NCBI GenBank assembly: GCA_014898415.1
Contig: RCTD01000008.1
Coordinates: 1,302,001 to 1,366,000, forward strand
DNA: 64,000 bases
From: Stromatinia cepivora
Lineage: Eukaryota; Ascomycota; Leotiomycetes; Helotiales; Sclerotiniaceae
Direction: 5' to 3'
Every line of letters starts with the position of its first letter. Positions within the stretch are counted from its first letter, which is position 1. Both the position numbers and the translations under genes were made by a program. The notes beneath the pieces are model-generated. The model saw nothing but the letters and a program-made list of their open reading frames with translations. It did not search any database and was not told the DNA's origin. Of this stretch, positions 1 to 64,000 are shown piece by piece.

Positions 1-831
1 CGAGGGTTGAGAGTTGGGGTTAGATGACGAGGAGGGGGGATTTAGTTTTATATAGATGGAGATGAGGAGATGTTCTTATACATTTAAATAAGAATGTCAT
101 TGATGATGTATATATTCATCAAGTGGTGCCTGCCGAAGTGAGTTGAGTAGTAGTCAAAGGTGACTACGTCAAATTCATTGAATGAAAAGTTAGCAGGCTG
201 TCTCATCTCCGAGTTCAAATATAAGAAGTTATATATTTTTAATCAAGATGAACATCGAATAGTATTCGATAAGAAAATACACCTAGAAACTAGATAATAT
301 CAAGTATCACGTGCCTACGGCTTGACTCTGGTTCCTGACAGGAATTTATATCAAAAAATGTTTTTGTACAAATTTAGTTTATTTATGAATATCCTCAATT
401 TTTTCCCTTTTCAAATGAACTAGGTCAAAATTAACTAATGCCCCGGAACAAGCAAGTGTTCAAACATTCAAAGCGTTTGTAACATCTCGTATATTCGGAT
501 ACTCACCAAATCGGAATGTATGTATGTCCTCATTACACAACACCATGATCTACCGAGGCTCGTAGCTCAACGTATGCCGTGACTCGTGACTATTCGTATC
601 AATTTGAGGTCAAAATTTGACTTTTTGCGATTACTATTCGGAAATTTTGATGATTAGTGATATCGGTACTTAAGCTCTTGTTGCAACCCCACCGTCATCA
701 CGATTTCTTACATATCACCACTCCAGACCCAACCACCAAATCTCTCTACCCATCTTCCAGATAACTTTCTCACCAGAACCACCCACTAAATCAAACCTAA
801 CATCACCGCAAAAGATCTCAACCTCCCCAAA
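1..831. other. Intergenic sequence upstream of the 832 gene
   Basis: No supported coding region is visible. The last 150 bases are C-rich and A/T/C-biased on the plus strand, ending in a short AC-rich leader directly before the ATG at 832, which is usual for a fungal promoter and 5' leader. No TATA box or tRNA was identified. Confidence 0.5.
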
Positions 832-1437
832 ATGCCCACCCCAAACCTCACAATCCATCGGCACACCGGCCCTTTCCCAACCGCCTCATCCCGCGAAAAC
901 CCCGCCCTCCGCTTCCTCGAAAACTACGTCAAAAAAATAAACTCCGCATCCTACTCTGGTTCTTATCTCCCCTACTACCATCCTCGCAGCGTTTTCCACG
1001 ATGCTACTGGTATTGACTATGTCGGCGGAGCCGTAATCTGGAAATGGATACAGGGTTTATTTGGCGGTGATATATTCTCGGAAATTGATATGGAAATTAA
1101 GGAGTGTTTCGTTATTGGTGGATTGGGGGGTCAGGATGAGGGAGGCCACGGGAAAGACGGGAAGGATGGGGAATGGAAGATATATGTAGAATCGATGGCG
1201 CATTGGTGGGTGAAGAGTACGGGGGAGAAAATTAGTGTGCCGAGGAGTATGGTGTTTACGTTGGTGAAGGCTGAGGGTGAGGGAACGGGGGAAAAGTTAG
1301 ATGCGAATGGGGCGGTGGTGGAGGAGGTGGGGTTTGAGGGGTTGCAGATTGGAGATGTGAGGTTGTATTATGATCGGAGTTTGTTGATGGGGATTTTTAG
1401 GAAAATTGAACAGGAGAAGGAGAGGTTTGGTGCTTGA
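832..1437 (+). CDS. SnoaL/NTF2-like small protein, function unknown
   Basis: A single-exon reading frame of 201 codons. The ATG at 832 follows an AC-rich leader (ccccaaaATG) and codon use is strongly C-ending in the first third, typical of a real fungal gene. Residues about 25-100 (aromatic/His-rich stretch with YYHPRSVFHD, then GGAVIWKWIQGLFGG) and 110-195 (a strand-rich C half with WKIYVESMAHWWV and VRLYYDRSLLMGIF) resemble the cone-shaped alpha+beta SnoaL/NTF2-like fold, a family of small ligand-binding or enzymatic domains found as stand-alone proteins in many ascomycetes. No signal peptide or membrane segment is seen. A Gly/Asp/Lys-rich insertion near residues 95-110 looks like a surface loop. 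The fold assignment is by overall pattern only; no catalytic residues can be named. Confidence 0.7.
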   Translation: MPTPNLTIHRHTGPFPTASSRENPALRFLENYVKKINSASYSGSYLPYYHPRSVFHDATGIDYVGGAVIWKWIQGLFGGDIFSEIDMEIKECFVIGGLGGQDEGGHGKDGKDGEWKIYVESMAHWWVKSTGEKISVPRSMVFTLVKAEGEGTGEKLDANGAVVEEVGFEGLQIGDVRLYYDRSLLMGIFRKIEQEKERFGA

Positions 1438-4400
1438 ATTTTTTTGGGGGGGGAATGATGGAACTGATGACTCGCTTTGTGATGTTTCTCTTTCTAAGAG
1501 TAATGTTAGAAGCGGAATTTTGGTGAACCTGTAACGAAATTGTGGGAGCCCTTCGGGGCTTGATCTCCAAAGTCTAGCTTCGTGTTATTCTTTTTAATGG
1601 AATTATTGTACCAGCCTTTGTGACGAACAAAAAGGGGGATATATGAGTGGGGAAAGATCACTGTGATGAGGGAAAAGCTCAACTGCAACAATATAAAGGG
1701 TCAAAGGGAAAGTGTCCTCAACTTCATCCGTCTCACCATTTCATCCTATCAACCGCATAGAGCTGTGCTGCGTAGGAGTTACCTTACAATTTTATGGCTA
1801 GATTGGCAACGGGCAGCTTGAATATCATTGTCACTATGCCTACCGGTAATAGAGAAACAATGGTCAAAGTTGACATCATGTATACAACTGCGCTATTATA
1901 CAAACGCTAAGATGTCCGCAATTTGACAAGTTACCATTTCTAGCGATATTGTGATCTGTCTACCATTCTGAACGACACCTTTGACCCCATTTCGCATCTT
2001 TTTTGTTGGATGTAGATTGTAGGTAAAGTTCTACTCCTCTCTCATATCCCTATTGATCAGCCATCCCACGATCTCTCCACTCCAGCGATTATTCCGCCCA
2101 TCTCAAGTCAAATCAAACAAAGTTCTTTGTTTCAAGCTTATTCGTTCTCACCCATATCAACTCCGACTTTATTCGAGGGTCTTATTGCACATCTGCGGAG
2201 AGGTGTTACCAGTACTCGTCTTATGTTGAGCTCGATTATTCTTACTTCGAATTTCATAACCCTTTATTCCAAATACCATACTGGCCTCATTAGTCAAAAA
2301 GCTTTTATTGCATATCTATGAAAACAATTGATCCATTCAACTTATGTGATGAAATACACCAGATCAGATTCACTCAAGCTATGTCATCTACACTTCACCA
2401 CGGCGGTTTCACTCAATACCTTTCTCATCTTAGAATCACATAATGGTTTTATATCATATGAAACAATCTGCAAGTATAGAAAGATGCATCGAAAACAGTA
2501 GCCATGAGGAAATGAGGAGATTTGGAGGAGCGAATATGCCTATGATTGTACATACTATCCGTTCCATGTCTCTACTTTTTGGGGAATCACAGACAGAACT
2601 ACGTGAAGTGTATTTGTTGTCATTTGATAGTAATTACCGGCCGATGACTACTTAGCCTTGTTCATCATTGTGTCCCACCACCCCCTTTCCACGTCTCTAT
2701 TTTATTCACATCCAATGGATATGTTTTGGCTCGCCGCATCACCCGTTTTAGTCCCATGTATATTGAGCACTTGAAAATAGTAGCCCACTAACAGACAGAA
2801 GTTGCAAGGTTTGTAACTCTCCATGTGATAACCGAGTTTCTACCCAGGGCCCGCCTTGAAATCAGGAATCCTCTTCATTACTTGATTACCGTCCAATCGT
2901 TTACAAAATCCGTCCTTTCTATCTAGATGCCTCGTAGTTATAAGGCTCGTAATGGTTTTCTCATTTGAGTAGGTCATATGTAATTACTTCCGCAAATCAA
3001 AAGTATATAATGAAGCGCTTTAAATTCTATTTACATTATTATAATAAATTAAAAACAAATTTCGACAAAAATGTAAGGATCTGTTTCCTACCTTGGTATT
3101 TTAATTTGAACAAATCAATATCTTCCGGAATAGTTCATTTGAAAGGCAACAAAAGAAAATAGTTTTGTTGAGCTTTTTGGTTTACCAATCTCCGCTGTCA
3201 TCTTCCAGCTTCGCTTTGCCTCTCATACATTCCTCCTATCGCTATCATGACTAGCTATGAATATCATTTCAATGATTTATGCTTTAATATCATTGCCATC
3301 GAGCTTTATTTAACGATTCTTCTTTTGGGCACAGTATAGTTCGCACTCCCAGAGCGACACCTGAGAAACATAGCTTCCATCCACACATATCACAGAGTGT
3401 AACATGGCTTTCCCATCGCTGTTGTGCTTGTAAAAAGCAATTTTTATACTTATGAATAACATGGCTTTGTTCATTCTTATAGACTCCTATCTATCACACA
3501 TCTCATCAACTCCATATTCACCAGATTGCCGAAGATCCATCCTCTGGAGCCCAAATTGTCTCTCATTCCCATTCTCATTCTCAGCCTGCAAACACAACTC
3601 ATTCAACCCTCTCATATATTCACATCTTCACTAGAACTAGTCACACTTAAATAGTACAAAAGCCCTCATTACCTCACAATCAATTTATCTTCTTACTTCC
3701 CGGTTATGATGCGGAGGAATTCCAGCCGACTAAGTGTTCCAACATATAGGTCCTTTCTGATCTCAACTCTAACTTTGCTTTTCGTATCACAATATTCCCT
3801 TTCTCATTCTCAATTTCGTCGCTCTTAAAAAAATTTTAATGTAAATGTCACCGAATAAGTTTTGTCATTACGCCTTATGCAACAACATATCTTCACTATT
3901 CTTCCTCCTTTTCACCATCAAGCAAAAATCCAGAATCAGATAAATTCCAGACTCCCACTCACTTGTAACCCGAAGCTTGCTCAAGAATTAGAGAGTGAGG
4001 GACATAACTGAATATTCCGCTCGTAATCCCCGCACCCTAAATGATATATCTACACTTTTGTCCGACACAAAGAGTCTGAGACATAGAAATGACAGGTTTA
4101 TATACTCTCAAAACCCACGCTGAACTTCTTATCTAATTGACCACTCACTTCGACCGGACCTCACTGTACTTTTTATACCACCTGCTCTTCATGCCCCGCA
4201 TTGTTCCGCCCAAAACAACTATAAAAGCCTTCCATTTTCCCCCCATCTAGAGTTTTCCATGGATAACCAAGATGAGCGGCGCCTGGACAAAGCAGAGTAT
4301 TTGGTCCCCGATTCAAAAGCCTACAGTTCTGAATCCATGCCCCCATATAAACTCTTACAAGCTTTTCCCGTATTCGTCATTTTCTCTAAGATTTAATCCT

Positions 4401-6248
4401 TATCAAATAGCTCACTTTATCGGCATATGTATTCTCACCATCATTTCCCATACTATACGTTCACTCCGTCTTTAATTTAATTGCCCATCAATAACCTCGC
4501 ACTTGAATACATATCAAATTATTACAATCTCAATTTCGATTCCGAAATCTTCCTGCTACCCAACCCATTTCTCTTCCTTCCACACCTCCAAACCTATTCC
4601 TCGGAAATAGCCCATCGAAGCAGATTTAACCTGGGAAATATTCGTATCGTAGTTCTTAAAAATTGATGATTAGAATCTCAAAGCATCACGAGAGAATGTT
4701 TATATATTCCCGGAATTCTAGAATTGAAGTTCTCTTCTTCATGTTTATTCTTGATTCATCGATTTAGGCCATTACCCGATTTCTCTCTCCTTCGTCCTGA
4801 CTCAACAACATCTAACCAATTATTTACCTTACCTAGAACATTAATATGTCACTATAAAAACCCCGATACTCCCTATCCCACGTCTACACAAAGGAACATA
4901 TATGCATCGGGGAAGCTTCAGGGGCTTTTGTCCAGAAGTTCCTACCACTTGTCCTCTCCACCACTACGGAAATTTGTCCCCCCCTAAGCCTTCAATATCA
5001 TCCCAAAACGTTCCCACCAATTTTGATATTTATTGCCACCACTACTTGTCATTTACTACCTTCTTTCCGATCTTACTGTCTTTAAATATCAAGCCATAAT
5101 CTTTCACAACCAACCGAGTTCCTTCCTATAGCATCGCCCACCCATTAAATATCCAGCCACATACTCCTTCAATATTCTAATTCGCTTTCAGAGCCAACCC
5201 TATATTTGTTTTTGTGGAAGGATAATATTGATACTAAAAGCTCACACGATCCAAAAGATCTTTTATAGAGCCCTAACCCCCTACATTCGCTTCCCACTCC
5301 CTACCCCTTAAAGTGCTCAGCCATCAACCTTATATTCACCCCATTTCTACCAACAACCCCCATTCCTCACATTCGCCTTCCCGTTCCAATATCGATTTCA
5401 ATTCCTTTTAGATTATAAAAGGCTACCAATTTTAATTAATTGAACGCCTTATACAAACAACCAAGTCTTTATCTGATTGGATTATATGGGTTCGTTGGTT
5501 TCAAATTTTCAGCTTAATTTATTTTTTCTCAAACTTCCCAATTTTTCCCTTTCCAAGTTTAAATTTTTGTCAACCTTATCCTCGTTTCGAAATGTTATCT
5601 TCGCTGTCATCCTCACGTTCTATACATTACTTTCGTTTTTGATTTTTGCTGTCATTCAATGCCGATACTCCATATCACATTTGTACAATCTGATTCCTGA
5701 CTCAAAACCCGTTTTCTATCCATTAAACATCTGAAAGCTTATACCCGTCATTTCCAAACCTATCAGGCCCAATCCTACGGAGTAAACTCCATAAAGCCAA
5801 ATAGATATACAATTTACATTCTCCAGCACAATCATTATTTATATACCCCATCGATACCGCAATGAAAGCCCCCTTCCTTCCCTGATAGTTTCAATTCACT
5901 GAATTCCACTTGTGAAATTACCCCCACGTCACCCAGACCCCTAACTCTCATCTACTACAAATATCTCTCCTCATATTCATTATACCAAATCTTCATCTCC
6001 CAATCTCCATAAATCCATAATCTTCAAACTCCCAGAATTTTCGAAAAGTTCATCATCATAGATTCAGAACTTTGACCTGTTTCTTCGGCTAATATTCCAA
6101 TTATTTGATTTGCATCCGCATTCTCCAGTTGTGACTCTCACTATCACTGTACATCCACTATTATCATTACTATTCTTTTAAGTTTTTGCTGATATATCAT
6201 CATCATCATCATCAAATCTCAAAATAAAAATAAAAATTCCCCCATCAC

Positions 6249-6283
6249 AAACTCCAAACTCCAAACTCCAAACTCCAAACTCT
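6249..6283. repeat. Tandem repeat, 7-bp unit AAACTCC x5
   Basis: Five consecutive copies of AAACTCC, the last one imperfect, within the C-rich interval. Confidence 0.9.
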
Positions 6284-6933
6284 CAATCCTTCCCCCTTGC
6301 CTTCGAAATTATAAACCAAATCTTTCGCCTCCCTCTCTTTGTAATCTACTATTCGAGTACCAATATCCCACACCCTCTATCTTCCATCAAACCAATCCCA
6401 TATATCCCACCGACGCTCCATCCCATTCCTCATCTCCTCATCTCTTTAAATACCCTCCCCTCCCCCACCATATATGCCTTCAATTAATCCTCGCTTATGT
6501 TCCCCATTTCTCTCCTACCTCCTTTTCTTTATTCATTTCCTATATCCATCCCGAATCAATTTCAACGCTCAATTCTTATATTTATAATTCTCCGTATTGC
6601 GATATCATCTAATCACTATTTTTTGCATGATATAGAAAAAGTTGTGTTTAGGGAAGAAGAGATATAGGGGGATTTTTAAGAATTTGTTTTCATTTATAAG
6701 ATTAACGGTCCTGATTTTTGTTGTATGCATATATCTATCCCAACCCTTACTCATTTAATCTACTAACATCTATCCATCAACACTTACTAATTACCAAGAC
6801 GATCTGATGATTATCATATTACTTTCTCGCTTCTTCTATTTATCTCCTACGTACCATTCTTTATAATACTCATCGATTTATTACCATCATCATCATCACC
6901 ACCCACCTGCTCCCTTACCACCTCCACCACCTG

Positions 6934-7082
6934 CCCCCCCCCCCCCCCCAAACAAAACCTTCTCCTCATCACATCCATCCACCTCCCTTTCCCCTTTCCC
7001 CTTTCCCCTTTCCCCTTTCCCCTTTCCCCTTTCCCCTTTCCCTTTCCCCTTCCCTTTCCCCTTTCCCCTTTCCCCTTTCCCC
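6934..7082. repeat. Poly-C run followed by (CCCCTTT)n
   Basis: A run of 16 C (6934-6949) is followed by a tract from about 6983 to 7082 built from about 14 copies of CCCCTTT with small unit-length variation. The minus strand reads AAAGGGG, a G-run array that could form quadruplex-like structures. A minus-strand ORF of 99 codons across it is a product of the repeat (Gly/Lys/Glu only), not a gene. Confidence 0.9.
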
Positions 7083-7244
7083 AGCCCCCAAACTCCTCTA
7101 CCTCCCCCTCCCCCTCCCCCCTCCCCCTCTCCCTCCCAATCTCCAACCCAATACCTATTAACTCAACAATCCCACCCCAAACCCCATCTAAATCTCATAC
7201 AAATACTTGGCTCTTAACTTTCTGCCTCTTATACACATATACTT

Positions 7245-7308
7245 CCCCTCATCCCCTCATCCCCTCATCCCCTCATCCCCTCATCCCCTCATCCCTTCAT
7301 CCCCTCAT
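7245..7308. repeat. Tandem repeat, 8-bp unit CCCCTCAT x8
   Basis: Eight consecutive copies of CCCCTCAT, one with a C-to-T change. Confidence 0.9.
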
Positions 7309-7875
7309 CTCTCTCCACCAAATAAATAATCCCAAGAATCCATCTATCTATCTACATAAAGGATAATAAATAATACTATTATCATTACGATGCATTAATA
7401 AGTAATATCTTAATATTTCAATTTATATTTATTTCCACTTCCATTTCCAATCCCAAATCCAAACCATTCCAACTTATTCTTAAATCCATCCAATCCATTA
7501 ATATACCTACCAAATCCTAATCCAAAAAAAAAGAAACCTACATATATTTAATTTAATCCGCTATATATATTTATATATGTGAAATGTATATGATATGATG
7601 TAATATGATGTGATATATTCAATAAATCTAATCCCAGACCCAATCCCAAACCAATACAAAGGTGAGATGATATATACTATACTCCGCCAAATAAATACTT
7701 GCTTGTTGCTTACTTTCCTCGCTAATTCATATTTTCATTCGTTAAATTCCGTTCATCGTCTCATTTCATGTCATCTCATCTCATCGACATCATCAAATCA
7801 TAAACCCATTCTACGCAGTATTCACCCACTATCCGTCAAAATGGGGAACTGAAGAATAAATTCTCCACCTCCCCC

Positions 7876-9720
7876 CTAAACCTCACCCCAAGCACCCATC
7901 CCCCCAGCACCAGCACCCCCCACAACCACACTCCCCCTGGTAGAACTTCCCCCAATACTCCCCCCAATATCCCAATAATGTCTACTACTCCCACTACCAA
8001 TTCTCAAACTTTTGAGTGTGCCACCAATAGGTACTCCTCCACTTCCTAATCCCAATCCACTTCCACCAATTCCTTTACCTAACCCTCCCAATCCTAAGCC
8101 GACACCACTTTCACTAGATCCCCTTCTTCCCACTCTCTTTCTCACTCCTCCGTTATTTGCTTTGAGGTTGACTAAAGGATGATGAGCCCGCACACGCGCC
8201 GCTCGCGCTAACGAATCGGGTGTATTTTCTACCGCAAGATTCTCTCTTGTACTTTTCGATAGGACCGAGCCCGAACCCGAATCTGCCGTTGAAGCCTGTA
8301 CATTTTCACCCCTACTCGTAAATCTACTTTTCAAATACCGAAAGACCATTGTAATATCCAAATCCCTTTCCCATTCCTCTTTTGTTATAGGAGCACTATA
8401 TGACTGTGTTGGTGTGAAATCATCTTCTAATTCCTGCCTCTGACCAACGATGCTTAAATTTGGTATTGAAACTGGTCGAGTGATAGTAGGGTGGAATTCT
8501 AAATTGGCGTCTGTAGTTAGAGTTGAGGTGAGAGGTTCTTCCATCTCTTCTTGTTCCAAATCCGGAAGTGGAATATCCGTAGCCATATTCATATTATTAC
8601 TCGAAGCTGACTCAGGAATGACAGGTAACCCTGCATAAGGAAGAGGTGTTTGTTGAGTTTGAAGATATGTAGTAAAGGCACCTGGATGATCCGAAAGTTG
8701 ATTGACCAGCAATCCTAATTCACGAGCAATTCGTTCGAGAAGTCTGTATTCCCATGAACTCTTATCAGGTTGGGTGACCGTAGGAATAGATATCGCTCTT
8801 CCTGGTGTTTTGAATAAACCGTCTTCCATCGGTAGAGATTCGCCAAAGATGATTGAGAGGAGATCATCATCTATACCCATTAGATCCCGTAGTACTCTTC
8901 GAGTGAGTCTATTCCATAAACTATCATTTTCGCGTATAATTGCCGGTGTTGGTTCCACCTCCACATGATTTAATGTAGCCAAATCCTCCTGTTCCTTATC
9001 CTCAACAACAATACTCCTCTTTTCACTTGACATAGATTGTTTCCTTCTTCTCGTCTCCCTTTGTATTTCATCCACCAACGCTTTACTCTGTTCCATCCTC
9101 CACATTTCAATCCTCCTCGTCCTCTCCATTTCTGCCGCTCTCTCATTCTCCAAGGCCATCTCCCCAATCTCCAAACTTTCCCTCCTCCTCTTCACCCTCC
9201 TAGGATTATACATCTCAAATGCATATAAATGTTGTTGAGCGTCCTCTCCAATCCCATCCACCCTAAAACTCCCCAACCCATCATGTTTTGGCAATACTGG
9301 TCCCTCCCCTTCTTCCCTATTCCCATAAACACTTGGTTCGGTCCTAAATTCATGTAAATGACTATCCAATGAATCTAATTCCGCATCCTCATTATCTTCT
9401 TCTGTCTGTGCATCTCCATCTTCATCGACATCATGATCATCATAAATGCCATAACTTCTCGCCGCAGTTTCTAAACTTCCAAAATCACTAACCCTCGAAT
9501 GACCCGCTGTGCGCGTCCCTCTAGTCCTTCCTGTACTAGTTGTATATGTTCCCTCTGTAAAAGTCGGCGCCACTGGTGTAAATAATACCCATTCTTGACT
9601 TTCTTCTACTCCATTATCTCTCTCTTGTATATTTTGTTGTGTCTGCGTCTGCGAGTTTGCATCTTGACTTGTTTGTGTAAATATTCGGGGAGTATGATAT
9701 GTAGGTTGTCTAAACGCCAT
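7876..9720 (-). CDS. Acidic/coiled protein with Gly-rich tail, unknown function
   Basis: An uninterrupted minus-strand frame. The open frame continues upstream to an ATG at 10041, but I place the start at the ATG ending at 9720 (614 aa): the 107 codons upstream look like untranslated leader. From this start: SQEWVLFTPV at 41-50, an acidic stretch at about 92-120, a basic then strongly helical segment at 173-229, two conserved-looking helical blocks at about 269-300 (ending DLLSIIFGE) and 323-349 (WEYRLLERIARELG, then DHPGAF), and a Gly/Ser-rich tail from about 540 to the end. No signal peptide or membrane helix. I do not recognise the family; the architecture suggests a scaffold or regulatory protein. 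The 3' end faces the C-rich gene-free interval. Confidence 0.8.
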   Translation of the reverse strand: MAFRQPTYHTPRIFTQTSQDANSQTQTQQNIQERDNGVEESQEWVLFTPVAPTFTEGTYTTSTGRTRGTRTAGHSRVSDFGSLETAARSYGIYDDHDVDEDGDAQTEEDNEDAELDSLDSHLHEFRTEPSVYGNREEGEGPVLPKHDGLGSFRVDGIGEDAQQHLYAFEMYNPRRVKRRRESLEIGEMALENERAAEMERTRRIEMWRMEQSKALVDEIQRETRRRKQSMSSEKRSIVVEDKEQEDLATLNHVEVEPTPAIIRENDSLWNRLTRRVLRDLMGIDDDLLSIIFGESLPMEDGLFKTPGRAISIPTVTQPDKSSWEYRLLERIARELGLLVNQLSDHPGAFTTYLQTQQTPLPYAGLPVIPESASSNNMNMATDIPLPDLEQEEMEEPLTSTLTTDANLEFHPTITRPVSIPNLSIVGQRQELEDDFTPTQSYSAPITKEEWERDLDITMVFRYLKSRFTSRGENVQASTADSGSGSVLSKSTRENLAVENTPDSLARAARVRAHHPLVNLKANNGGVRKRVGRRGSSESGVGLGLGGLGKGIGGSGLGLGSGGVPIGGTLKSLRIGSGSSRHYWDIGGSIGGSSTRGSVVVGGAGAGGMGAWGEV

Positions 9721-11589
9721 CTTTACGCGTACCACTTGTCGTTGTACGGACGTATGCAATATCAATACACTATCTGTCTTAAATCTGTTCGCGTCTTGGT
9801 GATATAATCTTGGTAAGTCGCAACGATATCGAGGATAAAATAGGCTATTAATGAGATTGTTTGAAGGTTTCGTGGTATAGTATGACCTAACAATTCGAGA
9901 AGTTCGAGTCTCGTATGACGTTGATCGAGGATGATTTTGTACGACCGAAGACTTAATGAGGTGATGTATGCAATGAGATGATTTAAATATCTCTTGAATT
10001 CTCAACTCGGGATTTGACTTGATTTGACATACAAGTTCCACAACGCCGTTTGAATAAAAGCATGCAGGTTCCCTGTCCTTCTTTGACGATTAATCCAATC
10101 CTTTACACTCTAATCAAAAGTAAAAAATCTTCATTCCTCGAATCAAATAGCAAATAAAGTCCTCATGTATATGTAAAAATGTACTTATCGGCGGTTAATC
10201 CCACTGGCGTGACTGGACTGGATACTGCTAGCTGGTTTACAGCACGCATACACGTGGACTGGTGGATAAGACTTGTTTATGGACAAGGAAGTGGGGTTGC
10301 GATTTATCAATGTTTCTGATTCACCGTGATGAAAGAGTGGATGAGGGTGTGTGATGTATGAGCAATTAAAGAAGGGAAATGAAAGAATGGGATTGTAAAG
10401 GAAAGAAGAAAGATTATCTTCGGTTCATCGATAAAGTGTAATATAATTAATTGATTATTGGATTGGAATTATACATACTAGTAATAATAAATGATTATCT
10501 GCATATCTTATCCGACAATCCCTTACTCGTTCTCTACTCCGTATATTGTTTTATTGATATTGAATAATATATGCATATCTAGCCACTTCCCTAAATACCT
10601 CATTAATAGGTACAACTCATTCATCTGATTCTATAATCCATCCATCATCATTCAATCACACCATCCCATCCATAAACTCATCACTTATCTCGCCATCTCC
10701 TATACCATATCTATCTCATCATCTCTTACCACTCCCTTCCGAATCCTCTCCCCAAACATCCTTCCTTACCCCCTTCACAAATCACAACCGCCTCGTTTCC
10801 ATCTCCATCTCCATCTTCAATCTCCATCTCCATCTCCATCTCCATCTTCAATCTCCATCTCCATCTCCATCCATATCTATCCATCCCCATCCATATAAAA
10901 CATCACCACAACGAAACACAAAACACAAAACCCCATCCACCTCATCCACCCCATCTATCTAATTCATCATCTATCCTATCCATCCAACTACAAATCAACA
11001 TCCCACTAATCTTAACCTTTTCCAAGCTAACCTCTCTCGAATCCTCAAACGCTCTCAATTTAAAATGGTTGGCTGGCAGCACTAAGGCATATTAGAACAT
11101 AGTCAGATCCTGGGAATCTTTCGAGTACATTGCCACGATTTGCTGATCTATCTGATAGAAGAGCCAAGGAGATGCTTGGATATATTGTGTCATGATTGTC
11201 ATATTGCATGTTGGTTTTTTGAATCACGAATCAAGGTATATTTCGAGGCGTTCAAATGTACCTTTTCTTGCCTTGGCTTAGAAATACATACATATACTCA
11301 GAGTAGTGAGCTGACATGATCTTCTATTTCTTCCGCCCTACTCGGCCCCTCAATGTTAGATTTGTCACAAATGTAATTCCAATACCAAGAACACCAATAA
11401 TCACATCATCAACACATCAGATATGTAAATCAACATAATGAGTTTGAAAGTCGTAGAATCAATTCCTTTAGGTACAATGATTAGGATTTGTGTCTGCCAC
11501 TTTATGTGACACCTTGCTAATCCAGCCATTGCAAATGTACGCCTTTCTGATCATACCCCGAATTTCCCCTTTGATATCAACAACTCAAT
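9721..11589. other. Upstream region of the 7876 gene and downstream of RPL10
   Basis: No convincing gene. The part nearest 9720 is the probable 5' leader of the minus-strand neighbour. From about 10550 to 11063 the plus strand is again C/T-rich and ends in a leader-like context before a six-codon ORF (ATG at 11064). The stretch 11085-11589 is probably the 3' UTR and spacer of RPL10. Confidence 0.45.
10801..10872. repeat. Hexamer repeat (ATCTCC)n
   Basis: About twelve hexamers ATCTCC with two TTCA interruptions spaced about 36 bp apart, giving a higher-order duplication. Confidence 0.85.
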
Positions 11590-12635
11590 TTATGCCTCGG
11601 TCTCGAAAGCAGCTGGGAAACGTCTAATGTTATCGGCCAACTTTCCGTGGTTGGACAAGAATTGAACGTAGGCACCATCGACCAAAACCTTTCCACTTTG
11701 CTTCTTCTCCATGTACTCCTCACGACGGAGAGGAGTGAAACCCCAGTTCTTGGAAACAATGATCTTTTGACGACCTGGGAACTTGTATTGAGATCTGCGG
11801 AGGGCCTCGAGAGCGTTGGGGCGGACTAAAGCATATGTTAGATATTGTAAATCGATCAAGAAAGCTTGAAAATAAACTTAGAAAGAGTCACGAGTTCTGA
11901 TGGACAAGATGATTTGACCAATGTTGACACGGGCAACAGTTCCGTTTGGCTTACCCCAAGCACCACGCATACCAGTTTGCAATCTATCGGCACCAGCGCA
12001 AGACAACATCTTGTTGATACGGACGACGTGGTATGGGTGAGCACGGACACGGAGATGGAAGGCTTCCTTTCCTGCGGACTTGACCATGTACCTGTTGAAT
12101 GAATTATTAGTTTCAAATTCGATAATCCTACTTCATCTTTTCCAATATCCTTTTTTTTGTAATTCGATCTCCACTTTGAACAAATTCCTCCCTTCGACGT
12201 CATTATTTCGGGTTGAACTCACTTGTTGGCGCAAATACGGGCGGCTTCCAAAGCCTCGGAACTCAATTGTTCATACTCGTTGGAAACCAAGTGAATGCAG
12301 AGAGGGAACTCATCGACATTTGCCTTCTTACGACCGAGATCGAAGATACGAATCTTTGGGTCGGGAACACCACGGTTGAAACGAGATTTAGGATAAGGCT
12401 ATTGAGAAAGATTGGTCAGTTTTTAATTCCATCTATTTATTGTGATTCTGCGACCGTAGGTTTGCGCCATTCAAGTACGTTCGAAATCGTTGATAAAAAG
12501 ATCGAATTTGTCGAATATCCCTCAAATCCATCTCACACATTTCGACATAACTTCTGCCACTTCTGCCGGTGTAAAATGAGGTGTACGTACCTTGTTCTTG
12601 CAGTAACGGTAACATCTCGCTGGGCGGCGGGCCAT
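11590..12635 (-). CDS. RPL10: 60S ribosomal protein L10 (uL16)
   Basis: Cytosolic large-subunit protein uL16, which sits near the peptidyl transferase centre and is loaded late in 60S maturation. Four exons: 12635-12591 ([15 protein letters not shown]), 12398-12223 (starts PYPKSRF, ends [11 protein letters not shown]), 12091 to about 11883 ([40 protein letters not shown], ends SIRTRDS), and 11825-11590 ([20 protein letters not shown] onward, ends FETEA). Total about 221 aa, the usual family length. Introns 1 (192 nt) and 2 (131 nt) are GT-AG. Intron 3 is odd: the acceptor side is normal (CTAAC branch site, TTTAG), but no GT donor lies where the family alignment needs the junction. The only usable GT (11891-11890) would delete four conserved-position residues. 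Confidence 0.95.
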
Positions 12636-13306
12636 CTTGAATGATTTCTAGAGGGACTTTTTGGTGTTGTTGTCGATGGTTTGTTCAAGGGATTATGGGG
12701 GATTCAAAAGAGGACTTTGAAAGTTGGATTGATTGATCAGCAAAATGGCGCTAATCCGTTAATTGATATTTAAGCGACAAGGATTTTAGGGCAAACTTGG
12801 AATTTCCCAAATGAGACGTCAGGAGTTTCGGAGATGTGAATAGTGGCAAATTTTGTATTTGAAATCAAGTAGAAATCAAATAGAGAAGGGAGGTATTACT
12901 GTATGTCTCAAAAGTGAAATCACTTGGGCTTTATATATCATTGGTGTTGCCATATTAATTGTCAGCATTAAAGTTCTCAGTAAACGGTATCCCGCTCTTG
13001 AGAAATTCCGAGCTCGAAATGAAATCCTTCAAGAATCAATGAGCCGGTGTGAGTCACTTTTGAGATTAAATCGGGTTACAACCATATCAAAATGCAACAA
13101 TATAAATCCATCACTCAATAAGTAAAAGTAGAAACAGAAACAAAGTTCTAGAATCAAGATATGTCATTTCGTAATGCTATGAAGCTATGCAGAATATGCA
13201 CAATGATACATATCAAACAAACGTCAATCAATCATGGTTGATCTTGAATCTTCATCTAGAATTTCTCCACCTCGACAACCAACACTGAATGATTGATAAT
13301 CCTAAT
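12636..13306. other. Spacer between RPL30 and RPL10
   Basis: This is the promoter region of RPL10 and the 3' flank of RPL30, both on the minus strand. A 90-codon plus-strand ORF (12853-13125) has one hydrophobic stretch but no family signature and is not called. Confidence 0.5.
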
Positions 13307-13844
13307 CTATGCAGCTTGGCTAGAGAGGATATCGGAATCACCAGCATCCAAAACAGCCATGGTAGAACATCTGAAGAGCTTACCGCAAGCAGTACCGAGC
13401 TCAATCTATAAAATGATAAAATAGTAAGCAACTGAATACCCTCCAAAGTCTAGAGAGACTTTATCGCTGGGTAATGTCCTCCCAGACCTAAAAGGTTCTG
13501 ATCGATAGACGGATATTTGACAAATGAAATATTCATGTACGTACGTTGTTACCGGAGAAGTGGTGGACTTGAGTCTTGGACAACATGGAGTAGTACTCGA
13601 GCTCAGACTTGCGGAGAGGAGGGGTGTTTCCGGCGATGATGACGAGCTTGGCCTTGCCAGATCGGAGTTGCTTGAGAGTAGACTTGTATCCGAGGGTGAC
13701 TGTAAATTAAAAATTAGCATCTTGTTGAATTGCATGTCGAGGAAAATTGATTTTTTGCATACCCTTTCCGGACTTCATAACAAGAGCCAAACGACTGTTG
13801 ATGGAGTCGGCGGTCTTCTTAGCCTTCTTAGTTGCTGGTGCCAT
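13307..13844 (-). CDS. RPL30: 60S ribosomal protein L30 (eL30)
   Basis: eL30, a kink-turn-binding protein of the large ribosomal subunit. Three exons: 13844-13763 ([20 protein letters not shown] to KSGK), 13699-13545 ([20 protein letters not shown], then [20 protein letters not shown], ending FSGNN) and 13405-13307 ([13 protein letters not shown], then [13 protein letters not shown]). All junctions are GT-AG and in frame, giving 111 aa, the family's usual length; LRKSELEYY and GDSDIL are the hallmark motifs. Introns are 63 and 139 nt. Intron 2 contains two adjacent hairpins (13467-13485 and 13445-13462). In budding yeast L30 represses splicing of its own transcript through a kink-turn; whether these hairpins act similarly is untested. 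It lies 671 bp upstream of RPL10 on the same strand. Confidence 0.96.
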
Positions 13845-15682
13845 CTCTGCGGTTTTGAAATTGAATAATGCGCTCCGGCTGTATTGGAATGTAAGTTTGG
13901 TGTTGTCGTTGGGGTTGAAGGGGAAGCTTTTGAAAAAGTTCGAAAAGTTCCTGGATATTTTCAAAGTGCGGGACGCTAAGGATGGATTACGCTAAGACTG
14001 AAATCGACTAGACTGTGACATATAAAACGTGACCACCTACTCTTTGGTGAAAAGTATACACGTGATACAACTTGGATCTACTCTACATGACACAGGAGGG
14101 ACTTCTTGTCGCCTGGACTTTTCAAGGTTTATCAAAATGTAAAACGGACCTGCAATGTTTTCGCAGAAGTTGTGCTCAGACGTATACTGTGCGTACTGAA
14201 GATTAAGGAATGATGATCCCAGATTCCCAACCCGGACTTCCCATATTCAATCAGCAGGTCGCAGGTTATTTATTCTGGCGGATCAATCAACCTTGATCAA
14301 AATGCTGAATGCTAAATCCTACATCACCATCAAATATCGGTCATGGTTCATGGAATCCACTGGAAAAAGGTCACGTTCATTTTCATGCAAAACTGACAAC
14401 GAATAAAAGGAAACCTTGTTCCTCGGAGGCAAGTAATAAGTAATAAATACCAGGTAGTAAGTATCCTTTATGAAAACGGTGAACGGAGATTTGCAGATTT
14501 CAATATGCATTCATGCATTCATCAAAACGCATGGTCCACTGTGGGGATTTTTGTATGGATTTTTGTTATGGATAACTCTTTGCGAACTTGATCATAGGGA
14601 AATCTTGAGAACGGCCAATCTTTCAACATCCGGGCCATATCAAGGTACAAGTAATGAATATCGAAGCCGGCCTTTGTATATTAAAGAAATAGGAGTATGG
14701 GAGTTATTATTCATTTCTAGGTATTAAGAACAATAAACAAATATAAAATACAAATAAAATATCAATATCATAGGTAATCAATGTCAATAACAAGGGGGTT
14801 GGACACGTAGGTGTAAAAAGGAAACAACTTCCCTCCTTTTTCTTATTGAAATCAAATCATCATCCTTGGATTCATCCCTTCATCCCTTCATCCCTTACCT
14901 AGTACTTCATACTCTTCCGCCCTACCTACCGTTAATTTGTATCTCCTGATCAAAAAAACATACACGGCAAAGCCCATTTTGTAGTATTTTTTTGTTTTCA
15001 ACCGCATCAACCGTTCACATTTAGGGCGGTTACTTGGTTACTTTACTACATACGGTACATGTTGATCAAAGATACATAACGAAATCTTATCGCATCGCAT
15101 CGCATCGCATCTTACCTTGTCCTTACCCTCACCTCACTCACCCCTTACTGCATAACCTCACTCGATTCTCGAATCACCAGACATCACCAATCCACTTACC
15201 GCAAATCTTACCTACCAACCAATCTTACCTACGAATCTCACCTACCCTACCTCTCATTCACGCGACTTACGAAAATTACGATAAAACGCTTCTATATTTA
15301 CATTTTAAGCTGAAGCGGCGTGTTGTAAACAAGCAACTGAAAAACCGAGCACACTGCCCCAACAGCCAGAATTCACAGCCTACTACTAAATAGCTTGAAG
15401 GCAACTTAAGTACCCACGAAATCTCTAAGAATAGCTCAATCCGCAAAGGCTCAAATTATTCAAACATTAGCATTGATGCAACAATAACCATAATCTATAG
15501 ACCATAAGATTATTGATATTATTACTATCTTGCTACTATCACTACATTCTTTATTACTTTAACGATTCCACGTTTCACGTCTGTTTTTCATTACGAGATC
15601 ACGGTTTCGTTAACTTTAGTTTATACCCTTCTTCAGGATAGGATAGAATAGGATAGGATAGGATAGGACACAAGTAATCACA
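13845..15682. other. Divergent promoter interval between RPL30 and the 15683 gene
   Basis: No coding region is supported. It holds short tandem repeats: CGCAT x4 (15091-15111) and a GGATA array at 15635-15668 that ends 15 bases before the 15683 start codon. Most of the right half is probably promoter and 5' leader of the coiled-coil gene. Confidence 0.5.
15635..15668. repeat. GGATA tandem repeat in the 5' leader
   Basis: Six or seven GGATA pentamers, one altered, sit in the likely 5' UTR just before the ATG at 15683. Confidence 0.85.
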
Positions 15683-17643
15683 ATGTCAGCAGTTACAAAA
15701 AAACCCCCAGTGACTCTAGGAGCTGGTCGCAGAACATCATCAGATACTTCAAGTACCGGTATTCCATCAAGAACTTCAACACGTTCACCAACAAAAGACT
15801 CTTCACCTACTACAAACGGAACACACGCACGAAGTCGTTCAATACGCAGTGGTACCCCATTATCCGCACGAGCTGCCATGCAACGACCGGGCACTGGTAC
15901 ATCCAATCTCAGTTCAAATAGTGTACCATCTGTGGCAGATGATGAAGCGAGGGCTGAGAATATTGCTCTCTTGGATGATTTGAAAGAGAGACTTCGTAAA
16001 ACAGAAACCATATCGGAGCAATTTCAGAAACAAGCTCAAGTTCTTCAATCAAGGTTGGATGAAGCTTTACAAGATCAAGGGAAATTGGAGGATCGTTTAC
16101 ATGAGAACGAAGAGAGATTAGAGACTTTACAAAATGAAAAGAGAGATGCTCTTCGACAAAAGAGGGAGATGGAATCGATTTATGAAGCCGAGAGAAGTTC
16201 CATGACAAAAGAAAGGGAAGAAATGGCAAATCGAGAGGAAGAGATGCAGACAATCATTCAGCGATTAAAGGATTCTTTATCGCAAAGATCTTCGTCAGAT
16301 GAAGAATCACGATTGTCTAGGCGCTGTAAGTTGTCACATTATCTTATAAACAATTCATTGTGCTAACATTTGAAGCAAATAACGCTTCGCCGAATGTCGA
16401 AAATGGACAATTCGCTCCTCCATCCGGATTAAATCGCAGTGATTCTCGCAACAATTCCAAATTACTTCTACAAAAGGATAGACTTATTGAATCCTTGCGA
16501 CTAGAATTGGCAGAAGCTCAGATCAAATTGGTGGAATCTGAAAATATGGGAGGTGGACGAATGCAAGAGGTTGAAAAATTACTTTTGGAAGCACGAATGA
16601 CGAATGCAAGATTGATGGAAGATAACGAGAGTTTCCAATTACTTTTACAAGAAAAGACATTGAATGGCGATTTCTCGAAAGATCATTTTGAATACATGGG
16701 CGCGTCTTCAAACGCTGATGCGCTGAATGCCCTTGAGGGACGATCACCAGGAGCTTCTCTCGCCGACGAGCTTTCTGAACTTAACGACAATGAAGGCGAG
16801 AATGATCAATACCGTCGCCTTGAAGGCGAGTTGAAATCTGCCAAGGACCAGAATAAGGCTTTAACATTATATATCAACAAAATTATCGAGCGACTCCTTC
16901 AACATCAAGATTTTGAAACGATTCTCGACTCGGACTTCAAATCTGGAGATACTAAAGGACCTGCAAATAAGGATAAAGATCTTCCACCTCCACCAAAAGA
17001 ACAAGCTAGTGGTGCATCAATTCTTCAACGTGCGAAGACTGTAGCTATGGGAAGTCGCAAACCAAGACCTCAATCAGTTATGCCAATGAGCCATTCAACA
17101 CTCAACCAGGATCCCGAAACAGCACCCAGCATTCCATTTGGAGTTGGCCGTTCATCAAGTGTTCGACAAGGAGTTCGTCCCAAATCAGAACAATATACAG
17201 GCAGTGGAGCATCGATCGTCAATCAAATGTACAGAGGTGGCCAAACCTCGCCACCCCTTCATGGACCCCAAACACCCCGACACTCACAAACCTTTTTTGG
17301 GGCTGGTCCAATGACCGGTAAACCCACTTCTCGCCATACATCCTTAAGCCAAGTCCCCACCGCGGGTAATTTCTCGGGTCTCAAGAGCGAAAGTAGTAGT
17401 ATAAGCGGAGATAGCGGTGAGGTCAGCACACCGCCTAGTACCTACAGTCCTCCACGAAAAGAAGCGAGAAAATTCGCCGGAAACAAACCAAAACCGTTAC
17501 AATTGGTTCAGGACAAAGAAGAAGAGGATAAGAAGGCTAAGAGGGGAAGTTGGATGGGTTGGGCTTTTGGTGGCGCAGTTGCTCAGAAGAAAGAAGATAG
17601 CACAGGGGCTGGGGCACCAAGTGAAGATCCAATTATCGAATAA
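15683..17643 (+). CDS. Coiled-coil protein with disordered basic N-terminus
   Basis: Two exons, 15683-16325 and 16376-17643, joined by a 50-nt intron with donor GTAAGT, branch CTAAC and acceptor AAG; the frame is kept (phase 1) and the product is 636 aa. Residues 1-85 are Ser/Thr/Pro-rich and basic, the composition of many microtubule- or membrane-associated tails. Residues about 86-205 form a long heptad-like coiled coil, followed by shorter coils at about 243-310 and 360-402; the last ends in LTLYINKIIERLLQHQDFET, the best-conserved-looking block. The remaining C-terminal third is Pro/Ser/Gln-rich and ends in a Lys-rich stretch and GSWMGWAFGG. No signal peptide or enzyme motif. It resembles fungal proteins annotated as M-protein-repeat or coiled-coil hypotheticals; a cytoskeletal or septal scaffold role is only a guess. 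Confidence 0.9.
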
Positions 17644-20600
17644 TTGCGCAGTGCGCTAGGATTTATATAAATTATGGTTGGAAATTTATGAATGGGGAAA
17701 GGATATGGGGTAATATCTGATAATGATTCCAGGGGAGATATGATTGGAAATTTGTGTGGAATAATGTTGTTGAATGTGTTTGGTACAGTCTCGGAAGATT
17801 TGGTGGCGGGTGGATATATTTTTCTTTTCTCTTTCTCTCTTCTCCTTCTCTCCCAATACCACATGTGGATATTAGTTTATCCTTTGATTGGTCGGTAAGT
17901 TGGTCACCGAGGGCAGCACAAACTCTCCTCGATTCTTTACTACGTTTAGTTACTTTTACGCCTGCCTAGATAAACATCTCTCTTCTCTCTGCTCGCTCGC
18001 TGGCGAGAAACGATGATGCATATATGGATGGATATGTGCATGAATATCAATGTATGCATGTATGTATGTATATGAGAATGAATGGATGAATTGGAATGAA
18101 AAGATTTTTTTTAAATTTTTTGGTTTGAATGTAATGAATATTTTGGTTGATTTGATTGATTGGGTGAGCCTGTGTGAGATGCGGATGTGAGATTTAGGTG
18201 TAAGATTTGGATGTGAGATTTGGATATGATTTTGGTTTGTGAATACAATTCCCATAAACGTGCTTTTTCGCCCGTGGATGAAATGCTTGGGATTTGGATT
18301 TGGATTTGGATTTGAATCCCTCGTTCTTCTACATCCCAGTCGTTGCATTGCATTATATTTGATGTTTCACAAATTTTAAAGAGCTGTGTTTTTATATTAT
18401 AAAAAGGAGCTTCTCCGTATTTAGATTAATAATTAATGATCAGGAAGGGGCAATTTTGGCAACGGAGGAATATTCATTTTAAAATGGATTTTGCTGTTCT
18501 TGGGGGTACGGACGTACTTCATTCATTCTCTTTTCACTCAACGGGGATGAAACAATGGATGCGTGTCGTGTGGTGAGTATTCATCAACTTCTTTTCTCTG
18601 TCTCTCTTTCTACTCTGTAAGTGTAGGTTCTTGAATTCTATAGATTAAGTAGGATATTAATCTATATACTACCCTCATAATTCTCTTATCTAACTTCTTA
18701 GAGTAAGGTTACGAACTCAATCTGTTTTAGTTTATAATGTGTAAAGATAGATGATTAAAATTAAATAGGAGGGTAATATATTTTTATTTTTATTTTATAT
18801 TTTCATTTTTGAATTAATATTTTAGATAATATAATTATAATTAATTATTATAAATTTCTTATTATTATTTTCAAAACAATAAATCATTTTGTATTGTTAT
18901 ATAATATAAGGAATCTGATTAAATTCAAATCCTGATATTGGTATTGATAATGAGAATTAATAAGGATTTTGAATTATTTATATATTTATATTTTTGAAAT
19001 GTGATATATAATATATTTGAAATTAATAAATTGAATGAAGTAATTAAGGGAGAGTTTTTTTGTAGAATTGAATGATATATTTGAAGGTGAATCGAGGTAA
19101 GAAATGGTGAAGGGTAGGAATTCATTTATATGATAATATTGATTTCGAATTGGATTTTGGAGTATAAATGTATATATTATTTTGTTCTTTTTTTTTTGTT
19201 AGGGTTTTGGTAAGTATAGGGATGGGGATGGATGGTGATAATGACGGATGGTGGAGGTGAGGAGTATTCATTTATGCAGTATATAGTAGTTTTGTGATTA
19301 TACAATCGAATGGATCTGTAAGGTGGATTCTCTCCAAGCTTATATTTATCTCACTCGGCCTCCAAGTCAAGTTTTAACAAGGATATTTGGCATGCATGTG
19401 CTGATGGTCATAAGAAGTGGAAGAGGGGGATTCTTTTCCCATTTGTTTTGGGTGGGAAGGGGGGACAGGGATAGAAGGAGAGAAACTCGATGGATAAATA
19501 GATAATATGAGAAGATAGTACATCCTCCTCGTCAAATTAAATTTATTACTATCGAACTTGAGATGATACAATCAACTACCATCTTCACTCAGTTCTTACT
19601 TCTCAGAATTTTTCGTCTAATTACATAGTATCATCTGCAGGAATCCACATCCCCCTCCAGCAACTCCATACTTTTACCGCTGAATTCATGTTTAGAACTT
19701 CCCTTTACCTCTGGCAGAATGGGACCCTTGATGCTTCGTCATTGCACATTTGAGAATATTTTGGACTTTGTTTCTGAGCTGGTTGGATGTTCATATAGAC
19801 ATATTTTGAGATTTGATTCTCTGTTCTCGGTTAGTTTTCAGGGTGGAGGAGTGGTTATAGATGGGGATTCACTCTCTTGCGGGGCGAATGGTGACTAGTG
19901 CAGGGGTGGGTGAATCTGCGATGGAAAATGGATGTGATTCACATTCTATTATGGGTACTATCAAGGAATATGTGAATTGTGGTGGTGAATTGAAATTTTG
20001 AACGGAAAGAGTGGTGCTATTTGTTCGTAGGTCATCTATATAAAAAGGCAAAGTTTCAATCTTGCTATAGTAGGGAGTCAAATTACATCCAGAAGAACAT
20101 ATGGTTTTCTGCATCGAAGAGCAGAGTTCCCTGAAGAATATAAGGTGTAGCTATGCTATGAACACTATGGTTCATGTATCTCTGTATACGAATATTTCTC
20201 TCTTTTCTCATCTTGCGTCTTTAATCTTTTATCATCGCTGTCACTGAATATATACCCATCTCATCTCTTAAGTGAAGAGAACCTGTTGTCGTCGGTAATT
20301 TTGTAACCATTGTATTCAAGATGACACTTAGTTCATCACCACAACCCTAACTTTGCTTTCTTCTTTACACCCCTTCGGTTTGAACGCAGAAAGCCACATT
20401 CATATTAATAGTCTACCTACCCGTTCCTGAAGAAAATCGAATCAAGTATTCTATTTGGATATACTGTTTTGATTTGAGGGAGGGATGGGTTTTATATATG
20501 GTTAGTTTGGGTTCGCTTCCTTTGATGAATTAACTGATGGGTGAAGTATGTGAGGCTATAGCAGTGAGAATAGGTTCCACTTTACCGTAGGAAACAGGTG

Positions 20601-23541
20601 GGAAAGGGTTTGGGTGAGCGGATGGCTGTTTACGTAATTATTCGTTATTATTGGGATATGTGATTTCGGGACGGGTGAATTGAAAGTCAAACATTCAGAC
20701 AGTTATCTATTTAAGTCACCGAGATCTCTTTCCCGCAGTTCATTGGTTTTAGTTTTCATTGTCATTGTTGGTATACTATATCATATCTGACCCCATCCTC
20801 TCTTCTTATCATCACCACCCTCCTCCTCCTCCTCCGCAGTAGCGCTGTCAAGTACGTACTTTTCAACATTCCTTGCACAAATTTTGCATTTACAAACCAC
20901 ACATCTGTCTCATCTCAACCTATTTTCAAAAGATTCTATACTCTATAGAGTTTTAGTATTATCGAAATACTTCATTGCAAAGGTGTTCTCCTACAAGTGC
21001 TAGAATTTGCATCTTTACAATATTTGAGTAGCCTTAGAGATTAGAGACCTTCCTTTATATTGAGGTGATCTCAATTTGGAAGAGCAGAGTGGCGTTTGTG
21101 CAAAAAACCCGAGGAAAAAGACCGTTCATTCATTTATTGAAGTCACCGATATTTCACGTCTTGCTACAGTATCAAGAACATTTGTTGACTTGATAAATTC
21201 ATAATGAACGTCATATGTATGATCAAGGTTTTTTATCCATGGTTTTCTAACTCAACCTCTTAGTTTGCGTCTTTTTCTTTCTAATAGAAAGGATGTTAAT
21301 CTACAAATGCTCTCCGCTCATTTTGTTATCTTATCTTCGCTGTGGGTAGATGTTTGTTGTGCTTCTTGGTATATCTCATCTTCTATTCATTTTCATCATC
21401 GTCTCGTCCCTCTCGCTCCATTCACGATCATCTATCACTCACTTCTACCATTCTATTCCCCAAAAAACTCCAAAAGATTTCAAAGCTCAAAGTTTCCATT
21501 GACTTCTTATGTTCATAAATTGTTGCGGTTTCTATCGTACTGGAATATAAAAGTAAAACAGAGAAAAATGCGTGGATTTCTGCTTCTGACAGCAAGGTTC
21601 CGATTCCATAATAAGTCTACAATGATTATGATATTCATACATTGGCGAATGTAGAATCTCTCTCATCCGAGGCTCATTTTGCGATGTCGTTTACTTTGTT
21701 ATTAATATATTGGCACCTTTGGCGGTTAGATAGTTCAGATGGTAGTTGGACTATTAGAGATCCTAATGTATTTATTCTATTATAGCTCATCCTATCTATA
21801 TCCCACTCCCAAATCATCCGATTGCATCATTATGCTGCAGATATTTGTATTCTTGTGAGTCAGTCAAATATACCTGATCCTGGGTCAGAGAGCAAATATT
21901 TGGAATTATCCAAATATCTTGCACGGCCTACTTCACAGTATGCACCCCCCATTGTGGTTGTTACTCATCCTTTTCATTAACTTGAAGTGGATTTGAAGAT
22001 TATGGAAGATCCTTTTATGCTGGTTGGATAATTTAGACAGTCGAATTTGTTAGAAAATATGGGCTTTGAATTGGAAACTAGTGGTGAATGATGTAGGTGG
22101 AATAATGAGAAGTGGTGAGTGATGCTCTGATTTGAATTCGGTGAGGGGTGCGTGGAGTTTTGGCTTGAATCAGACCTGTACAACTACTGTCCTCGTCGGC
22201 ATTGCTCCAAGAGATCTTCTACGCTATAAACGTCGTGAAAGGGTGTACATGGTGTCTATAAACGGGATTATTCACAGATATTGAAGGCGTAGGTGTGCAT
22301 GGCTTTGCATCCGCAATATTTCTTGCTTATAACATTGTACAATAATCCGCTCCGATCTAGATACTCATTTCACTTAAATTTCATATAATCTCTGGATCTC
22401 AGTTTCTCCGCCCTCATAAACTCTCGTTGTTACTCACGAGTTTCTAACTGATTGTCGTCGAATATCCAGAATCTTCATCGCGGAAGTATAGTCACTTCTC
22501 TCATTACCTTGACAAGTTTTAGTCCAACAATAGTTCAAGAGCACATGCCATTGATACAGCTCTCGGGTGCACTGAAACTGTCAACCATGTAATGCTGCCA
22601 TTTCTAACTACGTGATTGATGATCTTTTCGTAAGCGTCTTATGGACTCTTATATATCCCCATATTTAAGATTTTATGTCTTCGTATTGTACTAATAGGAA
22701 GTAAAACGGAGGGGAAATGCTAAACAGAATGTATCATCGTCCACTTCCATCAACTCCCACAGTAACTTCCCAGTCAACCGCGCTCCTGATGGATACTCAT
22801 TATATTACCGTAACTCTTAAGAGGTGGGTACAGATGGTGAATTGAATGATCTTTTTCGGGTTCTAGACTTACTATAAGTGGCTTAATAATTCTATGCTGG
22901 AGCTTGGTCAAGAAAATGTCTTATTGGATGTTTTGTTTGGAGAATGTGCTCTGCAAACAGCGAAGCCGGTGAGAGAGGTTTATGAGGTGCGGGGTTCTTG
23001 ACGCTGCTGCTTCGAAAAATTTGCCTTTGTATTTTGATTCTATGGTAGTCTGATATTTCATCTCTTTCCTTGGTTTTGTATCCTCTGTTGTCCCTATCCC
23101 GCTCCTTAGTCTTATTGTCACTGCTTGGCCCCTCTCGCCATCAGACAGTGAGAAATACCAACCTGAAAATCGAACAATGCTCCAGTCTAAATAAACTACC
23201 ATCTTCGGTCCTTCCTCGGTCCATGTTTCATGGTTGGATCCCACCATATCTACTGGTAGCCTCTGTCAATCTCGAAATCTGGATATCCTCGAAGATATGG
23301 GTGGGTTTTCCTTACGGCAGTCAGATGGTACCTGGCTTTCCTAAGCATGTGGCAGACTCTTATATAACTTCCTCACACTGCTAAATTCTGTACATCATCA
23401 TGGCAACGCGTGGTAAAATGGAGCAATGATTCGGAATAGAGAAATTATTATTCCTTCTCCACCTAGCTACAACTTCAAAAATTTACTAAAACAGCTATTT
23501 TCTTTTTCACAGGGTGGGACCTAAGCAAAAAAGATGATATA
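17644..23541. other. 5.9-kb interval with no supported gene
   Basis: No ORF here has a recognisable domain or fungal gene architecture. Visible structure: TATG-rich and (TTTGGA)n microsatellites near 18040-18070 and 18285-18316, an AT-rich patch at about 18750-19200, and a CCT repeat near 20820 followed by a GTACGT donor-like motif. The 129-codon plus ORF at 21265-21654 looks non-coding. This could be a long regulatory region or contain non-coding RNA. Confidence 0.45.
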
Positions 23542-23648
23542 TGCGCCCGCCGGAAATCGAATCCGGGGCCCATCGATGTTGGTCAGCGACTCTTGTAATC
23601 AAGAGATGCTAATGGCAACGATGGATTTTACCACTAAACCACAGGCGC
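23542..23648 (-). tRNA. tRNA-Gly(GCC) with 36-nt intron
   Basis: The minus strand folds as a full cloverleaf: acceptor stem GCGCCTG/CGGGCGC (one T-G pair), A box TGGTTTAGTGG, anticodon arm CATCG-TTGCCAT-CGATG with anticodon GCC, and T arm CCGGA-TTCGATT-TCCGG. The anticodon loop is split after position 37 by a 36-nt intron (23577-23612). The body closely matches the yeast tRNA-Gly(GCC) pattern. An A-run on the plus strand at about 23527-23532 gives the T-run terminator downstream. Confidence 0.93.
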
Positions 23649-24305
23649 TTGTTGTTCTCGTTGGTTGTTGATGGAGAAATGGGGCACTGTGTGGAAATAT
23701 ATTTTCAGATTGAAAATATCCATTGCACTAGACCCACTTGTATTAACCGAAAGATTTTTTAACACTAAAACTCACCCACTTCAACAAATGACAAAAATAT
23801 ATATAATAATAGAAGAACCCTTCAAATTCGAGATTTCGAATACTTTGAACTAAAATAAAAATTATAATCTTAAAACCCTATCTTTTGAGATCGGTACTAT
23901 TATTGAAAGAGTAGAATATTTAATAATAGATGAATCTTTGTATATTATTATTATAGAGTAATTCAAAATAAAATAAAAAAATTATTAAATCTTTTTAGAA
24001 GGTAATTAAGAATATTTTAGAACAACGAATATAAATAACTTTTTGAAATATAAAGAAATATGATTTCGTTATGAAGATAATGTCAAAACGAAATTAATCG
24101 GAGAAGAAGATGAAGAAATAATTATTATTTCTTTCAAACTCGAAAACAAAAATAATACTAAAAGTAGAATAGTAAAAATGTAAAAGGTAGGTTTTAGAAT
24201 CTATAAATTAGATATTGTTTTAAATAGGAATTAGAAAAGTACAATCATTTTTTGTAGTAAGAGGTAATGTAATGAATGATTCTAAGCATAATTGATTACC
24301 TTGTA
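23649..24305. other. AT-rich spacer between tRNA-Gly and MITE
   Basis: Strongly AT-biased sequence with no gene, resembling RIP-degraded repeat DNA. This is the left edge of the AT-rich compartment. Confidence 0.5.
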
Positions 24306-24732
24306 CGGAGGTTGATGGGGTAAGTATTGTAAGACATTTTTTACCCATATATCGCTGTTTTTCCTGTCTTTTGATGCTGCTTTAAACAATTTGAATAGAT
24401 ATTGAGCTGTTCTCCCTTCAAATTTCGAATTTTGATTGTATTTCGAGGATTTCAATAAAATCTCAACAATTTGATGATTTTGAAATTTTTAAAATTGATA
24501 TAATCTCTTTTAATAACTTTAAAATAGATTTTTGAATAAAAAATTAATGATTTTAAATGATTTCGAATAATTTTAAATAAATAATTGAGAATTTACAATA
24601 CTTTAATCACTTAGATTTCACCATACAAATTTTCAACCAGCGTAATGATATTATTGGTCAGAGCCCCTGTCTGTGGAACCAAGCACGGTCATTTTTTGGT
24701 ATGTCTTACAATACTTACCCCATCAACCTCCG
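24306..24732. mobile_element. TA-flanked MITE with 32-bp terminal inverted repeats
   Basis: Perfect inverted repeats CGGAGGTTGATGGGGTAAGT(...)AAGACAT bound a 427-bp segment: left arm 24306-24337, right arm 24701-24732. Both ends are flanked by TA (24304-24305 and 24733-24734), as expected for Tc1/mariner-superfamily insertion. The interior is AT-rich and has no transposase frame, so it is non-autonomous. It sits 39 bp from the 3' end of the second tRNA-Gly. The arms are perfect although the interior is AT-saturated. Confidence 0.85.
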
Positions 24733-24771
24733 TAATTTATAAAAGAAATCAGACTCATAACTGGGGCAAAA

Positions 24772-24878
24772 TGCGTTCGCCGGGAATCGAACCCGGGGCC
24801 CATCGACGTTGGATTCCTGGAGAATGCACTCTGGAAATCTGCTGGCAACGATGGATTTTACCACTAAACCACAAACGC
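24772..24878 (-). tRNA. tRNA-Gly(GCC), second copy, 36-nt intron
   Basis: Minus-strand cloverleaf with acceptor stem GCGTTTG/CGAACGC, A box TGGTTTAGTGG, anticodon arm CATCG-TTGCCAT-CGATG (anticodon GCC) and T arm CCGGG-TTCGATT-CCCGG. The intron (24807-24842) has the same length and position as in the copy at 23542 but an unrelated sequence. The plus-strand ORF across it (containing SPGIEPGAHR) is the well-known false translation of tRNA antisense. Confidence 0.93.
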
Positions 24879-25226
24879 TTGTAGATTACTATTTATTGTT
24901 CTACTCCACTATATAAAAAGTGCTCATGATGATACTTTTCATTATATTAAAATATAGAAGTGAAAATTGATTATTGATTTCTGTAACATGTCAAAAAAAA
25001 AATTCTTTACAAACAAGCGAGATTAGATATTCATTTAATAATAAATAATAATATTATATATTAATCAATTTTTTTTTTTTTATTCTTTATATTTATTATT
25101 TCTTTTTAAATTATAAATAAATTATTCCAAGAAACCAAAAATTAATCAAAAAATCAAGTTTTGATAACAAGAATTGAATTCAACAAAGAAATCAAATTTC
25201 TAATCTTGTGATTAAAAGTTATATAT
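24879..25226. other. AT-rich spacer
   Basis: AT-saturated sequence without a gene. It ends in TATAT, the left target-site duplication of the solo LTR. Confidence 0.5.
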
Positions 25227-25532
25227 TGTCACGAATCGCGATCCACAGGATGCTGATCACGTGATACCTCTTCTCTCCCATGTCAATTGGTGAGCTGATC
25301 GTCCGTGCATATATGTTACGATTCATCCGTGCATATATGTTACGATTCATGTGATTTAGTATAGTAAAATAATGACTCTAATAATATATACGCACAACCC
25401 CGTAGCTCACAAATGGGTATTTGTGTATATATATCTAGTCGCTTTTTACGAGCCATAGTTCTTCAATTGTAGATTCTAAGGAACATAATTGACCCTGTTT
25501 ATTCAGCTCTATCACGGCTCTTGTGCGTCATA
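25227..25532 (+). mobile_element. Solo LTR of the Ty3/gypsy family found at 30592
   Basis: A 306-bp LTR flanked by a 5-bp target-site duplication TATAT (25222-25226 and 25533-25537), starting TGTCACGAATC and ending GTGCGTCATA (TG...CA with a final C-to-T change). It matches, in reverse complement, both LTRs of the element at 30592-37635, and is less RIP-mutated than either, so it is the best local guide to the original LTR. A perfect 24-bp tandem duplication lies at 25303-25326 / 25327-25350 and explains its extra length. No internal sequence remains, as after LTR-LTR recombination. Confidence 0.9.
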
Positions 25533-26849
25533 TATATAACCTTAAAGTATAGATCTAAGAAAGAAAGAATAAGATCAACAAATTCGAAATCATATTCAAA
25601 ACAAAATAACTATTATAAAATAGAAATACTACCATCAAAATATTCTACAAAAATGAATTTCGGCTTCTTAGGGGTAATATTTGAAAATATATAAAAACCT
25701 TCTACAAAAATGAATATAAATTCCAGGATCATTTTTGATGAAATATATTAATATTCAATAACGAAAATCTATATAATATTGTTTTTGTTATAATAAAATA
25801 TACCTGTAATTAAATTCATAATAATAAATTCTATAAACAAATTGTCAAAAACAAGATTTGATTTATACAAAAATAACAATACTATCAGGGAATACATCAA
25901 TTTGAAAGATTAGCAAAGAGAAGGAATTAGTAATACTATTCTACTAAATATACTTTTATATAAAACAATATAATTGATTTGGAACAAAGATAATATAATA
26001 GAGAATATCGATTTAGATTTACAAAGGGAATCTATATTATAAAAAATCTCGAAAATAAGATATTGAAAAATCATTTAATTTAAGGATTCAGAATAAATAT
26101 AAACAGTTTTGAAAACTTATAATTGATCAATAACCCAATTGAAGTATAATTACTTAAATTGAGATACAGATAAGGAATCGATAATCGTATCTGCGATTAT
26201 AGAAAAAGGAAATTAAGAATAAATCGAAAAATGAAACTATTCATAGATTTCAACCTTTCGAATTAGAAAATAAACAAAAGAATAATAAAACAATATTGAA
26301 AAATTTAAAATGGATCTGAAAATGAATTGTAGATATTCAATAAATATATACAAATAATTAAAATAATAAAAAAGAAATATAATAAATATATAAATAACAA
26401 AAAAAATAAAAATCCCAAATCAAAATCAAGAAATCCTGTAGGTATCGCCAGAAAATAGATATATTTGAATAGAAAAGAGTAAGGATTATAAAACAAAAAG
26501 GCAAGGATAGATAAGCCACTTCTGCCACTAATGAGACATTAAGCTAGTGTACATGTGACCTGATAAAAGCACCCCTATTACTACCACCAGCAATTGAAAT
26601 CCCCTTCTTTTGTCCCTCTAGTTCACACACGTGATACGCTATTCCCCTCACATATTTTCCATTCCATTCATCCGATCGCAGTTTCCTATAGCTACGATTT
26701 CAGTCAGTGACTTTTTCAACAATACTAGTGATGGATTAGGACCATATACCTACATCAAATATCTCAATCTTCTTGATGTGCCAAGTTGAAAGATCATCTC
26801 AAACCCTGCATCTAAAACTTATATTAGAGTTTTGCCGAAGCTAATCGCG
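25533..26849. other. AT-rich, RIP-like decayed sequence, then transition
   Basis: From 25540 to about 26500 the sequence is AT-saturated without coding potential, probably a RIP-destroyed repeat I could not classify. Composition returns to normal near 26520. Confidence 0.45.
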
Positions 26850-27137
26850 TTATATACAACATACCAAACAATCAAAACAAGGTGTGTTGTCGACGCGCAC
26901 ATGGTAACGGCACCCATTACGCTTGTACTTGCATAATCCTGCCTGCTGAAACACAGCTTTGCGAATCTCCTCAAATGTTGCGAGCCTAGCGGTTAGAACA
27001 GACCCCTTAATACATGCTTTTGATTGACCTGTTTCAAAGATTGCGCGGTATGGTTGTTGGTGACAATATAGTGGATGTTTAATCAGTGAAGCTAGGTATT
27101 CCTGATACATGGAAAGAGGAGACGCTTGTAGAAACAT
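26850..27137 (-). CDS. Possible 95-codon ORF, unrecognised
   Basis: An open frame in normal-composition DNA with several Cys (GLCKYKRNGCRYH, then CFDCLVCC at the very end). It may be one exon of a larger gene or chance. No domain is recognised. Confidence 0.2.
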   Translation of the reverse strand: MFLQASPLSMYQEYLASLIKHPLYCHQQPYRAIFETGQSKACIKGSVLTARLATFEEIRKAVFQQAGLCKYKRNGCRYHVRVDNTPCFDCLVCCI

Positions 27138-27274
27138 TATTTTCTTATCGCTTTGCGCTGATGATGTATATTGATTTGGCGAAAGGCTGGGTGAAGATTG
27201 TTGCTGTACGACTTTCAGATTCTTTCCATATTGCTTGTTATCATTGATGTCTTCGGATCGGTTAAGATTTGCGT

Positions 27275-27328
27275 GGAGTGGTGGATTTCGGAGGAGTGGT
27301 GGATTTGTGAGAAGTGGTGGATTTCTGC
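27275..27328. repeat. 18-bp tandem repeat x3 (GGAGTGGTGGATTTCGGA)
   Basis: Three consecutive 18-bp units at 27275-27292, 27293-27310 and 27311-27328, differing at a few positions. It lies just beyond the 3' end of the bZIP-like gene. Confidence 0.85.
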
Positions 27329-27356
27329 GAAGTTCTCTATTCCTTTTCTCCTTTAT

Positions 27357-27894
27357 CTACCTCGTTATCTTCTGACGTTTCTCCGCTATGATAACGATTA
27401 GTAATTGATCTTAAACGGAAGGTTAAGATATAAAAATATACTATGTCTTTTATTATAAATGCGATTTTGAACCTTTCTGCGTCGAACAGGATCTGAAATC
27501 TTGGCAGCATCGTGAAGAGCTGTTTCGTACCTCGTCATCGAATCAGTTGACCATAATAACTCGCCCTTGCTGTTCTCCCTTTTCCACATTTCTCTTTTCT
27601 TTCTTGTTTTCGCCTCTATAATAACGATTAGTAATTGATTTTAATTGCATTTTCCACTCCGTTGCTAACATGCAGCCAACCATTCGTTGTTACTGTACGA
27701 GGATCATAACTGTAAACGAAAGTTCTTTCCATCTGCTCATTCCGCCTACCCATTCCTCCACGCATACCATCTTCGCATCCCATAAAACCAAGTTTCCAAT
27801 AACACCTAAAACACAAGCCAGTAAACTCAGCAACACAAACATGCCTACAATTTCCGCATCTGTATTTGACCGTTGATGTCAAATAGTCTTTCAA
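27357..27894 (-). CDS. Small protein with bZIP-like basic region (gene model tentative)
   Basis: A likely three-exon minus-strand gene. Exon 1 starts at the ATG ending at 27894 and holds a Cys-rich part (YRCGNCRHVC, CFRCYWKLGFMGC). Exon 2 begins at 27615 after an acceptor ATTATAG and runs to about 27442; exon 3 is 27385-27357. Exons 2-3 encode SDPVRRRKVQNRIYNKRHTE, which matches the DP-x-RR-x-x-QNR start of fungal bZIP basic regions; the product stops about 10 residues later, so no leucine zipper follows. The exon 1 donor is not resolved (candidate GTTGGC near 27684 keeps frame). It may be a truncated transcription factor or an inactive relic. The 3' halves of the two introns are near-identical. 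Confidence 0.4.
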
Positions 27895-29466
27895 GGGATT
27901 TAGCTCGCTACACTAAGATATAGTAATTAGTAAATGTGAATTACGAACAAAACTTTGCTTAAATTCACCTCATGGCATTGAAATCCAATTATCTACCAGT
28001 GAGAACCATTACGCGAAGTTTCCGTTGAATTTTTGATAGGCATAATCGAATAGGTGTGTATAATAGGGATGGGAATGCTATTGGAGGAATGAAGTATCTT
28101 ATTTTGAGCTGGCTCGAATATAGGCAATCATCTATCTCTTTATATTGATTAATCTCAAGAGATGTTTCTACCAGATCTTCACTTGGGATAATGTATCCAT
28201 CTTCCATTGCTCAGAGAAGGAAAACATCACCGAATTAACAGGGTCAATGTTTCCCTTGATGATACTATCCAGATATAAAAATGGCCAATACGTTTGCATC
28301 GAAGCACAAGGGTACAGAGTCAAATAGAGAATATTTGAAGATGCTGGCGATGTGGATGGTGGAAGTTGATGATGGGAAAGCCTAGCGTTAACTTTTGCCG
28401 TACCCGAGACCAATCAGATTAATCCCTTGCTAGGAACATCAGGTCTTTTTTGATCCTGTACTAACCCCTTTTAGAAATCATCTTGTGGTAAAATGAAAAT
28501 GGATTAGACTGTGCCAACTGCACAGACTATGATCAGAGCGGTCTGGGGGGTCTAGATAATCCGTCTTGCTCGGTTATAATAAATCCTCTTCTATGCCGAG
28601 TCTTCCAATCATCCATTATCACATCACATTGGCCGCCATGCGTTCAATGGATACATGACCCACACCCGATTGATTCCCCTCTTTCACAAGCATTTTCCAC
28701 AAGCATCCGCCATATCCTTGGTCTAGTCCTAGCCTAGTTCAACGGCTTATCCGTAAGTCATCTCAGCCATGTAACCACTCCACCCTAAATATGGGTCAAT
28801 CATATACTAACCCTTTTTCAGAAATCATATTGTGGTAAAATGAAAATGGATTAGACTGTGCACACTGCATAGACTAAGTCATCTCAGCCATGCAGTTACA
28901 TCATCACTCCCATCCAATAAATACGGGTCATTATTGTAATCATATCATCATACGAGTGGTACTTTCTTGAGTACGATTAGGTACTCTTCTTTGATCGGCA
29001 GTTCAGTCTTTGAAACTTTTGGGGTGACCTCCCTCTTGCTTTAGTCTTGTCTCACTATATTAAGTGTTCTGCACTCAACCTAAATTTGAACCACTTTCCG
29101 TATTCCCTTTGTAGTACTATGTGATCAAACCTTCTTAGAATATGTGATTGGAAGAATAAACAAATCGGGGTAAAATGTTTCGTTTATTTGCTTCTGCAAG
29201 TCTACGGAGTATGTAGTGTCTACCTCGTGATATGCAAATATTTTCCCCATAATGCATGCAATTATGCACTCAAAAAAAGAAAAAAAAAACACTACCAACA
29301 CTATTTTGTAATCATCTGAGCTTTTCAGCGAACAATTCACAGCAGTGCTAAGAAGAAGGCCATAGTATCACTCTCATTCACTAAATCTTTTTTGTAATTC
29401 ATCCGAAGAGAAGCTCAAAACAACATATCATACAAGAGATTACAAGGCTCCTTCTTCAACTTCAAA
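27895..29466. other. Spacer with dispersed repeats upstream of the split gene
   Basis: Overlapping 60-81-codon minus ORFs at 27989-28413 could be exons of a small gene but show no signature. It contains the 71-bp direct repeats listed separately, repeated AAGTCATCTCAGCCATG motifs near 28753 and 28876, and one copy of the GAGTACGATTAGG repeat at 28961-29001 (related to the cluster at 59801-60268). Confidence 0.4.
28459..28875. repeat. 71-bp direct repeat pair, 346 bp apart
   Basis: Copies at 28459-28529 and 28805-28875 share TACTAACCC...AGAAATCAT, then TTGTGGTAAAATGAAAATGG and ATTAGACTGTGC, with few differences. The origin of the repeat is unknown. Confidence 0.8.
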
Positions 29467-30040
29467 ATGTCGAACGATAAGCATACTGTTGGTAGCCTTA
29501 TTCGGATATTGGAATCCTACGATGAAATACGTACTTTAGAATCTTTATTGGAAGAGGAGAAGGTATGTAAGTCCATTCTATCTAAATGACGATCTAACTT
29601 AGTTTATCAGTTTACCAGTTTGCTCCATGTCATTTACACATCACTTTGTACGGAATCTAAAGTTAGGGTTGAAAGAGTGTTTTCCAAGGTCAATCGAACC
29701 AAAAAGAACAAAAAGAACAAAAAGACAAAAAGTCCAGTACTGATGACGATCATTGGGACTCACCATATTGCTCTGCCACCTAGTCTAGAAGACCAATTTC
29801 AGACATGGAAAAAGAATCCCGCACAATTTTGGCAGCCCGTTGATAATCAGCATTCTGGAATACCAATTCAGAATGAACCAGTTGAAACTGCTGCTATTGG
29901 AGCATATCTTATACTTCAAAAACTAACACCTAATATCACCCTGCGAAAATTGCCAGCTAATATCATCGTTAGAAGGGTTTGTGTTAGCTTCTTTTATCAG
30001 CTTGCATTATTGATAAGTGAGAGGCAAACAATAACGAATA
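29467..30040 (+). pseudogene. 5' part of host gene split by transposon copy B
   Basis: Exon 1 is 29467-29562 (32 codons from ATG, MSNDKHTVGSLIRIL...), then a 48-nt intron (GTATGT, CTAAC branch, TATCAG acceptor), then exon 2 from 29611 to the insertion point at the TA 30039-30040. The encoded part is about 175 aa, open, with a Lys-rich block (NRTKKNKKNKKTK) near residues 60-75 and a helical second half. Beyond 30040 the frame runs into the transposon and stops at 30072. If the 24,400-bp insertion and one TA are removed, the frame passes directly into 54443 and onward (junction residues TITN|NLHTY). The protein is unrecognised; the reading frame is undamaged by RIP. The gene is almost certainly non-functional here. 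Confidence 0.85.
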
Positions 30041-30591
30041 AGTCTAATACCCCACTTTCGGACCACCCCTAATTCGGATTACCTTAAAAAATTATATTGT
30101 TATAAATAATTTTATCTTTTTAATCTTTAATAATTCAATAATTATTGAATCAATTGATCTGAAATTTTGATATATTATTATTTATATAATACCAAATATA
30201 TATATCGAAGATAATACTTTTATAGTATTTGATATAATAGAAAATGGAATATTTATATATCAAATTAGTTTGGAGTATAGTATTTTATATATTATACTTT
30301 ATAATCGAATAAATAATTAATTATTTTATAAAAAAGGATATTAAAATATATAAAAGATGGTTTCGATTTAGAAAAAGAGATTGATAGATTGAATATATAT
30401 TCAAAAATCATTGAGTATTAGTTTTATATATTAATAGATAAGAAAGATTAAAAAGAATCTTTTCAAAAAAAAAAAAAACTTTTTATTTGGAAAAAATGGA
30501 TATATAATTGTTTGATTAGGAATCCTGAAATCAGAATTAAAAGATAATATAAAATCGATTTTGTTTATATTTTGAATATAATTAATGAAAT

Positions 30592-33500
30592 TGTGACGCA
30601 CAAGAGCCGTAGTAGAGCTGAATAAACAGGGTCAATTATGTTCTTTAGAATCTATAACTGAAGAATTATAGCTCGTAAAGAGCAATTAGATATATATATA
30701 CAAATACCTATTCGTAAACTGTAGGGTTATGCGTATATATTATTAGGGTCATTATTTTACTATACTAAATCATATAAATCATAATATATGTATACAAATG
30801 ATCAACTTATCAATAGATATGGGAGATAAAAAGTATTATATGGTTAGCCTTCTGTAATTTACGATTCGTAATATTATCCCCCCCTTCGGAAAAGCTCGCC
30901 CTCGAACGTTTCATTCTTCTGTTCCATTGTTATTTCATTGGAAATTAGGTTTTGTAAAGGTTTATAAGCTTTAAATCAATTAAATTGGTCATTTTGGTTG
31001 ATTTGATCAATTTACTGGAAATTGACCAAATTGATTAAATTAATCGATCAAATTGATTAAAATGATGAATGAATTGATTAAATCAATCAAATCATTTATC
31101 AATTGATTAAATTAATATTGATTTGTATTCTCCTTGATTTGGGGAATCTCTGAAAGGAAAAAGTTTCAATAGAAAAGGGAAGGAGGTTGAATTATAGTAT
31201 AATAATAATGGGTGGTTGATATAATCAATTCCGAAATCGATCAAATTAATCGATCAAATTGATCAAATCAATCAAATTGAACGAAATCGATAGGGGTGAT
31301 ATTATATTTCGTTCTTATCATATTTAAGCTTCCCTTTATATAATTTTTGAAATGATTATAAGTATAAGCTTTTGAAATATATTGCCTTCGTATTATCTTG
31401 GTGGTGATAGCTTATTTATTATATAGAATTCGGACCATGTGTGTATACGATCAAATTCCCTTGAATTTGTATGGGTTTTTGATTCTTTCATGATTGTATG
31501 TGTATATATTATTATAAAATTATAATATCTAATCTGTTATATTGAAGAATACTTTTCTTTTCCTTAGTTTTATGGGTGAATCGTTATTTATATGATTATA
31601 ATTATCCTTTCCGCTTTTATAGAGCTTTATCCAATCGATTAATCGATTAGGAGGACCAAATAATGTTGGATTGGCCAAATGAAAATCGCACAAGAAATGC
31701 AATAATGTTTTAAGATCGGAAGTAGGATACCAAATAAGATCGGTATCATTATTAAACTACAAGATTCTGTATAATAAGGTTTTTTGTATTTTCTTTACTA
31801 CTAGAACCTTTTCCATTTTCTATTCCGAATCATTAATTATATTAATAGGTGGAGGTGGTTCGAATATCTAATCAGGAAGAGGATCGTTATATATCTTGTG
31901 TAATCGATCTAAAGGGAAAACAGGATGAATTTTTATTGTAATTGGGAGTTCGAATTTAAAAGAGCTTCTAGATCGATTAATAATCTTGAATCTTTTTTGA
32001 ATTGGGAAGTCCAGCTTTTTGGATGATTTCTGGATAGGATAACTTTTCATATTGAATTATATATAATCTCTGATATTGAAATCAACCTTACACCAATGAA
32101 CATTCGTGGATTTCGATATCTTGATTTGGATATACAATAAGCCTTCTTTTGTTTGCGCGAAAGTTAATTTATTGTATTCTGTGTATATACAGGTATTACA
32201 TATATTTATATCGTCTGTTGGCTTATTAGTATCTTTCTTTTATTCCTATATATATTTCGATGTATATCTGTATAGGATTTTGTAGGGTGTAAGCCCTTCT
32301 AAGGAGTCGTATAAAAGAGTAAATTATACGTAATCCATTATAAATAGGAATTCTGATCAATCGTCTTAATAATAATTAATAAATAGTCTTAATCGCTATT
32401 AAAGGTATTGATTATAAATCTTAATTTGATTATCGGTTTGGGGATGGTGAGTAATGGATAATTTGAAATCGGTTTCTAGGATTTGGTTGAATTCCTTTCA
32501 GAATTGTGATATAAATTGGGGGTCGTAATCCGATATTATAATATTAGGGGGATTATAATATCGATATATATGGTAGAGATATAATTGTACTTGAGCTTAA
32601 GTATCGATTGATTTGTAATAAGGTATAGAAATAGTTTACTTTGTTAATCGATCAATAATGATTAAAATATTATCATATCTGTATTTATCCTTATTAAAGT
32701 TATAGTATTCTATAATGATATATTGCTATATTCAATTAAGAATCGAAAGTAAATACAATAAACCGGGGGTACGATTGTATAAAACGGAACTGCATTTGTA
32801 GGCGTAACAATTATATATATATCTGGTTATAGTATTGTGTATTCTGGGCCAATAGTATTGTTGAGATAATAAGAGGTAGGTTTTATTTGTATCAGGATGA
32901 ACAATGGAAATGGAATTATAGACTTCATGAATCAGGTAAATTTGAAGGTTGTCGATATCAGGCACTATTAAATGGTTATTATAAAACAAAAGATCATTTT
33001 GGAGTGATATATATTTATAACTTTGGATAGCTTGCATTCTGAATACTAATAAGCTATCTATAGTTTTATTTGCTTCGATGATACAATTAATTAAATCGAA
33101 TCAAGAAACGATTTCATTCAAATCGATATTAATAATTACTATTTCGTCTGAATAATACTTTCGTAAAACTTTTTTTATAATTTCGGTATCAATTTGATTA
33201 TCTTTAATAAGCTATTGAAGACGATTCTTCTTTTTAATATAATTCTGGAAATCCAACTCATCGATCCGATGGGTTAAAGCATCAACGAGAAAGTTATCTT
33301 TTCTAGAGCGATATATAATAATGAAGTTATAATCGGTTAGAACTTTTGTTCAGTAAATTTATCAAACGTTAAGAATCTTAGTAATCATGAAATATTCGAG
33401 GATCTTATAATCGGTATAAACCTTGATTTTATATAGTAAATCAGCGAGTTCTGTTCTCCAATAATTGAGAGATCGAATGATTGATAGCATTTCCTTATTA

Positions 33501-36500
33501 TGAATTTCGTAATTCAATTCAACAACAATTATGATCTTGGAGAAATAAATTACGGAAAACCAATCTTCGCTATACTATTATGATAACATATTAGCAATTA
33601 CCCCATCGGATATATCTGTTTCGAGCATACAAAGGAATTGATGATTATAATATTGTAAAAGCAGAACAAAGATAAGCTTTTTCTTCAAAATATTGAATGC
33701 GTTTTGGCATACTTCGTCGAATACGAATTTAATGTTTGTTTTAATAAGTTCGTTGAGAGGTTTCGCTATTATATTATAATTCTTAATAAATCATCAATAA
33801 AAATTACAAAAACTAAAGAATGATTGAATCCCTTTTATTGTTATCGGAAAAATCCAATTCTCAATTATCTCAATCTTTTCAGGATCCATCTTTATTCCTT
33901 TAATAAAGATAATAAAGCTTAAGTATTTGGTATATATAATATTGAATTCGTATTTCTTAAGATCCATTTGTAGATCAATGGTTTTTAATTGTTCGAGAAT
34001 TAGTTTAATATGAGTTTGATGCTTTTTTTCGTTTTTAGAATAGATTAGAATATTATCGAGGTATATTGTATAGAAGATATTTAAATAATTGAATAGAATA
34101 TCATTCATATAATACTAATAGGTTACAGGATTATTCGTTAATCCGAATGGTACAATCTTATATTTATATAATCCATATCGGGTTCGGAAAATAGTATACT
34201 TTTCCGAAGCAGGATCCATTTTTATATAATAGAAAGTTTGATGAATATCGAATTTAGTAAAGATTTTAGTATTGGAAAACCGAAAAAGCGTTTCATTAAT
34301 CAAAGGGAAGAGATACCGATCCTTATATATTAAGGAATTCAATAATTTGAAGTCTATATAGAACCTCAAACTATTATTGGGTTTCTTGACGAATAGGATA
34401 GGTACAATATAAGGGGCTTGACTAAATTCAATGAAATCTTTGCTGAGGTTATCCGTAATATATTCTTTGACGATTTCCAATTGTTCCAGGGATATCTTAT
34501 AAAGTGGATTATAATATAAAGCTTATTCTCCTTTGCCTTCCAATATGATTTTATGATTATAAGATCGGTTAGGAGGCAAGATATTTGATTTATACTTGGA
34601 AAAGATTCGATGATATTATTGATATTTAGATGATATTTCAGATTCTGAATTGATTTCGGTTAGTACTCTATCGAGTTTCTTTCGAATTTTTGTATTCTTG
34701 AATTCGATCAGGGCAATTAATATTCTCTTTTTTGTATATCATTTGTTCTATTGGAAATCTATTATATTATCAAATTCTTTCAAAGTAATGATAAAGAGTT
34801 CAGTTTGTTCATCTCTTTTGTATTCTAATTGGAATTTATCGGGTTTGAATATATATAGATCGAAGATTTCGGGCGATATATAGGGGAGGCATTTGTAGAT
34901 CTGTAGTAGTGGTATGATTGGTTGGAAAGGAGGTGGATTGAATTTGAAAGGAATCGGGACCTTTTCCTTTTCAACAAAAATCTGTATTATATTTATACTT
35001 AAAGATTCTTGTTATATATTATCAACTATAATTGATCTGTTTAGTTATAAATCTTTTCGATTCTAATATTCTTCGAACTAATCATCTTATCGATCAGTAT
35101 CTTATTAGGCTAATCGATTGATCTTCTGTTTACAAAAGGATAATTAGATAATGAGGAGATTATTCGAATAAAAGATGGTATAGGGTCTTTCTTTAGGTTA
35201 TTCAAGATGTTTATTGAAGTAATCGAGCTTCGTTTGAATCTTTGATAACCAAAGTCTATTTAAAATAATACTATAATTCCCTAATTCAATAATAAGGAAA
35301 AGAACAAAAGATTGTTTACAGTTATCGATTGTTAAATTAAAGAATATGAAATAGGTAATAGTATGGTTTTGTATACTATTATACTCTTTAACTTCAATTG
35401 AAGTTTCAAATAGTATAATTCTAAATTTAAATATAGGAAATAAACAAGTAAGGAGTATAGTATTAATAAAAGCGAATTCATTTGCTTTAAAGTCAATGAA
35501 TATTTTTGATTGATAAGTGTAATCATTTTTCGAAAGGTTGTAGGGGAGTGTAAATACTTCTTTTTCTATAAGTTTAGTTAGATCAAGAAATCTTATATTC
35601 TATATAGTACTTAGAATGGAAACGGAATCTAAATGTTTGATTTTAAATACTTTTCTTTTTCTAAATAGATATTCTATATAACTTCAATTATAACTTCTAG
35701 ATTGAAGTCTTTTTCGGCATCCTGATATTCTTTGAATTTTTTTGCTTTTTTTTGTATCGTTTCGATCTCATTGAAATTATCAATACAAAACATCGATATA
35801 CATACTACTCCAGAAAAGGGAAAGAGCGACAAACATTTAAAATTCGAATAATTATTGGATGCGACAAAGCCGGTGTATTTAGAAGGGGTATTTCAGAATA
35901 GAAATGGTTTTGGGAATGTAAAGGTTCCAAAATTGAAACTGTTAGAGCTCTGAAAGGATTGCAAAAGATTCGTAATAATTGTTGATTTGTAAATAGTTAT
36001 AAAGACTTTTCAACTAATATAATATTGGTTTCGTTTTTGTAATAAAACTTTGTTTTGATTTACTTTAATAAATATATTCATAAGTTCTTTTGTAATCTTG
36101 TAATCCTTAATAGATATTGCTACTATTCGCAAAAGAAAATCGGAAATCTTTTATTCGAGATCCCTGAATAGAATTTTATTATCGATAATCTCTGCTTGGG
36201 TAACAAGTAATCTGAACTTTCTATATTATTCTAGGAAATTGCTATATCAAATTGTATTAAGCATAATCCATATCTTGTATTGAAAGCGAGCATCATCGAC
36301 TTCGACCAGATTCCGATAGATCACTGCAAATTGTTCGACCAATTCGAATACTGTAAATCGGGGCATTCATACATAAAGAATATGACAATGTATTTATACT
36401 TCCAATTCGGTTTGATCGATTATATATGCACAATATTGCATTTCACTTTTAAATAATGTAATATACAGTTCGAATCGTTCTATAACCAATAATTGCTATA

Positions 36501-37635
36501 AACTAACTTTAGATTTAATACTATCGCTAAATTTAATAATAAGATTTGTAGGTTTTAGTACATATGTATCTTGCTGCGAATTATGACTGGCGTGGGAATG
36601 CAATCTTGATCAATTAGATTGGCTTCTTGAATAAGGGGACCCCTGATTATTAAATAGATCGTCATTTTCTGAAAGAGAAGGAGAATCTTTAGAGGGCCCT
36701 TAATGATCAGATCGTTTAATCAAAGTTTTCTTTTTCTGATTTCGGGATCTTCGGGTTTGCTTGGATGAAGGTCCTTGAATTTCGATTAAGAGAATAAGGG
36801 GAATCCCAGGTATTATTGTTGATCTGAATGCCTGTGTAAGCATTATTTGAAACTCAGAAGGAGGTTGCATTATTATAGAGCTTGTCGTCATTATAGCTTT
36901 CAATTATCGATTCTCCTTTTTCAAATTCATAACCATTATATAGAGATCTTGTAATTGTAATGATAATTCAGAAGAAGCAATTGAATTACTGAAAGCATCA
37001 ATTTCATATATTGGAATCTTCTCTTTACCAGTTTTCTTTCTTCCAATAATAACATTATTCAATCCTGTATTTATATTTTCTTCAAAGGGTTGTTGAAATA
37101 ATTGAGGAGAAGGAGAGGGTTCCTCAGAATATACTTTTGAAGGTTCGGAGTATACAGAAGAAGGAGTTCGTTGTATTATAAAAGTAATGGTACACTTCTA
37201 AAGATATTTATATCTTCATCGATTAGATCAGAATAGATCTTCTTCTTCTAAATGTAATATTTGTAAAAGTTCATCTAAGAAAATATTATTAAAGTAAGGT
37301 ATTATTTGGGAGACCACCAAATAGCCGGACACTTGTAAATGAGTTGTAGATAATATAATGTACAAAAACCATAATAAAGCTGAATAAACAAGATCAATTA
37401 TATTCTTTAGAATTTATAACTAAAGAATTATAACTCGTAAAAAGCAACTAAATATATATACACAAATACCCATTCGTAAACTGCGGGGTTGTGCGTATAT
37501 ATTATTAGGATTACCATTTTACCATACTAAATTATATGAATCGTAACGTATGTGTACGGACGATCAGCTTATCAATGGATGTGGGAGATAAGAGGTATCA
37601 CGTGGTTAGCCTCCTGTGGTTCACGATTCGTGACA
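30592..37635 (-). mobile_element. Ty3/gypsy LTR retrotransposon 1 (7.0 kb, RIP-decayed)
   Basis: LTRs of 282 bp each (30592-30873 and 37354-37635) are bounded by the 5-bp target-site duplication GAAAT (30587-30591, 37636-37640). The element reads on the minus strand: gag-side frame near 36900, reverse transcriptase at 34480-33794, RNase H about 33700-33250, integrase zinc-binding domain at 33037-32732, integrase C-terminus to about 31868. A purine-rich tract (minus strand AAGGGGGGGAT, near 30876-30886) abuts the 3' LTR. The RT metal-binding motif reads YLDN instead of YLDD, a G-to-A change. It belongs to the same family as the solo LTR at 25227. Confidence 0.92.
31868..36903 (-). pseudogene. 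Degenerate gag-pol of LTR element 1
   Basis: Discontinuous frames in gypsy order. RT: open pieces 34480-34115 and 34108-33794 show SQAPYIVPILFVKKPNNSLR, FTKFDIHQTFYYIKM, YKIVPFGLTNNPVTY and YLDNILIYSKNEKKH. RNase H traces (ETDISDGVIANM, RTELADLLYKIKVYTDYK) lie downstream. The integrase H2C2 region at 33037-32732 shows YLIHEVYNSISIVHPDTNKT and LLSQQYYWPRI. The last open piece, 32050-31868, contains KIHPVFPLDRLHK, typical of the integrase C-terminal region. Many stops come from C-to-T/G-to-A changes. No chromodomain was identified. Confidence 0.85.
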
Positions 37636-38161
37636 GAAATTATTTATAAATGATTTGAAAAATTGAATTTGTCTGACATTAAATATATCAAATCTAAAAA
37701 CAAATGGAATATAGATGAAGTAAGTATTATAAAAGATTAAGGTTTTAATAGATTAATAATAAAAAACTTTTAACAATATTTTATTCAAAAGAAATAATTG
37801 TTACGGGAGCTGCCTCTAGGGTCACGTGGAAATGGTTAGAGATCTTTCGAGGTGGTTTAGACTAGACTTCAAATAGGAATTCAATAAGGGTAATAACTAA
37901 TTGCAATTCTTGTAATTATAGTAATAAAACTAATGATTGTTTTTGAGTACGAAGTTTTATATTGTAATGAAATCTATTCCTTTATATAGATCTTCGTTTT
38001 TGGTTGTTTTATTGATTTTATTATATTTCATCAAATGGGAGTAATGGGATCTAGTGGGAATCTCTAATTCTATAACTTCCTAATCATATGATTCGGTATA
38101 TTGAATACTGTTGTAATATTATCCCTTTTCTAGTTTAGTATTTGTTCTAAATGTTTATAAA

Positions 38162-38767
38162 GTGAATTTCCTTCATTTGATTAATTCTATAATGCTTTCC
38201 TTTTTGTTTGTTATAATATCTATTATTCGTTTTTCAAAATCTATTGTTAATCGTAAAAATATTTATTTTCGTTTTAAAGATAAAGGTATTATTATGTTTT
38301 ATAAGTGTAGTTGCTGTTTGGAGAAGAATCTTGAGTGTTGGGTGTTTCCAAATGCTGTGTATTGTAATGAATGTATAAAGAGTGTGGGTAGTGGTTATTG
38401 TAATGTGTATAACTACTTTGCGAGTAATTGGTTTTGTATTAATTCTGAGGAAGAGTGCTTTGAGTTTGAGGAGGAGAAGGTTGTGAATGCTATAATTGAA
38501 GTAGTTGTTCGGTTGGCTTGTCTGCGAAGGCAGAAATATGTTTTGCGGGAAAAGGTTGGTAAAATGCTTCAATATGATCTTTATACTATTGAAGCTTTTG
38601 AAGAGTTTGAAGCTGAAGAATAGTGATTGGAAAATGAGTGTATTGAGAAGGAAAAGGAGTTGGCGTTTGTTTCTGCTGCTGGTTTTAACGATGGTTCCTT
38701 TGTTTTCGATTCTTCTTTTTTTTTGGATCCTTCGATCCTGACTTTAATGGATTCTCCTTCCTTCTAG
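38162..38767 (+). pseudogene. Antisense accessory ORF in LTR element 2, double-CxxC protein
   Basis: A frame antisense to gag-pol, just inside the 3' LTR: open from 38162 to a TAG at 38621, immediately followed by TGA, then open again to TAG at 38765-38767 (201 codons, two in-frame stops of the RIP type). The natural start may be the ATG at 38294. From there it shows CSCC-x5-C, CNEC-x6-C spacing (a cysteine-cluster zinc-binding look), then a Glu-rich stretch and LRRQKYVLREKVGKML, a helix followed by an acidic segment. This pattern resembles a family of small Cys-rich/coiled proteins common in ascomycete genomes near gypsy elements (from memory, unverified). Much less RIP damage than the surrounding pol. 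It could be a captured host gene or an element-encoded antisense protein. Confidence 0.6.
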
Positions 38768-39944
38768 GCAAATCCGGGTATTGCTGGTAGAACGCCTTCA
38801 ATTTCTCAGGGCAGTTGAGATTTGTTCTTAATTCCCATAAATTTTCAGTATATGAATAATCTAATTATTTGATCAAATATTTGATTATGCTTTTGATATA
38901 TTTATAATCTAATATTGTTTCAATATTGTATACGGTATTCAGGTTGACTGGTTCGATTTCCGTTAATGGCACATTCGGTGTTTCTGGTGGTACTAGTTCG
39001 AATAAGGATATATGAAATACTAAATGGATATTCATTGTATCTAATAGTTTTAATCGATAATTGATAGTTCCTATTACCTTATCAATTTTGAATAATCTTA
39101 GTTTCCTATGATCGAGTTTATTGTTTAATCTTTTGGTTTCGATGTTTCGTTGTAATAAATAAACTTTATTCTTCTATTTAAATGTAGATTCTATATTATA
39201 TTTTGTATTATAATAGATTGTTGTTTTGGATAATATAAATCTTAGATCAAAAGCAAATTGCTTTTATAAATCCTTTAATTGTTCGATTTGTATTATTATT
39301 AATTCAGTATTAATTTTCTGTGATATCAGTATTTGATATATTTTAGGATTGAATCCAAAGTTAATGTGTATTGGTGTAATCTTTATGGCTTCTGTTTCTG
39401 ATATATTATATACGAATTGTATTATAAATAATAGTTCTATTTAATTGTTTTATTGATAATTTATGTAGTATTTAAGATATACTTTTATTATCTGATTGAT
39501 TCTTTCTATTTGATTATTTGTTTATAAATGAAAAATTGTTGATAGTTTTCTTTTAATATTCATTAATGCTAATAAAGTAGTCCAGAATTTCGAAGTAAAG
39601 AATTTATCTTTGTTCGAGATTATTTTATTTGGTATTTCATATATGTTTATTATGATTCTAAAGAATATATATACTAATTATTTAATAGTCTATATTTTTT
39701 TGAATAGTATTATATATACAAATTTTGTTAATCTGTTTATTACATTGAATATAGCGTTGTATTCAATTTCTGTAGTAGGATCTTTTGAGAATGGTAATTT
39801 GATTACAAAGTCCTATATAATAGATTTTTATAATTGAAAAGGTATATTTAGGGTTTGGAGTTGATTATATAGAGCATATTGTAATGATTTGTTTCATATA
39901 TAGGTATTACAATTTCCAACAATTTTTTCGATTATCGTTTTTAT

Positions 39945-42900
39945 TTACAGAAAGTAATTCATTTCCTGTATTCTTGCAAATGTCCTTGCAATTCCTTGAT
40001 ATCTATGTATAGGCAATCTATATTGTTCTGTCATAAATTCCTTGATCATTCGATTAGGAATATATACTTTCCTATGGAAGTATATTATATCGTTTTCCAT
40101 CGTGAATCCTGGTTTTGTTGTTTTGAGTATATGTATTATTATAATATTACTTTTATAATACAATTGGATCTTGTTCTTTAGATGGTTATCTTTCAAAATA
40201 TAAGTGGTTGTGAATTGCAGTGTATTGTAGATCAGTGATTCGTTTTCCTATTTGAATATAGTGTATAATTCATATAACTTGTTTTCTTGATATTCCGGTT
40301 TTCGATTGAAAATATTAATTCTAATGTTTTCTGATCCTTTGATATATAAAATCTTGAAGTTGTAATTAGTTATGATTTCCGATTATCTGATCTGTTGTTT
40401 GTTTAATTGCTTTGTTGTAGTGAAATAAACCAAGTTCTTATAATCTGTGTATATTTATATTATATATTTTGATTCTTCTAAATATATTTATTATTCTTTA
40501 AACACATCGATTATCGCTAGTAATTCTTTGTTATATATTTCATAATTTAATTCGGTTGATGATAATTTTCGAAAGTAGAATGCGATTGATTGATATTTCT
40601 TATTCTGATCTGGTTGGTTCAGAACTATTTTTATAACGAAATCTGAGGAATCCATTTTTATTATGATTTGCTTTTCTAAATCAAATATTAATAGTATTAG
40701 TTTTCCGATTATTATCTGTTTGAGTATATCGAATGATTCCTATATTTTGTTGTTTTATTCGAATATTCCTTATTCTTTTCTAATTAAATTGATTAAGAGT
40801 ATTGTAATCCTTGAATAATCTTTAATAAATCTTTAATAAAAGTTAACAAATCCTAAAAAAGATTATACTTTTTTAATTATAATAGATTACTTTCATTCAA
40901 ATATTGTTTTAACTTTATCCTTATTTATCTTGAACTTTTAATTTGATATAATGAATCCTAGAAACTTTGTTTCTGTAATATAGAATTCATATTTGTTTAG
41001 TTTGTATAGTAAATCGATTTTAGCCAAATATTCGAGAATGTTATTGATATCTTTGATATATTGAACTTCGTTATTTGAATATACTAGGATATTATCTAAA
41101 TAGTATATACAACAAATATCTAAATATTGTGATAGTATATTATTTATAAGCCTTATAAATATTGCTGATATATTAATTAACTCAAATAGTATAACCTAAT
41201 ATTTGTATAACCTGTATCTAGTTTTGAAAACGATTTTCTATTTTTCGCCTTCTTTCATTCTAATCAAATAGTATCTATTACATAAATCTATCTTAATAAA
41301 TATCATTGTTCTGTTTAATCGATCTTTTAATTCCATAATTAATGGAAATAGATATCGATCCTTTTTGATAAATACATCAAGCTTTTTGTAATCTACAATT
41401 AATCTTTTAGTATCATCCTTTTTGGATATTTATATAATTGGATTTGCCATTTGGGATATGGATTCTTTGATCCATCCCTTAACCAAATTATCATTAATAT
41501 ATTCTTTAAGCGTTTTTAGTTTATCAATTGATATTGAATAAATTAGAATATATACAAATATCTTACTATCCTCCAATATTATCTCGTAATCCTATAACTT
41601 GTATTCTGATAAAGCTTTATGATTCTTTAATTCTTTAAAAATATATTTATATTTTTTATATTATTCTAATATTATAGGCTCCTTTGTCTCGATTACGATT
41701 TTGTGTTATATTATTGGTTTTTACATTTATAAAGGAGGTATATTGTTTTTTGTTTTTAATAAAGGATTCTGGATTGGGTGTTCTATATTGTTGATATTGT
41801 TCGCATTCAATTCTCCTTGGTATATATTACATTTCGTAGATATCTTGAATATATCATTGTGATTGTTCTTATATTGATCAAATGTTACTGTTTCTTATGA
41901 TCAATTTATTTTTGAGTTATGTATCTTTAATTATAATATCCCTAAGATGATCTGTTATTGATCCAATAATACAATATCAAATTGTATAATCTTTGAATAT
42001 TGGATTATGCTTATTCGTATTAATCATATTTCTTAAGAAACATTCCTATCAGATTCTGTTAGCTATCAATTAATTGCAATTGATAAGATTCTTGTTTCTT
42101 TTAAAATAGAATTCTTAAATATTTTGCAGCTTTTAGTATAATAAAATTCTTTATAGTTTTTGAATCTATTATGGCTGGTTGTGTTTATCTATTTATCTTG
42201 ATTCTGTAGTATATCTGTTCTGTTTGTTCTATAATATTCAATTGTAGTGTAATTTACTCATTATTATGATCCTGGATGATTTCGTCGATAAATGTTATAT
42301 ATTATGGTTCTTCTTTTTCTAAATAAATTATATTCATCCTTGATCTAGTTTTGTTATCGAGTAAATCTCTTTATAAAATGTATCGATAATTCCCTTGAAT
42401 TATTCTTATTATTATATCTATAACTAATAATGGTAGGATAGCCTGAGTTTAGATATAATATTCTTTTCCGATTTTTCTATATAAAAATAAGTTCTGGTTT
42501 CCGTTTTGCTCGAATATATGTTGATAGAATATTTCCTATAGTTCTTTTTATTCTGATTATTGGAGATATTCTCCATTAATTCTTTCTATAAATAAAATAT
42601 TAGTGGTAACTCCAAATCATAGAATTCGGTGTTGATCGATATACCGAATTTCATAAGATTCTCCTTCTTTAATGTTTATTATATTGAGATCCTCATTGAT
42701 AATTCCTTTATCAATATCTATAAATTTCCAGATACAATAATTCCATTGATCAATTTCTTGAATAGATCATAATTTTTCTAACTATAGATCTTTATTTTCC
42801 TATAAAAGATTTTCTATCTTTTCTTCTTTTAGCTTTTTTTTATAAGCTAATGATAGTATAACTAATCTTGTAATACTGATTACATATAATTGTAATATAA

Positions 42901-43879
42901 AAATGATATTAAGTTAGCCTTTACCGAATTTATTCTTAAAATTGCCCTTCCTTCTGTTTATCTTCTTGCTTTAGCAATCTGCTGTCCGATACCCTACTTT
43001 TCTATATTCAAAGTATAAATTGTTGTTTTGTTTTCGTTTCTTTTCCTGATTATCATCCCTATTGGTATAATACATAGCGTCTAGTTTTATAGGATCTTTA
43101 TATCTCTATGAATTATAATATAATCTGCCCTCATTTTTGCGATAACACCCTTACTTTTGGTTCCCTTGGGATTTGTATAATCTCTAGTTTTATCGATATC
43201 AATAAAAACGATTATCTGATTCGATAAAATCCTGGATTAGATTGTTCAAATCTTCATTTGTTATAATTCTTTCTAATTTTAATCTAACTTTTGATTTGAG
43301 TCTTTTTCGATAATGATTTATAATAACGGTTTCGTTTTAATTGGTTGTTTTTATATATCATCGAAATTCTGTAGTATATTTCAATACTGATCCTATTTAT
43401 TTGAAATTGAAGATCTTTTCTTCTGCTATTTTTAACTCATTGGAATTTCCGAAGATTCTGTGGATTTCTGTCTTAAATCCTTCGAAATTGTTGAATATTA
43501 TTTGTATAGATTGTATACAACCCTGATCAGCATATTCGAAATAATTATGTAAATATAACTGGATCCATTTGGTTGCTTCTCCTCAAAGGTATAATATAGT
43601 TTATATATTTTTGGATTCTATGATAATGAATTTATCTTTATTGAATTTGAAGTAAATCTTTAATTATAATAAAAAGATATCGAATTCCTATTAACTATTT
43701 TGATATTTGTTTGGTAAAGCGATCTTGAATGTTTCGTTAATAGTGATTTCCTTAGGAGTATCAATCATTTCGATATCATCGATATCGGCTGTTGGTACAG
43801 ATTGGCCTGAATTAGTATCTTTGGGTACTATATCATCGATTAATATTGAATCAGTATTTGAAATAGAAATGATATTCAA
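39945..43879 (-). pseudogene. Degenerate gag-pol of LTR element 2
   Basis: Gag-side open frame 43879-43691 (acidic, Ile/Asp-rich). A CCHC knuckle at 43015-42974 reads Y-x2-Y-x4-Y-x4-C: three of four ligands lost by G-to-A/C-to-T changes. RT traces around 41900-40900 include YYLDNILVYSNNE and KYEFYITETKFLGFI. The integrase zinc-binding part at 40196-39945 reads VYIPNRMIKEFMTEQYRLPI, then HRYQGIARTFARIQEMNY. No intact enzyme is possible. Confidence 0.8.
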
Positions 43880-45835
43880 AGTATTACAGGAACTGTCTTT
43901 AAGGTTATATAAAAATGGTTAAAGATCTTTCGAAATGATTTAGATTAAACTTCAAATAGGAATTCAATAAAGATAATAATTGATTACAATTCTTGTAACT
44001 ATAATAATGAAACTAATAATTGTTCTTGAATACAAAGCTCTACATTATAATGAAACCCATTCCTTTATATAGACCTTCGTTTTCGGTTGTCCTATTGATC
44101 CTATCATATCCCACCAGATAGGAGCAATGGGATCCAATGGGAATCTCTAATCCTGTGACTTCCTGATCATGTGACTCGGTATGTTGGATGCCGTCGTAAC
44201 AATAGTTTAGTTTAAGAATTTGGATCTTTTTTATCGAATATATTTCAGCAATCAGTAAAGCGTTTTTTTTCTTTGTTATTTATAAGGGTTCGAATATATA
44301 ACAATAATGATTCTTTATAGATTTTATTTTATATAAGAATTGGAATTTTATTATAATTGAAAATGGATGAATAAATAATAAAACAATTCTTGAATAATTG
44401 AAAAAGTGTTATGGTTGTTGGAAGGATGTTGCTAGTAAAGCTAGAAATCTCTATAAGGAAATGATTTCATTGTTAAAGGTCAGTGTATAATTAATAGTCT
44501 ATTATCGATTAATTAGAAAACTCTATAAAATCTTTGTATTTATTAAATTCTAATATATAATTAATAATTTATTATTATTTTGATATTATTCTTTATTAGA
44601 TTTAAAAGAAAAAGGTTTTTTTAATTAGAAAAGGATAATGAAAAGTTTTATAATTGTTTTAGGATTAATTGATTCTTTATTATTTATAATTCTAATAATT
44701 CTTTTTATTTTATTTTCAGGAGTAATTCGTTAATTAATCATTATCGGTATTTTTTCAAATAATTATGATAAGAATAAGAAGTACTCTAGATTTATTGATC
44801 AATTCAAATGCTTTGCAAATTCGAGGGGAAAATATATCGAAGATTTAAAGCGGTAATGAAAATAAGATATCGATACCAAATCATTAATTTATTATATAGT
44901 TTAAAATAGAATTAATATAAAGATTCGAAAATATATAAAAGAAATTCGAAATCTTTAAATCAGAAAATCAATAATAGATTGAGAAAACCTTTGTTTGTTT
45001 TATATAAGAAAGGGTAATTAACTCGTTAATAGTGATTACTAATAATAGGGAAACAGTATCCAATTCTATTCTAATTCCTTAAAGAAAACCTTTGAAATTT
45101 CAAAAACTTTTATTTTATAAGGGTTTTATTATTATAGAAACAAAAGACTTTTTCTTTCAAACTGAATTTATATTTCGGAATAATAATGAATATTATTTTC
45201 TGATAAATCAAAAGAAAATAGATCATATTATTCAATATTTCCAAAAACAATCTTTTGCAGTTTAATATCGATATAAAAACAGGACGATGGATTTTAATAT
45301 AATATAGAAAAAGTTTAGGGAATATATATATAATATAATATTAGACAAAAGTAATTGTCAATATTTGATTATATAATAAATAATCTATACCAAATAATAA
45401 TTTGTATAAAGTATAAATAGTTTTATGGTATACTTTAATAGTTTAAAAGAGAAGATTGAATCGAAGATGGATAATATTCAAAAAAAACATTTTTTAGTAG
45501 ATCTACTTTTTTATATTGTAAAAAGAATTTTGGAATTATTTTAATAATTAGAAAATAGAAACGAATTAATCAAGCAAATATATTATCTAAAGAATATAAA
45601 TAGAATATACTATACAATGGATCCTTTCGATATATTTTGTAATCAAAAACAAAATAATCCTTTTATATAATTTAATCATTCTTTTAATCTCCTTTAAAAC
45701 AGGTAATCTCAGAAATAGAATAATTCATTGCCAATTAGTAGTATATAATTATAGCTTCAATATTCCAAATCTCTCTTTACAGAAAAGAAGAATAAAGGAA
45801 CTTCGAAGGAAAATTATCGAGAATGGGAACTATGG

Positions 45836-48800
45836 TGTTTCTATTGCCAACAATTGGGTTATTATTCGAAAAGATATATTAATCTATATATTTATCGATA
45901 ATGTAAAAGCAATTATTTATCTTATATTTATTCTATATATCCTTTATAAGATAAAAATTAGGGAAATACTATAATTCAATAATAACTTTAACCATTCCAA
46001 TGATTTTGAATCCTCAATAAAAAGAATATATTATCCTAATTATCAAAACAAATTTTAAGATCAACAATACTCCGATGAAGATGTATTGTTTTATCAATTC
46101 CGAAGTGCAAATTAATATTATTCAACAAAACAAATATATCGAATAGGATTGAACCCCTGATTCCGGTAAAGGTTCTTCATTAATATTAGCTAATAATATT
46201 AGTATACCCTTTTATGGTAATTATTAATTCGCTATCGAAATAATAAACGAATATAAAGAAAAAAGGATGTATACTTATCAATTCATTATTGCTATTCTAA
46301 ATCTATCAGGAATCGATACTATCCTAAAACTATTTTGGCTTTAAATAGTAAATCCTGATATTGATTGGCAATCGATTTTGTTTTATTTCAAATCTGTATT
46401 ACAAAATCTCGAAATAGTAACAATTAAGAAATTGTATAAAGAAATAAAGGTTGGGATCAAAATCTATATATTATTATCTAAAATCTAATCAACTATAAAA
46501 GTATTATCAAACTTCAAGAATATTTTTATATTATTATTTTTGTAAATACTTTTTGAATATAAGGAATACAAGGAAACTTTTTTAGAAAATGAAAACAGTA
46601 TACTATTCGATTATTATTTGATGAAATATTATATTGATCTCGAATCTAGATTAACCCTTTTTTAGAGATCAATATATATTCTTTCGAAAAAGGAATTAGT
46701 GATTCTATAAAAATATTTTAAAGAATATTAAAAGAAAGATTGGATTTATCATTCAATTAGTTCTACTGGAATTTTGATTATATTTATTCCAAAAAAAGGA
46801 GATGGTTATTGATTATACATCGATTATTATGATTTTAATAGAATTATAAAAAAGGACTATACCCTTTTACCCCTAATTAGTGAATCGTTAGATCACTTAA
46901 AGCAAAAGGTCTTCTTTATAAAACTCAATCTTAAAGATATATATTATTGAATATATATATAAGAAAACAACAAATAAAAAATGATATTCTATATTTATTA
47001 TAAATAATTCGAATATCTAATTATATCTTTTGGCCTGATCAATACCTCTACTACCTTTTAAATATATATCAACCAAATATTCATCGGTTTTGCAGATAAT
47101 ATTTGTATTATATATTTTGATAATATTCTTATTTATTCTAAAGATAGGGAAATCTATATTATTAATATCCGCAAAATCTTTATTAGATTGTTTGAATATA
47201 AATTCTATATTAAATTAAAGAAATATATATTTTATATATACAAAATGGAATTCCTGGATTTTATTGTATTAAGGAAAAACATTATTATAAAATCAAGCAG
47301 AATTCAAATCATTATTGAGTGATTTGTATTGATGTTCTTTCGTGAAGTTCAAGTCTTTTTAGACTTTGCGAATTTCTATTGATAGTTTATTATAGTTTAT
47401 TTACGAATTGTTTATAATTTAATAAATCTATTATAAAATATCAAAAAGGGAAAAGTTATATTGAAATTCAAATAGATAAAAAAGGCTTAAAGTATCTTTG
47501 ATAATTTAAAAGAAGTTTTTATTACAATATTGATACTCCGACATTTTGATTCAATATTCTGAATCCTAATCGAAATTGATGTTTCTAAGTTTATATTAGA
47601 ATATATACTCTTTTAATTGTTTTTTGATAATACAAACAATTTTATTGTTTTTCGATGGTATTTTGTTGTTTTCTATTTGCGGAAGCTTAATTTAGTAGAA
47701 TAAAGGTATTTTATTTATGATTAAGAACTTTTGGTTATCTATATGGTTTTTGTTTAATAGCAGTATTATATTATAAATAATCGATATATTATTATAATCA
47801 AAACAGATTATAATAGTTTTCAATACTTTATAGAAAAAAAAGAATTCAATGGTAGGCAAATATAATAGACCGAAGTTCTGGTCATTTATGATTTTATAAT
47901 CATATATAGATCGGGCAAATTAAATCCTGTCGACAGTTTATCGAGATGATCAGATTACGTAGAAAATATAAATGGTATTAATGAAATGTTATTTATATTA
48001 TAAAATAAGTTGAAAAGTATTATGATAATAGCCGTAATTTTCTTTCTTTCGAAAGTAAAAACGGAATCCTTGCGGAATATTATAGGCCTTTTTTAACAGA
48101 AGGGGTATAGCTTGCCCTTACGCGATTCTGAAGGATTATTGGTAAGAATTAATTGTAAATAATCGATACTATATTGGATAGTTAATATATTAGTTAACGA
48201 TGAAACAGTATTTGAATTAATATCGAAGTTAATGAAAAATGCTTTGTTATAACTTCAAGAGAATAACGATTTTATAAAAAGCAAGGAGTATTTGAAGTAT
48301 CGATATAATTCAATTGGAGATACCGTATTTTGGAAAGTTGATATCGATAGTTTGCTCATTTATAATAGATATGTTTTTATATTATCAGATAGAGTTATAA
48401 AGGTCGAAATCTTGAAGATCTATTATAATAATCTTATAGGAGATTATTGAAGTGTTAAGAAAACCTAGGAGATATTGAAAAATAAGTATTTCTGGTTTAG
48501 TATAATAAAAGATATGAAAAAGTATATATGAATATATATTATCTATTAGTAAATAATTATAAAGCATTATCAACTTTATAACGAATTATAAACCTTATTA
48601 TTCTTTTTTAATTTTTAGAAAGAAATAATAATGGATTTTATTATAAATTTATCTTTTTCAAAGATAGATAAATATATATATAATATTGTTTTTATTGTTA
48701 TCGATAAATATATAAAATTCATTTAATATATTTTAATCAATAAAACAATAATTTTATTCAAATTAGCAAAAGTTTTGTTTCGATATATTTTTAAGGATTT

Positions 48801-49660
48801 CGATATACCAAAGAAAATAATTTTAGATCGAGGATTATAATTCGCAAATAAATTTTGGGGGAATTTGTTTTTTTATTTAAGAATATATTGCAAATTATTG
48901 ATAGTGTTTCATTTACAAACCGATAGTTAAATAGAATGACAAAACCAGAATTTAATTTATTATATTATATATTATACTAATTGAAGATAAGATGATTAGG
49001 TATCGTTATTATCCCTAACAGAATTTATTTATAATATAATATAGTATAATATAATTGGCAAAATATTCTTTAAAACAATATATGGATATCTGTTTATGTT
49101 TAGCTATATCGATAAAGATATCGATACCGAAGGGAAAATATCTGTTATACAAGAATATATCGAATCATTAAATCAGGAAAGGGCAAAGCTGGCAGAAATT
49201 TGGAATAACTCAACAAAAAAGAGATTGAAGAATAATAAAGATTTACTTCAGCGATTCTATATCAATAATAAGATTATACTCAATACTAAGAATATCAAAT
49301 AATTATAATCCAAAAAGAAATTCTCCGATTATTTTATAAACCCTTTTACTATTACCAATATCAAAAATAATGAACAAATATACGAATTAGTACTTTCAAT
49401 ATCATACAAAATATATAATGTCTTTTATATCTTGTTATTCGAACCATAATTTGAATGCGAAGATACTATCGACCCCCTATCTCCTGAAGAAATTGAAAGA
49501 TATATAGAATATAAAGTTGAAAAAATATTAGCTTATAAAAGAAGAGGACAAGGAATACAATATTTAGTATAATGGAAAGGCTATTAGTTAATAGAAGATA
49601 TATAGGAAGTTTTACGAAACTTAATATATATCAAAAGGCATTTGGAGAATTATAAAAAAG
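45836..49660 (+). pseudogene. Degenerate gag-pol of LTR element 3, with chromodomain
   Basis: CCHC knuckle CFYCQQLGYYSKRY (His and last Cys replaced by Tyr). The protease site reads INSE in place of the usual IDSG. RT shows IPKKGDGYWLYIDYYDFNRI, PLISESLDHLKQKVFFIKLN and IYFDNILIYSK. Integrase: NNLIGDYWSVKKTWEILKNK with YFWFSIIKDMKKYI, then MDFIINLSFSKIDKYI, VIDKYIKFI, ILDRGLQFANKFWG. The C-terminus has EYKVEKILAYKRRGQGIQYL, then a stop, WKGY, stop: a chromodomain with RIP-type nonsense codons. A 68-codon open piece (49096-49302) with IQEYIESLNQERAKL lies between integrase core and chromodomain. Confidence 0.88.
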
Positions 49661-50600
49661 AAAATATATCGTTATTATAATAATAGTGAAAAACAAAGAA
49701 ATAATATTATCAAAATATATTACAAAGACAAAAGGGATTCATATTTATATTAGAAAATTAGGATACTTATATTTAAAAATCCTTATATAATCAATTTACT
49801 TTAATAAATTATTACAAATACATTATCTTCATTTCATTATCAAATATTTGTACTTCCTTTATTTTTTTATCTTCTTCCTCAATAACTTATTCTTATCTAT
49901 ATTATCCAAATCCTCATTAATATCCGATTCTATCGATTGATAGAACATTCATCGAATATATTTTTCAGTAATAGGATCCCAATAGGAAATTCGTGGAATT
50001 GTTATAAAAACGAATATAAGGGGAGATTTAATTATATTTTATAATTGAAATTTGAAAGATCTATTAATATTTAATCATCAATTAATTAAATTCAAATCAT
50101 TATATTTGTTATATCGATTTAGAAATTTTTTCACTAATTGATTATACTTATTTAGAATAGTACTTATATTATTATTACTGGAATCCTCCAAAAGATCGAG
50201 ATTTTTAGTTTGAGCTATTGATTTCTTTATTGCAGGCATTATTGATTTCATTAAGACTACCAACAATTCTCGATGGATAATCGATAATGTTATATTGATC
50301 TTAGAAACTGGATTTAGTTTATCAAAATTTGTCGGAAATAAGAACGGTATATTAACCATTGAAGTTTTTTCCTTTTTAAATTTTTTAAGATTTGATGATT
50401 TAGTATTAGATTGTTGTAGATTTTTGTCATCGTTATTAAGAAGTTCAGCCAATTTCGACACTTTTCTTTTAATAAAAACCGATTTGGAAACTTTCCCGAC
50501 AAGTTTCGTTTTGATTATTCAAAGCATAACAATCCGTAATTTTTTTGTTGCCATTTCATCAATACTTTTGATACTTTTAGTCTTATCTTTAGCTATCTTT

Positions 50601-52276
50601 TGTCACGAGATACACGTGATCGCGTACGATCGGATTAGTACAGTACTAAGTTCCGAGCCGATCATATATATAACTTTGTAGCATACTCTCTTTAACTCTA
50701 TAATTTTTAATTCTAAGATTGATCTCTAAACATTCATTGGGTTTGTTATATTATTAAAAGCTCTTTCAGATAAGAAATGGAATAATATATGCTTATACTT
50801 ATATACACTCTGCTTACTTCTATTCTAGATATATACTTATACTCATTCATTTGTATATAGATCTTTTTGATATTATTCAAAAATATTATCTTTTTTCTTA
50901 CCCTTAATTTCTAAGCTATAGATTACGATTCGATAAACCTTACGATTACAGAACTTCGTAGCGAAATGATTCATCAATAAGATGAAATCTCGTTCTTATG
51001 TTCTCTGATTCTCGAATACACTTTTGCTGCTTATACTCCTTCTCATCCGAAACCCTTTCTCCCTGATCCTGAAAAGTTCAATAATAGTTCTCAAAAGTTC
51101 AATACCTGGTTTCCTTCGATTCGAACAAAACTACAAATAGACGGCGTTGCGATCAGCAATTCTATAGTTCAATTTTATTATATTTATTTCAATTTCGAAT
51201 CTCATATACAAATTATGGTATTACTTCAGTTTTCTTCTTTTGATCAAAATGTTCCCTTAAATTATACAACGATCCTAGATCAATTCATATATGTTTATAA
51301 TAATCCAAATAAAGTTCAAAAAGTTAAAGATAAATTATTCATTTTCAAATAAGGAATCGATTCTTTATATACTTATATTACAAAATTCGAAAGAACTCTT
51401 TACAAAGTCAAAGATCAGAATTAACCTGATTCAAATAAAATCTCAACCTTTCGCAATGAATTCAATGTTACTCTTAAAAATTATCTTTCTCAACAGTTTT
51501 CTCTTCTCCACTTTTATCCCGACTTTGTTCAGGTTATATAACAACTAATTATTCGTACAACGAATGGATTCCTTGTATTATCCTATTCTAATAAATCTAG
51601 AGCCCCATATATATTACAGAATCCATTCTATTTTCGGAACTACAATCCAATAGATATTAACAATCTTAATATCATTAATACCTTTAGCCCTTTTGATACC
51701 CAATCGAATAAACCTAATTGTACTTTGATTCTATTTTGCATATGAATACCCGAGTTTTCCCCTTCTAAAAGAATTCTTTTATATAAACAAAATAAATGTA
51801 TACGATATAGAAATAATTTTCATTGAATACGAATATATCCATTAAACCCATATCAAAGAATCCGAGATCAATAAAAGCTTATACCGATTATTATATTGAC
51901 TATTGAACCCGAAAACGACAATGATAAGGATCTTGGAGAGATAATCAATAGCCGATATTTTGAAGATCATTTAAAGGAAGCAAATAGTATAATAGATATA
52001 TATTCGTTGGCTATAATACAATCCATATATCAGGAATTTTTATCAAAAGAAGATTAATGATCATTTTGTACTTAAATTATTCATTTAAAACAAATTCGAG
52101 GCGAACTTTTCAAAAGGGGGGAATAGTGTTATAAGATACATATAATTATGTACAATCGGACTAATACAGTACTAAGCTCCGAGCCGATCATATATATAGC
52201 TTCGTAGCACATTCTTTTTAACTCTATAGCTTTTAATTCTAAGGTTGATCTCTAAACGCTCGTTGGGTTCGTCACA
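50601..52276 (+). mobile_element. Short gag-only LTR element (1.68 kb), nested in LTR element 3
   Basis: Two 150-bp LTRs (50601-50750 and 52127-52276), starting TGTCACGAGATACACG and ending GGGTTCGTCACA, are flanked by a perfect 5-bp target-site duplication TCTTT (50596-50600, 52277-52281). A purine tract AAAAGGGGGGAATAG precedes the 3' LTR. The interior carries a degraded gag and no trace of protease, RT or integrase, so mobilisation must have been in trans. It fits the idea of terminal-repeat retrotransposons with GAG (TR-GAG) described in plants. Confidence 0.88.
50940..51560 (+). pseudogene. Gag remnant of the short LTR element
   Basis: One frame with a few RIP-type stops reads HPKPFLPDPEKFNNSSQKFN, TWFPSIRTKLQIDGVAI, QFYYIYFNFESHIQIMVLLQ, TILDQFIYVYNNPNKVQK, SLYTYITKFERTLYKVKDQN and ISTFRNEFNVTLKNYLSQQF. 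This is the capsid-like region of Ty3/gypsy Gag as found in fungal elements (LR/KLxIDG, QFYYVYxNLxSHVQxMVLPQ, YIxKFERxL). No zinc knuckle or protease follows. Confidence 0.8.
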
Positions 52277-54071
52277 TCTTTCGATATATCGATTTTACTA
52301 ACAAAATATAAACAGATTTCAATGATCGAATCAGAAAAGCTTTAAGGATTTTTTCTTCATCGTCCTCATTAATAGTATCCTTCAATTCATCATCACTCGT
52401 TAATTTATCCATCGATTATTAATATAATTATACAATTATTAACAAGAAATATAATAAATTATACCCAATATACCGATAAAATATCATTACAAATCCATAC
52501 ACATCTCCATCAATTTCATTAATTTCTTTACCTATATATTTAATACCAATACAGCTTCCTTTATATCATAAAATAATTATATCAAATTATATTTCTTTTG
52601 TTTACAAAGAAAGATCTTTATCCTCTATATAAATTTAATTTACCGACCCTCCAATTTCCCTAACAGTATAATCTCTTCCAACGAATCTACTTCAACCGTC
52701 TACCATTTGTAACAAAACTATAACAAACGATTTATCACAAAATTAACATTTTCTAATAATACTACACAAGGTTTCTTTTTTCGGATATATTCTATACATA
52801 CTAAATCAAATCCTTTTAGAAAAAAGTATTCCTTATTTATTATCTCTTCTTTAAACAAAAATTTTATATTATTATAATAAACAATATATTTAATATAACA
52901 AAGGTATATTGGATATATAAATTACAGAGATATACAAACCAAACATACTATCAATTCAGAAAAAGATTGAAATATAACAAAAAGAATAACAAAAAGTTTT
53001 AAGATATAATATCGCAATTATAACATTGAAATATGAAATTTCGAAAATGGAATTCCAATAAATTCATATAGTTTTCAAAGAATAAACTATATATATTTTT
53101 GTTATTATTATTATTATTATTTATCTCTTTATTTATAACACAAAAATCATCATATATTGTAACCGTTTTATCGATCAACGACTCCCTATAATTACAAATA
53201 GACCAACAATTCACCAACTTTTCGAAAACGAAACCTCAAAGAAAAGATTCTATTATAATTGTTGAAAGGATATTATTAATAAAGTTAGAAATCTTTATAA
53301 GGAAACAACTTCATTGTTAAAAGCCAACATACAATCGATAATCTATTATTAATTGATTAGAAAATTCTATAAAATCTCTATATTCATTAAATTCTAATAT
53401 ATAATCAACAGTTTGTTATCATTCCAATATCACTCTTTATTGGACTTAAAAGAAAGAGATTTTTCTAATTAGAAAAGGATAATGAAAAGTTTTATAGCTA
53501 TTTTAGAACTAATTGATTCTTTGCTATTTGTAACTCTGATAAAAAGGTCTTTATACCTCAAACAGCCCTTTTCTAATTGAAGGAAATTAGATTATTCATT
53601 TTGAATGATTATGGGAATCACGAAACCATTGAATTTATAATGGAATATTTCAAATATAATATATATCTTTTATTTTTATTGTTATATATATTATATATAT
53701 TATAATCATTAGATTTATTAATATTCTTGTTTTTGAAAAACAAATATAGATATCATTTCAATAAATTAGATTCTTTATCAAATTTTATACTAATTGAAAA
53801 ACATAGTTTTCTTGAATACTATTAGAAAATAAGAATAAAAGGTTTAACAATCTATGATATCAAAAAGAAATAAAAAACTTCAGATTTATAATCTCAAAAT
53901 TGTATTAAATCTTTTCTATTTAGATTATTATTTGAAAATAATAATAAGGAGGTTATTATTGAAAATCCTTTTTCAAATAATAATTCTATATTTTAATGGA
54001 ATAAGGAAATATCTTTTATTGAATGAAAGATTCTTCAAAAAGCAAATGATATTCGAAAATATATCTATATT

Positions 54072-54380
54072 ATGATTCGAAAAAAAGAAATTGATCTTTC
54101 AACTTGTCGATTACTTTTTCGAAAAATTTCGAAGGATTTTGATACTAAGGATTATATATTTATACTATTAGAATATCGAATAAAACAATTAGAATTCAAA
54201 TTGGAATATATTATACCTAAGAAAAGAAGGATAATTCGGATTAATCCGAATTCCAAATTTGCAAAAATTAAAATTATTCGAAAGGCACAAATTCAAATTG
54301 GGGATTGTGAAATTGATAAGAATGATTTTAATGATGATTATAAAACAGATTCTACAAACGATTGTATTGTAATAGAATAA
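54072..54380 (+). pseudogene. C-terminal transposase remnant, Fot1/pogo copy B
   Basis: A 102-codon open piece near the right end of copy B. It contains LEYIIPKKRRIIRINPNSKF followed by AKIKIIRKAQIQIGDCE, matching the C-terminal tail of Fot1/pogo-type DDE transposases (basic KR-K-x-NPN-x-KFA-x-I then I-x-AQ). Upstream pieces such as 53854-54075 belong to the same decayed gene. The catalytic region is not readable. Confidence 0.65.
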
Positions 54381-54440
54381 TTATTGAATTATTAAAGTTT
54401 AAAATTCATATAATAATTTTTTTAAGGGTGGTCCAAGACT

Positions 54441-55600
54441 TAACTTACATACTTATCTTTGTCAACGATTGTTTAAAGTATTCAGACAATCCAAAAAGAT
54501 TGTTGATGAAGCTGATGTTATCATGATGAATTTACAAAGTTGGCTAGCTGCTGGGATGAGATATCATAGGATTTGCATGGCTCTTGATAGGGGTGTTTTG
54601 TTTTTGATCCCATTGTTATCAGATGATATGTGAGTTGATATCTTTTTTACTTTTGAGAGCATAGTAATTATTTAGATGGGAGAATCCAAACTCTTCGAGA
54701 GGTGCAGAGTTCGATGAAGCAATATCTCATCTGAAAGACGAAGGCATTATGAAGCTATCAAATGAGCTTGATGCTGATTTCGTAGTCAATCAAATTCTGG
54801 AATTCGCACTTGCTCCGTTTCGATGGGATGTTGTTGATTCAAGGACTATTGCTTCCGATCTATCTATAGAATCAGGAATCTTTTCTATTAGTCCTTCTAC
54901 CGAATCAAGGATTATCACTGCCAGTTCATCTATCGGGCCAAGTACTATCACTGCCAGTTCATCTGTCGGACCAAGGATTTCTCCTCTCAAACCCAATCTG
55001 ATATCTTCGATTTTAAATCCACCAGAAGCAGCCCAAGAACCGCACTTACCGCCAAGTGTACAATCAGATCCCCGTGGAAAACGAAGACGTGTCGATTCAG
55101 TATCCACTCCTGACCCAATTCTGCACCTATCACCGAATGACTTTGGTCCTTCATCACATGGGGAATTCTTATCTTGTTCGGTGAGAAAGAATGAGATGGA
55201 GAGAATTTTAGGAAAACCTCTTTTTGATGGTATGATAGAAAGCCATAAGCATAAGAGCGCCGAGGATTTTAGCCATGATCTTACTACTGCTATCCATGTA
55301 CGTTATCCGCGGCACAACCTCAAGGAGGATTTTAGGGTTAAAATATGGGTATGTTCATCGATTGGAAAGGATATCTCCCAGGCCACCATGGGAGAAGGTG
55401 ACGGTTTAAGAGATCTACTTTCTGATACATTGATCAAGGGTGTGGAGGCGAGTCTGTGCAGGCAAAGAGAATTAAGACAGGAAAATCAGGGAGCTACTTG
55501 TGCGTTTAGAATATTTTCTAGCACGGATGATGATGTTAGCGATTATGAGATGGAAATAAGATTGGATTTCATGTATGGTCAACATCTTTTGTTTGGCTTA
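54441..55600 (+). pseudogene. 3' part of host gene, cut between transposon copies B and A
   Basis: Continuation of the gene begun at 29467: exon 2 resumes at 54443 (NLHTYLCQRLFKVFRQSK...) and ends at 54629; a 46-nt GT-AG intron (54630-54675) keeps frame; exon 3 runs from 54676 to the TA at 55599-55600, where copy A begins. It includes a Ser/Thr-rich segment with an 11-residue duplication (33-bp units at 54911-54943 and 54944-54976), a basic patch GKRRR and a C-terminal conserved-looking block (HLSPNDFGPSSHGEF through YEMEIRLDFMYGQHLLFGL). The open frame runs on into the transposon's TIR and stops at 55664-55666; skipping copy A, the native stop would be TAA at 57449-57451, four codons on. Not recognised as a known family; no RIP damage. 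Confidence 0.85.
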
Positions 55601-57437
55601 AGTCAACTACCCTGGTTTCCGGCCACCCCTGGTTTCCGGTCACCTCAATTTACTATTTCATTTTGAACAATTATTAATCTTCAATCTTTAATAATTCAAT
55701 AATTATTTAATCAATTGATATCAAATTTTAATATATTATTATTTATATTATATTGAAATATTATATCGAAGATAATATTGTAATGATATTAAGTGTAATT
55801 ACAAATGAAATGTAAATACGAAAAGCTTATTCAAATTATAATATTTTAAGGAGTATTCTTCAAGATTGAATTAATGGTTATCTTTTTTATAAAATAGATA
55901 TTCAAAATCAGCAAAAGATAGTTTTGATTTAAGAGAAACGATTAATAGATTGAATATTAATATAGGAAAATCTAGATATTAATTCTATTTATTGGCAAAT
56001 TTGTAAAATTGAAGAGTATTTTTTCAATATGAAAGGGGGTGATTTTATATTTGGAAAACAATAAGTATAGAATTTCTTGAAAAGGAATTCTGAGATTAGA
56101 ATTAAAAGATAATATTGAATTGATTTTATAAGAATTTCAGATGTTATTTATGATATTATTTCGAAGTGATTTCAGAATTTCGAAATATTAAAGATCAAAG
56201 GTATAAAATCTGAAAATTGATGGAATATAGATGAAATTGGTATTATAGAAGATTAAGATTTTAATGATTTAATAATAGGGAGTTTAAAATATTGTTGTAT
56301 TTAAAAGAAATAATTTGGTTTAAAAGTTTGGATATCTTTTATTGAATATATTTTGGTGATAAAGAAAGTATTCAAATTATTTGTTATATATAAAAATAAA
56401 AATATTCAATAATAATGATTTTTTATAGATTTTGAATTATATAAAGATTAGAATTTTATTATTATAGAAAATGAATAAACGATTGATTTTATAGATTTTA
56501 AATAATTAAAGAAAATATTTATATTTCAAATCATTTTTTTTCGAATTGAAAAGGCTAGATTATTTATATTAGATGAATATGAAAATTATAAAATTATAAA
56601 ATTTATATTTGAATATTTTAAGAATAATATTTATCTTTTATTTTTATTATTATATATATTATATATATTACAATTATTTGATTTATTAGTATTTTTGTTT
56701 TTCAAAAATATATATAGATATATTTTTAATAAACTAAATTCCTCATTCGATTTAATATCAATTGGAAAATATAGTTTTCTTTTTTGTTATCAAAAGGTTC
56801 AAATAGAAAGTTTGATATTTTATAATATTAAAATTGAATGGAAAGTTTCTGATTTATAATTCAAAAATCATATTAAACTTTTTATAAATTAATTATTGCT
56901 TGAAAACAATAACGAAAAGGTTTTACAGATCAATTCAGTTTTTGATAATGATTTTGAGTTTTAATAGAACAAAAAGGTATTATTTATTGATTGGAAAATA
57001 CTTTAAAAAGTATTTGATTTTCGATTATATATTTATATAATGATTTAAGGAAAAGAGATCGATTTTTCAATAAGATATTTATTTTTTTGTAAGATTTCGA
57101 AAGGTTTTGATATTAAGGATTATAGTTTTATAAAATTAGAATTTCAAATAAAGTAATTGGAATATCGATTAGAACAATTTAATTTTAGAAAAAGACGAAA
57201 AGTTAAAACTAATTCGAATTCGAAATTTGTAAGAATTAGGGTTATTAAAGGAGCTCAAATTGAAATTGGAGATTATGAAACTAATATAGAAGATAATGAT
57301 AATATAGAAGAAAGTGATTCTATAAATGATTTTATTGAATATATATAATTGTTGAGTTATTAATGAAAATATTGAAATAATTATGATTTTTGATAATGGC
57401 CGGAATGGGGGGTGGCCGGAATGTGGGGTAGTTGACT
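55601..57437 (+). mobile_element. Fot1/pogo-type DNA transposon, copy A (1.84 kb)
   Basis: Flanked by TA (55599-55600, 57438-57439). Imperfect inverted ends of about 44 bp: left AGTCAACTACCCTGGTTTCC GGCCACCCC..., right (reverse complement) AGTCAACTACCCCACATTCC GGCCACCCC.... The interior is AT-saturated and collinear with copy B along its whole length. Plus-strand transposase remnants are seen near the right end. It serves as the uninterrupted reference that shows where the retrotransposons entered copy B. Confidence 0.9.
57157..57348 (+). pseudogene. C-terminal transposase remnant, Fot1/pogo copy A
   Basis: A 63-codon open piece: FRKRRKVKTNSNSKFVRIR then IKGAQIEIGDYE and an acidic tail. It aligns residue by residue with 54180-54380 of copy B and is the same tail motif of the pogo-type transposase. 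Confidence 0.65.
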
Positions 57438-57447
57438 TATATATTCA

Positions 57448-57876
57448 TTAATCCTTCATCACCAGTTTAAATCTCTCAACATTCGCTATCAACACTAGCC
57501 ATCCAGCAGGAAGCTCATAATCCGTGTGAGATACCTTTGCATTGAGATGAACAGAAATCACACCTTTCGTACCAATACCTATGTAGGTACGATCAGGGTG
57601 AAGCGTAGCTTCCCATGACATCAATCTAGGTTCATCAATCTCGTCGAATGTATGCCATGGAACGTTTTCGTCACCACCAACTGTTTGTTTACCCTAAAAA
57701 TCTTTCTGTTAGAATCAGAACACAGATTTGGCTAAAGACAATCTCACATTAGGCATCGTGACAAGCTGAATTCCGAATCCCGATAAAGTTGTGATAATCA
57801 CACATGCGTTGGCGCCGAATGGTTCTTTTTCGGCTGTTGTACTGATCAGTAATAATAATGGGAAACTCTCCGGTGG
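57448..57876 (-). CDS. 3' exons of an unresolved minus-strand gene
   Basis: Last exon 57693-57448 reads GKQTVGGDENVPWHTFDEID, EPRLMSWEATLHPDRTYIGI, then VISVHLNAKVSHTDYELPAG, ending LVMKD; stop TAA at 57450-57448. A clean 54-nt intron (57747-57694, GTGAGA donor, CTAAC branch, TTTAG acceptor) joins it to an exon that reads back through CVIITTLSGFGIQLVTMPN to about 57876, where an acceptor-like CATAG occurs. The 5' end is unresolved: a different frame is open for 135 codons upstream to 58156 but does not join without a shift. Family not recognised. Its stop codon overlaps the inferred native stop of the split gene on the opposite strand. Confidence 0.5.
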
Positions 57877-58380
57877 CTATGCGCACCTGCTCTCGGAATG
57901 AGGTTGAGGGGATAAACCGAATTGTGGCGCAATTGTTCAGGCCGAGGTTCGAAAGAAGACCTGGTGGCGCCGCAGTTAGCGATGCTATACTGGTAAACGA
58001 AACAGAAGAAAATAACGGACCGTTGTACTTATGTAATGTTGTTTTGGTAAAGATGCTCTGATGGGAGGGGTCTGGAGACTGGAATGAGGAATATATAAGA
58101 AGAATGAGGTTGTGGGATAGAGGATGTGGACAAAGGCAGAATTTGGGTGGGGTCATCGCTCAAGTGACCAACAACAGTCACCGAGCAGCGTTAAAAATTT
58201 GACACAGCCTTATGACAGACAGCAGGTACTTAATTTAGTACGATTCTGACTTCCAATATCATACTTCAAAATCTCAACAGTAAAGAATGGATAGGATACA
58301 AAACTAAATTATATATTTCTAGTATACTGCAAATAAAAAAAAAGGGATATTCAACCTCAGATTTAAAGTTCCTTATTATT

Positions 58381-59650
58381 TCAATCACTAACTCCATCCT
58401 CATTCCCATCCGTACTTTCACACTTTCCTTCGCCTTTTTGCTTGTTGAACTTCCTTAACCGTGACCGAGCCTTTCTGAGAGCATTCAAAATATCGTTGGC
58501 TTGATCCTCAACATCCTCTCTGCCATCAGAATCCATTGCCATGAACTGTTCGATCAAAACCTCTTCGGAACCCCCAGTTCGTTTTTTTGATGTACTTTTG
58601 GAGGCTATGCGTGCATTCTTAGACAGAGCAGGAAAAAAGTGGTCTTTCTGTGCTAGAGAGGAAATTTAGTGGTTGTGTTCGTGTTTCGTAGGGGAAAAAC
58701 TTACGTCGTAAAGAGCAACGCTTGCCTAAATTGTTGACATGACAATTTGCACAGGAACCCTGCAGAAACCCATCCAATGCTACACATTCTTCCCATGGTC
58801 CGGCCGGACGACCTTTGTTACCACAAGAATTACATCGAGAAGTAAAAACATCGCCTCTCTCTTGTACAAGATGTGCTTCCACACTAATGTTGTTTTGTGT
58901 TCCATCAGGCTTAAGCACAGCACTTGTTCTATTGGGTAGATAATTGAGATTACGCTTTATTTCGTGGTTCCTGATATCCTCCATCCGTTTGGTGGGTAAA
59001 AGAGGGATTTGGAAAGGTGATTCGAACTGCCGGCGATGTATAGCTTCTGAGGATGCCGATCGAGCGCGCTTGGAGGTTTGTGATGTGCTGGCAGATGATT
59101 CCCTTACTAGTTTTCTCTTTTTAGAGTTCTTCTCTTCATGCTTTTGGTTCTCCAATTCCTCATTTTCAATATGTGCAGCCGTTTCATGGACTACACGATC
59201 AGCCACCTCGTCAGATTTATGGGTATCGGGGATATCGGTTTCTTTGGATGGTTGACAATTGGTAGCCGCAGCTGTGTTTCCGCTTTGTTGGACGCTGGGA
59301 GTAGAGTTTTCTAAACCTTTAAGAATGTTAGGAGCATCGATTCCTTGGGCTTGACCAATGTCGCGCCTGGTAGTAATTTCGAATTGATGAGCATTTGAAA
59401 TGGTTTCTTCAGCTCCTTGATGGTTGGGCGTATTGTACTGCTCGCACTGATGGATGGTGGGAATGGTAGTCTCTACTCCTCCATGAGTGCTGGCAATAGG
59501 GGCATTTAAAGCACACCCACTGCCAACTCTCCGAATTGCTATACCCAGTACCGGTTCGCTTTGTTTGTTGTTCATACCTTCTCCGATTTTTGGATTTGTT
59601 TCGGTTGATAAGTTGTCATGAAGGGTGCTGCTTATTGATTTGTCAGCCAT
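58381..59650 (-). CDS. DUF3716-like zinc-binding protein
   Basis: Two exons, 59650-58705 and 58652-58381, with a 52-nt intron (GTAAGT donor, CTCTCTAG acceptor); phase is kept and the product is 405 aa. Residues 1-230 are low-complexity and polar with a basic KKRK/KRAR segment (probable nuclear localisation). Near the end of exon 1 is CNSCGNKGRPAGPWEECVAL followed by GSCANCHVNNLGKRCSLR: Cys pairs with the GPW-x-x-C and C-x-N-C-H spacing of DUF3716, a fungal zinc-cluster-like domain of unknown function. Exon 2 is helical and acidic/basic (VEDQANDILNALRKARSRLR). Likely nuclear and perhaps DNA-binding, which is inference. Confidence 0.85.
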
Positions 59651-60369
59651 CGGGTAATGCTGCGGAAAATCATGATTTCGCTTACCTTCGGCAACAAAAC
59701 TCCGACTTGAAACCCCTTTTGTTTCCGTTTTGCTGCGGTTTTTTTAGTGAGTACATGCACCCTTGCCAAAAGTATTTAGAACGCTTCACGTACGGAGTAG
59801 TACTTATCCGAGGACGATTAGGTCCTACTGTTCGATAGGTAGATATTACTGCCTTTCATTATTCCCATCCTTCAATGGGACTAGTACTTATTCAAGTACG
59901 ATTAGGTCTCGATGTTTGGTTGGTAGTTCCATCTTTTAATGGACCTCTAATCTGAGTACTTACTCGAGTACGATTAGGCTTCATTATTTGATTGGCCATC
60001 CATTTGACTCTTCTCTTTTAGTCTACCTTTAAACCATTTTCTCGTTTAAATTAAGATAGCGCGGTTGACAAGTAGTATATAATTGGACGAATTGTCAAGT
60101 GGATAATCTTGCTCCGAATTTTTGATAAGGTTGATCGGGCATAAATGGGATGAGGCTTATTCTCGTTCAACCCCTGCCTTTGAATCCTTACAGTTCTCAC
60201 TTCTTCGATGCAACTCTGATTCTAGTACGTGTCTGAGTACCATTAGATCTTGTCGTTTGGTTGGTAGTTACCCCCGTTTTTCCTTTCAAATGCTTGAGCG
60301 AAGCTCCAATGCTTGTATTTCTTTGAGTACGAATGAACGATTTGCAATTATGCGATCGCATTGTGTTGG
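59651..60369. other. Spacer with four degenerate copies of a 40-bp repeat
   Basis: Promoter side of the DUF3716-like gene, then the repeats described separately. No gene is supported. Confidence 0.5.
59801..60268 (+). repeat. Dispersed repeat ACTTAYTCGAGTACGATTAGG, four copies
   Basis: Copies at about 59801-59842, 59884-59927, 59957-59996 and 60225-60268 share ACTTAYTC-GAGTACGATTAGG then, after about 7 bases, TTTGGTTGGTAG in most. A fifth copy lies at 28961-29001. Spacing is irregular, so this is not a simple tandem array. Confidence 0.65.
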
Positions 60370-61533
60370 TCATGATTCAGTACGCGCCGAATGTTTGTGA
60401 CAATTATGCATAGACCTTTGATTCCCTAGCACATTCAAGAAATTGAATTGCGGCACAGTACGGATATAAAGTCTTTCACTTTCTTGTCTCGATTCAGCAT
60501 TATACTCCTGGAATGTATTTGGCCTAATGTCTTTATAAACAACCATTGAGGATTCAAGAAGATTTTGTAAAATTATACTCAAATCCTCCGGATCATATTT
60601 CTTCAAATTGATGAAACACACATTCAGATTGTAGAAGTTGATCAAAGCTATAATCAAGCTTGTCTTTCCAGTACCTATTATTCTATGGAAAAGATATACT
60701 TGCTTATACTTAGATCCGATTTTTTCGTGAAACTCCTTATCCTCTTCCAACTTCGAATGGAAAGTTTGAAACTCCCCAACAATTTCATCTTTTTGAATCT
60801 TATCCATAAATACATATTCCAGAGAACGACGGGGAATTTTTCCTATTGGCTTTCAACATTCTTTTAGGAAACGATGCTCCTAGAGGTTTGTTGGTTGAAA
60901 AGCATGGATGCCTTTGTGTTTGAAGCAGGTTTTGGTAAGGATGGGATTGCCAAGGGAAGAATCGTGTAAAAGTCTTTGTATTCCCTTTTTTGGGAATAGC
61001 CCGTAGCAATTGATAGTCAAAGTTTGTTTACTTCCTTGAGATCGACTATTAAATCCAGAGCCCGATACACTTGGGATACTTGATTCTGTGTGGAATACTC
61101 GAAAGTGCCAAAACTTGTATTGAAAGCTATGATTGCCGTACCCGATATGATAGTTCAGCGTAGGCTTGGTATTGCAGTTGAGTTTGGTGGATAGCTCATC
61201 ATCTAGTAATGATGTTGTGATATTATAGGAAGACAACGGGATGTTCTCGGAAAGCTATATAAAATGCGATTTGAATAGGTCGTCTCCTTCATCAATACAA
61301 TCTGTAAAATATGGCGGATAGATATAGAAGATAATAATGTATATTAAAGATATTATGACCAGATGTTCAATTTGTATCCAGCCTGAAATGAATTGATAAA
61401 TAAATGAAGCAATATCAAGATATGTATAGAATCTGGATTGAAATGTTCTAAGAAGAAGAGGAAGAGGAAGAGGAAGAGAGGAAGTCGGGACCTGTAATGA
61501 TTCAAAAGGGCTCTTTGATGTAGAATTAGACAT
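60370..61533 (-). pseudogene. BCS1-like AAA-ATPase pseudogene, truncated
   Basis: One continuous minus-strand frame from an ATG at 61533 to 60370 with three in-frame stops (TAG near 61255, TAG near 60880, TGA near 60850). In order: a transmembrane stretch (LVIISLIYIIIFYIYP), a BCS1 N-terminal region (LNYHIGYGNHSFQYKFWHF, TLTINCYGLFPKKGIQRLL), then PIGKIPRRSLEYVF and the start of the AAA domain with a Walker A-like IIGTGKTSLIIALINFYNLN. The Walker B region is altered (VVYKDI where IEDID is usual) and the rest of the AAA module is missing; the frame ends in sequence unlike the family. BCS1 relatives are membrane-anchored AAA proteins; many fungi carry extra, fast-evolving copies. Non-functional. 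Confidence 0.75.
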
Positions 61534-61746
61534 GATTGGGGTTGAATTGATATTATCTTTTGACTAGAAGTAATATAGCTGTAAAAGGTTATGAGCTGCG
61601 TAAGGAAGTCTCTTCGGTGCTTATGGTCTGTCAAAAGTTGGTTTTGATTGAAAAAATTAGGCATCCAAAAGCAATAAGTTGATCAAATAAAAAAAAGTAA
61701 TACTTAATGATGGATGGCTGCATTATCCCCCCTAGTCGCATTAAGC

Positions 61747-61878
61747 GACACCACCAAAAGCAACTACACACCACCAAAAAAACACTATACACCACCAAAA
61801 GCACTACACACCACCAAAAAACACTATACACCACCAAAAAGCACTACACACCACCAAAAGCACGACACCATCAAAAGC
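61747..61878. repeat. Minisatellite, about 18-20 bp unit CACTACACACCACCAAAA
   Basis: Seven or eight consecutive units of CACTAYACACCACCAAAAR with A-run length variation, located upstream of the BCS1-like pseudogene. Short plus-strand ORFs here only translate the repeat. Confidence 0.85.
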
Positions 61879-64000
61879 TCAAAATTATCTTACTTGAATG
61901 TTCAATCGATTCTTAATCTATTAACCTCTTTTCTTTCACTTCAATACTAGTCTTACTTGGGTAATATTGGAATATTAATGAAACTTTTGATTCGAAGATG
62001 CATTGTTCGGATACTGATCTGGTATTTTCAGGCTGTGATACAAGGCTCAGGCCTTTCTCATTCTTCAAACTTTCAATCATCTAATCGCAATCACAATCTA
62101 TTGTACTCGTTAGTGTCTAACCGAATTGCAGCTGACCATCCTTATAAGGGGAATGCAACAGTGGTCTGTTGTAATCATGATAAAGTGTGGGGCGGGCTTG
62201 CTCCGATTCCATACACCCCTAGCTTTCCATCCAACAGGAACTAGACTACTTTTGTAAACTGACTGAGAGCTTTTGAAAGCTGAATAGTGGATATCAGGTG
62301 GCAAAAATGTACAGCTTACATCAAGCAACTAAACTATCTTGGTAAACCACCCGGAAGAATACTGAAAACTACATAGAATATATTGGGTGCTGAGATTGCA
62401 GGGATTGTACAGCTTGTATTTGAATAACAAAGCCCACTTTTGTTATGCACCCACGGCTCAATACATGCAGGGGCTTGAACAATAATATTATCACACTGAT
62501 TGAAAATTTATATAGTGAAGTCGAAGTATAAGAATTCATTTATATAATCTAGTTTAAACACTAGACTACTTTCGTAAACTGTTTAAATATTAAAGCTATA
62601 TAGTTTAAGTTCAAATAAGAAAACTATACAAAATATAAATCCGACGATTATTTTAATAAAATAGTTTTTTATATACACTCGAGTTCTTTCAAGTATATTT
62701 ATTAACTTTATTAAAAATTAAATTATAAAATAAAAACAAATCAATATATATATATATATATAATTAAGAATAAAATTAAATAAAATTAATAATATAGAGA
62801 CTAATTAATATTAAAAGATTAATAATAAAATAGATATAAAACCTTTTTTATTTCAATTATTTTAATTATTTTTTATTACGAATACAAATATATTTCGTAG
62901 ATTAATTGAAAGCGGGCCGATATCGAAGAAGTTTTTATACTAGATTAAAGAATTTTCATTTATATATAATATAATTTTTTTAATAATATTAAAAAAAGTA
63001 ATGAAAAATCTCTTTTATTTTATAAATCTAATCTATCATTATCCGAACAACATTTAATTCTTTATTATATAATTCTTACAATTCTTTTCATTCAACATAT
63101 AAAAATAACTCATCAATTAATATTAAAAATAATCTCATTTTCGAAAAATCATCGAAATCTTTATAAAACTCTTTTAAAAACCTTCAAAATATATATAAAT
63201 TTATCTCAAATTGAATCTTGAAATATACCTTCGAAAAATCTTCAAAATCTATACAAATTTACCCCCGAATTGAATCTCGAAATATACTTTCAAAAACTCT
63301 TCGAAAATACTATAAAAAACCTTCGAATTAAAAAATCTATAAGAGTCACTAATGATAAAGAATCAATTAGTTCTAAAACAGTAGTAAAACTTTTCATTGT
63401 TCTTTTTCTATTTAAGAGAATCTTCTTTTTTTAAATTCAATAAAGAACGATATCGAAATAATAATAAACTATTGATTATATACTAGAATTTAATAAATGT
63501 AAAGATTTTATAGAGTTTTCTAATCGAACGATAATATACTTGCTCTTTCTCTCAACTACTGTCCGCTCTATTCTGCTATACTACTTCATCTTGAGAATTT
63601 AAAGACTAAAAGAAGGGCTAATGGTCTTCAATTGAATTAAAAACACAAAATAGAAAAAACGAAAGTTTATTGGTTTAATATTGGAATGATTAAAGCTATG
63701 AATAGATGAAGATACTCTATTATAACTTTATATTATAAAAAATATTATAATATATACTAATGAAACCCCAACTAAATCAAAAATAAATATATTCCTGCAA
63801 TTACTTATCGTATACATTTATAATTTCTGTCGGATTTTCTTCTATAGATTTCTGATTTTTTTTTGATATGATATTTTATATGTGTATTCAAATCCTATCT
63901 AGTTTTGAATGGATAGATATGACGATGCAGCTTGTAACCGGATCTTGAATAAAATAAATGATCCCGATTGGGTTTGTTATGAGTTTTCATATATACTTTC
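61879..64000. other. Right-end interval, AT-rich from about 62.5 kb
   Basis: 61879-62500 has normal composition and one 95-codon ORF (61957-62244) without a signature. CTAGACTACTTTYGTAAACTG occurs twice, near 62243 and 62563. From about 62500 to the end the sequence is RIP-like and AT-saturated, with an (AT)n run near 62745 and the LTR-like fragment listed separately. Confidence 0.45.
63345..63540 (-). repeat. LTR fragment related to LTR element 3
   Basis: In reverse complement this segment shares TTAGAAAACTCTATAAAATC, then AATGAAAAGTTTTA and AACTAATTGATTCTTTATCA with the LTRs at 44407 and 53251, ending near the same LTR edge (GTGACTCT). The other edge diverges, so it is either a truncated solo LTR or a subfamily member. 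Confidence 0.6.

What the first reader, a model, noticed from the sequence alone, without database searches (positions are those of the whole stretch)
30041..54440. Four-level nest: DNA transposon hit by three LTR elements, one of them hit again
Four pieces of copy B (551, 158, 200 and 894 bp) line up end to end with the uninterrupted copy A. The gaps are exactly three LTR elements with target-site duplications GAAAT, ATAGT/ATAAT and AAAAG, and the third holds a fourth element with duplication TCTTT. The order of events is readable: host gene, pogo, three gypsy insertions, then the short gag element. Three hits within 1.8 kb suggests targeting to silenced DNA.
Basis: seen in the sequence. Interest (0 to 1): 0.75.

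Follow-up and report, generated by a model that had tools for sequence, protein, structure and literature searches.

The report
Repeat-killing mutations stop near element ends
A pile of mobile elements nested inside each other in an onion-rot fungus is real, and the mutations that disabled each element fade out over roughly the last hundred bases at both of its ends, which lets the order of insertion and mutation be read and hints at recent sex in a fungus described as asexual.

Summary
Such nests are ordinary in fungi. The mutation pattern is not. Each window LTR pair differs only by transitions, and the mutated partner switches along the LTR: the element's outer ends are spared. The 29 further pairs I could form agree: in all, 33 of 33 pairs, 1200 transitions, 0 transversions in 6860 sites; 207 changes in outer halves, 993 in inner halves. 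Mutation is near zero within 30 bp of an end and half-maximal at about 100 bp. Four young DNA-transposon copies agree, so LTRs are not needed. The change is RIP-like but nearly context-free. In the window the host elements are not spared at junctions, so they were mutated before being hit; elsewhere a small drop is seen. The genome matches Stromatinia cepivora, called asexual in print. Best reading: RIP acts well inside uninterrupted homology and struck here at least three times. Homology-end versus element-end is not settled.

The parts
30041..30591 (+). pogo copy B, piece 1 (551 bp)
   Evidence: TA at left end
37641..37798 (+). pogo copy B, piece 2 (158 bp)
44207..44406 (+). pogo copy B, piece 3 (200 bp)
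53547..54440 (+). pogo copy B, piece 4 (894 bp)
   Evidence: TA at right end
30592..37635 (-). E1, Ty3/gypsy element (coding strand -), LTRs about 280 bp, TSD GAAAT; LTR pair 50 transitions, 0 transversions
   Evidence: RVT_1, RT_RNaseH, Integrase_H2C2 over cut-off
37799..44201 (-). E2, Ty3/gypsy chromodomain element (coding strand -), LTRs 320 bp, TSD ATAAT/ATAGT; 62 transitions, 0 transversions
   Evidence: RVT_1, RT_RNaseH_2, SH3_Tf2-1 over cut-off, half a Chromo domain below it
44407..53541 (+). E3, Ty3/gypsy-like element (coding strand +), interrupted by E4, TSD AAAAG; 53-54 transitions, 0 transversions when the alignment stays within the LTRs
   Evidence: RVT_1 fragment below cut-off, chromodomain-like stretch by eye
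50601..52276 (+). E4, 1.68-kb LTR element with a gag-like frame, TSD TCTTT; 26 transitions, 0 transversions between its LTRs
55601..57437 (+). pogo copy A, uninterrupted, TA duplication, terminal inverted repeats; young subfamily with spared ends
   Evidence: DDE_1 just over cut-off
25227..25533 (-). solitary E1-type LTR, lightly mutated
   Evidence: (aligned from 25248 only)
54668..55666 (+). stop-to-stop frame of annotated gene EAF04_004321, whose last 21 codons are supplied by the end of pogo copy A

Best explanation
The nest grew in steps. Pogo copy B inserted and was hit by a RIP-like process that turns C into T on both strands of repeated DNA. E1, E2 and E3 then landed in the already mutated B and were mutated in turn. 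E4 landed in the already mutated E3 and was mutated last. The process works on integrated copies that share homology with other copies, and it needs homology to continue for roughly 100 bp or more on both sides of a base. Near the point where homology stops, which is the element's end, bases escape. Shown: transition-only divergence; spared ends in 33 of 33 LTR pairs and in four copies of a DNA transposon; unspared host sides of the junctions in this window; independent mutation of each of 21 E4 copies. Inferred: that homology pairing defines the spared zone, that the enzyme is a RID/DIM-2-type methyltransferase, and that each round was a sexual cycle.
For: Window LTR pairs: E1 50, E2 62, E4 26 transitions and no transversions; the mutated partner switches along the LTR, Mann-Whitney p 4e-8, 5e-9, 1e-4 and 2e-4 for E1, E2, E3, E4. 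Elsewhere: 20 of 20 E4 loci and 9 of 20 E2 loci fetched gave LTR pairs, and all 29 show the pattern. Pooled 33 pairs: 1200 transitions, 0 transversions, 207 outer vs 993 inner, 33 of 33 in the same direction (binomial p 2e-123). Distance: E4 1/630 and E2 2/319 mutated sites below 30 bp, 0.40-0.46 deep inside; fitted half-distance 102 bp. Across 21 E4 copies the mutated fraction per 25 bp runs 0.007, 0.11, 0.21, 0.34, then mostly 0.3-0.6, and falls to 0.09 and 0.02 at the far end. Four young pogo copies, no LTRs: 0/32 in the 16 usable columns of the first 50, 0/56 in the last 25 columns, 0.34-0.52 in 200-column interior bins. Two solitary LTRs with matching 5-bp flanks, mutated mostly in the middle. 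E4 copies carry similar loads (0.38-0.47 in 19 of 21) and share no mutations by descent, maximum residual correlation 0.10. Host sides unspared in the window: E3 14/27 within 30 bp of E4, pogo B 34/76 within 40 bp of a junction.
Against: I could not separate 'end of homology' from 'end of element': no copy known to be truncated before mutation was found. Unspared host sides fit earlier mutation of the host but also fit a rule tied to element ends. In seven other E4 insertions, pooled host mutation near the junction is somewhat lower (62/284 within 60 bp vs 196/682 beyond 100 bp, uncorrected p 0.03; within 30 bp 30/133, p 0.17): noise, or partial sparing from a later round; either way the 'host mutated first' reading is not clean outside the window. 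An alignment of the E3 LTRs running past the element end gave 2 apparent transversions; with exact ends there are none. The nearly context-free spectrum is not that of classical RIP. [quoted passage not shown]
Confidence: 0.66

Rival explanations
1. Linker model: the two LTRs of one element pair with each other, and mutation centres on the stretch between closely spaced repeats, fading outward through the LTRs.
For: [quoted passage not shown] It predicts the inner bias.
Against: Pogo copies have no LTRs yet show spared ends and a mutated interior (four copies). The effect is alike for E4 (1.4 kb between LTRs) and E2 (about 5.8 kb). The interior of E4 shows no overall gradient.
Confidence: 0.1
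2. Element-end model: something bound to or specific for element ends, or a chromatin boundary there, protects about 100 bp regardless of homology.
For: All spared ends seen are element ends; host sides of junctions in the window are not spared.
Against: Five element families, LTR and TIR, share the effect (E1 and E3 rest on one pair each). The flanks are AT-rich in all 33 pairs, so the ends are not borders with gene-rich DNA. Two solitary LTRs are spared at both edges, although recombination between LTRs explains that too. The small drop beside E4 elsewhere would speak against it if real.
Confidence: 0.2
3. Ordinary ageing: LTR differences are neutral mutations since insertion, as LTR dating assumes.
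For: None beyond the divergence itself.
Against: 1200 transitions and 0 transversions; direction depends on position in the element.
Confidence: 0.01
4. Premeiotic methylation in all contexts (MIP-like) followed by deamination of 5-methylcytosine, rather than direct RIP. It does not exclude the homology-end rule.
For: Mutation is nearly independent of the 3' base: CA 0.48, CC 0.40, CG 0.40, CT 0.39.
Against: Zero transversions mean it was fast; slow deamination would leave time for other changes. ApC is preferred (0.54 vs 0.33-0.38).
Confidence: 0.2

Closest known systems
Repeat-induced point mutation (RIP), Neurospora crassa and relatives
   Same: C-to-T and G-to-A changes in repeats, both strands, AT enrichment; cytosine methyltransferase genes are present, one RID-like by recalled motifs
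   Different: Almost no CpA preference, composite RIP index negative in all 32 window bins, and a measured spared zone of about 100 bp at ends
RIP-like signatures of Botrytis cinerea and Sclerotinia sclerotiorum (PMC4352252, passages read)
   Same: Same family of fungi, C-to-T in repeats
   Different: There CpA and CpT signatures are reported; here all four 3' contexts are hit nearly alike
RIP on LTRs of crapaud in Podospora (PMC10787394, passages read)
   Same: LTRs of full copies mutated, solitary LTRs mostly not
   Different: The passages shown explain solitary LTRs by small size; no outer/inner gradient within LTRs appeared in them
Methylation induced premeiotically (Ascobolus; recalled)
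   Same: Context-free action on duplicated DNA
   Different: Ends in mutation; methylation not testable here
Fot1/pogo DNA transposons
   Same: TA duplication, terminal inverted repeats, DDE_1 fragment
   Different: Copies broken by mutation
Ty3/gypsy chromoviruses; TR-GAG non-autonomous elements (recalled)
   Same: E1-E3 pol pieces and chromodomain remnants; E4 has LTRs, 5-bp duplications and gag
   Different: TR-GAG is recalled as described in plants; E4 is a fungal case with 437 first-look candidate places

Membership tests
RIP | C-to-T / G-to-A transitions in repeated DNA | tested here: met
   1200 transitions, 0 transversions in 33 LTR pairs
RIP | CpA preference (classical RIP) | tested here: not met
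   CA 0.48, CC 0.40, CG 0.40, CT 0.39
RIP | Genome carries a RID-type methyltransferase | tested here: inconclusive
   PF00145 in C20 without stops, motifs as recalled for RID/Masc1; class not tested by tree
RIP | Acts in the sexual cycle | not testable with these tools
   needs crosses; one MAT alpha-box frame without stops exists
MIP | Cytosine methylation of duplicated DNA | not testable with these tools
   no methylation data
Fot1/pogo (Tc1-mariner) | TA target duplication and terminal inverted repeats | tested here: met
Fot1/pogo (Tc1-mariner) | DDE transposase | tested here: met
   DDE_1, 22.5 bits against cut-off 22, in one frame of copy A; gene broken; no hit in the copy B frame tried
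Ty3/gypsy chromovirus (E2) | RT, RNase H and C-terminal chromodomain | tested here: inconclusive
   RVT_1, RT_RNaseH_2 and SH3_Tf2-1 over cut-off; Chromo E 5e-4 but below cut-off, over half the domain
TR-GAG (E4) | LTRs and gag, no pol | tested here: inconclusive
   Retrotrans_gag 29.8 bits over cut-off in copy L040, below it in L034 and L042; absence of pol inferred from the 1.38-kb interior, not searched frame by frame

The most novel reading that the evidence does not exclude
Mutation by this RIP-like system requires about 100 bp of uninterrupted homology on both sides of a base, so every repeat keeps an unmutated collar at each end that records the footprint of homology pairing. Because the collar forms only at ends present when mutation struck, nested elements become a relative clock of alternating transposition bursts and mutation rounds. 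In Stromatinia cepivora that clock shows at least three rounds, the last with no transversion since insertion, which points to recent hidden sex in a fungus described as asexual.
Probability: 0.4. Interest if true: 0.8.

Novelty: new variant of a known kind. Interest (0 to 1): 0.62.

Why it matters
If general, LTR pairs are a self-controlled assay of homology recognition: the same sequence sits at two distances from an end in the same nucleus, so no laboratory construct is needed to measure how far recognition must extend. It invalidates LTR-divergence dating here and shows that standard RIP indices can miss heavily mutated DNA. It leaves unmutated references at element ends. It makes the question of hidden sex in an 'asexual' plant pathogen testable from sequence.

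Tried and rejected
Dating by LTR divergence: rejected, no transversions. Classical CpA RIP: composite index negative in all 32 bins of 2 kb and contexts nearly equal. One-strand deaminase editing of reverse transcripts: rejected, both C-to-T and G-to-A occur. Host gene interrupted by B: not supported. Re-mobilisation of mutated E4 copies: no two of 21 share mutations by descent. A first pogo profile had two copies in the wrong orientation and is discarded; one search replaces it. Pfam found nothing useful in the four E4 frames of the window copy that I tried. ARAGORN found no tRNA, Rfam one. Searches used provisional piece limits a few bases off, and copy B cut 16 bases short at its right end; the exact limits are. 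Literature: ten searches, seven on RIP (two found no paper) and three on the organism. I saw passages of ten papers (PMC4858203 with its section 11, PMC7296669, PMC10787394, PMC3158057, PMC3256194, PMC12543289, PMC11969663, PMC4352252, PMC5004834, PMC7882544), none whole. No report of spared repeat ends measured on LTR pairs appeared in them; most subscription papers are not held, so this is weak evidence of novelty. PMC7882544 (passages) holds that RIP in apparently asexual fungi probably reflects ancestral activity or cryptic sex.

Full report
WHAT IS THERE. Copy A (55601-57437) aligns with four collinear pieces of copy B, and the gaps are three LTR elements with 5-bp duplications; the third holds a fourth. 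Pfam finds RVT_1, RNase H and integrase zinc-binding pieces in E1, RVT_1, RNase H, SH3_Tf2-1 and half a chromodomain (below cut-off) in E2, a weak RT piece in E3, and DDE_1 just over cut-off in pogo A. Chromodomain-like stretches in E1 and E3 are by eye. E4 carries a gag-like frame: Retrotrans_gag reaches 29.8 bits, above cut-off, in another copy, L040, and stays below it in L034 and L042.

ORGANISM. The genome is 55.7 Mb in 48 contigs. A protein of the window matches EAF04_004323 of Stromatinia cepivora at 98% on a contig of 1,811,081 bases, the length of the window's contig. PMC3158057 (passages read) calls this fungus, under the name Sclerotium cepivorum, asexual.

THE MUTATION PATTERN. In the window the LTR pairs of E1, E2 and E4 show 50, 62 and 26 transitions and no transversions. 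For E3, 53 transitions and no transversions were counted when the alignment stayed within the LTRs, 54 and none with exact ends; a version running past the end showed two apparent transversions. The mutated partner switches along each LTR: near the element's outer ends the LTR base is intact and its partner, lying deeper inside, is mutated. The switch is less sharp in E3 than in the others.

IS IT GENERAL? I fetched the 20 best matches of the 39 other E4 copies listed (itself a capped list), and 20 loci from the E2 LTR hits, eight of them chosen because two hits lay near each other and the rest mostly from the top of the list. All 20 E4 loci and 9 of 20 E2 loci gave LTR pairs. Of the 11 E2 loci left out, 4 look like 5' LTRs, 2 like 3' LTRs, and 5 had no recognisable interior beside them. 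All 29 pairs show the pattern (one-sided p at most 0.01 in each). Pooled with the window: 33 pairs, 6860 sites, 1200 transitions, 0 transversions, 207 changes in outer halves and 993 in inner halves. Target duplications are exact in 20 of 20 E4 copies and in 7 of 9 E2 copies, with one mismatch in the other two.

DISTANCE SCALE. Rates from an outer end: E4 1/630 below 30 bp, rising to 191/478 at 125-150 bp; E2 2/319 below 30 bp, 307/672 beyond 250 bp. A saturating curve fits far better than a flat rate (negative log-likelihood 2406 vs 2924) with half-distance 102 bp. Sites mutated in both partners are invisible in this method, so inner rates are low estimates; using the spared outer copy as reference gives 407/979 = 0.42.

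NOT AN LTR EFFECT. Copy A and three close relatives differ by 12-14% transitions and 0.05-0.22% transversions. Mutated fractions are 0/32 in the first 50 alignment columns (only 16 columns usable, because one copy lacks its left end), 10/52 in the next 25, 0.34-0.52 in the 200-column interior bins, 7/64 in the last 50 to 25, and 0/56 in the last 25 columns. Only four copies of this subfamily were used.

CONTEXT. With the spared outer copy as reference (below 30 bp), CA 116/243, CC 53/134, CG 176/442, CT 62/160; a preceding A raises the rate to 177/326 against 0.33-0.38. PMC4352252 (passages read) reports CpA and CpT signatures in Botrytis and Sclerotinia. No 2-kb bin of the window passes both RIP-index thresholds quoted in PMC5004834 (passages read; values); two bins pass the TpA/ApT threshold alone.

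ORDER OF EVENTS. If ends are spared when mutation strikes, a host element mutated after being split should be spared beside the insert. In the window it is not: E3 has 14/27 informative sites mutated within 30 bp of E4 and 74/177 beyond 250 bp (five other E3 copies as reference; p 0.40). Pogo B has 34/76 within 40 bp of a junction and 123/340 beyond 90 bp (two relatives, one of them only for piece 1; p 0.19). So B was mutated before E1-E3 landed, E3 before E4, and E4 last: at least three rounds. This assumes the homology-end model. In seven other E4 copies sitting in E1, E2 or pogo, pooled host mutation is 62/284 within 60 bp and 196/682 beyond 100 bp (uncorrected p 0.03; within 30 bp 30/133, p 0.17), against a single reference. 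That is far from the near-zero rate at element ends, so those hosts too were largely mutated before being hit. The small drop is either noise or partial sparing from a later round, which the homology-end model would predict.

BURST AND INDEPENDENT MUTATION. Twenty-one E4 copies are 1674-1675 bp as cut for alignment, with pairwise transversions 0.5%. Their mutated fractions are 0.38-0.47 except L031 (0.30) and L038 (0.52), and no two share mutations beyond chance (maximum residual correlation 0.10). These copies came from nearly identical unmutated parents and were mutated afterwards, to a similar level in each, as if the process limits itself. Zero transversions in 6860 LTR sites bounds transversion divergence at about 4e-4 (rule of three, my calculation).

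TARGETING. All 66 flanks of the 33 pairs have GC at or below 0.38, and 15 of 40 flanks of E4 copies hit an element of this window. This fits insertion into silenced repeats, but loss of insertions in genes would look the same. My chance estimates for three hits in 1.8 kb rest on assumed insertion counts and an assumed 22-Mb target.

MACHINERY. PF00145 finds a methyltransferase within a 1485-codon open frame (C32), one in C20 with RID-like motifs as recalled, two more stretches without stops (C4, C8), and one in C24 with stops inside a matched stretch, which an intron could explain. One MAT alpha-box frame is open. Neither proves sex; PMC7882544 (passages) reads RIP in apparently asexual fungi as ancestral or as cryptic sex.

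LIMITS. Copies were picked by similarity to the window. The mechanism behind the spared zone is inferred. Literature coverage is partial. [quoted passage not shown] PMC7296669 (passages) speaks of leakage into flanks, which is the opposite.

Noticed in passing
window 55601-55666: The last 21 codons of annotated gene EAF04_004321 come from the spared end of pogo copy A; the Sclerotinia nivalis relative ends about where A inserted.
   Followed up: partly
window 50601-52276 and L027-L046: E4 is an LTR family with a gag-like frame and strikingly constant length in the 21 copies seen, with 437 first-look candidate places; its autonomous partner was not identified.
   Followed up: partly
window 24771-24882 and 23541-23652: An Rfam tRNA match (minus strand) and a related 112-bp sequence 1.2 kb away that Rfam did not list; an E1-type solitary LTR lies about 350 bp from the tRNA.
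   Followed up: no
window 63326-63540: A minus-strand match to the E3 LTR near the window end, partial or solitary.
   Followed up: no
window 28453-28529 and 28799-28876: A 77-78-bp direct repeat, 90% identical, 346 bp apart.
   Followed up: no
window 58619-59650 (-): Gene with DUF3716, related genes in Botrytis and Sclerotinia; used to identify the organism.
   Followed up: partly
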